From assembly GCA_029834535.1 (NCBI GenBank), contig JAQMWT010000043.1:1-64000 (forward strand): DNA of 64,000 bases, in the 5' to 3' direction. The translations under genes and the position numbers were made by a program. Source of the DNA: Chrysophaeum taylorii (taxonomy: Eukaryota > Sar > Pelagophyceae > Pelagomonadales > Pelagomonadaceae). The notes beneath the pieces are model-generated. The model did not search any database and was not told the origin of the DNA. It saw only the letters and a program-made list of their open reading frames with translations. Positions 1 to 64,000 of this stretch are shown one piece after another. Each line of letters starts with the position of its first letter. Positions within the stretch are counted from its first letter, which is position 1.

Positions 1-1250
1 GGAAGGCGGCGTCGTGGGGGCGATGGTCGTGGTGAAGTTGGCCCCAAACGTACCGAGATCCTCGCGGCGAAAAGATCTCGCACGACGCATTCGTCGTCGT
101 CGTCGTCGTCGCCGCACGGCAGGTTTGGAATTTGGCGAAAGGAAAGAGTAAAGAAACGCGAAGTCGTGTCCGAGTTAAGCACGAGGACGGCCGTCGCGTC
201 GTCGGAGAGCGGTTTGTAGAGGTATTGCCATTTTGGGACTAAATACGAATCCGAGAGGAGGACCGAACCCGCCGACCGCAGAAACATTGATCCGGAGTGG
301 CCGTGCCAGGCCTGGTTGACGGAAATGATTTCGGGGTTGGCGATGAGGTCCCAGTAGGTGTCCATTATGGTGTCGTTGGTGACGTCGAGGCCGAGGATGA
401 GGGGCGACGATACGATCGCCCAACCGCCAAAGTGCGAGCGAGACTCGGGAGAGAGGCCCTCGTCGAGGGATCCTCCGGGGCGTCCTCGCACCCCACCTCG
501 ATCATATCGGGGTAGGCCCAGCACCCGGGTACGAGAGGTTGGCGACGGCAAACTCCTGCGTCGTCCCCAGATTGTACATCACTTTGCCGTAATTGGCTCG
601 ACGTCGCTCGACGTGCGATAATAGTTAAACGGACACCACGTCGCGTTCGGGACGGTCTGGCCCCAGTGGCAGTTCTCGATCATGATGGGGCCCGAGGCAT
701 TCAACAGGTCGGCCCACAACTGCAGGTCCCGCTGAGCCGAGCACCCGTCGAGCTTGACGCCGTCGAACCCGAATTCGAACAGCGCGGCCGCGTCGCCGCG
801 ATAACACGAACCATCCGTCTCGCCGAAATCCACCTTGTCCCCGCAGTGGTCCTGGCAGATGCAGTTGTTGAGGTACCACCCCGCCGTCAGGTTCAGAGAG
901 TGAGCCTTTGTCGTCATCGCGATCATGTCGGGAAACAGCGCGCCGTTTACCACCGGAAACAAGCCGCCGGACGCGTGGAACGTGTACGCTTCGGGACCGT
1001 AACTCCCGCACGACTGCCAGTTGTCGTCGAGCCCGACGTCCCGATACCCGAGGTCCGCGAGGCTTGTCGGAATGCCATCGACAAATCGCGACTTGGACAC
1101 CATACCCTCCATGATTTTTTCCATCAGCTCCTGCGACACGTTGGCCCCGAACAAGTTCCACGACCGCCATCCCATCGGCGGCCTCATCCCCAGCCCGTTG
1201 TCGATCCCCGACCCCACCCGAATTAACAACAACATCACAACCAAATTCAT
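1..1250 (-). CDS. alpha-galactosidase (GH27), 3' end cut by window, several apparent frameshifts
   Basis: Glycoside hydrolase family 27 enzyme, expected to remove terminal alpha-galactose from glycans, probably secreted. The ATG at 1250 gives a short hydrophobic leader (MNLVVMLLLIRVGSG) followed at once by the family start GLGMRPPMGWRSWN. Further family motifs are YRDVGLDDNWQ, the nucleophile site GFDGVKLDGC and the acid/base site YRTSSDV. Family-typical sequence continues downstream but in changing frames: PGCWAYPDMIEVG, then HFGGWAIVSSPLILGLDV, then LGTFGANFTTTIAP. The frame changes fall near 580, 525, 477, 65 and 17, each next to a run of G or C, and none has usable splice sites. They look like single lost bases, either consensus errors or a young pseudogene. 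An upstream in-frame codon (1337) is not needed because the leader begins at 1250. Family assignment is firm; functional state is unsure. Confidence 0.85.
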
Positions 1251-2280
1251 CTTGTCCTTGTCGTCGTCGCGGGAACACATCATATCGTCGTTCGTGAGTG
1301 AGCACACCCACACCCACAAATGCTTTGATTGAGCCAACTACTTTCCTGCTGCTTCGACCTTCTTCTTCATAGTTTCTGAGCAGCAAAATCAATGACGGAC
1401 GGCGGACCTTTTTGTCGCGAGGCTGACTCGGACAGCCATATCATGGAAGCACAGCGGGATATAGTCCCTCGGGTCTACGACGAAGTTCAGCGTCGGAGCC
1501 GACGTGCAGCTCGCGTTTTTTTACGAGCAGGCTGTGGGATGAAGACCGGAGGAGGAACCGGCTGTCTAACAGGACTGGCACGTCTTATATTATTGTTATT
1601 ATGGTTTGCAACTCCCAGGCTCAAAGAGCCAGAATGGATGAGCGCAAGGAAACAAGGAACCACCAAGAATACAAAGGATGTGCGCGCGGAGGGGGGGGGG
1701 GAACGGATGAAGCAAGAACGCATATTCTCATCAGAGGCAAAGGCAGGAAGAAGGGAGCAAGGCATGAAGGAGTGACGCAAGGAGCTCAAAGAGGGCGATG
1801 GGAAACAAGAATAGAGAGTAGCGGCCCGCGTGGTGATGAAAATAAATGAACAAAACAAAATGAATGAAATGTCCAAGTTGGCCATGTACATGAGGCGTAG
1901 GCTAACAATCCCAACGCCGTAGCGCGCAGGATCAGAATCACCAAGACGTTTTCAGACGAGGGCGCAGAAAGAGTCGGTGGACGGTGATGACCTGTCGCTA
2001 TGCGACGCGGAAACCGCGATTTGACTGAAAACCTACAACTTCGTCGTTTTGACTTCCTTCTGCGCCCCACTGCGAACCTACGCCGGGAGGACCGATGCCC
2101 GCGCAAGGCGCAGGGTCATAAGGAACCCTCCTCCATCGCTACAAGGCGGTTAGCCATCAGGGTGGGGAATCAATCAATTCCCCATCTGTCTCGGCAGACA
2201 GACAGACAGACAGACAGACACCCTTAGGACAACCGTCTGACGTCTTTGGCTTAGTTTTCAACAATTCTCGCTAAGTTAGA
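1251..2280. other. intergenic, no gene recognised; short CAGA microsatellite
   Basis: No frame here resembles a known protein. A run of six to seven CAGA units lies at about 2195-2221, the same tetranucleotide that is greatly expanded at 24178-24441. The first 100 bases are the probable promoter and 5' UTR of the alpha-galactosidase gene. Confidence 0.5.
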
Positions 2281-2339
2281 ACAATTTTAAGAGTAAATGT
2301 TTGCCTCAACTTTACAATGACCGCTTAATTCTTTTTAGG

Positions 2340-2600
2340 GATCGGTCAAGTTTGATCAAAAAGAGTTTGGTCTATATATTTCTCCGAAGTTTGATCAATA
2401 TGGTGGTTGTTTGTGAATATTTTGTAAGTTTTGATCACACTCGTTAGAGTGTGATCACTTAATTTTGGTCACTTCGAAGTAAATTGATCAATCAATCTTC
2501 AATTTTTTTGCAATGGCCTTGTGAGTTTGATCAGTCTTAACAATAGTTTGGTCAACAACTTTATTCACTACTCCTCAAACTTCTACAGTATTGATCAACA
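2340..2600. repeat. cluster of TTTGATCA-like motifs with a perfect hairpin
   Basis: About ten variants of the motif GTTTGATCA or GTTTGGTCA occur at irregular spacing in AT-rich DNA. Bases 2432-2442 and 2447-2457 form a perfect 11-bp inverted repeat around a 4-base loop (TGATCACACTC, loop GTTA). The cluster marks the left end of repeat copy A. Confidence 0.75.
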
Positions 2601-2665
2601 TTGGCTCTGACAACCAAACTCAACGAGGCATTTTTTTAAGGGGACGCGTGAGTGCTTTTGCTATA

Positions 2666-2689
2666 CCGGACCGGCTCGTGCCGGTCCGG
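2666..2689. repeat. GC-rich perfect hairpin
   Basis: CCGGACCGGC at 2666-2675 pairs perfectly with 2680-2689 around the loop TCGT. It is followed by a GTTAGTTAGTTAG tract to about 2745. A diverged inverted copy of the whole hairpin-plus-tract module lies at 6835-6905, so it is a mobile or duplicated module rather than a chance palindrome. Confidence 0.65.
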
Positions 2690-3599
2690 CCTGGCTCCCA
2701 TGCTCGGGAGGGGTCTGAAGTTAGTTAGTTAGCTAGTTAGTGAGTGCTTTTGGTGCGAAAATGCTTTTAGTACGAGAGCTAGGTGCTGCGGCTACACAGA
2801 TGCCACCGTGGCGTTTCACGCACGGCATGGGCATACCCCCATGACCCCATTAGAAGGAGATCCTAAGACAGCGCGACGATACGCAAGGAGTTTCAAGTAG
2901 AGAGAGGGCAGCGCGGCCTCGCAGCAGTTTGTTTCCCTCGCCTTGGCGTTATTAAGCTGGGCCCATTCTCGCACCGTCCATCGTTCGTAGAAGAACCCCA
3001 AACCGCGACTCACCATGGTGCTCTTGACGTGGCTGTCCGCCATTCTTCAGCAACAAGCGGACATCGGACACCAGACTTACATGGTCTGCATGAGACGGAT
3101 CACCCCATTCTGGATCCCAAAATCCGAGAAGGTGAGCGTCTTTGAGAATCGACTCGGGGCCGTGAGCGCGAAAGTCGACAGCCTCGAGAAACTGCGCAGG
3201 CAACGAACGCCCCTGGAGCACCCAAAGATTGTAGTCCTACATCTGCGCGAGACTGTACAGGGCCACGTTCTGGAGTTCCTCACCGTCGCGTACCCGATCC
3301 GGAGTTAGCTGTCCTGCGGAGACATGGGACGGCAACGCGAACTTGCCGTTACTCCCGCATAAACAACTCGCATGACCGAACACCTCCTTATTATCCTCCT
3401 CCTCGAGCGTCTCGACAACCCCACCCCGCCGCAAGATCTCCCGCTGCTGCTGCACTGTCGAGCACGCCACGAGAAAGTCGGCAAATACAAGCTGCGGCAT
3501 CTCAACCGCGAAGGGATGTCGGGATGTCAACCACCTCGCTCGGAAGATCGCTGGCACCACCCCTGTAATTCTAACACAGTCATCAATACGAGGCTCAAA

Positions 3600-3800
3600 T
3601 ACGGTAAGTTTGATGTAGTTGTTCGAAGTTCGATCACACCAAATTAAACGCGGTTTGATCACAAAAAAGCTACAAGTTTGGTTACTACAGTTATATGCAA
3701 GTTTGATTACTTGATTTTAAGTTTGATCACGAGGTTTCAAGTTTGATCACATAGCTTGATCAACGATGTTACAAGTTTGGTCACAAAGCCTCCAAGTTTG
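3600..3800. repeat. second cluster of TTTGATCA-like motifs
   Basis: About ten copies of AAGTTTGATCA or AAGTTTGGTCA variants spaced roughly 15-25 bases apart. It separates the two bodies of repeat copy A. The counterpart in copy B is at about 37455-37620. Confidence 0.75.
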
Positions 3801-4694
3801 ACCATACACATGCGTCAACACGCGAACACCCGCAGAACAACATCCACAAACAAGGCCTGCGCAAGACAGCGCAGATACCGCGCTGTTTCGTCGCCCAAGA
3901 GGATTCGGATGCACCTTAGTTCGATGCTCATGACAGATTCCAGCGAACGATCCCGGTTCGTCATCTCGTGCCTTTAGCGGATGACGTTGTTGCGGATGTC
4001 CATCAAACGCATATGCCGAGTAGAGCCGCCTGAGTTGCCCTCCATAGAGCCTTGATGAGGACCGACACGGCCTCGCGGAAGTGCTTCGCGCGATAGGTGG
4101 ATCTTCATCGGCACAAAGTTTCGGAGCAGGTGTGCCTTTCAGCACACGTAACGATATTGTCTACTTTCACATCAAAACAAACGAGAAGCGCGCACATAGA
4201 AGCAGCGTATCTGGCAATTGAACGACAACGCTGTCGCGCTGTTGACCATGTTGTACACGCCGTGCTTGCCGCCCGTGTCGACCATCATATGCTGCAAGTC
4301 GGCCTCGCGAACACACATGCTGAACTTGGCATTGTTGAGTTAGGTTGAGTAAAGTGGAGACTCGTGTTTGCACGCTCTGAGCTGCGACAGCGTACGCGGC
4401 GATCTCTCCTAGTCATTTACCTTCATCAGGGCACGCGACTTCTTGTTTTCTTTCTCGGCATGATGGTCAACCGACGTCGGCGTGGTACCACCACGCTCCC
4501 GCTCGACCTGAGAAGCCCGCATCGATACCGTCCTCCTCGTCGTTCGTTTCGAAGTCAAAGGACGCTCCGGATTCACAGCGCGACGTGCAGAACCGCTGAA
4601 AGCTTGATCATGGGCCCCTGTTTCGTCAGACGAATCCTGTGTTTGGTCTCTAAAAGTATAAGAAAGTATAAGTTTAGTTAAATCAGGATTGACT

Positions 4695-5105
4695 ACAAAC
4701 CACCCACCCACATCCTTCATGCTCCCCACACACCCCCCCTCTTAGCAGTCGACATTTAAAGACAAACTTGATTAAGTGATCACAAGTGCAGGCCAGTAAG
4801 TTCACCTAGTCCCAATCTCTAACCCAGTAAGTTCACCTGGTCCCGTTACGTCACCTGGTCCCGTTACGTTCACCTGGTCAGTAGTTCACCTAGTCCCAAT
4901 CTCTAACCCAGTAAGTTCGGCGTAAACCCACTCGTGCTCACACCCTCACCCCTCTCCTTCGAGCTCGTCGCTCTCACCTCCGCCAATCCTGCGTTCACTC
5001 TAAAAACCCAGTAAGAAGTTCACTTGGTCCCAGTAAGTTCACCTGGTCACTAAGTTCACTAGTCCCAATCTCAAACCCCAGTAAGTTCACCTGGTCCCAG
5101 TAAGT
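4695..5105. repeat. dispersed CATGCTCC module and GTTCACC tail repeat
   Basis: Bases 4695-4770 hold a module that recurs many times (CATCCTTCATGCTCCCCACA and CTCTTAGCAGTCGACATTTA). From 4784 a tail of short degenerate repeats begins, with unit close to CCCAGTAAGTTCACCTGGT. The same defined edge, AAGTGCAGGCCAGTAAGTTC, occurs at 63932 and, reversed, at about 18185. The tail abuts a Helitron helicase fragment and is probably the 3' region of that element. Confidence 0.7.
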
Positions 5106-5690
5106 TCTACAGTGCGCGTGTAGACGCCGGGAGGGGGCTTATCGGTATTGCGCAGCACGTGTGGGGTAGGTGGAGTCGTCGACTCAGAAGAGCATATCCT
5201 CAGGGTTGCACGATCGACAGAGAGCCACGTAGAGCTGGACGAGACAGAAGACGGGCTTGGGCAAGAGGACGCCGACCTCGCGGGGCGTCTGGCCCTGGCT
5301 CTTGTTGATCGTTTGGCGTCGGTGGGCCTTAAGGGATACAGGTTGGAGGAGCCTCGGTGACACGACACGATCGATCATGTATCTGGTACCGTTGCAGTGG
5401 CCGTGCGACGGGTCGAGGTTGCGAAGACTTTAAGCTCGCAATCAAAGTCAGCATGCCGTTGGTTGTCAGGAGTTCGACTGTTAAGAGCGAGGCGTCGGCT
5501 TCCGACCCAACCTAGTCGGCCGAAAAGAACTCCGACGCCTCGTCTCCGGGAAAGGCCGCGGTCATGCGCGCGTTGTCAGCATCGACAACATCGTTTCGAC
5601 GGGGCGTGAGAATGGCGCGCTGAAAGAGCCGCCGCGGGTCGTGGAAATAGTCTGCGAAGTCGCCGTAGACGGCGGAGGACCGATGTTTGG
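5105..5690 (-). mobile_element. Helitron fragment A (Pif1-like helicase C-terminus), decayed
   Basis: The minus strand encodes the end of a Helitron RepHel helicase, a rolling-circle DNA transposon. Signature text is TINKSQGQTPREVGVLLP followed by PVFCLVQLYVALCRS, the last Pif1-family helicase motifs. Upstream traces of RAILTPRRNDVVD-type sequence lie in other frames, so the reading frame is broken. Two further copies are at 17240-17875 and 23225-23865. All three start near the same sequence (close to TAGGGTAAGGATCATGTAGG) and end in the GTTCACC tail. They therefore descend from one truncated or composite unit, not from independent truncations. Confidence 0.8.
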
Positions 5691-5759
5691 CTCCTGAGCC
5701 ACATCATCCTTACCCTAAATCTAGGGACAAGCGTACTTGTAACCCACCCACATCCCGTG

Positions 5760-6255
5760 AGTCTCAAGGGGAACGGGGAAAGTCGCGGGGACGGGGAAGA
5801 GAAGGTGCGGGGAGCGAGGAAGGTGCGGGGAAGGGAAGGTGCGGGGACGGGGAAGGTGCGGGGACGGGGAAGGCGCGGGGAGCGGGGAAGGTGCAGGGAA
5901 GGTGGGCGGGGGACGGGAAGGTGCGGGACAGGGAAGGTGCGGGGACGAGGAAGGTGGGAGGAAGGGAAGGCGCGGGGACGGGGAGGGGGCGGGGAGGGGG
6001 GAAGGTGGGGGGAGGGAAGGTGCGGGGACGAGGAAGGTGCGGGGACGGGGAAGGTGCGGGGACGGGGATATGGCGGGGAGCGGGGATATGGCGGGGAGCG
6101 GGGAAGGTGCGGGGAGCGAGGAAGGCGCGAGGACGGGAAGGTGCGGGGACGGGGAAGGTGCGGGGACGAGGAAGGTGCGGGGACGGGGAAGGTGCGGGGA
6201 CGGGGATATGGCGGGGAGCGGGGATATGGCGGGGAGCGGGGAAGGCGCGGGGACG
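5760..6255 (+). repeat. 17-bp G-rich minisatellite, array 1
   Basis: Tandem repeat with unit close to GTGCGGGGACGGGGAAG. Because 17 is not a multiple of three and the unit has no stop codon, all three frames stay open on both strands, which produces long false reading frames rich in Gly, Arg, Pro and Ser. The G-rich strand has regularly spaced GGGG runs. Sister arrays lie at 8985-9318 and 9545-10160. Confidence 0.9.
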
Positions 6256-7425
6256 AGGACATCGCAGAGGCAGCATCACCAATGTTTATGAGACTGTCTT
6301 ACGTACATCCCTTTCAAACACGTACATGGCTCGCCCTGGCTCGCGACGCGACGCAGGAGAGTGCGTGGCGCGGGGCCTGGTTCGGGGTGAGTCAGCAATT
6401 AATCCGAACCGCTCGCGGCGCGAGCGAACGCGTTTCGAAAACGAGAAACCGAGGCAGCTGTTGTCGGCTCAGCTGGGTGTTGGTTAATACCCCAAGTCGA
6501 CGCTGTCCTACTTCTCACACAAGCTCATTCGACCATAAACAGCACATACAGCGCATTTTTTAGGGTTTTGTGTCAAGTTCGTTGTTCGGACATCCAGGAG
6601 GGTTTAAGTCGCTTCGATCGGCGACTCAGCCTTAGCTGCATGCGTCGATAGCACGCATCTAGACTGGGACTAAAACTACTTCCATCTGTGAAATCTGCTC
6701 AGTGTCGCTACTGCCGCAGGCTTGGACGCCGATCGACGCGCCCTCGATCCAGTATCAATTTGAACCCCAAAACCTCCCAAAAATGTGCCAAGATCTAGGG
6801 TGAGTTGGTGAGCACGCAGGGCGTTCATGAACTAACTAACTAACTAACTTCGGACCTCTCCCGGGCATGGGAGCCAGGCTGGGCCGGCAGGAGCCGGTCC
6901 AGGATCACAGAGCAAAATCACACAGTTGGGGTAGAGGCGAGGGATGAAAAGGCGTTGATGGCGGACCGCCACTGCGCGCGGTCTTGTGCGAGGTCTTGCA
7001 AAAGCGTCGCAGGCCGCGGACGTGTTGATCCACGAACAATCGACCTGTCCGTCGCGTTCTGCACAACCGAGCGAACCCCATCCCAGCGCGGACTTTCCGG
7101 GTGCTAACCGGCCAGCCCGGGAAGTAAGCAGGCACCGTCTCACTCCGGGACGGCCGGGGCCGCCGCAGGGAGCAAGCGTGTTAGGCACCGTCCTCCATCG
7201 CAACCATACGGTTAGCGATCGTAGGGTTTAGGAGTGGTATGAAGTGTAATTTAAGGGTAAAGGGGAAACTAAGGTGGTAAGGTAAAAAGAAAGGTGGTAA
7301 GGGAGAAAGCAAAGGTGGTAAGGGAGAAAGCCACAGGGTTAGGGAGTATAATCGATGGGTAAGGGTTTGTGGTGCTTCATGTGTGTCTTTTGGGTGCTGC
7401 TGCTGACCAGCCGAAGAGCGCGATA
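6256..7425. other. intergenic, repeat modules only
   Basis: No gene is recognised. Bases 6835-6905 are the inverted counterpart of the hairpin and GTTAG-tract module at 2650-2755. Bases 7255-7345 contain a short imperfect repeat of the form AAGGTGGTAAGGGAGAAAG. Confidence 0.5.
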
Positions 7426-8575
7426 CTAGGTCGGCAGCGCATGTACTGGAAGTGGTGCTGGACGCTCCTGCAACTGTTGATGGCCTCCACGAACGAAACG
7501 CGTGGCTCCACGGGTTTTACAACTCAGGTGACAAGCTTCGCCAAGTAGCGACCAACGTGCAAGAGGGTTTACGACGAATACGACGACGACGGCGAAAACG
7601 ATGTCGACCTCACGATCGATCCGACACTCAAGCATCCCTTTGAAAAGGTCTTCCTCTTTGATAGCGGCGACGGCTTCAAGTGGTTCCAGTCTCCGGCTTT
7701 CCAGACGATCAAGATTGACATTCAGCACCAAGGCTTCTGGGACTCGGACAATTTTCGTTTTCAGGTCGAGGACGTCCTCGATGTCATGGAGATTTGGTTC
7801 CCTCATCACCAGATCCTAATTGAGGTTGACCGTCGGAACACGACAAGTTCAAACCCGACAGCTTCAACGTCGACAACATGTCCGCCGGCGTTGGCGCCAA
7901 GACGCAGCACCTCCTCCAAACCTCGACGAAACTCGATGCGGGCTGCATCGAAGCTCATTCGACCATCTTCGAACTCAAGGTCGGAGCGCAGCGCAAAGGG
8001 CGAGCGGCAGAAGGTGGTCGATTAGTGGAACGTCAAGCTCGAGCCTGGCCAAGACCACCACATGAACTTCCAGCCGGGTGACCCACCCACCCCGACTGGA
8101 AGCCCGATGCCTACGTCGGCAAAGCGAAGGAATTCACAAAGCGATCTTCGAGCGCGGTTGGTTTGATTCCCTAGAAGCGGCTGTCGTATTAGCAGCTCGC
8201 CCTTGACCCTTGCCACATCCTACTCTCGTCACCGAATGCCACCAAGAGCTCGCCGGAGTTGGCGTTGAGTACGGCTGGGGCCAGTCAAAGCAGCACTACC
8301 GCCAACATAACACCGGAACAGAAAGTGAGATGGCGCGGCGACAACGTGGGCGCGTCTTCGACATCATTTTCCCCGAAAACCTTCCGCCTCTTCCGGCTCG
8401 TGCGGCGCTCGCGTCGCCCGCGAGTATAAACTCGTGTGCCGCTCCGAGGACGGTGGCACCGCCCAGTTCGAACACGCCAAAATCGAGCGACAAAGAGAGG
8501 CCGCGCGTCTCAAGCGCAAACACGCCTCCCATCGCGCGATCGACGTGCCAGTTCTATCCACGGTGACTCTGCAAG
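7426..8575 (+). mobile_element. decayed DDE-type DNA transposon
   Basis: Coding traces in shifting plus-strand frames resemble a eukaryotic DDE transposase. The stretch LIEVDR, then about ten residues on DKFKPDSFNVDNMSAGVGAK, has the look of the second catalytic Asp region (a D followed by a small, His-containing stretch and an N-x-x-M-x-x-G-x-G-x-K pattern). Further on, ELAGVGVEYGWGQSKQHYR has the look of the third acidic residue next to a Trp and Lys/Arg helix. A basic C-terminal stretch follows (AKIERQREAARLKRKH). Frame changes and stops show it is dead. The superfamily is not assigned; a profile search would be needed. The transposase reading is an inference from pattern only. Confidence 0.4.
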
Positions 8576-8984
8576 ATAACGTCGCTGGCTAGCTATATGT
8601 ATGACCCTGGTGGTGACCTCGGCATACGAAAAGCGTGGCGAGAGGAAAAGGAACAGTCCCCTCGCGTTTCGGGGCCGCTCTGCGGTCCGACTTGAATCGC
8701 TTCCGACCGCTGGCGGGACGTAGGGCGCCGAAGTTGGACTCGATACACTGTCGCCAACTTCAGGTATAGTGTGCATAAGCCATACGGGCTCCCCCGGAGT
8801 CACGTGTACTTTTGAGCACAGCCCTCGAGGACCCCCTCAGAGACCCGAACGAAACTCATCGAAACTCATCGACCGATTTACCCCTTCGAAAAACCGCAGG
8901 TTTATTTGAAAGGCCGCGATGTGACAGCCGGTCCGGCCTAGAGGGGCGAGAGAAACGGGTATCCGCTACACCTTCCTTTTTGCC
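8576..8984. other. intergenic, nothing recognised
   Basis: No protein similarity, RNA gene or repeat is visible in either strand between the transposon remnant and the second minisatellite array. Confidence 0.5.
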
Positions 8985-9318
8985 CGCGACCACCCCGTCC
9001 CCGCACCTTCCCCGTCCCCGCACCTTCCCCGCTCCCCGCCACATCCCCGTCCCCGTACTTTCCCCGTCCCCGCACTTTCCCCGTCCCCGCACCTTCCCCG
9101 TCCCCGCACCTTCCCCGTCCCCGCACCTTCCCCGTCCCCGCACTTTCCCCGCCCCCGCACTTCCCCCGTCCCCGCGCCTTCCCTCCCCGCACCTTCCCCG
9201 CTCCCCGCGCCTTCCCCGCCCCCGCACCTTCCCCGTCCCCGCACCTCCCCTCCCCCGCACCTTCCTCGCTCCCCGCACCTTCTCTTCCCCGTCCCCGCGA
9301 CTTTCCCCGTTCCCCTTA
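8985..9318 (-). repeat. 17-bp minisatellite, array 2 (inverted)
   Basis: Same unit as the array at 5760-6255 but with the C-rich strand on top (CACCTTCCCCGTCCCCG). Together with array 3 at 9545-10160, which is G-rich on top, it makes a large imperfect inverted repeat with a spacer of about 225 bp. Confidence 0.9.
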
Positions 9319-9544
9319 TGCCTCTTAAGGTACTTGTCCTTTTAGAGCTGCACGTTTACAGGACTGAACCGGCGGGACGCACGAGAGAGAAAGCATGGGG
9401 GGGGTAAGGGGGATCAGAGTACGCGGTGGTCCCGGGTTAAGGAGTCCTTGGGCGAGAGGAACTCCCGCGGACCCCCGGGTTTACTCGCAAACCACCCTGA
9501 GAGAGGGTGTGGCTTCGCGAGGAAAGAGGATCCTCGGAAAGCGG

Positions 9545-10160
9545 GGAAGCCGCGGAGTAAGAGGAAGGTGCGGGGATGGGGCAGGTGCGGGGACGAGGAG
9601 AGTGCGAGGACGGGGAGGTCGCGAGGAAGAGGAATGTGCGGGGGGATATCGCGGGGAAGAGGAAGGCGCGAGGTTGGGGAAGATGCGGGGACGAGGAGAG
9701 TGCGAGGACGGGGAGATCGCGGGGAAAGGGGGAGGTGCGAGGACAGGGATGTCGCGAGGAAGAGGAAGGTGCGGGGACCGGGGACATCGCGGGGAAGAGG
9801 AAGGTGCGAGGTCGGGGAAGGTGCGGGGACGAGGAGGGTGCGAGGACGGGGAGAGCGCGAGGACGAGGAGAGTGCGGGGAGCGAGGAAGTCGCGGGGAAA
9901 GGGGAAGGTGCGAGGACGGGGAGATCGCGGGGAAGAGGAAGGTGCGGGGAGCGGGGAAGTCGCGGGGACGAGGAGGTCGCGGGGACGGGGAAGGTGCGGG
10001 GAGCGGGGAAGGTGCGGGGAGGGAAGGTGCGGGGACGGGGAAGGTGCGGGGGCGGGGAAGGTGCGGGGAGCGAGGAAGGCGCGGGGAGAGAAAGTGCGGG
10101 GACGGGGAAGGTGCGGGGACGGGGAAGGTGCGGGGCGCGGGGAAGGTGCGGGGACGGGGA
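9545..10160 (+). repeat. 17-bp minisatellite, array 3 (more diverged)
   Basis: G-rich strand on top, same family. Units are more mixed than in array 1: variants with GAGGAAG and TCGCGGGGA alternate in the first 400 bases, and cleaner units follow from about 9970. Open in several frames for the same reason as array 1; none is a gene. Confidence 0.85.
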
Positions 10161-10184
10161 TTTTCCCCTTTCGACTCTCGGCCC

Positions 10185-10500
10185 ACATCCTTTATGCTCC
10201 CTACACACACCACCTTCTTAGCAGTCGACATTTAAAGACAAGCGTACTTATCTCCGCCCGTCAGGCACATCCCTCCTACCCCACAAACCCACCCACATCC
10301 TTCATGCTCCCCACACACACACCCCTCTTAGCAGTCGACATTTACAGACAAAAACCTTCATGCTCCCCACACGCACCCCCCTCTTAGCAGTCGACATTTA
10401 AAGACAAACAACCCACCCACATCCTTCATGCTCCTCACACGCACCCCCCTCTTAGCAGTCGACATTTAAAGACAAACAAACAGGGGCCCGTCCTCTCTTC
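10185..10500 (+). repeat. CATGCTCC/AGTCGACATTT module, four tandem-like copies
   Basis: Copies of the roughly 60-bp module (CATCCTTCATGCTCC to CAGTCGACATTTA) lie near 10190, 10285, 10345 and 10425. The same module occurs at 4700, 10600, 24125 and, inverted, near 10690 and 37970. Spacing is uneven and copies are dispersed. Confidence 0.8.
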
Positions 10501-10520
10501 GCCTGCCCCACGACTCGGCG

Positions 10521-10792
10521 ATGACCCTGACTAGGTCCCGCGTACTTATCTCCGCCCGTCAGGCACATCCCTCCTACCCCACAAACCCACCCACATCCTT
10601 CATGCTCCCCACACACACACCCCTCTTAGCAGTCGACATTTAAAGACAAACAAACAAGCAGGCAGACAAACATCTGCCGATTGCTAAGAGGGGGGTGTGT
10701 GTGGGGAGCATGAAGGATGTGGATGGGTTTGTGGGGTAGGAGGGATGTGCCTGACGGGCGGAGATAAGTACGCGGGACCTAGTCGGGGTCAT
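10521..10792. repeat. 115-bp fold-back (inverted repeat with 40-bp spacer)
   Basis: Arms 10521-10637 and 10678-10792 are near-perfect reverse complements with only a few mismatches. The spacer 10638-10677 holds CAAACAAACAAGCAGGCAGA-type sequence. The arms contain the CATGCTCC module and a GGACCTAGTC edge seen also near 24060 and 38050. It looks like a fold-back or MITE-type end-to-end unit of the local repeat family. Confidence 0.85.
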
Positions 10793-10829
10793 CGGTAGTA
10801 GTAAGGAAACTTGTGAGGGTTAACGGTGA

Positions 10830-13800
10830 TCATATACGGTGGTTGCATACTTGACTTTCCCCTATTTTTTTTCGAGGCATGTATGCGAGAAGAAGCACCA
10901 CGAGAGCCCACAAGGCGTTTCGGTAGGCAAACTTTAGCCGCTCGGCCTCGACACACTGGCGCGTGGCGCCGCAGAACCAGTCGAAGCGCCAGCAGAGGTA
11001 GTGGGGCCGACCGTGGCGGATATGAAACGCAGCGTGCCCTGCGTCGACGACGTTCTTGATCGCCACCGAAACGACGGCGGCAGCCAGGCGGCGGGACTTG
11101 GAGAGGTGCGTCGACTCGGGGCCGCGAAGTGCGCGGGTGGTTTCACACACGAATTCGACGAGCCAGACCGCGACCAGGTACTTCAAACACGACGCGGGAA
11201 ACCACGGAAACAGGATAAACAACGCGAGCGAGTATTCGATGACGTTGGGGAAGTTGAGGTAGACGAACTCCGAATGCCTACGACGGAAAACAACACAGTT
11301 GCTGCCGCGCTCGGACATGTATGAGCTCACACCGGTAAAGCAAATAGCCGTCGCCCGTCGTCCAATTCCAAAAATGGCTAACGTATGCAGGCGTGGTCTC
11401 GGCTGGCCACCATTCGTGAACGACGACAGCGTCTGCAACCCGGCCAAGCGGCAACCTGCGTTCACCATCCAAAGAGGATGTTCTTTCTACTTCGTTGCGC
11501 TACTACTGACCCCATCTTCTTGGTTTGCCTGATGCAAAAGTCCACATCCTCGCCGCCGCCGCTCTTGGCGAATACGGGGTCGAACGTGATCGCCGCCGAG
11601 CGCTTGACGAGCAGGTTCGCGGTGACGCCCCACGGCACCTCGTCACCCATCCACGACGGCAGATTAAAAAAGAAGGTGATGTCGCTCATCCGAGTGCCTT
11701 CGTGCAGGATGTTGTCAGTCAAGGGAAGCTCGACGGTACCGACGAGGCCGGCGACCCGGGTATCCTCATCGTCTCTGGCGAGGCGATCCACGTACGCGCG
11801 AAGGCACTCTTCCGTCAACGCCGCGTCGTCGTCGAGGAAAAGAACCCACTCTGCGCACGCCTCTTCGAGGCCTCGGTTTCGAGACATTGGGGCTCCGATG
11901 TTGGTTTTGTTCACGCGGACGCGGCAGTTGGGTCCCTGGAGCAGCCGGAGCTCGTCGATATTCGAAGCGCTGGGAGTATCGACGATGACGATAAACTTTA
12001 TGTCAGCGTTTGGGGGAACGGGACACGACAGCGCTTGTTTAATGAGATCGATTGGGGTGCGCACGGTGGGAATAACGACGTCGATGGTGACTACTCCGGC
12101 GTCGAGCTTCTTTGCGAGCACAGCGGCGTTCGGCTCTAAGAACTTGTTCTTCCATTCGGGCAACGGCTGGCGATCGTAGAGCGGCGGCGAGCAAGGATTA
12201 CAGCTCAAGCACGACACAGGGCCGCCGCGCTTGTTGACGACGGTAACTCCGGTGAGAATAGTGGCGCGCCCCACGCGGCGATAGAGCTCGAAGATATACG
12301 GGTCCGCATCTTGATTCACGAACTCTATTGGAAACGGCCAGTTGAACAGCTCGAGATGGCGCTTGGTGAAGATAGGGAACGTCGGCACGCTCGAATCGAC
12401 GGCGTCGAGCGGAGCCACAACCCCCACGCCATCCGGAGGAAGCTCGCGCTCAACTTCGAGGAGCAACGTCCCGTCGGGTACGATCGAAACATCGTCCCCC
12501 CACAAAAAAACGTAGGAGCAGCCGTCGTCGACCGCCTCCCGCGCCAAGCTTGCCCAAATCGCGCAAATGGCTGCGGGCTTTGTCGGAGGAAACTTGTGCA
12601 CAGAGAGAGAAACAATGCCGGCGAGGCGACTGCGCGTCGAGGCTTCGTGACTGCGCTCCCACAGTACGTCGTCGTAGTCGACGCCAATGTAGAGTTTGAC
12701 GCGCGACAACGCGCCCGCGAAGCACCGCGTGAGATGCTCCGTCCAAATTCTGGGAGGACATTCCTCGGTGCAGCGGAGAGGCAGAACCACGCCGACGTCG
12801 TGAGAATGAAGGCAAGTTTGATGGAACTGACTGTTGACTAACGCTCGCGCCTGGACGAGAAGTTGCTTCTCGGACTCGAGGATGGGTATCGGGCATCCGT
12901 CGTTGTTATCCTCCACTGTGGTGGCACTTGCGACGATTTCGAGAGCTTCTTTCACCGCGTCCGTAACTGGTGTCGACACTGGTAGAGGGAGGTTGAACCC
13001 GTGCTGCTTCACCTCAAACCACTCGCGCTTGTACGGGTTGGAGCAACCCGGAACCCACGGCTTGACCGGCGACGGAGCGTACTTTGCGCGCTGGTCAATC
13101 GAGAACCGAGGCGACCCGGTGAAATGGACGATGTATGGATCCTTCTCGATGCTTTCAAACTCGGACTCGGTGAATAACCGTGGAAAATCAAGTTCAGACC
13201 TGGTACGAAACCGCGCGTAAGTTCCGAGCCCCTGCGCGTTCCACTGCGGCGGCAATGGCGTCCAACAGTCGACGACGCTGTTGAGTAAGGCCTGATCATT
13301 CTCGAATTCGCTCGCCCTCGCCCGGAGAGTGGGGCCGAAGTCGTGTCTCATTCTGCCCAGATTCAAGAGCATCACGCCAGCGTTGAACTCGCCGCGAATG
13401 CCAAAGTCGACGACTGCGGCAAACGTTGTGAGCGCAGCGTAGCGGTCGCGCAATTCGAGGAGGTCTCGGCGACAGAGCACGTCTACGTCCAAGTAGAGGA
13501 TCGTGGCATCCGTCGGAATGAGCTGGTCCAAGTAAATTCGCGACCACGTCGGTTGGCACGATCTCGGGCCGGCGACGAAGACGAGCTTGGACGACGCATC
13601 GAGCGCGACCCTTTCGAGGTCCGCGCGCCACTGCGTCGACAAGCCCTCGTCAACCACCACGAAAACGAGCATGCGAGGTTCGGAGCAGTGGCCGATGGCG
13701 GATCTCACCGCAACGGCCGTGGCGCACGCGTAGGCATCGTCGGTGACCATGGCGATTATGAATGGCTGCGACGCGGGATGCTGCACGTGGTGCCTCAGCC

Positions 13801-14362
13801 CGCCAGAATCTTTTTTGACGATGAGCTGGTAGCCCTTGTACACGACGACTCCTTGGGGCTTGACTAACTCGACGAAACTGTCGATCGCGACGCGTGGATG
13901 CTTCATGGTGCTTTCATCCTCGAGGTCCCATTCATAGTCGTCAAAGATGATACACCCCTCGTCGTCCAGGCATCGCCACGCAGCAACAGCGTCGTCCATG
14001 ACTTCGAGGCGGTGATGCGAACCGTCGATGTAAACAAGATCGAAGACGCGAGCCGCTTTTTTGAGCTCGTGCATCGCATCAGCCGAGAACCGCGGCCAGA
14101 TCTCGACGCGGGATCCTCGCGTGTTCTTTCGCGCACGCATAAACCGCGCGAGCCCATCCTCTGTTATCGCCGCACAATCAAAGTGATCCACAGTCACAAC
14201 AACGCCTCCAAAGATCTCAAAAAGCGCATTGGTTGATCGTCCTTCCAAGGTTCCAATTTCTAAAATTCGCACGTTCCCTTTCCGGTGAACAGACGCCAGT
14301 GGCCCAGTCTCGTCCGCCCACACCCCCCGGTGTAGGCTCGTCCAATCGTGCGTGAATTCCAT
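10830..14362 (-). CDS. methyltransferase - GT8 - GT-A-like - GT2 fusion, C-terminal membrane segments
   Basis: Exons complement(11511..14362, 11333..11455, 10830..11277) give 1140 residues; both introns are 55 bp, GT-AG, and restore one frame. Start ATG 14362 (MEFTHDW); the next upstream in-frame codon is TTG. Residues about 1-190: class I SAM methyltransferase (ILEIGTLEGRST, VTVDHFD, FDLVYIDGSHH). About 195-455: GT8-like glycosyltransferase with YLDVDVL, FNAGVMLLNL and HFTG. About 520-710: a further GT-A-like domain with FLWGDDVSIVP, not assignable. About 755-975: GT2-like domain (VVIPTVRTP, NIGAPMSRNRG, FLDDDA, GGGEDVDFCIR). The C-terminus has hydrophobic segments (SLALFILFPWFP; ALWALVVLLLAYM), suggesting a Golgi or ER anchor. 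Likely role: building and methylating a surface or secreted glycan. Domain calls are firm for the methyltransferase, GT8 and GT2; substrate is unknown. Confidence 0.85.
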
Positions 14363-14634
14363 CTCCCAGTGCTTCGAGCGTTCCAACGAGCCGCGTCTTT
14401 CGTTGAATCCCTGTTGAGTTCAATCCACTCTCACGTCTCCACTCAACCCAAAGCCCCCCAAAGCCCGTGCCCCGCCTCCTAGAAGTCCAATAAAAAAAAA
14501 GGCACTCTCCCAAACAGCGTGTCCGACACACGCAGTGTGTCCAACACACACACTGTGTTGGACCTATATTCAACAAACAGCCCATGTCCAACAAACATAA
14601 TTGATCCTTTATTCAATGTGTCCAACACATATAA
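14363..14634. promoter_or_regulatory. 5' flank of the glycosyltransferase gene with GTGTCCAACACA inverted repeats
   Basis: Between the gene start and the first copia LTR lie several copies of a TGTCCAACA-type motif. Bases 14539-14548 and 14554-14563 form a perfect 10-bp hairpin (GTCCAACACA, 5-base loop); related copies are near 14520, 14585 and 14620. It is the presumptive promoter region; a regulatory role for the palindromes is inference. Confidence 0.45.
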
Positions 14635-17182
14635 TGTGAGGAAGCTATGACACTTACCCCTGCACCACGTCCCCATTATAGTTCTCTCATCCCCATTTCA
14701 GTGCTCACATGGTAGCAGGTGTTCGTTACCAGATTTCTTGCAATGTCAACCATCGAAGGAACTTTAACGTTGTTCCGCCTTTCAGCTCTCGTCTTTTGTT
14801 GCCCCATTGTCACCTGTTCTTGCTGTTGCCCGATTGTCACCTGTTCTTCCGCTGCTGCCCCCTTGTCCGCTGTTGCCCCCTTGCCCCCTGTGTTTGATGA
14901 CAATGCGCCGGTTTCACTGGGACTGATCACCCCATCACGTGAACCGACCATTCTACGAGCTCATAAACTCCGACGCACCAAAGAGAGAAAACAACAGAAA
15001 GAGCAAAAGAGAGAAAACAACAGAAAGTGCAAAACAAAGTCGAGCAAACCAGAGCCGACAAAACCAAAGAGCCCAAAACCTCCTGAGGAAAGTGCAAAAC
15101 AAAGTCGCGCCAAACGGAGCCGACCGCGCAAAGTCGACCAAAGCGCATTACAACAACCAACAAACTTTCATACTGGCGTTTGTCAACAACGCGATGTCGA
15201 TTCTTTCGTTTGTTAGTTCATTATGTCTGCCTTCCCCTTTGTTTAGCTAACACCCGTGTTGATCCCCATGCACATGTTTATTACTCTGCTTCCGAAGAAA
15301 CCTCTCAGTATTCATACATTGACGAAACTACCGTTACTTCCACCCATTTACTTGAAGCTTTAGCTCAGACCAATCCTGAGCGTCCTGGCTGGTTGCAAGC
15401 CATCGCCAAAGAGTATCGCTCCCTTGGTCAGCTTGGTTGCTGGGATGTTGTTCGCCTTCCTTCGACTTTTTCTGGCAACATTTGTACCCTCAAGTGGATC
15501 CTTCGCAAGAAGTATGACTCTGGCCGCTTCAAATCGTACAAGGCTCGCCTCGTTGTCCGCGGTTACACCCAGGTTCACGGCATTGATTATCATGACACCT
15601 ACTCACCGGTTGCTAACATCGTCACGATCCGTTTCTTTCTAACCTTTGTCGCTGTTCATGACTGGGATTTGCATAAGTTGGATGTCAACTCCGCTTTTAT
15701 CCAAGCTCCCATTGACGAAGACATCTATGTCTGGCCACCCGAAGGTTATGCTCCTCGCCAACCCACCGATGGTTTCAAAATCATTTACACGCTCCGTCGC
15801 TCTTGGTATGGTTGCAAACAAGCTTGTCGTAATTGGTGGCTTTATTTTGAGCGCTTTCTCATCAATGATTGTGGCTTCGTCCGCGGATCTGGTGACACTT
15901 GCAGCTACACACTCATGCTTAAGTCTACTGTCGTTCAGCGCCTTGCTCTCGTCGTTGATGATCTTCTTGTGGCGCACCCCCTTTCTTGCATTGGCCATTA
16001 CCAAGCTTCCTTTTTGCGTTTTTCAAAGCCTTCCCACTTCCGTTGGTCTCCGCCTTACGCGTGCTCGCGCACGTCGCAAGCTCGCTATCTACCAATCCCA
16101 TGCTATCCGTGAAATCCTCACCGAACATCGCTTCATCAACAGTAAACCAGAATTTACTCCCGCTCCCAATGGTTCTTCCTCTTTCTGCGGCTGCTTCTCC
16201 TGCACCTGACTCCCCTGCTCACGTCTTCATGGCACGCATCCCTTTTCGTCGTATTCTCAGTTGTGTCTTGTTTCTTCCTGTTATGCCTCGCCCTGATATC
16301 ACTTGGACCGTCAATCCGTGTGCGCCTTTTACTGACAATCCTGGTAAACCCCACTGGCGCGCCTTATCTCATACCCTCCGTTATCTCCATGGTACTCAAG
16401 ATCTTGCCCTTGTTCTTGGTCGCGCTTCTACCCTTCGTCTCTGTGGTTATTCCGACTCCAGCTGGCCGACGACCCTGATGACCGCCACTCGACTACTGGC
16501 TTTTGTTTTCTCCTTGCTGGCTCTATGATCGCCTACTGCTCCCGCTCGCAGTACTTACTTGCTCGCTCTTCTTTTGAAGCTGAATTGCTCGCTCTTTACG
16601 CCGCTACTGCTAAGCTCTCTAGGCTTCTCAAACTTTTTGATGACTTTGCTCTCCCTCGTCACACGGTACCAATGTATGTCGATAACAGAACCACCGTCAC
16701 CCAAGTCCGTCTCCAATGTCTCACGCGGCGCACCCGCCATATTGATATTTGTTTTTACAGCACCGCCGAATATCATCGCAACCACATCATTGACCTCCAA
16801 CATAGCGATATCTTCACCCGCAGTACGGAAGCTCCTTCCTTCCTCCGGCTTCGTGCTCGTTACCTCACCTCGTGACTTCGCCCTGATATCTCTCCTGTCT
16901 CTTTCTGTCACACTGCCTCTCCTGACGTCTTCCTTCAAGCTTCTCCTCTGTGAGGATCTCACTTACCCCTTTTTTCCTTCTTCCTTTTCTTTCTTTTCCA
17001 GCACCTGTGACACAGGTGCTGGAAAAGAAAGAAAAGGAAGACAAGGAACACACAGGCTGTGTGAGGACCTCACTTACCCCTTTTTCCTTCTCTTTCTTTT
17101 CCAGCACCTGTGTGAGGAAGCTATGACACTTACCCCTGCACCACGTCCCCATTATAGTTCTCTCATCCCAATTTCAGTCCTA
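14635..17182 (+). mobile_element. copia-type LTR retrotransposon fossil 1
   Basis: Ty1/copia family. The 5' LTR is 14635-14709 (75 bp, TG...CA), followed by a TGGTAGCAGGTG primer-binding-type site. The 3' LTR starts at 17111 and is incomplete. Reverse transcriptase and RNase H coding traces of copia type fill about 15240-16875. No recognisable gag or integrase remains, so it is a broken, shortened copy with several breaks. It shares its LTR with fossils 2 and 3. The low divergence of RT text from the other copies suggests recent activity of the family. Confidence 0.9.
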
Positions 17183-17239
17183 ACTACTAATCGACAGATG
17201 TTTGTCTGTTTGTCTGTTTGTTTGTCCCCCGATTTAGGG

Positions 17240-17875
17240 TAAGGATCATGTAGGCCCGCGAGGCAGACATTGATCCTCCAAGCCGTCTACGGCGACCTCG
17301 CAGACTGTTTCCACGACCCGCGGCGGCTCTTTCGGCGCGCCATTCTCACGCCCCGTCGAAACGATGTTGTCGATGCTGACAACGCGCGCATGACCGCGGC
17401 CTTTTTTTCCCGGAGACGAGGCGTCGGAGTTCTTTTCGGCCGACTAGGTTGGGTCGGAAGACGACGCCTCGCTCTTTACAGTCGAGTTTTCAACTCCCTG
17501 ACAACCAACGGCATGCTGACTTTGATCGCGAGCTTAAAGTCTTCGCAACCTCGACCCGTCGCACGGCCACTGCAACGGTACCAGATACATGATCGATCGT
17601 GTCGTTGTCACCGAGGCTCCTCCAACCTGTATCCCTTAAGGCCCGCCTACGCCAAACGATCAACAAGAGCCAGGGCCAGACGCCCCGCGAGGTTCGCGTC
17701 CTCTTGGCGAAGCCCGTCTTCTGTCACGTCCAGCTCTACGTGGCTCTCTGTCGATCGGCATCCCCGAGGATATACTCATCTGGGTCGACGACTCCACCCT
17801 ACCCCACACGTGCTGCGCAATACCGATAAGCCCCCTCCCGGCGTCTACACGCGCACTGTAGGTGAACTTACTGGG
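17240..17875 (+). mobile_element. Helitron fragment B (helicase C-terminus), decayed
   Basis: Plus-strand counterpart of fragment A: AILTPRRNDVVDADNARM near the start and TINKSQGQTPREVRVLLA, then PVFCHVQLYVALCRS, near the end, with the frame broken between them. It begins just after a TTTGTCTG microsatellite (17195-17225) and ends in the GTTCACC tail. It lies tail-to-tail with fragment C. Confidence 0.8.
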
Positions 17876-18284
17876 ACCAGGTGAACTTACTGGGGTTGGA
17901 GATTGGGACTAGGTGAACTGAGTGACCAGGTGAAACTGGGACCAGGTGAACATACTGGGGTTTTTAGAGTAAAGGGTTTTTAGAGTAAACTCAAAGGTTG
18001 GCGGCGCGTGCGGATCAAAGCAGCTTAGATTGGCGGAGGCGAGAGCGACGAGCTCAAAGGAGTTGGTGTGAGCTAGGTGAACTGACTGACCAGGTGAACT
18101 TATATGAAACTTACTGGGACCAGACCTCAACTGACTAGGGTTAGAGATTGGGACTAGGTGAACTTACTGGCCTGCACTTGTTCTCACATATAATTGAGAA
18201 CCTTTGTTGAACACAGCCAGTACTGTGGCTTCCTTCTTCATGTATATAAGTTCACCTGGTCAGTAAGTTCACCTACCTCACACC
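17876..18284 (+). repeat. GTTCACC tail of Helitron fragment B
   Basis: Reverse-complement copies of the CCCAGTAAGTTCACCTGGT unit, interrupted by the AAAGCAGCTTAGATTGGCGG module (18014) that recurs at 37676, 38166 and 38288. The defined edge AAGTGCAGGCC occurs reversed near 18185. The region ends at the target site of copia fossil 2. Confidence 0.75.
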
Positions 18285-18289
18285 CACTC

Positions 18290-21200
18290 TGTGAGGAAGC
18301 TATGACACTTACCCCTGCACCACGTCCCCATTATAGTTCTCACATCCCCATTTCAGTTCTCACATGGTACCAGGTGCTCGTTCACGATCGAGCCTGTGCT
18401 TGACTTCGTGGCGACTCCTCCTCGGCTTCAGTTCGTTGCTACGTGTTCGGTTCGTTTCGTCTACCATGTCCTCGATCGAAATTAAAGATAGCAAGCTTTC
18501 GCAAAACCTTGATGCCTTCAGCGGTGAGCGACATTTTTTTTTTCCACCCATGGCCACGTCGTCTCGCGAACATGATCATCTCTACCGGCGATCACATTAT
18601 CTCGACCAACGATCCTTGGACTAGCATCTCAGCATCTCGCTGCTCTGCAGAAGCATCTCGCTGCTCTGAAGAAGACTTTCGCGTCAAGCAACAATGTTGA
18701 TATCCATGAAAACCGCGACATGAACTTCACGCGAACAACATGACAACCGCGACATGAAATTCACGCGACTTTCCAAGCGCATCACCGATGTCTACATGGG
18801 CCGTGGGGATCGCGTAGCGAACTTCCTTAACAAGTTCATCATCGGAGTATACAAGTTGCTCGGCATTGTACCTATCACCGGAGTTCAAGTTGCTCGGCAT
18901 TGTACCTGATCCGACGTACCCTCGAGTGTGTCCTCGCATTTGACTACGTTCATCGTGCTTCAAGCCTTACTAGTTTTGTTTTATCGTCTCGCGTTTCGTA
19001 CCGACGACTGTGGTTGTACCCTTGAGAAGTTTAACAACAATCAATTTAGATAGCATGCACAACCACTTCCGCCGCGCTATCCGCCGCGTCGTCAGCCACG
19101 ACTTCAGACTCTTCCAACTGACCTACCCTAGACGCTCCCCTTTCCCAACAACCTGGCTCTACTCGATTCCGACGCGCTACCCAATGTCATTTTGGCGGCT
19201 GCAAGGATCACTTTAAGAGGGACTGCCGCACGTTTCAAAGTTCCTAGCTATTCCACGACAACGCGCTACCCACCATCGCCGTTCTTCTCAACAGCGCAAC
19301 ACTTCCAATGACTCCAAAAACACCCAACGACACCAACCCTAACCCACCACCACTAACACTACCTTTTCTGCTCCTATGCCTACTCCCACCTTGACTGATT
19401 CTAGTTCCACTCCGCCGCTTTTCTTAATACCACCATCTATTCCACCCCCTTCACCGCCTTAAACAGCCGCACCCACCGTCTCACATACCCCTCCCGATAC
19501 TCTGTCTCATGCCAATCAAGATAATTCCAAGTCAGCGTGTGTACCGCCGAATGTCTGATGCAAGCACATCAACAACCCCATCCCACGGAAGCCCCTCGTT
19601 TTTGTTTTTAGCTCCCATTGCACAGGCGCCCTTCGTTCTGTATTTTCCGCTATTCGTTGCTCCACCCCTCGTTCTGTATTTTCACCTCGTCGTTGCTCCC
19701 CTCCTCGTTGTCTTTTCACCTCGTCGTTGCTCCCCTCCTCGTTCTGTATTTCGCCTATTCGTTGCTCCACTCCCCGTTGTGCATTTTCAGCTATTCGTTG
19801 ATCCACCCCCCGTTCTACATTTTCTGCTATTCGTTGATCCACTCCCCGTTGTGCATTTTCACCTATTCGTTGATCCACTCCTCGTTGTGCTTATCGGTTC
19901 TGGTAAAACCAGCGAATCACGTTCCATCGCGCATTTCACCCGCCACAACTAAGCTGTGCCTGTCAATTTTTCGTGTGCGCAGCTTTCGTGCTTCCTATGT
20001 GGTTGGATCGCTCATCTTCGGGATCCTGGACCGACGCTTCTTTGCTGTGTTATTCGGCTTCTTCGTCTACGGTATCAACACAATGTTGTGGTTCTCCTTC
20101 GCGCACTCTCGCCTTTTTCGCCGCTTTACCTTTAAAATTCGGTTTTGCTCTCGCAGTGAATTCCGTGCTCAGCACCCGCGACGCTATCTGTTCTTACGTT
20201 TGCGACGCTATCTGCAACGTTCTTACGTGCCACAACTGTTTTGCCACTATCGCCAACTTCTACCGCAGTCTATTCGAGTATGATGAGCGAAGCTCGCCGC
20301 TTGCTCCTCCAACGTTGGCCCATATGGCAACTTCGTTCTTGCGAATGCGAAAACGGGCCACTTTCTTATCTGCCACAGCAGGCTGGCATACAGCAGCCTG
20401 GTCTACCCGTGTTCGTTCCTTACACCGCTGGCGCGTCCGAAGTCTTCCATCTTCGCGTACAGGACGCGGTCGTGCCCATGGCAACTTGCTCGCGCCACAA
20501 CAACCAAACACCCAACGTTCGCATCAACCCTGTTTACGTTTGTTTTTGCTTCAGTCGCCTCCGACCATCGTCATAACCTGGTCACCATACAACATATCTG
20601 CCCAACGGCAACGTTCTCATCAGACGTCTGGTACTCTGCCATCATATGCACTTTTGTCGCTATTGTTCTTCAGACCTCGATTTTGCTGACAGTTTCGCTT
20701 ATCAGATTTTTCCTGCAATGTCAACCACCGGAACTTCAACGTTGTTCCGACTTTCTCGAATCACGCGCTCTCGTCTACTGTTGCCCCATTGTCACCTGTT
20801 CCTGCTGTTGCCCGATTGTCACCTGTTCTTCCGCTGTTGCCCCCTTGTCCCCTGTGTTTGATGAGAATGCGCCGGTTTCACTGGGACTGATCACCCCATC
20901 ACGTGAACCGACCATTCTACGAGCTCATGAACTCCGACGAACCAAAGAGAGAAAACGAAAAAAAGTGCACAACAAAGTCGAGCCAACTAGAGCCGACAAA
21001 ACAACAAGCATGCAAAACAAAGTCGAGCCAAACGGAGCCGACCGCGCAAAGTCGACAAAAAAGCGCACATTATTCAGAAACAAATGGAGAACCAACTCAT
21101 ACCCTCAATACTGGCGTTTTATCACGCACTGTCGATTCTGTGTCATCTTGTCATTCCCTTCAATTCTGTGTCATCTTGTCCTTCCCTGTACGTTAATTAT

Positions 21201-23043
21201 TCTAGCTTTCGTTTGTTAGTTCATTATGTCTTCCTTCCCCTCTGTCTCGCCCAGCCCATCCAAATCCTGCACGTCGGTTACAAGTCCTTGCCACAGAATA
21301 TCATTCCCTCGGTCAGCTCGGTTGCTCGGATGTTGTTTGCGTTCCTTCTACTTTTTCTGGCACCATCTGCCCTTTGAAGTGGGTCCACCGCACGAAGTAT
21401 GAATCTGGCCGCTTCAAATCGTACACTGCTCATCTCGTTGTCCGCGGTTACACCCAGGTTCACGGCATTGCTTACCACGACACGTACCGTCCTGTAGATG
21501 TCATCTCTGCTTTCATACAAGCCCCTGTCTGGCGTTGCTGTTCGCGACTGGGATTTGCATAAGTTGGATGTCAGCTCCGAGCTCCCATTGACGAAGACAT
21601 CTATGTCTGGCCACCCGCAGGTTATGCTCCTCGCCAACCCACCGATGGTTTCAAAATCATTTACACGCTCCGTCGCTCTTGGTATGGTTGCAAACTAGCT
21701 TGTCGTAATTGGTGGCTTTATTTGGCACGCTTTCTCGTCAATGACTGTGGCTTCGTCCGCAGATCTGGTGACACTTGCCGTTACAAGCTCGTGCTTAATT
21801 CCACCGTTGTCCTACGTCTCGTTCTTGTCGTTGATGATCTTCTTGTGGCGCACCCTCGTCCTTGCCTTGGTCATTACCCAGCCTTCTTCCTCCGTTTCCG
21901 AACCTTCACTGATGTTAACGAGCTTGATCTGACCACTTACGTTGGTCTCCGCATTACGCGTGATCGCGCACGTCGCACGCTCGCTATCGACCAATCCCAT
22001 GCTATCCGTGAAATCCTCCCCGACCATCGCTTCATCCACAGTAAACCAGACTTGACTCCCGCTCCCAAAGTTCTTCCTCTTTCTGCGGCTGCTTCTCCTG
22101 CACCTGGCTCCCCTGTTCACGTCTTCATGGCACGCATCCCTTTTCGTCGTATTGTTGGCTGTGTTTTATTTATCTCCATCATGACTCGCCCTGATATCAC
22201 TTGGTCCGTCAATCAGTGTGCGCGTTTTTTACACAATCCTGGTAAACCCCACTGGCACGCTTTATCCCACACTCTGCGTTATCTCAACGGTTCTCAGGCT
22301 CTTGCCCTTGTTCTTTCTACCCTTCGTCTCTGTGGTTATTCCGACTCCAGCTGGGCCGACGACCCTGATGACCGCCACTCCACTACTGGCTTTTGTTTTC
22401 TCCTTGCTGGCTCTATGATCGCCTACTGCTCCCGCTCGCAGTACCTCATCGCCCGCTCCTCATTTGAAGCTGAATTGCTCGCTCTTTACGCCGCTACTGC
22501 TAAGCTCTCTTGGCTTATCAAACTTTGTCATGACTTTGATCTCCCTCGTCACACGGTACCAATGTATGTCGATAATAGCACCACCGTCACCCAAGTCCGT
22601 CTCCAATGTCTCACGCGGCGCACCCGCCATATTGATATTCGCTTTTACAGCACCGCCGAATATCATCGCAACCACATCATTGATCTCCAACACATCACCC
22701 GCCTTGACAACCTTAGCGATATCTTCACCCGCCGTACGGAAGCTCCTTCCTTCCTCCGGCTTCGTGCTCGTTACCTCACCTCGTGACTTCGTCCGATATC
22801 TCATGTCTCTTTCTGCCACAATGCCTCTCCTGACGTCTTCCTTCAAGCTTCTCCTCTGTAAGCGTCTCACTTACCCCATTTTCCTTCTTCCTTTTCTTTC
22901 TTTTCCAGCACCTGTGTGAGGACCTCACTTACCCCTATTTTTTCCTTCTCTTTCTTTTCCAGAACCTGTGTGAGGAAGCTATGACACTTACCCCTGCACC
23001 ACGTCCCCATTATAGTTCTCACATCCCCATTTCAGTTCTCACA
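18290..23043 (+). mobile_element. copia-type LTR retrotransposon fossil 2
   Basis: Ty1/copia family, 4.75 kb. LTRs 18290-18364 and 22969-23043 are 75 bp, TG...CA, and identical by eye. The 5-bp target duplication CACTC flanks it (18285-18289 and 23044-23048). A TGGTACCAGGTG primer-binding-type site follows the 5' LTR. Gag-like traces occupy the first 2 kb; RT and RNase H traces of copia type lie at about 21300-22790. It is broken in many places. Identical LTRs with decayed coding sequence suggest a recent insertion made from an already defective template with enzymes supplied by another copy. Confidence 0.9.
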
Positions 23044-23048
23044 CACTC

Positions 23049-23865
23049 CTTCGAGCTCGTCGCTCTCGCCTCCGCCAATCCAAGATGCTTTGATCCGCAC
23101 ACGCCGCTAACCTTTGAGTTTACTCTAAAACCCCCAGTAAGTTCACCTGGTCCCAGTAAGTTCACCTGGTCACTCAGTTCACCTAGTCCCAATCTCAAAC
23201 CCCAGTAAGTTCACCTGGCCCAGTAAGCCCACCTACAGTGCGCGTGTAGACGCCGGGAGGGGGCTTATAGGTATTGCGCAGCACGTGTGGGGTAGGGTGG
23301 AGTCGTCGACTCAGAAGAGCATATCCTCGGGGTTGCCGATCGACAGAGAGCCACGTAGAGCTGGACGTGGCAGAAGACGTGCTTGGGCAAGAGGACGCCG
23401 CCCTTGCGGGGCGTCTGCCTCTGGCTCTTGTTGATCGTTTGGCGTCGGTGCGGCTTGAGGGATGCAGGTTGGAGGAGCCTCGGTGACACGACACGATCGA
23501 TCATGTATCTGGTACCGTTGCAGTGGCCGTGCGACGGGTCGAGATTGCGAAGACTATAAGCTCGCGATCAAAGTCAGCATGCCGTTGGTTGTCAGGGAGT
23601 TGAAAACTCGACTGTAAAGAGCGAGGCGTCGGCTTCCGACCCAACCTAGTCGGCCGAAAAGAACTCCGACGCCTCGTCTCCGGGAAAAAAGGGCCGCGGT
23701 CATTCATGCGCGCGTTGTCAGCATCGACAACATCGTTTCGACGGGGCGTGAGAATGGCGCGCTGAAAGAGCCGCCGCGGGTCGTGGAAACAGTCTGCGAG
23801 GTCGCCGGAGACGGCTTGGAGGATCACTGCTTGGTTCGCGCGCCTACATGATCCTTACCCTAAGT
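23049..23865 (-). mobile_element. Helitron fragment C with its GTTCACC tail, decayed
   Basis: Minus-strand copy: RAILTPRRNDVVDADNARMN in the upstream half, then TINKSQRQTPRKGGVLLP and PVFCHVQLYVALCRS, with a frame break between. The GTTCACC tail runs from about 23240 down to 23049, where copia fossil 2 has inserted. Fragments B and C are thus inverted copies meeting at their tails. Confidence 0.8.
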
Positions 23866-24446
<581 letters not shown>

Positions 24447-24479
24447 TCTGTCGATTAGTAGTAAGGAAAGTCATAAATT

Positions 24480-27400
24480 GTCATAAATGATGTTCACGAA
24501 TTCTACCAGACATATGTCGTAAACCGGATTTTACTCGTTTTCGCGTCCAAAGGCCAAAGAGTTGACACAGAAACGCTCAGAAAACAGTGCGGGACGTCAG
24601 TTTGCGGTCAGGGTGTTTTTTGTCCTCTGTACCTCGCGCTCGCTGCCTCCTGTCGACGTTGCACGCGCCGGTGATAAGGACCATGTCCAAGGGCGGGCGG
24701 CCCATGAGTTTGGTGGGCAACTACGTGACCACAACGCGTAAGGGCGACGGCACGTTCGAATGGAAACGCGCGGCACGCGGCTGCACGCACTCACTCACGG
24801 GCAAATATTTCAAGTCAGCTCATTGGGTCGGGCGAGCGTCCTCGCCAAGCTCGCCACTGTCGTCGACGTTCAGATATAGAACCAGAAGAAAACGACTTTC
24901 TTCGCCTCCGAAAGGGCCATCCAAGGCGCTGCTCAGTCCCCCCTGCTCGCCCCTATCGCTTTCCGACTTGATCGCCATGCCGTCCAGTCCGCCAACTTCG
25001 CGCGCTACTGCGCTGCCCGCAAGGTCGTCCACACTTTGCCCCGACACTCCCTCCACACGAAGACCGTTCACCAGCTCCTCTTCACCTATAACAACCTTCG
25101 CCTTCTTAACCAATGTTCTGAGGAGCTTGGCGACTTCCTTTAGCAGTGCGCCCATGTCTGTGAAGGCGACACGCCCGACGACGACGACGACGACGCTCCT
25201 GTCCTCATCGAGTCTCTTGCCGCTGAGGACACCGACGACACCAAGCCAGCACCAAAGCCGGTCTCAAACCGCAGAAGATCCCGCACGCTGCCCCCGGTGC
25301 GCACGCCACTCCGAGGATCGCTGGCTGACCCAAAGTATCAGTTTGCCACTGCGAGATCCTAGTGCAGTCCCAGTTCACACTTCCGCATTAAAACGGTTGA
25401 AAACTATCCAACAAATTTGCGATATATCTTGTATCCTACCGCTGCGGAACGATCCGCTCGCGATGGGATAATAAAGGTTCGAGCTCTGATTCACGACACT
25501 TCACCCTCTAATCCTGCTGCTTTTTCCTTAGCGAAACCCATAACGGTTACTAATTTAATCTTTCACAAGCATAGACATGTTACGACGGATCCTACAACGA
25601 ATATCTTTTTTTTTTACGTGCGTCCGCGAGTGAAATCACCGCACCCAAGGCGTTCAAAGCCAGTCCCCATCGCGCGGCGCGCTCTGCTGTCGGATTACCG
25701 ATCTGCCGTCGCGTCTCGAGTTCGACACCTGGACGGAGCTGTGCGAGCGCGCGCATGGGCCGATAATAACTGGCATGCTGTACCACAACGACGGGCGCCG
25801 TGTGCGGCATTCGCTCTGACCTTGGACGTTGTGATTTCTGGCGCCGGAGTGCACATCTACCAAACCGAGCGGTCGGACGCTATCACCAACACCCCAAATT
25901 CGCAGACCATCGAAGGCGTGCAGCGTTTCAACAAACTGCACGATATCGGGCGCACTGTGCTGAAGAGGTCTTCTAATATACTGCGTGTGTGCGAAGGAAC
26001 GAGAAGCCGCGCCCCATCTCGTCGCACTCAACACGACCCCGCATCGAACCACGACACTGACGCTCGCCTCCTGCGGTCCAGATGGCAACATCAAATCGCG
26101 ACTAGACGCTATCGAGAGTGTCGATGACGTGGACGTACTCAATCAACAACCGCAACGATCTCATCGTCACGAATCTTGCCTCAGGGACGTTAGCGCGGGC
26201 GACGCACTTTGCATCGCAAAGCTAGGCAATTCACACCCGAAGGCAAGAGAGTACGGCGGCTTCCTGCGCGACCTCGTCGGTACCAACCGCAATGCGCACC
26301 GCAAGCACACTCACTTGAACCCCATCGACCGTACTGGCTGGACGAAAAACGCGAACTTCGGCGGCGAAACTATCGCCCTTCGGTGTCTGTTTCAACCGCG
26401 GCGCGCTCGAGTATCCTCATCGAAGCATCAAGTACGGAGCATCGATTAGTACTAAATGCAATGACTGTCGTGCGCGGCGAATGTTCAAGCCGCTCTCATC
26501 TACACCATGCACGAAAGCACAACATAATACACTACTTCGTACTGTGCGAAGCGGCCAGTGCCAGAGAGAAGCAATGAACGAGCCGACAGTGCTCAGAGCA
26601 GTGTACTACTACCTCTCCGACGGGCAGACGACTCCAAAAGATACCATCGGTGCAACCGCCGATTTCGGGCTCGGCAAGAATCTCCCACGCGAAGTGGCCG
26701 ACCTGAAGCTGCAAGAACGGCTCGCTCGCTCTTTCATGAGCTGACGGACGCAAACTTTCGAAGGCTTCAACGGTTTCGGGTATTCCAGTACTCGGGGGGC
26801 GGCAAACGGCCAGAGACCAACCGCCCGCTCATCTACCAATGTCGCGACGTGTGTGAATTTAACTTTTGGTCAGTCACTGCGGGCATACATACATACGCGG
26901 GACAGCCTCAAACACGAAGGTGATCAACATGCGGCAAAGTGTCTAGTACCATCTGTTACGATGACAACATTTCTGCATTCTTGGTATGAGAGCCCGAACG
27001 TACGTTCCAGTAGCCATCCCAAGTGATTTCCAAGATGAAAGTGGTCACTGTGAACGCAAGAGAAGAGATCGCACGAGTGATTTCAACATCCGTTTGACTA
27101 TCACGCTCAGCGACACCGTTGAGTTTGTGTCGCCGTGTCGGGCTACGATGTTGCCCGTGCGAAATTTTTCGACCAATCGATCATGATATTCTGGATCACG
27201 TTCAGTGCACAGCAAGGTGACGCGAAATCCATATGGCAGAACAATAACAGTCGAAGTTTTGAGTCAACGTCAAAGTCACACCTTGTTGTCGAAAAGATAC
27301 CGCTTCGGTAACCAAGAATGGTCGTCAACGAACGAACACCACCGTGCTGACGTCGTTGCTCATGGTGGACGGCCCCTTCACGAAAAGTAGTCCACTTCCT

Positions 27401-29780
27401 GGAGAGCGCCATGAGCAGGGCGATAGCACTAGTCAAACGCAGTTTGCGCAATTGCCGGCGATACGGTTTGACGCGGACATGCGCGTGCTGGACAGAACTA
27501 GGTGTCAGTATGCCACGATGATTACGGAGCACTAATAGCAAGACGTTCTCACCAAAGTATGCGCAGGTACTCCTCCCCACTATCAAGAGCGTAGATTTAA
27601 CACAGCAGATCGATGAGTACGTCGGTAGTCGCGGCAACGGTTGTTGGAGCCAATGTTGACGGGACAGTCGTGAGCGCAGTCGACGTGGTAAGAGCAACCC
27701 ACAACCGTACGCACCGCGTCGCGCTCGAAGTCGAGGAAGGGTCGCTGGGTGTTGATGAGCTGAATAATTAGGGCATCACCATGCCAAGCGACCGCCGATA
27801 AACAAATGGCCACCGCTACGCAGAAGCGGAACAACAAGACCCGCATTACGATGCCGAAGGTAAGGTTGTAGCGTAGTGCCCGCGGTGTAACTAACTGAGG
27901 TGTAGCAGGTCGTGTCTCCGTCCCGAGTCGAACGAGTGCGGACGAGGCGAAGCTCCGAGACTCATCGATTGGCGACGAAAACGAGGAAAATGGAGCATGA
28001 GAATCACGTAGCAAAGAACATCGACAGTATCACCAGTGCCAACCACTAATGAAGGCAACTACACGAAGCCTTGAAGACGGCGAGAACCAGGAATAGATAT
28101 TGTCGAAACACTGAAAAATGAGCAGAGTCACGCCAGCTTGATTACCACGAGCAAAAACTCATCGAGCGTAACTATCTCACCCGACGGAAGTCGGTGGACA
28201 TGACGCTAAAGCTCGCGTACTATATGGTAATCGAACTGATCAGCCCAGAAGAACTACCGGAGGACGAGCCGTTGGGCAGAACAAGCTGGACTCGAGGAGT
28301 GGCGGCGCTGTCCTTAGTTTAGTCGCCGGTCTGGTATGCGCTGAAGAGGGCTTGTGCGGGGGGTGCAAAACGGCAGACGTGGCTGATAAGGTCGGGGTGA
28401 CCGCACATCCAATACCTCGGGCGTTCGTCGTACTACAGCCCACGTCGACGCGAAGAATCTCGTTGGAACAAAAGGCATCAAATTGGCAATTACGACCTGG
28501 AGGAAAGCAGGGGAGACCCAGAACCGCACAAGAACTGAGGTAACCACGCTCTGCGCCGGATGTAGTGCTTTCCACGCTTGCGACTCTCGTTGGTCGGGTG
28601 CCGCCCGCCCACATCATGCACTCTGCACGCGAGACGCTGACTTTTCGACGGTGTCGTGCTGAGGTTTCTGGCGATGAGCGCGCCGTTGACATCTTCGACA
28701 TCGGGGCGATCAGGATGACGACGGACGTGTGTGATGTGCTTGATTCAAGGAAGTTCCTGGTTCTTGTGTTGCCGATGTAACCTCGCATATTTCCCTTGAG
28801 ATGATGCGTAATTTGCGACGCAACAGTGAGAGCTCCTCGCGCGGCGTGATCTTCCCGGCAGTCCGGATGTCCACCTCCGAAATGCAGCAGGTCCGCGAGA
28901 TTCAACGTGATGCGGCACTCCGGATCATTCATTCAAAGGCAGCGTGGTCACGATCATTATGTAGAGCTCTTGTTGCACCTCTTTAAACTCAGCGGCAGTG
29001 CCGTTCGCGGCCTTCAAAGCACCTTGAGGGTTCACGAGTTGTTGTTCTCGTCAAAACTGCTCCGGGCCGCCGAGGCCTCTTTGTCGGGGATGGATGAACG
29101 TCAGCGCATGCGTTGTGCTGCTTCGAAAAGTACAAATATCCTCTGCCGCCGGAGAGTGTATCGAGCTGTGCCTCGAGTTCAAAATTCTCAGCGAGCGTGG
29201 TGTTCGACATGATGATGATGATGTTGGTGGTGCGCGCAATTCGTTTCGTAGTCGGGTCAATGATCAGCGATCACTACCTGCTAGGGGCGTCCAACACAGC
29301 GACTGGGGATGATACCGTGCGACGATAGGATTCTCGACAGCCAGGTCCAATCTCGATGAAGAGTTTCGAGGAGTAGGAGGAAGGAGCAGGAGAAGGTTTC
29401 GTTTCTTCAGGATCCCGGTTGGTGCAGGATCACAGCGCTCACACCCAAGATGTCGCGTAGCGACAGCAACAACGAGTTTTTCCGGTCGGCCACTGTTGGT
29501 TGTACACTCTAAAGATAACGCCGACGCTACTAACAAAGCCAACTATAAGGAGACAGCCACCATGGATAATTCTACGTGGAGGGCAAGAAAGGTCCAGGAG
29601 AGGGAGAAGCACTCGAATGATGAGAGCGAGGCAGATTAAATAAGGGGGGGTTGGGAAACACATGCACGTGAAGGGGAAAACAGGCGCGTGCGCTGGGAAT
29701 TCGAGCCGGGGACATTAAAGACCTCCCTTCGAATTGAACTTGGAGGACGCGGCTGCCATAGGGGAGAATGGAAACGACGG
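24480..29780. other. decayed region, no intact gene recognised
   Basis: Open stretches are short and change frame. The plus strand near 24680-24830 reads GRPMSLVGNYVTTTRKGDG and further on SLTGKYFKSAHWVG, followed by acidic and basic low-complexity text. Around 25700-26450 there are other protein-like stretches (LEFDTWTELCERAHGPIITG; TNTPNSQTIEGVQRFNKLHD; REYGGFLRDLVGTNRNAHR). I cannot assign them. Possible readings are an old DNA transposon or dead host genes. Bases 26600-29780 show nothing recognisable. GC content is lower than in the gene clusters. Confidence 0.4.
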
Positions 29781-29784
29781 GCTG

Positions 29785-30123
29785 TCACCGCGCGCGTCTA
29801 GACTCGAGGAGGCGGCTCCGCCGCATCGCTGACGCCACCGACTGACGCGCCGCCCTCGACAACGCCCGAGATGCCGGAGGTGCCTCGATGTCAATCAAGG
29901 CTCGGGGCTTGCCTGCGAGGAGATCGAGGGCGAATCGTACAGTGAAGAACATTTCCGAGCTGGGGGGGGGGGAGACCCAGCTCGTCGCGATGCCAGTCTC
30001 GCGGATCGGTCGCTTCCAAAATAGCCAAAACGCAGCCCCGGGGATGACGGGTCCTCGTCCGTCCGCGAATACAGCCAGAGGCACCACCAGGCGAGGTCGG
30101 ACGTTTGCGCATACGTCGTACAT
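29785..30123 (-). CDS. possible gene fragment, unknown
   Basis: A minus-strand stretch of about 112 codons with a mixed, protein-like composition (FFTVRFALDLLAGKPRALID near its end) stands out from the decayed DNA to its left. A C-run just upstream of that motif could hide a frameshift or a splice acceptor, and a GTT microsatellite blocks extension upstream. No family is recognised; it may be the last exon of a gene or chance. Confidence 0.2.
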   Translation of the reverse strand: MYDVCANVRPRLVVPLAVFADGRGPVIPGAAFWLFWKRPIRETGIATSWVSPPPSSEMFFTVRFALDLLAGKPRALIDIEAPPASRALSRAARQSVASAMRRSRLLESRRAR

Positions 30124-30186
30124 ACATAATCCCCGAAAAACAACAACAACAACAACAACTCGGGATCAGTAGTGTGTGCGTGTTTT

Positions 30187-30480
30187 TTTCCCTATAAACG
30201 AACGAACGAACGCTCCGTCACGAAGAAGAAGAAGAAGAAGAAGAAGAAGAAGAAGAAGAATGTGGAGAAGAAGAGACGTGGTGCGATAATAAGTCGGCGG
30301 GTCAATTCTTCCGTTCGGAGGAGGAGTGAGTGTTTGGGGTCGCCGCGAAATTTTTTGATGGATAAAATGCGTCAAGGTGAGGCGCGCCGGGGTTGGGGAG
30401 AGAGGGTCCATTCAGAGAGGAGGTAAATCTGATCCCGGTCGGCGGATTCGTTCGTTCGTTCGTTCGTTCGTTCGTTCGAA
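30187..30480. repeat. microsatellites in the 3' flank of the WWE-PH-RING gene
   Basis: CGAA units at about 30198-30212, AAG units at about 30223-30260 and TTCG units at about 30448-30480. They lie within 350 bases downstream of the minus-strand stop at 30535. Confidence 0.85.
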
Positions 30481-30534
30481 AAGCAACGGCGAAAAAAAAA
30501 GAGAGAAAGCAAGAGGTGGGGTTGCTTTGGTGTT

Positions 30535-33501
30535 TCAGCGCCGCGGCGGGGCGGGTACTCGGAACTCGAAGTATTGTCCCGGGTAGACGTTGAGCGGGAC
30601 GGTGACGCGACAATGTCCAACGTTGGGGACGTTGACGGTGAGGACGCTGCCGGGGGTGACGCCCGGGGGGACCTGGACGCGCATGTTCGAAGGCTGGGGT
30701 TGGGGGGGGAGGTTGGGGAGGACGGGGTGTGAGGGGGCGCGCTGGGACTGGCGCGCGTTTGGGTCGTACTGCACGGTGAACGAGGATCCGGCGACTTGGC
30801 CCGGCGGGACGGAAACGCGGAGAGTTTGACCGGTCGGGGCGCGTATCGTGAGCATCGCGCCGGGGCCCGCGTTGCTGGGGACCGTGACGCGACACTGGTG
30901 ATACTGGGGCTGCTGCTGCGGGGCATAGTAGCTCTGGGGTCGCGTGATCGGCGGCGTCGAAACGGGGACGCGCTCCTCGGGGGGGGCGTAGGGCGGCGGG
31001 GTCGCGGCGGAGGGGGGCTCGGCGGCGACGGGGGGCGCGGTGAGGGAGGCGGGTAATCTCCCCGAAAAAGACGAAGATGACGAGGAAGGTGCCCACGAGG
31101 CATGCGGGTCGTGGCGCGGCGGAGGTCGGGCCGGCGGAAGGTCCGACGTCGGTCGAGAACTGGCGCCGACGACGAGCACGAGGGAGTCGCCGTCGCGGAC
31201 GCCGGCGGCTGAGAGAGCGAGGTTGTCGTCGCGGAGCTGCTGGCCGCGGTTAACGAGGCGGACGCGCGAGGGATCCATGTTGTTGTGAAGCCTCGCCGCG
31301 GTACCTCGAAGGGTTCCGACGGTCGTTCGGGGCGTCGCGTCGAGGTCGGCCGCCGTGTATCGGTTGCCGCCGTTCGTCCGGATCTCGATCGCAAAGTCGT
31401 CGTCGCGGCGCCGCACCGGCGGTCCGGAGGGCGGCGCGCTCGCCGCGTGGACGTCGTTGTACGCCGGCGGCGACGGGGCCGCCGCCGGCGCGGCCGGCGG
31501 CGCGGCCGGCTCTTCGCCGCCGTCGGCGAAAAAGCCAAAGTTGCCTATGATCACGTCGGCGAGACCCGCGTTCGGCGCCAGGAACTCGTCGCGGCTGATG
31601 AGGCCGTCGCCCTCGACGTCGCAGGCCGCGAGCAGCGCGTGGACGATTTCGGTAATCGCCCGGACTTCCTCCCGGCGGCCTCGCTTGTCGAAAGAGTGAA
31701 CCAACGCGCGGACGAGCTCGCCCTCGTCGAGAGACCCGCTCCCGTCGTCGTCCCAATATTCAAACCAGCCCTCCTTGTCCTTGGTGAGGTCGGGGGCGGC
31801 CGCGTGGCGGTCTTCGACCCGCGGAGCCGAAGTCGCCTCGAGGTCCTCGTCGAGGCTCGGGCTGAGCTGTTTGATGACGGCGAGGAGGCCGCGGTCGGGA
31901 TCGACGAGCTCGTCGTAGCTCAAGGAGCCCGAATGGTCGAGGTCGAACCTGTCCCAGATCTTGTCCCAGTTGGCCTCGAGCTCCTCCTCGCGCACGGCGA
32001 GCTGGGACTTGAGCGTCGCCAGCACGTCCTCCGCCTCGATCCGGCCCTCGCCGTCTACGTCCAGGAGATCAAACCAGGCCCGCGGATCGTCGACGACGCG
32101 CGGAAGTTCCTTCGTTCCCGTCGACGCGCGCCGACACATCGGGCACGCCGGCGACGGCTGGCCCGGCAGCGCCCGCAGGCAGTCGAGGTGCACCAGGTGC
32201 CGGCACAGCCGCCGACCCGCGTCGGTCGTCAGCACGCCCACGGGCCGCGCGTGCAGCTCGTCGAAGCACACCGCGCACTCCGAGTGTTCCTCGGCCGCGT
32301 CCCCGCCCGTCACCAGGGAGGTGAACTTGTCCACCACGTCCTCCGACGACGCCTCCGGAGGCGGCGGCGGCGGCGGCCGCGACGGCGGCGGCGGCGTCGA
32401 TACTATCGTCTCCTCCGACAACAAATCTCCGTCCTCGTCTGCTCTCCGGGCCGCTTCCGGGACGACCGGCCGCTGCCACTCCTCCTCCTCGTCGACCGGT
32501 GCCGTCGCCGCGTAGGCCGGCGACTCGTCTTTCTCCTCCTCCTCCTCCTTGAGCGCCGGCGCCGGCGGCGGCTGCTCCGGGATAACGGCGGGTGTCGCGG
32601 CACCGTCGTAGTCGTCTTCTTGCTCGGGTTGCGAAGCGATGCGCGCGAGCCCACCACCACCACCACCACCACCACCCCCAAAGGGCGGGGGCGGCGCCGT
32701 CGGACCCCCCCAGGTGTTGGGCGCGGTGACGGGCGTCCCGTTGTCAACGGTGGGCGGGAGCCGGTAGCTCGCCGCCTGCGGGCGTTGGGTCGGCGTCGGG
32801 GGCGGCCCGCCGAGCGGTTCGCCGCGAGCGACCGCGTGGAGCTGAGCGAGCCACTTGTCTTTGAGGTAGTCGGCCCGGGCCGATATGTAGTACTCCGCGC
32901 CGGGCACGCGCACCGTAAACGAGTAGGGCTTGTCCTCGTCGACGGGCCGCGCGTCGATAACGGCGCCCGCGAGGTGAATCGAGCCCTTGGCCTGCGGCGC
33001 GCTCGGATCTGCCTTGCGGATTAGGTCGACGTGTCGCGAGTGGAGGCCTTTGGTAAAGTAGAAGAGGGCCGAGCTCCGCGGGGCAAGCACGAAAAACCGC
33101 CGCTGCCACGACCCCTTGCGCCACCCCTTGGACTGCTTCCGCAGGAGCCAGCCAAAAAGCGGTTCCGAATCTGCCGCGAAATTGTCGTAAGGATCCGTAA
33201 TTGTCATCGACGAGAACTGCGGCGGATTTCTCGACGACGGTCGCCGGCTCGACCGCTCCACCTCCTTGCGCACGACGCGCGTCGACTCGTTCTCCACGTT
33301 CACCTGGATCATACCCGTGCTGGGGGGCTGCGCCATGCGCCGCGACACGGCGGCGGATCCAAATCGAACCTCAAATCGACCAACCCCGTTCACGTTCAAA
33401 GGAACCGACGACGCCCCCGCCCGTTCCGCCGCCGCGATCGCCTCGTTCTCCGAGGCCGAGTACGGGTGCCACACGCCGCGCCCGTCACAATGCGAGTACA
33501 T
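30535..33501 (-). CDS. WWE - PH - RING - EF-hand - ubiquitin-like multidomain protein, probable E3 ligase
   Basis: A 988-residue single-exon frame from the ATG at 33501. Residues 1-80: WWE domain (CDGRGVWHPYS, VRFGSAAVSRRMAQ), a module that in known ligases and PARPs binds ADP-ribose-type groups. About 115-228: PH domain (FGWLLRKQSKGWRKGSWQRR, ending DKWLAQLHAV). About 230-400: Pro/Gly/acidic linker. About 409-457: RING-type zinc finger, CAVC near the start and CPMC at the end, with CRHLVHLDC between. About 474-660: four EF-hand-like units (DVDGEGRIEAED, DLDHSGSLSYDE, DDDGSGSLDEGE, DVEGDGLISRDE). About 702-778: ubiquitin-like fold. 868-988: repeats of the VPPGVTPGSVL type. Inference: a Ca-responsive, membrane-recruited ubiquitin ligase. 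The combination is unusual; domain calls are strong, function is not shown. Confidence 0.88.
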   Translation of the reverse strand: MYSHCDGRGVWHPYSASENEAIAAAERAGASSVPLNVNGVGRFEVRFGSAAVSRRMAQPPSTGMIQVNVENESTRVVRKEVERSSRRPSSRNPPQFSSMTITDPYDNFAADSEPLFGWLLRKQSKGWRKGSWQRRFFVLAPRSSALFYFTKGLHSRHVDLIRKADPSAPQAKGSIHLAGAVIDARPVDEDKPYSFTVRVPGAEYYISARADYLKDKWLAQLHAVARGEPLGGPPPTPTQRPQAASYRLPPTVDNGTPVTAPNTWGGPTAPPPPFGGGGGGGGGGLARIASQPEQEDDYDGAATPAVIPEQPPPAPALKEEEEEKDESPAYAATAPVDEEEEWQRPVVPEAARRADEDGDLLSEETIVSTPPPPSRPPPPPPPEASSEDVVDKFTSLVTGGDAAEEHSECAVCFDELHARPVGVLTTDAGRRLCRHLVHLDCLRALPGQPSPACPMCRRASTGTKELPRVVDDPRAWFDLLDVDGEGRIEAEDVLATLKSQLAVREEELEANWDKIWDRFDLDHSGSLSYDELVDPDRGLLAVIKQLSPSLDEDLEATSAPRVEDRHAAAPDLTKDKEGWFEYWDDDGSGSLDEGELVRALVHSFDKRGRREEVRAITEIVHALLAACDVEGDGLISRDEFLAPNAGLADVIIGNFGFFADGGEEPAAPPAAPAAAPSPPAYNDVHAASAPPSGPPVRRRDDDFAIEIRTNGGNRYTAADLDATPRTTVGTLRGTAARLHNNMDPSRVRLVNRGQQLRDDNLALSAAGVRDGDSLVLVVGASSRPTSDLPPARPPPRHDPHASWAPSSSSSSFSGRLPASLTAPPVAAEPPSAATPPPYAPPEERVPVSTPPITRPQSYYAPQQQPQYHQCRVTVPSNAGPGAMLTIRAPTGQTLRVSVPPGQVAGSSFTVQYDPNARQSQRAPSHPVLPNLPPQPQPSNMRVQVPPGVTPGSVLTVNVPNVGHCRVTVPLNVYPGQYFEFRVPAPPRR

Positions 33502-33898
33502 TTACCACTCCACTCCCACCATCTTTTGAGAGAGAGAGAGAGAGAGCCCTCTCGCCCGGGCCCGGTTTCCATGTCCGTTGAGATTCCTCTCAACCAAAAA
33601 ACCTTTTTGCCTGCTTTGTCAAAAGGTCTCGACGAGGGGGGGCTGGGGGCGTACTTTTTTTTTTTTGTCGAAATCAGAATTCCGAACTCCCAGTACAGCA
33701 GCGCCGGCCACAAAAATATTACAAGTAGTACAATAATTACAACAGCACGACGACGACGACGACGACGACGACGAGATCTCGCGGGCAGTCGCGAGACGAT
33801 CGTACTTTACTTTCTTTCGTACACTTGCACGACTCACGAACACATATATGAATGCACTCGGATAGTAGGCGGTGGGTGAAAGAGGAGAAATCTGCTGA

Positions 33899-34215
33899 TC
33901 ATCCCGCCGTCGCCGCCGCCCAGCAGAGGAGAATCCACGTGGCGAAAGCCGCCCCCGAGGAGGCGGAGGCCACCAACACGTAGACCGGTGTCGCCGTCGC
34001 GCGCATATCCTCGCGCACGTCCGCGGTGAGCTGCAACACGGCGTTCTCGACGCGACGGCCCACGAAAACGACCGTCGTAGCCGCCACGGGCGCCGCCCAC
34101 GCGGCGCGAAGCCCTCCGGCAGTAACCCCAACCGCCGCTGCGACGAGCCAGAGGGGATTCGACGGCACCCAGGCCGACCTGACCTCCTCGAGAAGAAAAG
34201 TTCGCGCCAGGATTC
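33899..34215 (-). CDS. possible small membrane protein or last exon
   Basis: An open minus-strand frame of about 100 codons with two hydrophobic stretches (LWLVAAAVGVTAGG onward, and TPVYVLVASASSGAAFATWI). It has no ATG near its start; the first in-frame start-like codon is GTG at 34168. It may be the final exon of a gene whose upstream part I cannot find, or a dead fragment. The next gene (SYS1) starts on the other strand 120 bases away, so space for upstream exons is small. The next frame upstream contains a stop at about 34218. Confidence 0.3.
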
Positions 34216-34334
34216 CTTAACCTCCGAGTTGTAGGAGTCCTAAACCCTTAACCATTGCGTCGTCATCCACGCGCGGGTGTAGCCGCCGATTCGAACGTTG
34301 GCGTCGCTTCCGGGCGCTCGTCCGCAGTCGTTCG

Positions 34335-34876
34335 ATGCACGACAAAATGAAACGGCAAGACCCTCTCCTCATCAGCTTCCAGATCGTCTCGCTGCAATGC
34401 TTCTACTACGCCTTCATGGGAATATTCTTCATGGGCTGCCACGTGATCTATGGTTTGCCCCTCAGCCTCGATCGATTCTTCTCGCTCACAAGAAGTCTCG
34501 ACGTCTTGACGGAGTCTGGTGGACTCGAAGTTTTGGCGATTTTCGCCTCGGGCCTCGTCGGTGCCACCCTACTCCGGACCATCGTCGAAAAGTCCCGCAA
34601 ATGTCTCGACTTCGCCGTCACTCTCTACATCATCCACGCGGTCACCTGCGTCGTCTACTCGGACTTCACTCTCCCGAATCTCACCTGGTGGATCGTCCAC
34701 TTCGTCGCCCTCGTCGTCATGGTCGTCCTCGGTGAGTGAGACAGACAGACAGACAGACAGACTACTCGGGCTTTCGTCGTCCGATCGAGCTTGATGATAA
34801 CTCTCACCCCCCCCCCGTCGCAGGCGAGTACCTCTGTTCGAGGCGCGAGCTCCAGGACATCCCGCTCGTCAGCTAA
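34335..34876 (+). CDS. SYS1: SYS1 family Golgi membrane protein
   Basis: Exons 34335-34731 and 34824-34876 join to 149 residues. The 92-bp intron starts GTGAGT, ends CAG and holds five GACA units and a C-run. Family features: start DPLLISFQIVSLQCFYYAFM, four hydrophobic segments, KCLDFAVTLYIIHAVTC near the third, and the typical end LGEYLCSRRELQDIPLV, which is completed only by exon 2. SYS1 proteins sit in the trans-Golgi and recruit an Arl-type GTPase (Arl3/ARFRP1) for vesicle traffic. Length is normal for the family. Confidence 0.9.
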
Positions 34877-35015
34877 CAAGAGCGCACCACCGTTTTTTTT
34901 GCACCCCCCCCACCCCTCAAATAAATAAATAAATAAATAAGGGGAGCAAGCTGCTTCCGAAGAAGCTTCTCCGCCTCATGACGTCATCGTCGTCGGAACT
35001 AGGGTTGGCGATGGA

Positions 35016-36119
35016 ATGGTGTGGCCTTCCGGCGAGGCGTCGATGGTCGCGTGCACGGTCATCTATGCTTTCCAGGCCCTCGTGGCGAAGATCGTGGAGC
35101 GGCGCATCACAGCCCTCGAGCTCGTAACGTATCGATCCGTTCTGGCGGGCCTCGCCTCGCTCCGCGTCCTTCTCAAGACGCGCAGGATTGGACGCCTCGA
35201 TGAGCGAATGTTCGGGCCGCGGGACGTGCGGCACCTCGTGGTCCTCCGAGGCGTCGTCGGCTCCGCGGCATTCGTGGTCCTCTACGTGGCTCTCCATATG
35301 ATCGGCGTCGGCGAGCACACGGCCATCTTGTTCACGAACCCTATTTGGATTACGCTTCTCTCGCCCGTGCTCGGCGAGAAGCTGACGGTGGCGAGCTGCG
35401 TCTCGATTCTGTGCGGTGCGGTTGGCGCGCTTCTGGTGTCGCAGCCCTTCAACGACCGCCACAACACGAAAACGCACGACGTCGGAGCGTTGCTAGCTCT
35501 ACTCGGCGCTTTTTTGGTGGCCGCCACCATGGTCGTTGTCCGCGTCGTCGGCCCGCGCGCCCCCGCTCTCTGCCTCGCGATGTCCTTCCACTTGTTTTCC
35601 GCGGCCATTGGCTCGAACGCCCTGGCCTTTGGGATCCAACAACCTACGCTCGTCGCGGACTTCCGGAACGCCTTCCTCGTCGTCCTCGTTTCCTTCACGT
35701 CTTTCGTGGGCCAGCCCCTCCTCAACCACTCCTTCCAGCATCTCCCTGCCATGCGCGCCGCCAGTCTCAACTACCTCCAGCTCCTCTGGGCCTTTGGTCT
35801 CGGCATCATCTTCAATCGCGAGCGCCCCGAGATTCCCCAGTTCGTAGGCGCGGCCCTCATCACGTCGGGCGGCCTCGCGGCTGCCTCCACTCGCCGCACT
35901 TCATCCCGTGATGATGAGGAGGAAGAGGATACGCCAGCGCCGCCCAGCCCGCAACTGGCGCCCCTCGAGGACGGCACGACACTACTGGAGGACGCGAACG
36001 ACCTCGAACGCGACGCGTCTTCGGCTGGTGGTGCTTCTTCTTCTTCGGGGTCTGGCCCTCCTCCCGAAAAACTCTCACAACCATCATCACACGAGGTGGA
36101 TCGAGGCTCGTCGATCTGA
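35016..36119 (+). CDS. EamA/DMT-family membrane transporter
   Basis: A 367-residue protein with about ten hydrophobic helices in two EamA-like halves, for example VACTVIYAFQALVAKIVERR at the start, TAILFTNPIWITLLSPVLGE in the first half and AASLNYLQLLWAFGLGIIFN in the second. Best match in memory is the SLC35G-like group of drug/metabolite transporters; the substrate cannot be told. The C-terminal 80 residues are acidic and Ser/Pro-rich, likely cytosolic. An ATG at 34978 upstream is in another frame. A TGACGTCA palindrome at 34979 overlaps it and could be a bZIP-type site, but that is speculation. It lies 139 bp downstream of SYS1 on the same strand. Confidence 0.85.
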   Translation: MVWPSGEASMVACTVIYAFQALVAKIVERRITALELVTYRSVLAGLASLRVLLKTRRIGRLDERMFGPRDVRHLVVLRGVVGSAAFVVLYVALHMIGVGEHTAILFTNPIWITLLSPVLGEKLTVASCVSILCGAVGALLVSQPFNDRHNTKTHDVGALLALLGAFLVAATMVVVRVVGPRAPALCLAMSFHLFSAAIGSNALAFGIQQPTLVADFRNAFLVVLVSFTSFVGQPLLNHSFQHLPAMRAASLNYLQLLWAFGLGIIFNRERPEIPQFVGAALITSGGLAAASTRRTSSRDDEEEEDTPAPPSPQLAPLEDGTTLLEDANDLERDASSAGGASSSSGSGPPPEKLSQPSSHEVDRGSSI

Positions 36120-36470
36120 TTTTTTTTTGTTTTTAAACATGTATGTCTAGGGGGGGAGGCTGCTCGCTCCTCTTGTCGGAAATGTGTACTTTTTGAAGAA
36201 GGTTATTTTAGGTTAATTAAAACTACTCCCGGGCACACACACACACCACCGGGTGCGTCGTCCTTGTCTTGATGAAGCTAGGTGCGGCGACGGGCACGGT
36301 GCGCTTCAACCACCAAAAGGACACAACCCGCTTGTTGTCGCGGATGATGATCAATACCTGGCCGCTCTCGAGGGTTGTTTGTGGCCGTCCGGTGAGGCTG
36401 CGTCAGGCTTTTGTCGGCTCCTTGAGCCTGGGAGATGCAAACCATAATAAAGTGTAAACGCGACGTTTGC
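36120..36470. other. intergenic 3' flank, nothing recognised
   Basis: Holds a T-run just after the transporter stop and a short CA microsatellite at about 36234-36247. No gene-like frame or RNA is recognised before repeat copy B begins. Confidence 0.5.
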
Positions 36471-39245
36471 GACGGCACAATATGAAGCTTGATCACGGTC
36501 TAGGGGTTTGATCACCACTTTCTTTTTGTCAATCCAGATTTGTGGCGACTTCGAGTGACCAAACTTCTACATGACAGGACCAATGCTAACAAAGCCTCTA
36601 GGGCCGCTGTGTATCATCAAGCAAGCTTCCATGTGAGGTTCTATATGTCGCGCTGTGACTCCGGAGCGTCCTTGGACTTCGAAACAGACGACGACGAGGA
36701 CGATATCGATGCTAGCTTTCAACTCGGGTCGAGCTAGAGCGTGATGGATACATGCAGCTGACGTCGTCGGCTGAACACGACGCCGAGGAAGAAAGCAGCC
36801 TAGTCGCGTTCCCTGACGAAGTGTAACGACTATGAGCGATCGCCGCGTACACGCTGTCGCAGCTCAGAGAATGCGGACATATGAGGCCTGACTGCACTCG
36901 ACCTACCAGAACAAAGCCGAAATCAGAATATGTGTGTTCGGAAGGAGTTCCAGAAGAAGATGGTCGACACGGGGGGGCAGGCAATCCGCGTACATCATGG
37001 TCAACAGCGCGACGGCGCTGTCGTTGTTCAACTGCAAAATACATAGCAGCGGCTTCTATAAGCGTGCTGATCTCGTGATGCGCACAAAGACTTTATTACA
37101 GTTGCGCATGCTGAAAGCAAAAACTGCTCGGAACCTTCGTCCGGACGAAGACCCAATTATTGCGCGGAGCACTTCCACGAGGCCTTGACGGTCCTCATCA
37201 AGGGCTCCATGGAGAGCAAGTCAGGCAGGCGGCTCTACTCAGAAATAAGCGCGTGCGAAAGACACACAAAACAACGTCATCCGCCAAAGGCACGAAATGA
37301 CGAACCAGCATCATTTTATGGAAAAAATTCTTCGACAACATAAAACTCGGGTGGATCCAAATGCTCTTGGGCGACGAGGAGAAGAGCGCGGTACCAGCGG
37401 TGTCTCGCGCATGCCATGTTTGTGGATGTTGTTCTGCGAGTGTTTGTATGTTGATACACGTGTATATGGTCAAGCTTGGTACCTTTGTGACCAAACTCGT
37501 GCATGTATGATCAAACTTGCAGCTTTGTGATCAAAAATAGTAAATGTGCGATGCATCAAACTTGGCGTGCGAGCAGGAAACTTCGGACAGGCACATCAAA
37601 CTTGTTGCGATGTTTGAGACAAGACAGGGTTTAGGAGAACACTCGAAGGTCAAAGGGCGGAGCGTGCGGTGTGAAAAGCAGCTTAGATTGGCGGGGGTCC
37701 GAGCGTCGGAAGGGAGAGCTGGGGTGAGTGGAAGGACGTTGACGCAAGCCGATTGCAGGGGACGGCCAAGCGCCAGCCTGACCGTCCGGGCGCCGCCAGG
37801 GACCCGGCGGCCGGGAGACGTAGGGGCCGTTGGCGTTTCTGTACGCGTCTTGGCGCTCCCTGAAGCGCGCCTGCGCGTGATGCGCGGTTGCTGGAGGTGG
37901 GCGGTGGCTGCACTGAAGACAGGGTCTTAGGATCAAACTCAAAGGTGGTCGACTGCTAAGAGAGGGGGGTGCTTGTTTGTGCTTGAAGGCTTTTGGTGCG
38001 TTGTGTGGGGGCATGAAGGATGTGCCTTAAGGGCGTAGATGGGAATGCGGGGCCTAGTCGGGGTCATCGCCGAGCCGCGGGGCAGGCGAAGAGAGGACGG
38101 GCCCCGCCCGTAGATCGTAGGCATGCTGCCGCCTCAAATGTTAAAGGACGGAGCGTGCGCTGTTAAAAGCAGCTTAGATTTGGCGGGGGTCCGAGCGTCG
38201 AGCGGAAAGGAGAACTGGGGTAAGTGGAAGAAATGACGTTGAAGACAGTGTTTAGGAGTAAACTCAATGATTATCGAGCGTGCTGATCAAAGCAGCTTAG
38301 ATTGGCGGTTGAGAACGTCGAGGAGAGTGGGGTAAGAGCGGGTTAGGAAAAAAACTCAAAGATGACAGGGTTAGAGTAAGATGGTCTAAGCGATCTTCTG
38401 TACACGTTTGTCACCGTTGAGATACCGCGGCTTGTATTGCCATCGTCCTCATGCAGTGCTCGACGGTGCAGCCGCGGCGGGACATCATGCGGCGGGGGTG
38501 TCGAGGTGCTCGAGGAGGAGGATAAGGAGGAGGTGTTCAGTTGCGGTCGAGCGAGGTGTTGATGCAAGCGTAACTGCACGTGTCCGCTTTGCGGTTCCAT
38601 GTCCCAGCTGGACAGCTATCTCCGGATTGGGTATGCGACGGTGAAGGGCGCCTCAACGGCGTGCGTATCGCGGAGGTGTGGGACTACGACACGCGGCTGC
38701 TCCAGGAGCATGGCCTCGCGCAGTTGCTTGGGGTCGTCGAGATTCGCAAAGACGCTTCTCCTATCAGACTCTGTAATCCGGAATGGGGCTATCCGTCTCA
38801 CGCAGACCATGTTATTGGCATCTGATGCCCGCCTGCTTTCGAAGAATGGCGGACGACCAACAGCACAGTCGCGGTGTGATATGATGGAAGGTGCGAGAAT
38901 GGGCGCAGCTTAATCACATCAAGCCGCGGGAAACTGCTGGCGAGGTCGCGCATCGCTGCCCAGACTAGCCGCGTATCCGCGCTGCCTTAGGGTCTCCTTC
39001 TTATCTCAGTGTCACGGGCATGCCGTGCACTTACCGCCACGCTAGGTTCCGCCTAGCCGCAGCACCTATGTTGCACTTAAACCATTCTCGCACCTACTGG
39101 CGCATTTAGTTTGACTGTACTTGAGGCGTAGTGATCAAATTGTTGACCAAACTTTGTGCAAATGATCACACCTTGGACGGTAACGTGATCAAACTTCGGG
39201 ATAGCTTGGTAGTGTGTGATCAAACTTAACAAATCAAGCTTCTTA
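36470..39245 (+). repeat. TTTGATCA-motif repeat, copy B, with nested insertion
   Basis: Inverted relative of 2280-4690. Matches run in order: 36650-36720 with 4520-4590, 37080-37530 with 3750-4145, 38450-38930 with 2930-3480, and 38985-39050 with 2815-2875. Motif clusters lie at about 36485-36560, 37455-37620 and 39115-39240. Between about 37625 and 38340 there is sequence absent from copy A, carrying three copies of AAAGCAGCTTAGATTGGCGG and the inverted CATGCTCC module, so another repeat family has inserted here. Coding traces match those of copy A at the protein level but are broken in both. Confidence 0.7.
37625..38340. repeat. insertion inside repeat copy B
   Basis: Contains GCAGCTTAGATTGGCGG at 37676, 38166 and 38288, each followed by GTCCGAGCGTCG-like or related text, plus GGACGGGCCCCGCCCGTAGA and the CATGAAGGATG module. 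These parts are shared with 18010-18060 and 23990-24130, tying the insertion to the Helitron-tail and microsatellite module families. Confidence 0.65.
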
Positions 39246-39757
39246 CATCAATCTCCTTAATTTCCCATCAAGCAGACAGGCAGAGACAGACAGACAGGCT
39301 CGCTTCGTTGGAACCCACTAGTACTTCTGGAGCTCTCGGTACGCCGTCTACACAATAACGCAGAAGGTGCAGCGTTTGAGATGGGGCGCGTTCGAGTGCA
39401 ACACCATCGAAGAAAGAAAGGAAGGAAGGAAGGAAGGAAGGAAGGAAGGAAGGAAGGAAGGGAAGACGGAAGGTTTTTCTTTTGACGCCCGCCCCGCCCT
39501 GCCGCCCAATGATTCCAGCCAGGTAATTCCGCCGCTGCAATGTTCGAAAGGGAGCGCATGAGCCAAAACGTGCGACGCCGGCATCACTTAGAGTCGGAAA
39601 AGCGCCTTTTCCCGGGCGTAAAACGGTTCGAGGTAAGTAGTACCCGGTTGTTGTGAATTCGAGCGACGACTCGCTGCTATCGCCGGTCATTGTAAGATCA
39701 CAGGTAAAGTTTTGACATAGATCTTTTGACCGAAAACTTCGGCTCCGGAATGGCATG
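39246..39757. repeat. intergenic with GGAA microsatellite
   Basis: A GGAA/GAAG tract lies at about 39410-39462 and short CAGA units at about 39272-39297. No gene is seen. A longer tract of the same GGAA type lies at 47505-47690. Confidence 0.75.
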
Positions 39758-39762
39758 CGTGG

Positions 39763-42700
39763 TGTGAGGAAGCCATGACACTTACCCCTGCACCACGTCC
39801 CCACTATAGTTCTCACATCCCCATTTCAGTTCTCACATGGTAGCAGGTGTTCGTTTATCTCTGTCATGAGTCGCCCTGATATCACTTGGACCGTCAATCC
39901 GAGTGCGCCTTTTACTGACAATCCTGGTAAACCCCACTGCAACGGTCCTCAAGATCTTGCCCTTGTTCTTGGTCGCGATTCTACCCTTCGTCTCTGTGGT
40001 TATTCCGACTCCAGCTGGGCCGACGACCCTGATGACCGCCACTCCACTACTGGCTTTTGTTTTCTCCTTGGTGGCTCTATGATCTCCTACTGCTCCCGCT
40101 CGCAGTAACTCCTTGCCCGCCCCTCTTTTGAAGCTGAATTGCTCGCTCTTTGCGCCGCTACTGCTAAGCTCTCTTGGCTTCTCAAACTTTTTGATGCCTT
40201 TGATCTCCCTCGTCAAACGGTCCCAATGTATGTCGATAAACAGCACCACCGTCACCCAAGTCCGTCTCCAATGTCTCATGCGGCGCACCCGCTATATTGC
40301 CATTCGCTTTTACAGCACCGCTGAATATCATCGCACCCACATCATTGATCTCCAACACAATCCCCGCCTTGACAACCTTAGTGATATCTTCACCCGTAGT
40401 ACGGAAGCTCCTCCCTTCCTCCGGCTTCGTGCTCGTTACCTCACCTCGTGACTTCACCCTGATATCCCCTGTCTCTTGCTGCCACACTGCCTCTCCTGAC
40501 GTCTTCCTTCAAGCTTCTCCTATGTGAGCGTCTCACTTACCCCTTTTTCCTTCTTCCTTTCCTTTCTTTTCCAGCACCTGTGTGAGGACCTCTGTTACGA
40601 ATGGAATGAGGCGTTAGACTAGCGATAAGAGAAAGACGTATGGATACTGGATACGTGGTGCAGGGGTAAGTGTCATAGCTTCCTCACACAGGTGCTGGAA
40701 AAAAGAAAGAAAAGGAAAAAGGGGTAAGTGAGGTCCTCACAGAGGAGAAGCTTTGAGGAAGACGTCATAGAGGCATTGTGGCAAGAAAGAAAACAACAGA
40801 GATCAGGGCGAAGATCACGAAGTGAGGTAAAGAGCACGAAGCCGGAGGAAGGAAGGAGCTTCCGTACTGCGGGTGAAAATGTCGCTAAGATTGTGAAGGC
40901 GGGGTATGTGTTTGAGATCAATGATGTGGTTGCGATGATATTCGGCGGTACTGTAAAAGCGAATGTCAATATGGCGGGTGCGCCGTGTGAGACATTGGAG
41001 ACGGACTTGGGTGACGGTGGTGCTATTATCAACATAAATTGGGGCCGTGTGACGAGGGAGATCAAAGTCATCAAAAAGTTTGAGAAGCCAAGAGAGCTCA
41101 GCAGTAGCAGCGTAAAGAGCGAGCAATTCAGCTTCAAAAGAAGAGCGAGCAAGTAAGTACTGCGAGCGGGAGCAGTAGGCTATCGTAGAGCCAGCAAGGA
41201 GAAAACAAAAACCAGTTGTAGAGTGGCGTTCATCAGGGTCGTCGGCCCAGCTGGAGTCGGAATAACCACAGAGACGAAGGGTAGAATCGCGACCAAGAAT
41301 AAGGGCAAGATCTTGAGAACCGTTGAGATAACGCAGAGTGTGGGATAAAGCGTGCCAGTGGGGTTTACCAGGATTGTGGGAAAAGCGCGCACACTGATTG
41401 ACGGACCAAGTGATATCAGGGCGAGTCATGATGGAGATGAAGAGGACACAGCCAACAATACGGCGAAAAGGGATGCGTGCCATGAAAATGTGATCTGGAG
41501 AACCAGGAGTAGGACAATCAGCCGCAGAAAGATGAAGACCTTTGGGAGCGGGAGTGAGTTCGGGTTTACTGTTGATGAAGCGATGTTCGGTAAGTATTTC
41601 ACGGATAGCATGGGATTGGTCAAGAGTGAGGGTTCTCCGAGGGCGATCACGCGTAATGCGAAGACCAACGTAAGAGGTGAGATCAAGTTCATTGACGTCA
41701 GTGAAAGCGCGGAAACGGAGGAAAAAGGCTTGGTAAGCGCGGAAACGGAGGAAAAAGGCTTGGTAATGGCCAGTGCAATGACGAGGGTGCGCCACAAGAA
41801 GATCATCAACGACCAGAACGAGACGTAGAACGACGGTAGAATTGAGCACGAGCTTGTAATGGCAAGTGTCACCAGATCCGCGGACGAAGCCACAATCATT
41901 GAGAAGGAAGCGTTCTAAATAAAGCCACCAATTGCGACAAGCTTGTTTGCAACCATACCAAGAGCGACGGAGCTTGTAAACGATTTTGGAACCATCGGTG
42001 GGTTGGCGAGGAGCATAGCCTTCGGGTGGCCAGACATAGATGTCTTCGTCAATGGGAGCTTGAATAAAAGCGGAGCTGACATCCAACTTGTGCAAATCCC
42101 AGTCATGAACAGCGACAAAGGTTAGAAAGAAACGGATCGTGACGATGTTGGCAACCGGTGAGTAGGTGTCATGATAATCAATGCCGTGAACCTGGGTGTA
42201 ACCGCGGACGACGAGGCGAGCCTTGTACGATTTGAAGCGGCCAGAGTCATACTTCTTGCGGAGGATCCACTTGAGGGTACAAATGTTGCCAGAAAAAGTC
42301 GAAGGAAGGCGAATAACATCCCAGCAACCAAGCTGACCAAGAGAGCTGTATTCTTTAGCGATGGCTTGCAACCAGCCAGGACGCCCAGGATTGGTCGGAG
42401 CTAAAGCTTCACGTAAATGGGTGGAAGTAATAGTAGTTTCGTCAAGGTCTGAATACTGAGACATTTTTTCGGAAGCAGAGTAATAAACGTGTGCATGGGG
42501 ATCAACAAGGGTGTTAGCCAAACAAAGGGGAAGGAAGACATAATGAACTAACAAACGAAAGCTAACAGAAGAGACATACAAAGAGTTACAGGAGGAAACA
42601 GAAGCGACAGAGGAAACAGAATCAACATCGTGACAGGAGGAAACAGAATTGCCCGTATAAAAGTTTGTTGGTTGTTGTAACGCGCGTTGGTCGACTTTGC

Positions 42701-44681
42701 GCGGTCGGCCCCGTCTGGCGCGACGTAATGGTGCACGTTTCGTATTGTCCGGTAACAGCGTAGTCAGTGACGGTTGAGTTGTTTCAGGGGTGATCAGTCC
42801 CGATAAGGCCGGCTCCGGAGCATCAAAAACAGAAGACATGGGCGCGACGGCGGAAGATAAACGAGGGTCGTAATAAAATAAGTCAGGAAAACGAGAATCC
42901 ACTAGAGACGGAGGAAGGGGTTGAGAGGACAGTGACTTACGCAGAGCGAAATTTTCGTCAAAACCAACATCAATCGAGGTGTGGATGACAGGACCTGTGG
43001 GGCGTTGAAGCAATATGCGATATCCAGGGCCTCCAGAGGGATACCCAATGAAGATGCCGGTTATAGCTTTGGTAGGCCATTTGTCGCCAGTGAGAATTGC
43101 TGCTGGACAGCCCCAAACACGAAGAAAATCGACACGTGGGAGAGTTTCATGTAGCATTTCATGTGGCGTCATATATCCAGGATTAGAGGCATTTGGCATA
43201 CGCTCAGAGATGAAGTCAGCCGTTTCCATGGCCCAACGCCAAAAATCAGGTGGACGGTGCGCATGTACCAAAAGAGTGCGAGTAATATCAGCGGTTGCGC
43301 GATGAGAGCGTTCCACAACACCGGAAAAAGCGTGCGCCTGTGAAGTTTTGGACTGAGCTGCAGGGGCGCGTTTAAGCGCGATGTTGTTGCCCAGACAGAA
43401 GGTTTCGAATTGGCCCATAAGAGAGCGGCCACGATCGGTGTAGATGAGGGCAATGCGATATCCGAATGGGCGAACCACGGTAGACAGAAAAAGTTCGAGT
43501 TGACGAGCGTTCGTAAGAGCATCGTGTCGTGGAGCAAAGTACCGCGTGCGGCGGCGCGTATGATCATCGACAAACGCGAGGATCGCGCGATCTTGATATA
43601 TGAAGGATGGGACGCCGGCACACATGAGATCGGCGTGAATAATAAGGTATGGGGCAACGGCACGTGGACGAGACAAAGGCTCGGAGGAAGGAGGCGAAGT
43701 GGAAGCGGAAGCATGAACTTTACGTTGGCCAACATGCGCAGCATGCATTTTACCGAGAGCACAAGCAGGACAAAAAGAAAGCGACGCGGAGCTCGGGAAA
43801 AACGGTGCGCCAACAGCAAGAGAAGACAAACGCCGAAGATAGGGAGGACTATAATGACCAAGACGAGCATGCCAAAGGTCGAAGGTAAGTTGAGTGCGTT
43901 GAGACACAGCGGGAAACGCACAAGGGTCATGGACACGGGGGCAAGAAGAAAGAAAATGCCACAAAAGGTGAAACGTAGTCCGCGTAGGGCGCAGCGGTCG
44001 TATTGCCGATCCAACAGACGATCAAAAGAAGACCACAGCGACGAAGCAGGGGAATAACGTGATGCGTTTGGCGGTGACGTAAAATACGTTGCGGATAAGC
44101 AGGGGCAACGGCCTGAATGGTGTGGCAATCGTAACCAATTTGCTCAAGGGCATGATCTGAAAGAATCCGTTTGTCACCAAGGCCAGGAGAGATGAGGGTA
44201 TGCGGGAACGCGACATGGATACCATGAGGGGCGGAAAGAGTGGGTGCAGGAGAAGGAAGACCACGATTGTCAAGAGGACCAATTGAAGGAAACGTTAAGT
44301 GGGCAGTGGCGGAACCAGAAACCAAGCCAGTGCCGAGTGCAGAAGTGATGGAGTGATGCTGAGTATTGTCAAGGTCAGTGAAACCAGTGGGAGAGTTACA
44401 AAGGTAGACGTTTGGCGCCGGTATCATAGACAACGAGAGACGAACACCTGCTACCATGTTACGAATGGAATGAGGCGTTAGACTAGCGATAAGAGAAAGA
44501 CGTATGAATACTGGATACGTGGTGCAGGGGTAAGTGTCATAGCTTCCTCAGAACCTCACTTCCCCCTTTTTCCTTTTCTTTCTTTTCCACAGCGTTAGTG
44601 TGTGAGGAAGCTATATTACACTTACCCCTGCACCAAGTCCCCACTATAGTTCTCACATCCCCATTTGAGTTCTCTCTCACA
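39763..44681 (+). mobile_element. copia-type fossil 3, host of a nested copia element
   Basis: Outer element. LTRs 39763-39837 and 44601-44681 (about 75 and 81 bp) are flanked by the perfect 5-bp target duplication CGTGG (39758-39762 and 44682-44686). Its own body is only 39838-40592 plus 44558-44600 and holds the RNase H end of a copia polyprotein, so it is an internally shortened, broken, non-autonomous copy. Fossil 4 sits inside it. The right LTR ends 34 bases before the first possible ATG of the acyl-CoA synthetase gene. Confidence 0.9.
40593..44552 (-). mobile_element. copia-type element 4, nested, pol largely open
   Basis: Ty1/copia family, 3.96 kb. LTRs 40593-40688 and 44457-44552 (96 bp) differ at about two positions, which points to a young insertion. 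Target duplication ACCTC lies at 40588-40592 and 44553-44557. A primer-binding-type site (TGGTAGCAGGTG) adjoins the 5' LTR. One frame of about 1050 codons covers the zinc-binding pre-integrase region, integrase core, reverse transcriptase and RNase H (parts in copia order). A protease-like part lies upstream in a separate frame and no gag is seen, so it is incomplete and has at least one break. It is the least decayed copy of the family here. Confidence 0.92.
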
Positions 44682-44787
44682 CGTGGTGTTTCAAATTTCG
44701 GCGCGGTGTAATATTATGCATAAACGGACCGTAGTTTGTGTGGGTGTAATTCTTAGTTTCTTTTCGCGCGATTCGATCAAGGAAAAG

Positions 44788-46911
44788 ATGGGGAGCGAGT
44801 TGAGCATCGACGCGGCGTGCGGGGAGCACGCGGACGGCGGGGTGGAGAGCGTAGGGGTATGGAATGTTGGGGGGAGCGAGATTCCGAAGGTGAGCCCCGC
44901 GCTGAGGTGCGGGATGAACAATTCGGGAGATGGGTTCCAGCGCGATTTGGGGCCGCCCGCCTTGGAAGACCCAGAGGGGAACGGGACGGTGTGGGCGATG
45001 GTGGCCGCGAGCGTGCGGACACAGGGGTCCGGGCCGTGCATGGGGTGGCGTCCTGTGCTCAAGCGAGAGTACGAGGGCAAGTTCGAGAAGTTGACTTTGG
45101 GTGATTTCGAGTGGTGGTCGTACGAACGCGTCGGGGAGGAGGTGGCGGCGTTGGCGTCGGGGCTGCCCGCGTCCAAGGGTGAGTGCTTGCTGATTTACGC
45201 CGAGACGCAGCGCGACTGGATGGTGACGGCACTCGCGTGCTGTCGCATGGGCATCACCGTCGTCACGGCGTACGCGACGTTAGGCGAGGAAGGCGTGACG
45301 ACGGCGCTCTCGCAGACGGGGGCGTCCGTGTGCGTGTGCGACGCCAAACTCCTCAAGGTATTGACGGGGGCAAAGAAGCTCCCCCGCACCCTCAAGTCCG
45401 TCGTGACCATCGGAGACGCCGAGGCAGAGGGTGGATTCTCGTCGGGTCGCGAGATCTTCTCCCTCGAGAAAATCAAAGAGCGGGGCGCGACGAAGGAGGC
45501 GACGAGCGTCGCGCCGTCCGAGGTCGCGCTCATCATGTACACGAGCGGAACCACCGGCGTTCCGAAGGGCGTGGTGGTGGCTCATCGGAGCCTGGTGGCA
45601 ATGGCGATCTCTACGAAAACTTACCTTCCGTTCTTTAATTCTTCCGACGTCGTGTGCGCGTACCTCCCGCTCGCCCACATCATGGAGTTCGGGGTGGAGC
45701 TCTGGTTTTTGCACTTGGGCGGCAGCATGGGGTACGGGTCGGCGCACACGCTCACCGACACGGGCGTGAAACTCCAGAAGGGATGCCGCGGGGACGCGCC
45801 GCTCCTGCGGCCGACGGCGCTGCTGTTCGCGCCGGCCGTGCTCGACAAGGTGTACGCGGCAGTCTTGCGCAAGGTCGAAAGCTCGCCGCAAAAGAAGTAC
45901 TTGTTCGATCTAGCGCTCGACGCGGGGAAAGCCCGCTTCGAGCAGGGGTTGGTCGGCGCTGGCTTTTTCTGGGACGCGATTTTGATGAAGAAGATTCGGG
46001 CGCTCGTCGGAGGTCGGCTCCGGTACGCCGCGAGCGGTAGCGCCCCTCTCTCCCCGGCCGTCCACGTCTTCGTGCAGACCTGCTTCAACTGCCCCGTGCG
46101 CCAGGGTTACGGCTGTACCGAGACCTGCGGGACCTCGTGCCTCGGGGTTACCGAGGACAACGCGACCGGCCAGGTCGGCCCGCCGACGCCCGTCTCCTAC
46201 GTCCGCCTCCGCGACTGGGAGGAAGGCGGCTACTTGAACGCGGACCTCGAGAACCCGGCTATCGGCCGCCGCCGCGGCGAAGTCCTGATCGGCGGGCCCT
46301 CGATCTGCGACGGTTACTTTGTGGACAAAAAGAAACCCGACCCCGAGATCGTCAAGAAGAACGAGGAAGACTTCGCGACGATCGATGGCGTGCGCTATTT
46401 TTGCACGGGCGACGTCGGCGAGATCGACGAGCGCGGCCGACTGCGGATCATCGACCGCAAGAAAGATCTCTTCAAGGGGGCCACGGGCGAGTACGTGGCG
46501 CTCACTAAGGTCGAGGCCGCGCTCCGCCTCTCGAAATACGTCGAAATTCCAGTCGTTTACGGCAGGACTGGCGAGAAGGGCGTCGTCGCCCTCGTCTGCC
46601 CGCAGATGCCCGCGATCGAAGACTTGAAGCTTACGGTCGGCCTCGGCGACCTGCCCTACGGCCCGGACCTCCTCCAGCGCCCAGAGATCCTCCAGCCCGT
46701 CTCTGACGCCCTCAAGATCCAATGCAAGCAGTCCGGCCTCCTCCCCTTTGAAACCCCGCTCGCCTTTGCCCTCGTCGTCGCCGACGATGGATCGCCCGCC
46801 CTCACGCCCGACAACGGCTTCCTCACGACGACGATGAAGGTCAAGCGCCCCGTTGTCGCTAAGGCTTTCAAACCCCAACTCGACGCGGCCTACGCCTCGT
46901 GCGCCAACTGA
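44788..46911 (+). CDS. long-chain acyl-CoA synthetase (AMP-forming)
   Basis: 707 residues from the ATG at 44788 (MGSELSIDAACG); an in-frame ATG at 44716 would add a 24-residue hydrophobic start and cannot be excluded. The frame upstream of 44716 runs into the copia LTR. It activates fatty acids to acyl-CoA with ATP. Motifs: the AMP-binding P-loop MYTSGTTGVPKG (about residues 250-261), YLPLAHIMEF, GYGCTETCGTSCLG, and the adenylate motif FCTGDVGEIDERGRLRIIDR followed by KKDLFKGATGEYVALTKVE; these follow ACSL/LACS order. Single exon. Its neighbours DGAT2 and an SDP1-like lipase also act in triacylglycerol metabolism. The presence of an LTR in its promoter region is notable. Confidence 0.93.
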   Translation: MGSELSIDAACGEHADGGVESVGVWNVGGSEIPKVSPALRCGMNNSGDGFQRDLGPPALEDPEGNGTVWAMVAASVRTQGSGPCMGWRPVLKREYEGKFEKLTLGDFEWWSYERVGEEVAALASGLPASKGECLLIYAETQRDWMVTALACCRMGITVVTAYATLGEEGVTTALSQTGASVCVCDAKLLKVLTGAKKLPRTLKSVVTIGDAEAEGGFSSGREIFSLEKIKERGATKEATSVAPSEVALIMYTSGTTGVPKGVVVAHRSLVAMAISTKTYLPFFNSSDVVCAYLPLAHIMEFGVELWFLHLGGSMGYGSAHTLTDTGVKLQKGCRGDAPLLRPTALLFAPAVLDKVYAAVLRKVESSPQKKYLFDLALDAGKARFEQGLVGAGFFWDAILMKKIRALVGGRLRYAASGSAPLSPAVHVFVQTCFNCPVRQGYGCTETCGTSCLGVTEDNATGQVGPPTPVSYVRLRDWEEGGYLNADLENPAIGRRRGEVLIGGPSICDGYFVDKKKPDPEIVKKNEEDFATIDGVRYFCTGDVGEIDERGRLRIIDRKKDLFKGATGEYVALTKVEAALRLSKYVEIPVVYGRTGEKGVVALVCPQMPAIEDLKLTVGLGDLPYGPDLLQRPEILQPVSDALKIQCKQSGLLPFETPLAFALVVADDGSPALTPDNGFLTTTMKVKRPVVAKAFKPQLDAAYASCAN

Positions 46912-47930
46912 TGTGATGCCGATCGACTTTAGTTTTTAACCAACCAACTTGAACCAACCAACCAACGGAAAAACTCGCCGGCCTCTTTCTCCCCATAGTG
47001 TTCTAAGAGGTCTTGACAAAATAAGAACTCGCCGGCCTCTTCCTTCTTCTTTTTCTTCTTCTTCGAGTCACGTGTATGCACCCTATCGCGATGATCTGCT
47101 GCAGCACCGCCAGCTCGAGACCGAAGCGACGCCACATTAATATTCCGGCCGTGGTGGTAGTAGTAAAAAGAAATGCGCGGGGCTAGAGGTGGGATATCAG
47201 TGTACCGATCCGCGTCGGCCGCATGGGTCCATAACCACGAAAGACATGCCCGCCGGTGCAGGGTGATTGATGGATCCCTGAGCTGGGTCCAACCTTCCTT
47301 TCACACGCCATCTCAAAAGACGTCCCTCGCGTTCGAAGAAGAAAAAGGAGAAAGGCGTCCTAAAAGGAAGTCCACATTGAACGTCCCAATGACATTCGAC
47401 TAAATGGGGCGGGCTGATCATGGTGGCGCACGTGATCGTTGATATGGTGCAATGACATCAAGGCGCCGAGATGAAGGAGGAGAATAACCTCAGGTAGTAT
47501 CGGGAAGGAAGGAAGGAAGGAAGGAAGGAAGGAAGGAAGGAAGGAAGGAAGGAAGGAAGGAAGGAAGGAAGGAAGGAAGGAAGGAAGGAAGGAAGAGGAA
47601 GGAAGGAAGGAAAGAAGGAAGGAAGGAAGGAAGGAAGGAAGGAAGGAAGGAAAGAAGGAAGGAAGGAAAGAAGGAAGGAAAGAAAGAAACCGCGGTGGAT
47701 GACACACCGACAGCCAGCGAGCGTGCCAATTTTCGAAATCGTTACTTAAAACAACAGATTCACGTGTATGCATGCCGAGCATGATGCATGGGCGTTCACA
47801 GGTGCGGCGCATCGAACGCAACAACAGTCCAACACAGATAGGAGATGTCAAACATACTTACACCTCGGAACTCGCGCTTTTTTCGCCGCAGACCGCTTGT
47901 TGTGTCGAAAAACACACCAAATTCCAGAAT
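46912..47930. other. intergenic with long GGAA microsatellite
   Basis: Convergent 3' flanks of ACSL and DGAT2. A GGAA-rich tract, with some AAGAAAG interruptions, fills about 47505-47690. Nothing else is recognised. Confidence 0.8.
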
Positions 47931-48957
47931 TCAGAGCACAACGAGGTCGCGGTCATCACAGCCTGCTTTAACCTTGTTGGCATCGAAGAGATGACGAAGG
48001 GCGTCGACGTAGACTGCGTGCCACCGGTCGACGTCGGCGGTCGATGGTTTGGCAATGGTCGGAAGAGCGACGGGCTCGCCAACGAAGGTCAGGAGGTCGG
48101 TACCTCGACGCGGGAGGAGCGGGGCGACCGGGTTGCCAAAGAAGGCGCACCCAGGGATTTTGAAGCGGTTGAGCCAAAGACGCCAATTGACGCCGTACGG
48201 AAACGTCCAGTAGCACTCGCTCTCGCCGAACGTGAAGACGGGACACAGGCTATAGCCGTAGCGCAGAGCGAATTTGACGAAGCCCTTGCGCCCGCGCAAG
48301 TAGACGCGGTCCTCGCCGCGCGCGCAGATCGTCGCTTCCTCGAAGCCACCCGGAATGATGCCAACATTGCCTCCGGTTCGCATGCGCTTCTCGAGGCTCT
48401 TCGCGCTCGCAGAGTTCAGGTTACCCTTCCAGCCAACGACCTGGCTGATCACGGGCAGCACAAAAAACGCAGTGCTGACGTACCTGCGACAACGATGATA
48501 TCGTCTTTTTCAACTCGCGCGCGCACCACATGATATCGACTTGCTCAAACTCGCGCGCCCAGACTCCGTTTACGTTGAAGCCGCACGACACGACGCCGTG
48601 CGGCGCGTAGCAGAACATGGTCTTTTCACGCGGCAGCGACTTAGGAAGATACAGCGCAGCTCGACGATAGTAAGCGCGGAGATTGAGGCTTTGGATCGCG
48701 CGAACAAAGGCCGGCCACGGTCGAGTCGACACGACGAGATGGTGCGTCGCCGCGAGCACGAGGAGCGACGTCGTCACGTAAGCGCCGCGCAACCACGCGA
48801 CGATGATGGAGGTCGAAACGACCGAGGTACCGAGAATCCACGAGCCAAGGAGTATCGCATGACCCAGCAAGGCGCGGAGACCGGCCAAAGATGGCACCGT
48901 CGCCGAAGAGACCCCCTTCATTCGGGAGGACTTGTCTTGTGGAGCAGCTTTACACAT
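47931..48957 (-). CDS. DGAT2: diacylglycerol O-acyltransferase type 2
   Basis: Exons complement(48527..48957, 47931..48483) give 327 residues; the 43-bp intron (GTGCGC to CAG) is needed to keep the family sequence in frame across VDIMWYVSTAFFVLPVISQV. It esterifies diacylglycerol with acyl-CoA in the ER membrane, the last step of triacylglycerol synthesis. Motifs: FCYAPHGVVSCG (the HPHG block with the first His replaced by Ala), NVGIIPGGFEEA, RKGFVKFALRYGYSLCPVFTFGE. An N-terminal hydrophobic pair of segments (LGHAILLGSWILG; VTTSLLVLAATHHLVV) fits the membrane hairpin. Length is typical. The missing first His of the block (A-P-H-G) is unusual but seen as a variant site; activity is likely yet unproven. 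Confidence 0.9.
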
Positions 48958-50977
48958 GAGTTGATGTTGTTCGTCGCGTGGACGACGTCCGTCGAGAAAA
49001 CGAGATAGTCGTGGTTATCTGAACTGAATCTCTTCTTCGACGAAGATTCGTGACCTGTATCTAATTATGGGGCTAGAGCACAAAACTTCAAAAAACTATG
49101 TCCGACACTAATAATGCCGGAGATGTAGTTATCCTACAAATAATGTAAGCATCCTCTCCAACAATTAATTCTTTGGGCCCATACGGGCGACAGCTTCGTA
49201 TGTCCTATGGCCTTGACACCGTGGCGTACTTTCTCCTATGGTTCACTTCAACGTCGTTGGTGCACGCCGAGCACGTACGGAAGATTCAAGATCTCGAGTT
49301 AGGCGTTGGCCGCACTGGCGACGCAACAACTGATTATTAGATTATTACACGTGACGAGCTGATTATTACGCGTGCAGAGAGATTTCTTGAGTGAGCATAG
49401 AGTGAGTGGCCAAACAGTCGCAAGTGATTGAGCCCTGGCTCAGGTCGGCTGCACCCCTTATGACAAACCTGAGTCCCAACCCTACACGGCGTAGGGCCGC
49501 TCGTCGGCCGGCGCGACAACGTCGCTGAGACTGCTTCTCTGACTCACTACTTTTATTAAACTTGTGAACACTACCACCGAATGCGGTCCCGCGCGCACGC
49601 TGATGACTCACCTCGGTCGCCCCCCTCCCACACGATCAACCGCACGAAAGACGCACAACCGCATGCTGCGTGAACAGAGTCACGCAGACGTCCCCTCTCC
49701 AAAGGCGACTGTGTCCTCCACCTGCCACGAGACCCCCAGCCAGCATGTGTGCCACGTTGTTCGGGGAAGTCCTTCACAACCTTTGACTTGCCCACAGTCT
49801 ACTTCGAAAGTGTGCCTCTTTCTGAGCCCCTTCGGGTTGAGACGCGTTGCGACACGCAACTGAAGAGTGTGGACGACCTAGGCCGGTCGTTCCAGCATAT
49901 AGATTTTGAGTTGGCGTGTGTCGTACTAAAGAGAGGTTGAGGCTACCAGCGAGTATTCGCATCATTTTGCACCTCCTCGAAATCGGTGCGTGATCTCGAG
50001 GATGCGCAGCTCTTTCAAGGTAGGTGGGCGGCGATACGGCCGATCTTCTCGAGATAGTCGTAGATGTCGAGGTGCGCTGTCCTCCGTCGTCTTGAAAAGA
50101 CCTGGGGACGCGGGCTAAGAAAACATGTGACTAGAAGAAGCGTCCGCTTGTTCGGTGGTCGGTCGATCTAGGGGTTGTGACTAGCGCCAAGGCGAATGTT
50201 TGAATGTGATCGACCATTTAAAATAGGATAAGTATTTAAGCCGAGAAGCGAAAATGCTCTCGGTGCCCATTATTATCCAAGAAAGGGGCTACTACTCCTA
50301 CTCGCAGACGCTGGTGGCAGTCGTTAGTTACTTCGGCAAAGCAAGCGAAGCGATTTAGGCAGAGGCTAAATAGGAGCTTCCTAATGGGGTGCACCCCAAG
50401 CAGGGTGTTCGGAGTAGTGGAGAGCGGAAGGGCTTTAGGGGTGGGCCTGCGGGTCACCAACCAAGAAACCGTTCTTGCCGGGGGAGGACGGGCGGGTCAT
50501 GACCAGCTTCTAGCGCGGTCGACGAGAATGCCGTCATCTAAAGCACCACCATAGTAGCATTGTATATTTTCCCACGCAGATATCTAAAAATAGACGTGCG
50601 CGCGACGACTAGATCGGCTCCGTGCGTCGTGGTCATGGATTACGTGGGAGTCATCCGTCTCGGTCTCGGCGTGGTCTGATTCTTTTGGATATGGAAGAGT
50701 ATTTTTTTTGTGCCGTGCAAGATATGGTCGCAGTGATGTCGAGGGTACTACGATATTTCGTTGTTTTCAGCTTGGTGTAATAACAACAGTTATTGGTGAG
50801 TGAGTTGTGGTGTTTATTCGTTATTTTGCAGGTCTAGACTCTTTTTTTTTTATTCGCTTCATATATTGTTGTGGTCTTGGAATCAATCGCGCGCGTCGCG
50901 GGGTCGGTCGGCCGCCAAAGTCGCAAAAATGTAAGAAAAACAAAAGTGGTCGAGTGTCTCGAAAAAGCAAGCAACCA
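48958..50977. other. intergenic, no gene recognised
   Basis: About 2 kb without a recognisable protein, RNA gene or repeat. Short open stretches near 49560-49860 and 50240-50460 have no family signature and mixed composition. T-rich and A-rich stretches near 50700-50860 are probably the 3' flank of the lipase gene. Confidence 0.5.
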
Positions 50978-53353
50978 CTACAACGAAAATTGGCGAATTG
51001 AGTCAAGCTCTCTTGTCCAGGTGGTTGAGGCCCTCATGCCGTCATCATCGAACGAGGTACGGTCGTGCGCGGGGTCGGACGAGGCGTGCTCCATATTCTT
51101 CGCTATCATATGCAATCGATGCGAACGTCGCCGCTGAACCACCTCGCGCATCCATGCATGGTGCTCGGTACCAGAGCTGCACCAGCGAAAGGTGGTGGGC
51201 AAGTAGTGGCCGCTCGCCTGGTCTGGCCGAGCGGCCTCGAGCGCCGTCTCGAGGTCGGTGCAGCTCTTGGCGAGGGCGCGTTCGATGTCGAGGCGCGAGC
51301 GAATCATGGAGATCTTTTGGTAGGCGGCTACGCGGCCTTCGCGGAGGAATCGAGGCAGTGTGTGCTCGTCGGGATTTTTGAAAATTTGAAAATAATCGAG
51401 CAATCGAAGCGAGGGCGTGATCGTTATGTCGCCCTCGAATTTTTGCGTGAGGAAGCGGCCAGACCAGCCGGGCGCGGCGTCGATGTCGCGAAGGAACTGG
51501 AGCTTGGCAAACATGTCGCGCTTGAGGAAGAGTTCGGCTGCGGCGACCACGAAGCCGCCACGCCAAGGGTCCTCGGTGCGGGCGAGCGTCGGGTTAAACC
51601 AGAGCGTAGGGTCGCCGACGCTGCCGTGCGTGTGGTAGAGCATCGGGGCAATGTGCGGGTTGACCTGCGACGCGACGATGAAGCGAGCGTTGAAGGCTTC
51701 CTTGAGGGCGACCGCTGGGATGTCGGTCACAATCGAGCCGTCGATGTAGGTTTCGCTCGCGGTCGACGGCGAGACGTTGCCCGTGTCGGGATCCTTGACG
51801 CGCAACACGACCGGCGGTATGAGGCCCGGCACGCCGCAGGTCGCAATTAGAGCCGAGGCGATCACCACGTGGGGGGACGTCAGGTGATTCAACAGAACCG
51901 GAGGAGCGCGTTTGCCTTCTCTCGAGCACGCGGTAAGCGACAGGTGGCGGCCCGATCGTTGGTACGCCTCGAGGAAAGTCATGTCGCGAATACCCGTCTC
52001 GGAATCGTTCGAGAAGAATCGGCTCATTTCGAGAAACCGATCGCCGTCGTACATCGACCCGTGCTTATACCAGTGGACAGCGCACTCGAGCGGCGTCTGG
52101 TCGAAGCAACAGAGGTGGGCCTGGAGACAGCCGTCGTCCATGAGGTCTCTTTCGAGCTCGTCGTCGTCGCGCGTGCACACGAAAGACGAGATGAGGCCGC
52201 CGGCCGAGGTACCGCAGAGCACGTCCGGCAACACGCCCTCCTTCCATAGCGCACGAATCACCCCAATGTGATACGTGCCGAGCGCACCTCCCCCCGAGAG
52301 GCAGAGGGCAGTCTTGCCGTACGACTCGCGCGCGGTCGCGAAGAACTCGCGAGTCGTGTCTATGCGCGAAAAGCTCTCCTCCCGAAACGCGCCCGTCAGC
52401 GCGCCGGTGGTCTTTATCACGACCTCCGAAAAGCGATTGGTCTCGTTGAACGCGTCCCTGAAGTTCCCAGCGATCTCTGAGAATCGGTTGGCGTCGCCCG
52501 AGCCGTCGTTGTTGAACGCCGCGACCTCGGAAAAACGAGGCGCCGAGTCGTCGTCGTCGCCGGCCACAGCAGTTCCATTATTTCGGGGGGGTGTTTCTTG
52601 CCTTCGGACCAAGGCGGCGTGCGTATCGAGCACGAGCGTCGTGAGCCATTGGATAGAGATCGAAACCTCTTTGATAAAGTCGCTCACGAGAATCTTCGGG
52701 TCGCCCGTGTGCGTCGCCGAGAACAGACGAGGGTCTTTAATGCCGCCGACGTTGGGTCGAACGCAGGTGCGAAGGGCCCTCACCACAGATCGCCAGTCGC
52801 GCTTACGACGCGCTTCGCGGAGCCTCACGATTTTTCCCTTAATAAAGGGCCAGTTGTACGTCGTCGACTCGACGTCGGCCTGCCAAGAAGCGATGCCCGC
52901 GGTCGCGTCGAGCGCTCGCGCGCACGCGAGCCAACTCTCGTAGTCTTCGGCGCGATTCAGAGTGCGACGAAGCTCTCGACGCGTCGGATCCTCGATCGCC
53001 ATTTCCACCGCGCGCACGAACAGTCTCAAAACGGCGTACGTCCAGAGCTCGAGAATCACGATCGCGCACACGGCCAGCAGCAGCGGCCATCGCAGTACGT
53101 TGTACGAGATTCCGTTGTAGTATGGCACCATGGTTACCGCGAGGCCGCACGCGGTCCACATGACATACCCACTTCGCGGGATGCACACGAGAAGAAAGAC
53201 GGCGGCGGCGACGGCGGTGTTCGACACGGTTTTCGCGTCCAACAGCAGCTCATGAAATTCTTTAGAGAGAAAATAATCGCGCAAGAAGAAAGACGACGAC
53301 GAATTTGGCTTGACCACCACGCCGCCCTTCTCTTTGCGCTGGTCCACCGCCAT
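50978..53353 (-). CDS. patatin-domain triacylglycerol lipase, SDP1/TGL3-5 type
   Basis: 791 residues from the ATG at 53353 (MAVDQRKEKGG); the only earlier in-frame start is TTG. It is expected to hydrolyse stored triacylglycerol at lipid droplets. After two N-terminal hydrophobic segments comes the DUF3336-like region (ALDATAGIASWQAD, FIKEVSISIQWLTTL). The patatin domain has the oxyanion loop CLSGGGALGTYHIGV, the nucleophile site LCGTSAGG (Ser about residue 383) and the catalytic Asp in TYIDGSIVTDIP (about 538). Typical SDP1 text follows (VNPHIAPML; QKFEGDITITP). Between the two regions is an odd three-fold repeat of a segment containing RFSEV or RFSEI, spaced 16-19 residues. Single exon, transcribed in the same direction as DGAT2. 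Confidence 0.92.
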   Translation of the reverse strand: MAVDQRKEKGGVVVKPNSSSSFFLRDYFLSKEFHELLLDAKTVSNTAVAAAVFLLVCIPRSGYVMWTACGLAVTMVPYYNGISYNVLRWPLLLAVCAIVILELWTYAVLRLFVRAVEMAIEDPTRRELRRTLNRAEDYESWLACARALDATAGIASWQADVESTTYNWPFIKGKIVRLREARRKRDWRSVVRALRTCVRPNVGGIKDPRLFSATHTGDPKILVSDFIKEVSISIQWLTTLVLDTHAALVRRQETPPRNNGTAVAGDDDDSAPRFSEVAAFNNDGSGDANRFSEIAGNFRDAFNETNRFSEVVIKTTGALTGAFREESFSRIDTTREFFATARESYGKTALCLSGGGALGTYHIGVIRALWKEGVLPDVLCGTSAGGLISSFVCTRDDDELERDLMDDGCLQAHLCCFDQTPLECAVHWYKHGSMYDGDRFLEMSRFFSNDSETGIRDMTFLEAYQRSGRHLSLTACSREGKRAPPVLLNHLTSPHVVIASALIATCGVPGLIPPVVLRVKDPDTGNVSPSTASETYIDGSIVTDIPAVALKEAFNARFIVASQVNPHIAPMLYHTHGSVGDPTLWFNPTLARTEDPWRGGFVVAAAELFLKRDMFAKLQFLRDIDAAPGWSGRFLTQKFEGDITITPSLRLLDYFQIFKNPDEHTLPRFLREGRVAAYQKISMIRSRLDIERALAKSCTDLETALEAARPDQASGHYLPTTFRWCSSGTEHHAWMREVVQRRRSHRLHMIAKNMEHASSDPAHDRTSFDDDGMRASTTWTRELDSIRQFSL

Positions 53354-55214
53354 TTTCTTATTCGCGACTCGCTGGTGGCGCCAGAGCAGAAATGGGAGGA
53401 AGCCGCCGCCAATTTCCTTCTCCAACTATTAGTTGAAGATTCACGTCCGTGCGGAACGCTGAAGTTAAGGAAGAGTCATCTTCGTTTCTTGTGCCTTGAA
53501 TCAATACTACACGAGTACTTCTATTTAAGTATAATATCATATCTCAAATATTTTGTTTAAAATGTATCATCAGCACTCTTTTTTTTTGGGGGGAGGCGGG
53601 GGGGCCTTTTTTCAAGAGGACCACTGATAGAGGAGGGTATAAAGAGGTGGGGACAGCTTCAATTTGGAAGGAAGGTAGGTATTATTATGTGGCGTACGTG
53701 CATTTGGGGGAGAAAGAAGAAAGCTTAGTTCTGTAGCTTCACGTGTTCCGAATACTTGTTGCTGAGCGGCGTAGAATATGATGCACTTTCTTTTGGGGTT
53801 TCGAGATCTCTGGGTGGCCACGTGGCCAACATCAAAACCGAACTCCTTTTGAAACGCCGTCATCATCACACTACTAGAGTAGAGCAAGGTTGAGCAACTT
53901 CCTAACCGAGGAGATCCCCGTTGTTGTGGCTGCCGGGGGTGCGTTGCGGGCTCAGCCGCCGTTCAAACGAGCCAGAGCGCGGATATGGAGCGGAGACCGG
54001 AAGTGATGCCAGAGCCGGCCACGTCTCGCGTAACTTGAAGCTGGTCGCTGATCCACCCACCGGCTACTGAGCGTGGCCCATACTACACCCACCGCCTAGT
54101 GCGTCGAGCGGGCGGCGAAGAATCTGGCCGAGTGGCCACTCAGTTCGTCTACCGCGGCAATGGCGACGGCACTGGCCTCTACGGTCCCGTCAGCAGCGCA
54201 CCCATTTTCCCGAAAAGCCACACCCCCGACTGTTCGAGCTCCCGAACGAGGGCAACGCCGTCTGCGTCCAGCAGGTTGAGTACCTCAAGCCTAAGAGCCG
54301 CAACGCCGCCGCCATCGCCGAGATCAAGACCTTCGCGGTGGCTGCCGCCAGCGGGCTGCCGCGGGTTTCGACGCAACCACCAGCCCTACTACAACCAGAA
54401 TAAGCTCAAGTAGATAGTACGCATCTCTCCTGAAAAAGGTCTCGACAGCGCCGAGCTCGCAACCAACGGCGTCAGCGGCCGACATCCCTATTTGGCCCGC
54501 ACTCTTCTTCTTTTAGCCGCAGACGTCGAAAACATCCGACAACGAAAGCATTGGCTGAAGGACGCCCAAATGCTGGGACGACGGCGATCTCGTTCGCCGG
54601 TGACCAGGCGGCCATATACCCGATCGCGCCCGAGGGTGTGACTACTCTCTCGTTCGCCGGTGACCAGGCGGCTGTATACCCGATCGCGCCCGAGGGTGTG
54701 ACTACTCTCGCCGAGGCCTAGGCCTAGGCCTACCCACTTGCTGCCGCCTGAATTACCTCGTAAAGGAAGGCTCTGGCTCGCTGCTTCCAATTGAACCTCC
54801 AACACTTCCCGTCGAAGAGTTATTATTAGTAATCACTCGCGCACGGTCTCCTTGCCGTGCTGTCTCCTGCCCCCCCTTCTTTGGTGTCGCCTTTTACAAA
54901 TCACCACGATGCGGAATCTCTCCTCTCGAACGCGAGCTCGGACTTCTTCTTGGTTTGCAGGCACGAGGGTGGCGCGGAGGTAGGAGCGGTGGACCGTGTA
55001 GTTACGATGACGTCAAAGGAGGAGCTCTAGGCCAACGCCATCCCGAGCTTGGCGCTCTCTTCATAGCCGCCGACTGCAACGCCCGCACACTCTGCACGAT
55101 GATATGGGCGGGAGAAGTGACGCTTCAAAATTGCCGATCTAGTAGATCTCAATACTTAAACCCTAGTTGTAGAAAAGAAGAAGCGACCTCAAGTTGAAGT
55201 TCAAGCGTGAGAGA
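53354..55214. other. intergenic with a 60-bp tandem duplication
   Basis: Two adjacent near-identical 60-bp units occupy about 54588-54710 (shared text CGTTCGCCGGTGACCAGGCG). A plus-strand stretch near 54235-54380 reads LFELPNEGNAVCVQQVEYLK, protein-like but without start, stop context or known family, so possibly a dead gene. Nothing else is recognised. Confidence 0.45.
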
Positions 55215-56210
55215 ATGATCAGGGAGATGGTGACGCCGAACCCGATCGTGGAGAGCACGGGCATGTCGAGCGTGGCGTCGGTGGAGTTGAGTGCCGTACA
55301 GGTAGAGGAGTGCCTCCTTGGGCGCGGGGCCTTCTGCGATGTGTGGGCGGCTTGGTGGAATAACGAACGGGTGGCAATCAAACGCATCCGGGGTGATCTG
55401 AGCCGGGGGACCGAGGCGATCGCTCGCAAGGACCTCGAGCGCGAGATCGCCATCCTGTCGCAGATCAAGCCGCACGAGCACATCATCCGTCTCGTGGCGA
55501 CCGGACCAGGACCCTTCGTGTTGCTCGAACGACTGACGACTCAGTTTGGCGAAAGGTTTGGCGCGTGGAAGGCAGAGGCCGATCGCCTCGTGCCGGCCTC
55601 GGTGACGCGGCAGCTCGCGTGGGTCTGTGGACCGTCGTGCGTGCGTGGTCTCGTAAGGCGGCGGGGCGTGCTGTGGACGGCAAGGATTGGCGCTGCTCGA
55701 GACCTCGCGGCAGCGCTCGCACACCTTCACGGCACGGCTGTTCCGATGCACCGCGTCGCCTACCGGGACTTGAAGCCCTCCAACCTCGGCTTTGACGGCG
55801 ACCGATTAATTTTGTTCGACTTTGGCCTCGCCAAGTTGCTGCCTATGGGCGGAACGGATTCGCCGCCCGTCCCGATGACGCCCGAGACCGGCAGCGTGCG
55901 TTACATGAGCCCAGAGGTTGCGCTCGGGGAGCCCTACGACCACAGCTGCGACATATATTCCTTTGGGATCCTGCTGTGGCAGCTCTGCGCGCTCGAGATA
56001 CCCTTTGCTCACATGACGCCCGCGATGCACCGCCAGGACGTCGTCCTCGGGGGCGAGCGACCCCCTATCGGCCACTCCGACTGGTCCGAGTCCCTCTGTT
56101 CCCTGCTCGCCAACTGCTGGGCGGCCTCGCCAAGGGCGCGGCTCACGGCCGAGTCCGCCGTCACGGCGCTCGACCGCGAGCTCCGGGACCAAACGGCCGC
56201 GCTCCTCTAA
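55215..56210 (+). CDS. serine/threonine protein kinase, TKL-like
   Basis: 331 residues from the ATG at 55215; ATGs at 55227 and 55263 are possible. The kinase domain fills nearly the whole protein. Motifs: Gly loop LGRGAFCDVW, ATP-binding Lys in VAIKRI, catalytic loop YRDLKPSN, DFG in LFDFGLAKLL, and activation-segment end VRYMSPEVALG, then SCDIYSFGILLWQLC. The usual His of the HRD motif is Tyr, while the catalytic Asp and Lys are kept, so it is probably active. The IYSFGILLWQL text and general layout are closest to tyrosine-kinase-like (TKL) kinases. A loop of about 40 residues before the catalytic loop is longer than usual. No regulatory domain is present. Confidence 0.88.
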   Translation: MIREMVTPNPIVESTGMSSVASVELSAVQVEECLLGRGAFCDVWAAWWNNERVAIKRIRGDLSRGTEAIARKDLEREIAILSQIKPHEHIIRLVATGPGPFVLLERLTTQFGERFGAWKAEADRLVPASVTRQLAWVCGPSCVRGLVRRRGVLWTARIGAARDLAAALAHLHGTAVPMHRVAYRDLKPSNLGFDGDRLILFDFGLAKLLPMGGTDSPPVPMTPETGSVRYMSPEVALGEPYDHSCDIYSFGILLWQLCALEIPFAHMTPAMHRQDVVLGGERPPIGHSDWSESLCSLLANCWAASPRARLTAESAVTALDRELRDQTAALL

Positions 56211-57019
56211 TAAGCTGGATGATGATGATGATGACGGCCTCTGCGTAATCCGGAGATCCCCCCCTCATATTTTTTTGTGTTTACTTAATTTTTTTTCGCG
56301 ATAGAGTATGTTTGGGAACAGGGGGTTCCTGCCGGCAGCGCGAGCTTTATTTTGGCGCTCACGCGTTCCTGTGTTCGGGAATCTATTCTATTCGACTCTG
56401 CCCCGTACATCGCGAATGAGGGAGGTCGGCCGTTGGTGTCGACGTCGTCGTCGTACTATAGTACTTTACTACTTTTTCGGTCGCGTGGTGACGCCATTCC
56501 TCGGCCGGCATAATATATATAACCTCGCGATCGAATCGAATCGAATCGAATCGAATCGAATCGTCGCGCTCGTATTCTAATTTTCCCGCTCCTCATCCCA
56601 CCCCCATAATGCTGCGCCGCCTCTCCCATACGCACGCACCCACCACCGTTCGGCCGCACGCCCGCCCTTCTTCGATGAATGAAATGAGACCCGCCCCCAA
56701 GCAGCAGCAGCAGCAGCCAGCACTGGGCGTAGTATCGTAGGCATAGAAGCCAAGTAAAAAAACAGAAGAACAAACAGCACAACAAAAAAAAATGTGGATG
56801 ATAGACAGAGAGGGCTCGGACAACGTCGACGAGCTCGCTCGATCGCTCGCGCCAAGTATGGACAGCAAAAAAAGACATCGAGGGTCAGAATGATGGCGAA
56901 TATTTCGAAGAAGGAAGAACGTTCGTGGAACCGAGGGACGTCGGCGGTGGAAATCTTTAGCAGGAGGCCCCCGGCTAGATGAAGATGATGCACCTCCTTG
57001 TTCGAAAAAGCAAAAGTAG
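56211..57019. other. intergenic, ATCGA pentanucleotide microsatellite
   Basis: Six or seven ATCGA units lie at about 56528-56566. Short GAT and CAG tracts also occur. Open stretches on both strands are low in information and carry no family signature. Confidence 0.6.
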
Positions 57020-57961
57020 TCAGGTTTGGTGCTTTTGGGGGGGCTTGTTTTTGTTTTTGTTGTTGTTTTTGTTTTCGTTTTCGTTTTTGTTTTTGTTATT
57101 TCCCCCCCCCGGGCCGCCGCCTCGCCGCCGTCCTAGGGTTCCTCTAAGGGCATCAGTCGCGGCGGCGTCGTCCATGAGGAGGCTGGTGAGCGTGCCGGTG
57201 ACGGGGACGAATTTCGAGTCGCGTCCGGCGGCGGCGGAAAGGGCGGCGACCAGGATGATGGCCTCGAAGGCGACGAGCGGGGGCCCGAGACCGAGGCGTC
57301 GAACGGCGACCGCGACGAGGTCGAGGAGAAGCGCGTGGCGCGCGGCGAAGCGGACGATGCGCGGGAGGCCGAAGTTGCACACGCAGACAGCAGCCAAGAG
57401 CGCGGCCTTACACACCGCAATCCGTAGGAAAGAGGCGGCGTCTAACGCGGGCAGAAAAAAGCAACCGAACGCTATAGCGCGGGCGCCGACGCCCGCTGTA
57501 GGCTTGGGCGGTTCCGGTGCCTCCTTGAGTTTGAGTTTTTCGGCGCGCGAAATACGCTCGAGGCGCGTCCGGAAAACGGCAGCCGACACGAAGTCGTCCC
57601 TAGTCAACGACTCGCCGTCGAGCATCGCGTCCACGAACGGGAGCAAACGTAGCATTTTTTCGGCGTCGCGGGAGTTGTAGTTATCGAACACGAGCCGCGT
57701 TTCGAGGGCTGCGGCGAGCCCGGCGGCGTCGACGCGGTCGCGGCCGCGCGCGGCGAGCTCGAACAAGTCGTCGACTTCCCTCGCCTTCTCCGCGGCGACC
57801 TCTCGTTCCAGCTCCGCGGCCTCCTCCCGCAGCCGCCGCGCCGCTTCTAGGAGCGCTGCGGGGTCCTCGGCGTGCAGCCGCACCAAGCCGCGGCGCCGCG
57901 GCGGCACCACCAGAAGCGCGCGCACAGCCGAAACCACGAACAACCAGACACACTTCATCAT
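57020..57961 (-). CDS. predicted plastid-targeted membrane protein, unknown function
   Basis: 313 residues from the ATG at 57961 (a second ATG is at 57958). It begins with a signal peptide-like core (MMKCVWLFVVSAVRALLVV) followed by basic residues and then a helix-forming stretch (PAALLEAARRLREEAAELER), a layout common in plastid proteins of algae with secondary plastids. An acidic middle part contains FDNYNSRDAEKMLRLLPFVD. The C-terminal half has three hydrophobic stretches (IAFGCFFLPALDAASFL, AALLAAVCVCNF, VAFEAIILVAALS). The last 40 residues are Gly then Asn/Lys repeats that come from a TTTTTG-type repeat in the DNA. I do not recognise the family. Targeting is inference; the usual Phe at the cleavage site is not evident. 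Confidence 0.65.
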   Translation of the reverse strand: MMKCVWLFVVSAVRALLVVPPRRRGLVRLHAEDPAALLEAARRLREEAAELEREVAAEKAREVDDLFELAARGRDRVDAAGLAAALETRLVFDNYNSRDAEKMLRLLPFVDAMLDGESLTRDDFVSAAVFRTRLERISRAEKLKLKEAPEPPKPTAGVGARAIAFGCFFLPALDAASFLRIAVCKAALLAAVCVCNFGLPRIVRFAARHALLLDLVAVAVRRLGLGPPLVAFEAIILVAALSAAAGRDSKFVPVTGTLTSLLMDDAAATDALRGTLGRRRGGGPGGGNNKNKNENENKNNNKNKNKPPQKHQT

Positions 57962-58160
57962 CACACCAGCAGTTATTTCAAGTCGGCTGCACAATTCAAG
58001 AAGAAAAAGTTTACCCTAGTCAGCAGTAGAGGGTAAAGTAAATTTTAAAGTATAATAGGGTTTAAGGATTATTAGAGGGGGGAAGGAATGAAGAAAACGA
58101 AACCTACGAAAAACGCAGATTTCGCTGACATCACGCCCTATATAATAAATAAATAGACGC

Positions 58161-59039
58161 ATGACCACGGCAGCGGTCGCAGCAGCTCCGTCGGCGGGGT
58201 ATGGGGCAATCGAGGCCCCGGAGGACGACGAGGAGGATGAGATCGGGCCGTTCACGGTGGTGCTGAATCTGTTCCGCGAGTTCTACGAGGAGAAAACAAA
58301 TGTTTTGTACCTGAGCCTGGGCCTCGTGTGCGTCTTGATTCTGATGATGGCATTCTATTCGGCCTTCGTCGAGGGGTGGTCCGTGCTGTGGGCGGTGTAC
58401 TTTGCCTCGTACGTGGTCCTGGGCGTCGGCTACGGCGACCTTCGAATCGAAAGGACCTCGTGGAGCTACCTCACGTTGACGTTCATCGAGCTCGGCGGCA
58501 CGGTCGTCGTCGGCGGTCTTCTGTCTATCGCCGTTTCTGGAATCTTTTTGACGGAAGACGAGGAGGACTGGGTCACGCTGACGGGCGCCCACAAGAGATT
58601 CCGAAAGTGCTTCGGCATTTTGGCGATGGTTATCCCCCCCGGCGTCCTGGTCATGCTCTTTTTCGAGAATTGGGGATTGCCAAAAACGCTTTACTGGGCC
58701 ATCGACACCGCCACGACCGTCGGCTGCGGCTACGTGACCCCCACCTCGGTTGTGGGCCGCGTCGTTAACATCATCTTCCTCGTTATCGGGAGTTCTCTTT
58801 TTCTTACGATTCTCGGGACAATCGCCCTCTACCCGCGGGCTCTCCTCAGAGATTCGAAGAAACGGCGAATCTTCCAGAAGTATCGCGACGCTAACACGGT
58901 CAACAAAACACCCGCGAACAGGGAGCTCTTCGTCCTCTCCGTCCTCCTCGAATCCAAGCTCGTCGAGGACGCCGACATAATCGACGTCCAGGCCCTTTAC
59001 GACAAGCTCTACCCTCCGCCACCAGTATCATCATCATAG
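58161..59039 (+). CDS. two-pore-domain potassium channel with an atypical second filter
   Basis: 292 residues, single exon, ATG 58161. Architecture: acidic N-terminus, TM1 (VLYLSLGLVCVLILMMAFYS), pore 1 with GVGYGD (residues 88-93), TM2, a loop, TM3 (FGILAMVIPPGVLVMLFF), pore 2 with TVGCGYVTP (186-194), TM4 (IIFLVIGSSLFLTILGTIAL) and a cytosolic tail. This is the K2P/TPK layout. In pore 2 the usual Tyr is Cys and the usual Asp is Tyr, which may change ion selectivity. No EF-hand is present in the tail, unlike plant TPKs. The stop at 59039 is 4 bases before the next ATG on the same strand. Confidence 0.87.
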   Translation: MTTAAVAAAPSAGYGAIEAPEDDEEDEIGPFTVVLNLFREFYEEKTNVLYLSLGLVCVLILMMAFYSAFVEGWSVLWAVYFASYVVLGVGYGDLRIERTSWSYLTLTFIELGGTVVVGGLLSIAVSGIFLTEDEEDWVTLTGAHKRFRKCFGILAMVIPPGVLVMLFFENWGLPKTLYWAIDTATTVGCGYVTPTSVVGRVVNIIFLVIGSSLFLTILGTIALYPRALLRDSKKRRIFQKYRDANTVNKTPANRELFVLSVLLESKLVEDADIIDVQALYDKLYPPPPVSSS

Positions 59040-59043
59040 GGTT

Positions 59044-60392
59044 ATGGATTATATCGTGTGGGTGTTGTCATGTCTGGCGGCGGCAGCGGCCGGGGCGGCG
59101 GCGGCCGAGTCGTACGTCGGACCCAACGATACAACTTATTCAGTTATAAAGCTCGAGTGCCTTGGCATTTCGCAGACTCGGTGCTTCCGGTTCGTGGGAC
59201 GCCACAGCCTCGACCTCGGGCCTCTCCGCGAGTTGGTTGCATCGCGCGAAACACCCGACGCGTTCAACTTCTCGCGCGTCCCGTGAGTGCGCTCCCTGCG
59301 ATAAATCACCCTCCGACGAGTAGGATTCCTGTCGACGATCCGAGGGTTGCGGGGGTGGTGGCGACGGCGCGAGCAGAGCTCGAGGCGTTATCCGACGAGA
59401 AGCTGTGCCCGCTCGCGATCAACGTACGGGTCGTGGCGGTGAACGCGTCGCCGCCGCCAGATGTTGGTCTCGAGAACGACGAAAAGGGGTCATTTCACCC
59501 CGGCTTCAACTGGCACAACGACCAACGCAAAGACGAGCGCTGGTTGTACACGGCGCTGTTCTACGACGTCCGAGGGGTTATCCGAGGCGGCGAGACAATC
59601 TTCGACGACGACGGCGGCGGCCTGACGCGGGTCGCCCCCGCGACGGGGAGGCTCCTCGCCTTTTCTTCGGGCCCCGAGAACACGCATCGCGCGGGTCCGA
59701 CCGCCGGCTTTGGCCGCCGCCTCGTCGTGCAGACGCAATGGGGTCGCCCGGGCGTCGTCGTAGTTCATCCCTTCAAGACGGCCGGTCGCTTCGTCTGGCA
59801 CGCCTTCCAGGACGCCTGGGGCCCGCCCACCGAATGCGGCGGTAGCTGGACGAGGATCCACCCGATCAAGACCCCGCGGAACGCGCTGGAGGGTCTACGG
59901 TGGTCGCGCCTCCTCGTGCTTCTTCGCGACCCCGTCGACCGCCTGCTCAGCGAGTACGCCTTCTTCCACGCGGCTCCCGGCGACCGCTGTTACGCGGGCA
60001 CCCTCCCGCTCAAGCTCCGGCTCGTTCCGCCCGCAACCTCCCTCGAGGACTTCCTGGCCCGCTCCCGAGCAGACCACCAAATCCGCTTCCTGTTGGGAGA
60101 AGATGACTGCGATGACTCCTGCGTCGAGCGCGCGCTCTCGCTCCTCGAGGGCGCCGTGGTCGCAATCAAGGACGACCCAATCCTCTCGGTCGAAAACGCG
60201 CTCCGCCAATTCGGGGTCGTCGCCCCGCGTTCGTCGGGGAGTGCCTTTGTCGACCCGCCGTGCCCCCATCTCTCCGAGCGCGACCTCGCCGATCCCGTGC
60301 TCCTACGCTTGGCGCTGGCTGCGACGACCCTCGATCGCCGCCTCGTCGGCGCGATCCGCAGCAAACGACGACGGCACGATGATGAACTATAA
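59044..60392 (+). CDS. prolyl 4-hydroxylase-like oxygenase fused to a sulfotransferase
   Basis: Exons 59044-59282 and 59324-60392 give 435 residues; the 41-bp intron (GTGAGT to TAG) links a signal peptide (MDYIVWVLSCLAAAAAGAAA) to the catalytic part in frame. Residues about 80-220: 2-oxoglutarate/Fe(II) oxygenase of the P4H type, with the iron ligands in WHNDQR (His 144, Asp 146) and THRAG (His 201), plus RGGETIFDDD. Residues about 225-430: PAPS-dependent sulfotransferase, with the 5'-phosphosulfate loop HPFKTAGRF and the 3'-phosphate site LLRDPVDRLLSEYAF. It is likely a secretory-pathway enzyme that hydroxylates and sulfates a protein or glycan. Fusion of the two activities is unusual; the join is supported by one continuous exon. 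Confidence 0.87.
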
Positions 60393-60424
60393 CTAACTAA
60401 CTCACTCACTCACTCACTCACTCA
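60393..60424 (+). repeat. short ACTC/ACTA repeat between convergent genes
   Basis: ACTA then CTCA tetranucleotides fill the 32 bases between the stop codons of the convergent genes at 60392 and 60425, so the two 3' UTRs must overlap. Confidence 0.8.
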
Positions 60425-61030
60425 CTATGAGGTTGTTCGCATCTTCGCGAGCAACTCCCGTTGCTTCAACGTGAGTTCCTTCCTTTTCGTCTTTTGCTGC
60501 TGGTCTGCCGCCGTTTCTGAAGAGAACCACCACCAAGAAGAAGATGAAGAAGAAGAAGAAGAAGAAGACGGAGGCTTCTCCACGCTCAGTTGCTCTTCGC
60601 CCTCGACCTGGAACGCTTTGGACGAGAAGACGCCAGCGAGCGCGGCAGCTCGGTTGATGTGTGCCGGCACGCCGACGCCCGCGAGCTTTCTCGCGAGCGC
60701 GTCGCTAAAGTGATTGCAATTCCGTTGGACGAGCGAGTACGTCCCTGGCCTGAACTCGGCCCGGAGTTCGTTGACGGCGCCCGTCAGCTCGTTGGCCGAA
60801 CCGACGAAGGTCCCCAGCACGAGGCTCTCTTTGTGGCGGCACTCGGGGCCGAGCCGTCGCGGACGCGACCGGAACACGCCTTTATCGTTGAAACTGTACT
60901 CGAACCCAGACACCTCGACGCCCGTGTGGTAGACGCCCACGTTCAGAGACCCCAGCACGCTGTTGAGCCGGTCTCCGACATCGACGAACTCGTAGATGTG
61001 GAGCGTGACTTGGCGCTCACTCATGATCAT
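60425..61030 (-). CDS. PPPDE-family peptidase (DeSI-type)
   Basis: 201 residues from the ATG at 61030 (ATG 61024 also possible). PPPDE proteins are cysteine isopeptidases that remove SUMO or ubiquitin. The catalytic pair is visible: His in LNVGVYHTGVEV (about residue 35) and Cys in VQRNCNHFSDAL (about 105). FNDKGVFRSRPRR and the PGTYS stretch before the Cys block are also family-like. The C-terminal 60 residues are a Ser run and basic tail, LTLKQRELLAKM at the end. Its ATG shares the last base of the stop codon of the upstream gene (TGATG), so the two genes may share an mRNA. A ubiquitin-ligase-like gene lies 27 kb away; no direct link is implied. Confidence 0.88.
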   Translation of the reverse strand: MIMSERQVTLHIYEFVDVGDRLNSVLGSLNVGVYHTGVEVSGFEYSFNDKGVFRSRPRRLGPECRHKESLVLGTFVGSANELTGAVNELRAEFRPGTYSLVQRNCNHFSDALARKLAGVGVPAHINRAAALAGVFSSKAFQVEGEEQLSVEKPPSSSSSSSSSSSWWWFSSETAADQQQKTKRKELTLKQRELLAKMRTTS

Positions 61031-61902
61031 CAATCAGGGTTGAGTATCGCGGAGATAGCGTTCGTGGCGGGGGTGCGGGCAAAGAGCCGCAGATCCACCA
61101 CTGCCTCAGGAAAGCACCCATTCCACCGCCGTCTCGATGTGCCTGATTCCGCGACGGGCACCAGGGCGCAACAATGCTGCCTTGGGAGAGCGCAGGCGAC
61201 GTGGGGGGGCGTCTCGTCGGTTGGGGAGTCGATCTCGAGGCTCCATGACGACGGTGGTGACGACGAGGACGACGGATCGGTGGCCCTCTCAAGGAGCCGC
61301 GCGCACACGTCGCTCAAGACGCGCGGAATGTCGGCGGGACAGGGCTCGCCGCGAAAGAGGAGCCGAGGTTCGCCGGTGACGCACTCGAGGGACTTGACAG
61401 CTTCGAGCAACTCGAGGAGTTTAGGCGCTCCGTTCAAAACCCCGCGAAACCTCTCCAGCAAACCCGCATCGCCAATCTGCTGCTGCGAAACATTTTCCTC
61501 GCTCGGTGCAGCTTCCGCCGTCATGGTAGCGACTGTGCACGTCGCGACCGCGTCGCGCGCGGCGTCTTTTGCGGACGCGACGGCCGCGACGACGCCTCCG
61601 CGGAACTCTTCCTCGCGGCCGACGAGGTCGGCGAGCTCCATGAGCTGAAGCTTCGCGTTGGCGTCGTCCCCCCCGAGCCGCACCACGTACACGATGGCGT
61701 CGTCGCCCATAGAAATGCGCGTGGCAATGACGTGCTCCTCGCGCAACGATAGCGCGAAGATCGCATGGTCGATGCCCTGCGCCAGCCTGGCGATTGTGGC
61801 GATGACCCGCGCGACGCTCTCCAGACACGCTCGCCCCGGCGCGTGGCTCGCAACTATGTGCCCGTGCGCTGTGACTACGATGCAGCATGCGTTCCGTATC
61901 AT
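61030..61902 (-). CDS. protein of unknown function, possible longin/roadblock-like start
   Basis: 290 residues, single exon, ATG 61902. The first 100 residues alternate hydrophobic strands and helices (CCIVVTAHGHIVASHAPG; AIFALSLREEHVIATRISM; IVYVVRL), which recalls longin or roadblock folds, but no motif proves it. The middle is helical and Ala-rich, then GLLERFRGVLNGAPKLLELL, a Ser/Pro linker, and a C-terminus with several Cys and His (HVACALPRQHCCALVPV). I do not recognise the family. It ends in a TGATG overlap with the PPPDE gene and shares a 66-bp divergent promoter region with the gene at 61969. Confidence 0.7.
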   Translation of the reverse strand: MIRNACCIVVTAHGHIVASHAPGRACLESVARVIATIARLAQGIDHAIFALSLREEHVIATRISMGDDAIVYVVRLGGDDANAKLQLMELADLVGREEEFRGGVVAAVASAKDAARDAVATCTVATMTAEAAPSEENVSQQQIGDAGLLERFRGVLNGAPKLLELLEAVKSLECVTGEPRLLFRGEPCPADIPRVLSDVCARLLERATDPSSSSSPPSSWSLEIDSPTDETPPHVACALPRQHCCALVPVAESGTSRRRWNGCFPEAVVDLRLFARTPATNAISAILNPD

Positions 61903-61968
61903 TTATATACACTATGAGGACACGTGAACAATAATAATAATAAGTCTTATTAATAATACCCGGATACG

Positions 61969-62736
61969 ATGTCGATCGTCCTTGACCAGAGCCTCGCGAT
62001 CGTCGCGAGCGAGCTGTCCCGCGCTACGCGGATTGCCCTGTGCAGCGAGAACCGCGCTCTCCACGGCGTCGTGAGCGGGCTCTTCGCGACCACTGCCGAG
62101 GTGTCGCTGGTGCTAAGCGACCCGCCATTCACAGCAGCCGATATCATCTTCTACGATGCAGTAGCACCCCCGGGGCGTGCCCTCGAGTTTGTGAGAAGTC
62201 TGCGGAGCCGCGAACCCCGCGCCATCCTCATCGTTTTGGGGATCGGCCGCCTGCAGAGCGAGCGTTTTTTTTTTCTGCCGTTAAGGGGCGGCGCCGACGC
62301 CGTCGTCCAGGCGCCGTTTCGTCGCCGTCTTACCTTCCTCGCCAAGGCGATTGCCTGCCTCCTCACAGGGCCTTCTCGCAGGCAAAACGCCGTGCGCTTG
62401 AAGCCCAAACCACCGCCGCCGAGGCGACCGCCCCGCGTGAGACTCAAGAAGAAAAGAATTCAGCCGCCGCAGCCCGCCACACCAGATCGGGAACACTCGA
62501 TCGACCTCGACGATTACTTTTGTGATGATGATCATGAACCCGAGGACGCGGGCATTGCCCCCCGGTTGTCGGAGCGACGGCACAGCACAGGAACCCGCCA
62601 CAGCATCGTCGTCGCCTACAAAGGCTCCTCCTCCCAGTCCTCCTTCGAGTGCCGGAGATCTCTCGAGTTCAAGCTGCCGATGGTCGAAAAAAGCCTCGAC
62701 GACGACGACAACAACGGCGGAGAAACCAAGTTATAA
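61969..62736 (+). CDS. degenerate receiver-domain-like protein
   Basis: 255 residues, ATG 61969. The first 120 residues fit a CheY-type receiver fold: IALCSENRALHGVVSGLF, DIIFYDAVAPPGRALEFVRS, AILIVLGIG, GADAVVQAPF. The acidic pair at the first strand is replaced (C-S-E-N), and the usual Lys-Pro near the fifth strand reads Gln-Ala-Pro, so it would be a pseudo-receiver. The second half is a basic Pro/Lys/Arg stretch, an acidic stretch and Ser-rich text, likely disordered. The fold assignment rests on spacing and hydrophobic pattern, not on conserved active-site residues. It may be a signalling scaffold. It ends 45 bases before the convergent DJ-1 gene. Confidence 0.55.
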   Translation: MSIVLDQSLAIVASELSRATRIALCSENRALHGVVSGLFATTAEVSLVLSDPPFTAADIIFYDAVAPPGRALEFVRSLRSREPRAILIVLGIGRLQSERFFFLPLRGGADAVVQAPFRRRLTFLAKAIACLLTGPSRRQNAVRLKPKPPPPRRPPRVRLKKKRIQPPQPATPDREHSIDLDDYFCDDDHEPEDAGIAPRLSERRHSTGTRHSIVVAYKGSSSQSSFECRRSLEFKLPMVEKSLDDDDNNGGETKL

Positions 62737-62781
62737 TATATCCCGCCACTTACTCTGGAGTAGACAAAAGAAAAGGGCGAT

Positions 62782-63503
62782 TCACGCCGCAAGGGCCTTG
62801 TTGATCTCGTCCGCAAGGGGGCCGGCCGAGGGCGGGTTCTGGCCAGTGTAGAGGTTGCCGGCGACGCAGACCATGGGCTTGAAGACGCCGCCGTCCTTGA
62901 AGGTGGCGCCAAGGCCGCCCAGGACGTCCTCGCAGGAGCCCGGGCCAGTGGGTTTCGAGACGGCGTCGTACTTGTTCATCACGTTCTCCTCGGCGTTCGT
63001 GAAGGCCGTCACCTCCTTGCCCTTGACGAGGGGTTCGCCGTCGACGACCACATTCATGAGCGCGCAGGGCCCGTGGCACACGGCCGCAACGATCTTGCCG
63101 GCGGTCCAGAGCTTGAGAATCGCGGCCTGGACTGCGGGACTCTGCGGAAAGTCCCACATAGTCCCGAATCCCCCGACGAAAAAAATACAATCGTAAGTTA
63201 GGACGTCTACGGTCGCGAGCGCCGGAAGCACTTCAGTCTTCACTTCGGCGAGAAACTTCACGCACGAGGCATCTTCTTTGGTCGCTTCGATAGACGACGG
63301 GTCGCAGGTGGTGGTACCGCTGATCGACACGAGATCCACCGCGTGCCCGGCAGCAATGAACTTCTCGTACGGATGCGCCGCCTCGGGGAGGTACCACCCT
63401 GGGCTCACCATTCACAACATGATCCTACTACACATCTCGCACCTGTCGGCGACCCGTCGGGGTACTTTGAGACGCTCGTGAAAACCATCAAGATCTTCCC
63501 CAT
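62782..63503 (-). CDS. DJ-1/PfpI (Hsp31-like) family protein
   Basis: Exons complement(63443..63503, 62782..63398) give 225 residues; the 44-bp intron (GTGCGA to CAG) joins MGKILMVFTSVSKYPDGSPT to GWYLPEAAHPYEKF, the classic family start. The nucleophile elbow is AAVCHGPCALMN with Cys about residue 128 followed by His. Other features are FVGGFGTMWDF and the end NLYTGQNPPSAGPLADEI. Members act as glyoxalase III, deglycase-type or chaperone-like stress proteins in the cytosol. Length is right for the class I GAT-like Hsp31/PfpI group. Confidence 0.93.
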
Positions 63504-63931
63504 GACGACTACTCGGAAGAAGAAAAGAGCGAGAAGGTGTTCGGCACACCGCCTAACGGAACGCTTTCGGTGGGTGTGACGCAAAAGATGTTGACGACGA
63601 CGTGGTTGTTGGCAAAGTGTGCACTGTCTCAAGATGGAGGAATCGTCGCGGACTCATAGTTCGCTCTTACCCAAGATCGGCCAAAGTGTGCACAGCCTCA
63701 CGAGGCTAAGATGGAGGAGTCGCTGCGGACACATAGGTCGCTCTCACCCTAGATCGTGTCGCATGACGACACGCAGTCAACCCTACATTCTACCCCCCCT
63801 CAAACGCCCTGTGATCCTGGTCCCATGCGCTGCGACGTTGGGATAAATAATCCTACGCCCTTGTACGACTGGGCTGGCCCTGTGACGAAGGTAGTCGCCT
63901 TTATTTGTTTCTTCCTCTCTTTTAGTTCAAT
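63504..63931. other. intergenic with a diverged tandem duplication
   Basis: Two diverged copies of about 70 bases lie at 63615-63680 and 63685-63755 (shared core AAGATGGAGGA, GCGGAC and TCGCTCT). A TGTCGCATGACGACA hairpin is at 63757-63771. No gene is recognised. Confidence 0.5.
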
Positions 63932-64000
63932 ACAAGTGCAGGCCAGTAAGTTCACCTAGTCCCAATCTCTAACCCCAGTAAGCTCACCTGGTCTCAGTGA
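63932..64000 (-). repeat. start of another GTTCACC tail (Helitron-associated)
   Basis: Begins with the same edge as 4784 (AAGTGCAGGCCAGTAAGTTC) followed by CCTAGTCCCAATCTCTAACC. By analogy with 4784-5690, a Helitron helicase fragment on the minus strand may follow just beyond the window. Confidence 0.75.

What the first reader, a model, noticed from the sequence alone, without database searches (positions are those of the whole stretch)
10830..14362. Four-domain methyltransferase/glycosyltransferase membrane protein
One gene joins a SAM methyltransferase, a GT8-like enzyme, a further GT-A-like domain of no known family and a GT2-like enzyme, ending in membrane segments. Such a chain could carry out consecutive steps on one glycan. 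The third domain (FLWGDDVSIVP) is unassigned and may be new. Parts resemble methyltransferase and glycosyltransferase genes of marine algae and of their large DNA viruses.
Basis: partly seen in the sequence, partly recalled or inferred. Interest (0 to 1): 0.8.

Follow-up and report, generated by a model that had tools for sequence, protein, structure and literature searches.

The report
Four-in-one algal glycan-building enzyme
A marine alga encodes one protein chain that appears to join a methyl-adding enzyme to three sugar-adding enzymes, one of them without a named family in the libraries searched, and relatives elsewhere keep the same two-enzyme core while the extra tools attached to it change.

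Summary
On the minus strand at 14362-10830 of a contig of the pelagophyte alga Chrysophaeum taylorii, one gene (deposited as CTAYLR_008950) encodes 1140 residues: Methyltransf_24, GT8, an unassigned domain (D3) and GT2, then membrane-type helices. Both 55-bp introns match the deposited protein, whose two ends look wrong. D3 is not a linker: it folds as a complete GT-A glycosyltransferase (pLDDT 92.8) and has no Pfam, NCBIfam or PDB sequence match. Among 77 well-covered D3 sequences, GDD is kept in 77 and NQxxDP in 76. D3 marks a wide family: 81 of 91 sequences with D3 also hold GT2, always after D3 (1-36 residues); the other 10 look like fragments. Around this core the partners change: methyltransferase, GT8, sulfotransferase-like, NDP-sugar epimerase. 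The window's methyltransferase and GT8 resemble those fused to distant D3 cores more than the own-genome paralogues tested. Most likely it is a membrane-tethered multi-enzyme adding successive sugars and a methyl group to one glycan, working like chlorovirus A064R or bacterial WsaE; homology to these was not tested. Substrates are unknown. Four viral-contig scans found no relative.

The parts
10830..14362 (-). whole gene: exon 1 14362-11511, exon 2 11455-11333, exon 3 11277-10830 (stop 10832-10830); 1140 aa
   Evidence: homologue P0004 supports both ends
13787..14362 (-). SAM methyltransferase domain (Methyltransf_24), residues 1-192; YIDGSH at 14032-14015
   Evidence: Pfam PF13578 46.8 bits, cut-off 26.3; coordinates
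13115..13756 (-). GT8 domain, residues 203-416; LDVD at 13492-13481, HFTG at 13126-13115, KPW at residue 434
12098..12799 (-). D3: unassigned GT-A-fold domain, residues 522-755; GDD at 12499-12491, NQDADP at 12316-12299
11335..12094 (-). GT2 catalytic domain, residues 757-991; DDD at 11833-11825, GGGED at 11560-11546 (interrupted by intron 11510-11456)
   Evidence: Pfam PF00535 37.9 bits, cut-off 23.3; model built from seven relatives, E 4e-87 to the unspliced frame
10863..11334 (-). C-terminal interface and membrane-type helices, residues 992-1130 (interrupted by intron 11332-11278)
   Evidence: helices in the P0004 model; hydropathy; C-terminal FD(W/F)F.G...ER pattern shared with P0004-P0008
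11456..11510 (-). intron 1, 55 bp, GT-AG
   Evidence: same junction in deposited protein P0003
11278..11332 (-). intron 2, 55 bp, GT-AG
   Evidence: same junction in deposited protein P0003

Best explanation
The gene encodes a single-chain, membrane-tethered glycan-assembly enzyme with four active sites. The constant core is D3 plus GT2-with-C-terminal-helices: two GT-A glycosyltransferases that add two sugars in succession to a membrane-held or growing glycan. The N-terminal GT8 (an LgtC-type fold, so probably a retaining alpha-transferase; recalled) adds a further sugar, and the Methyltransf_24 domain O-methylates one of the sugars. No N-terminal hydrophobic stretch was seen (hydropathy only; no signal-peptide program was run) and the helices lie at the C-terminus, so all four domains should face the cytosol, where SAM and nucleotide sugars are. 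In relatives the place of MT/GT8 is taken by sulfotransferase-like or NDP-sugar-epimerase domains, so the architecture reads as a fixed two-step sugar core with exchangeable tools. Shown: gene structure, domain identities, predicted D3 fold, motif conservation, fixed core order, partner exchange. Inferred: that every domain is active, that they act on one glycan, their order of action, the cytosolic side, and that the product is a surface or mucilage glycan.
Against: No activity, substrate or product is known to me for any member. The four-domain form is seen in only two sequences (window and P0004). P0007 and P0008 carry the core alone, although these may be incomplete gene models. Fragment P0089, left out of the motif count, lacks GDD in its D3 stretch. 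Membrane segments are weak by hydropathy: 3 of 20 members tested (P0005, P0010, P0014) have no stretch at 1.6, and P0021 has one near its N-terminus. Relative placement of domains in the P0004 model is uncertain (pTM 0.58). Assembly on one glycan is inferred from fusion and co-occurrence only.
Confidence: 0.6

Rival explanations
1. D3 is a non-catalytic GT-A-like domain that only binds the acceptor or scaffolds GT2, so the protein has three active sites.
For: D3 is nearly always attached to GT2 (81 of 91), as a dedicated accessory domain would be; no solved relative by sequence.
Against: GDD 77 of 77 and NQxxDP 76 of 77 are kept although identities to the window's D3 go down to 24%; a D3-like domain without GT2 lies in a separate frame of the same genome (L002, hhalign probability 97.9 over 227 columns).
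Confidence: 0.17
2. D3 and GT2 work as a bifunctional copolymerase (like K4CP chondroitin polymerase or heparosan synthase), alternating two sugars into a long chain, with MT or sulfotransferase modifying or capping it.
Confidence: 0.18
3. The fusion is a gene-model artefact: adjacent genes read through in one frame.
For: No RNA reads could be examined here; no intron separates MT, GT8, D3 and the start of GT2 in exon 1.
Against: One open frame of 966 codons; P0004 carries the same four domains from a different source; P0006 is an MMETSP transcript with MT-D3-GT2 in one ORF; GT8-D3-GT2 recurs in P0021, P0024, P0026, P0036.
Confidence: 0.03
4. The gene was acquired from a giant virus of algae.
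For: Nearest structural neighbours of D3 among viral models: CeV A0A0N9QZS9 (TMq 0.81) and CroV E3T529 (TMq 0.79); giant viruses carry multidomain GTs (PMC9614988, passages read). P0010 lies on an unnamed 192-kb contig whose nature I could not check.
Against: No relative in four IMG/VR scans. Named sequence kin lie in diatoms, Pyropia, Glomeromycota and a Verrucomicrobia MAG beside radC. The scans need short shared motifs and could miss distant viral kin.
Confidence: 0.05

Closest known systems
Chlorovirus PBCV-1 A064R
   Same: One chain joining two glycosyltransferases and a SAM methyltransferase that build and methylate the end of one glycan; its second domain also matched no annotated family (PMC9614988, passages read).
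   Different: 638 aa, three domains, MT at the C-terminus, predicted soluble; no GT8 and no membrane part. A064R was not compared by sequence or fold here.
WsaE of Geobacillus stearothermophilus
   Same: N-terminal methyltransferase plus two glycosyltransferase domains in one chain (PMC2943079, passages read).
   Different: Bacterial, soluble, S-layer rhamnan; no GT8 or membrane helices mentioned. Not compared by sequence.
PBCV-1 A111/114R
   Same: Three putative glycosyltransferase domains in one chain for successive sugars (PMC7826918, abstract read).
   Different: No methyltransferase named; viral.
K4CP chondroitin polymerase and Pasteurella heparosan synthase
   Same: Two GT-A domains in tandem in one chain; K4CP holds the first six Foldseek ranks for the P0004 model.
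   Different: Overall arrangement not shared (TMt about 0.3; VIA aligns GT2 alone); no MT or GT8; no sequence match for D3.
C. taylorii paralogue at G000:C667 (L002, 684-aa frame)
   Same: D3-like domain in the same genome (hhalign probability 97.9; HMM E 4e-17 for a search of one sequence).
   Different: No GT2 in its frame, hydrophobic stretches near the N-terminus, NWWSDDW in place of NQDADPY.

Membership tests
Methyltransf_24 (PF13578), residues 34-143 | whole-protein score over Pfam's curated cut-off | tested here: met
   46.8 bits, cut-off 26.3, profile 1-105 of 105
Methyltransf_24 (PF13578), residues 34-143 | SAM-dependent O-methylation of a sugar | not testable with these tools
   no assay
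GT8 (PF01501), residues 203-416 | score over Pfam's cut-off; DxD and HFTG..KPW (hallmarks recalled) | tested here: met
   52.5 bits, cut-off 24.3; LDVD 291, HFTG 413, KPW 434
GT2 (PF00535), residues 757-991 | score over Pfam's cut-off; acidic DDD and GGGED (recalled as typical) | tested here: met
   37.9 bits, cut-off 23.3; DDD 844, GGGED 935
GT-A fold, D3 | nucleotide-binding Rossmann-like fold of GT-A enzymes | tested here: met
GT2 by sequence profile, D3 | Pfam/NCBIfam GT2-type profile match over D3 | tested here: not met
   no model matches residues 440-753; D3 against the family's own GT2 profile: hhalign probability 6.6, P-value 0.0055, 77 columns that line up GDDV with DDDV, a faint similarity as between GT-A folds
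any CAZy GT family, D3 | match to a CAZy family model | not testable with these tools
   no CAZy library on hand; structural rows are near ties, so no single family is singled out
Processive membrane GT2 (HAS/BcsA type) | QxxRW motif in the interface helix (recalled) | tested here: not met
   0 of 48 sequences in which the region was found (of 81 with GT2) have Q at the first and R at the fourth place; W is kept in all 48
Processive membrane GT2 (HAS/BcsA type) | GT2 domain with C-terminal interface and membrane helices | tested here: inconclusive
A064R/WsaE-type multi-step glycan enzyme | two or more GTs and a methyltransferase in one chain | tested here: met
   plus D3 fold
A064R/WsaE-type multi-step glycan enzyme | the domains act in succession on one glycan | not testable with these tools
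   no assay

The most novel reading that the evidence does not exclude
D3 founds a new GT-A glycosyltransferase family, and D3-GT2 is an ancient bifunctional sugar-chain core that eukaryotic algae have repeatedly fitted with methyl-, sulfo-, glycosyl- or sugar-nucleotide-making tools: a modular single-chain assembly line for surface polysaccharides on the cytosolic face, comparable in logic to modular synthases of natural products.
Probability: 0.3. Interest if true: 0.75.

Novelty: new variant of a known kind. Interest (0 to 1): 0.55.

Why it matters
How algae make methylated and sulfated wall, matrix and mucilage polysaccharides is, as far as I know, poorly resolved at the gene level. A core that stays fixed while its attached enzymes change would give a sequence handle on that chemistry: the attached tool predicts the decoration. 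It also adds a GT-A domain with no entry in Pfam or NCBIfam, and it offers one protein in which several successive glycan steps could be assayed at once.

Tried and rejected
D3 as a linker or as part of GT2: rejected, since it folds alone with high confidence and its profile is only faintly like the neighbouring GT2 (hhalign probability 6.6, P-value 0.0055 over 77 columns). D3 as a known Pfam, NCBIfam, PHROGs or PDB-sequence family: nothing found. A weak TAGT (TET-associated glycosyltransferase) match to the D3 of P0009 at E 0.19 was not followed; the TAGT match to P0025 falls on its GT2 part, so it gives no support.

Viral origin: four scans of IMG/VR gave none; only fold-level neighbours. 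A fold missing from the PDB rows is not evidence against kinship.

The deposited gene model: its start at residue 75 of the frame removes MT motif I, which P0004 and P0006 keep, and its third intron (73 bp, 11028-10956) removes a C-terminus that P0004-P0008 share.

Stand-alone D3 in short proteins: the profile search (only the 7996 candidates sharing most words were scored) gave 13 hits. Six hold D3 followed by part of GT2 (P0080, P0082, P0086, P0087, P0092, and P0088 by eye only); of the other seven, six end in D3 or within 40 residues of it and P0081 has 95 unmatched residues after D3. No complete stand-alone member of this subfamily was found.

Independent recruitment of MT and GT8 in the window lineage: made less likely. 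The small trees were weakly supported (70/59 for the GT8 split) and their rows were picked with a model built from the fused GT8s, so they are not used as proof. The architecture tree (61 rows, quick method; P0011-P0013 and rows with poor coverage left out) needs at least 12 changes, but rows marked as core-only may be incomplete gene models. The sulfotransferase label of the 30-member N-terminal group is weak: the four tested members score below the Pfam cut-off; of that group only P0059 carries a precomputed PF13469. The five-member group, of which three were tested, is likewise below cut-off or without a match.

Literature: searches for GT-sulfotransferase or GT-methyltransferase fusions in diatoms or stramenopiles gave no paper or one, seen in the listing only (PMC3493329, on large DNA viruses); CTAYLR gave none. 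Two broader searches on pelagophyte polysaccharides were seen as short listings of 1,183 and 278 papers. Passages of PMC3797821 (algal glycosyltransferases) and PMC12085832 did not describe it. Only open-licence PMC papers were searched.

Full report
WHERE IT IS. The window is contig 43 of a 70.8-Mb genome, a contig of 90,267 bp. The deposited protein P0003, on a contig of the same length, is CTAYLR_008950 of Chrysophaeum taylorii, a pelagophyte whose 71-Mb genome is described in PMC10366177 (outline and part 1 of Results read). The paper states that genes were annotated with RNA-seq and protein evidence; I saw no reads.

THE GENE. The minus strand is open for 966 codons from ATG 14362. Two GT-AG introns of 55 bp bring the frame to a stop at 10830, giving 1140 aa. 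P0004 and P0006 align through the N-terminal end and P0004-P0008 through the C-terminal end (a shared FD(W/F)F.G...ER pattern), so the longer model is better.

THE FAMILY. Searches with the D3 region alone gave 8, 71 and 13 hits. The distinct hits other than P0003, with the window and a Verrucomicrobia locus, make 91 sequences, all holding D3. In 81 of 91 a GT2 domain follows, 1 to 36 residues on, never before it. The remaining 10 look like fragments: eight have under 40 residues left after an incomplete D3, P0088 has 36 residues that by eye begin the GT2 domain, and P0081 has 95 unmatched residues. Sequences longer than the core fall into groups by what is attached (52 with over 90 residues before D3 and 11 with over 90 after GT2, the window gene counted twice as P0001 and P0003). 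Before D3: 30 with a sulfotransferase-like stretch, 10 with MT and/or GT8, 5 with a short sulfotransferase-like stretch, 4 with an NDP-sugar epimerase, and 3 (P0025, P0069, P0077) with an unidentified stretch of 150-161 residues. After GT2: 6 form one sulfotransferase-like group, which includes those three. The sulfotransferase label rests on precomputed Pfam for P0037, P0040, P0055, P0059 and P0069 and on sub-threshold scores for the others tested. Named sources include diatoms (Cylindrotheca, Nitzschia, Bacillariaceae), the red alga Pyropia, glomeromycete assemblies (Entrophospora, Acaulospora) and one entry labelled archaeon. L003 is a Verrucomicrobia MAG contig with the core beside a RadC gene; it was the one locus found in a scan of 84,980 species that relied on a single short motif. 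The four-domain form itself is seen only in the window and P0004; P0006 is MT-D3-GT2 in a transcript; P0005 starts inside its GT8.

ARE THE PARTNERS INHERITED TOGETHER? In the tree of the core (61 rows, quick method) the window sits with P0004-P0008 (SH-aLRT 100), while GT8-bearing P0021/24/26/36 and MT-bearing P0068 lie in another clade. Yet the window's GT8 scores 88.6-119 bits against those four and at most 34.3 bits against the own-genome GT8 loci examined (27 of 39 other places, one cut by a locus boundary). Its MT scores 72.0 bits against P0068 and at most 26.6 bits against 10 of 19 other own-genome MT24 places. The D3s of those five are 27-33% identical to the window's. So the same GT8 and MT lineages travel with the D3-GT2 core across a deep divergence. 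This favours an old multi-domain cassette with losses, or recruitment as a set, over chance fusion, and it is the best evidence here that the domains work on one product.

STRUCTURE OF THE WHOLE. The model of P0004 (pLDDT 77.5, pTM 0.58) has well-folded D3 and GT2 and three long C-terminal helices. Foldseek's first six PDB rows are K4CP, a two-GT-A polymerase; heparosan synthase follows at rank 10, behind GlyE and TarP. Whole-chain TM-scores to K4CP are about 0.3 and VIA aligns K4CP to the GT2 domain alone, so only the tandem logic is shared. In the VIA comparison the GT2 part matches AvpGT (19.8), WrtF (19.7), RmlT (19.5) and Chlorella virus hyaluronan synthase (18.9 over 740-1116), near ties; GT8 matches WbbM (18.6) and LgtC (18.3). 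The QxxRW signature of processive synthases is not met (0 of 48 in which the region was found, of 81), so I favour single additions over polymerisation, weakly.

COMPARISON. Chains that join GTs and a methyltransferase and act on one glycan are established biochemically: A064R of chlorovirus PBCV-1 (PMC9614988, passages) and WsaE (PMC2943079, passages); A111/114R has three putative GT domains (PMC7826918, abstract). The present protein resembles these in layout but differs in domain families, order, membrane part and host; no sequence or fold comparison with them was run. I therefore call it a new variant of a known kind, built on a GT-A domain that has no sequence family in the libraries tested.

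LIMITS. No substrate, product or side of the membrane was tested, and no signal-peptide or dedicated membrane-segment program was run. Hydropathy finds no segment in 3 of 20 members tested. Many relatives are single, unnamed metagenome proteins that may be incomplete. No CAZy comparison was possible.

Noticed in passing
L004+L005 (G000:C186:12235-24813), L006 (C479): Very long open frames in the same alga: a 4193-codon frame on C186 with two GT8 matches and a REJ domain (PF02010, E 2.5e-38), and a frame on C479 (2344 codons inside L006) with GT8 and REJ (E 1.3e-45). Glycosyltransferases joined to REJ-type proteins look unusual to me.
   Followed up: partly
L009 (C370:250375-254616), L010 (C286): Frames of 1414 and 1356 codons with two GT8 stretches and a sulfotransferase match (PF13469; 27.8 and 25.2 bits, cut-off 27), in L009 lying between the two GT8s: another kind of fused glycan enzyme in this genome.
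   Followed up: partly
L002:1264-3315 (-), G000:C667: 684-aa paralogue with a D3-like domain, no Pfam match, hydrophobic N-terminal stretches and NWWSDDW in place of NQDADPY; suggests a wider uncatalogued GT-A superfamily.
   Followed up: partly
window 10830-14362: The deposited model CTAYLR_008950 appears wrong at both ends: it starts 74 residues late and has a doubtful 73-bp third intron at 11028-10956.
   Followed up: yes
window 15180-16109 and 40818-43964: Copia-type retroelement pieces (RVT_2 E 5e-34 and 1e-34; the second with integrase and gag-pre-integrase matches, the integrase one below cut-off).
   Followed up: no
window 9800-10800: G-rich repeats up to about 10.16 kb and several copies, one inverted, of a CACACACCCCTCTTAGCAGTCGACATTTAAAGACAAAC-like unit just downstream of the gene (10.2-10.8 kb), seen by eye.
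   Followed up: no
window 30538-33501, 44665-46908, 50981-53425: Other genes: a protein with PH, EF-hand, RING and ubiquitin-like matches (the last two below cut-off); an AMP-binding enzyme; a patatin-like phospholipase with DUF3336.
   Followed up: no
P0011-P0013, P0023: D3-GT2 members in glomeromycete assemblies (Entrophospora, Acaulospora); whether fungal genes or contaminants is open.
   Followed up: no
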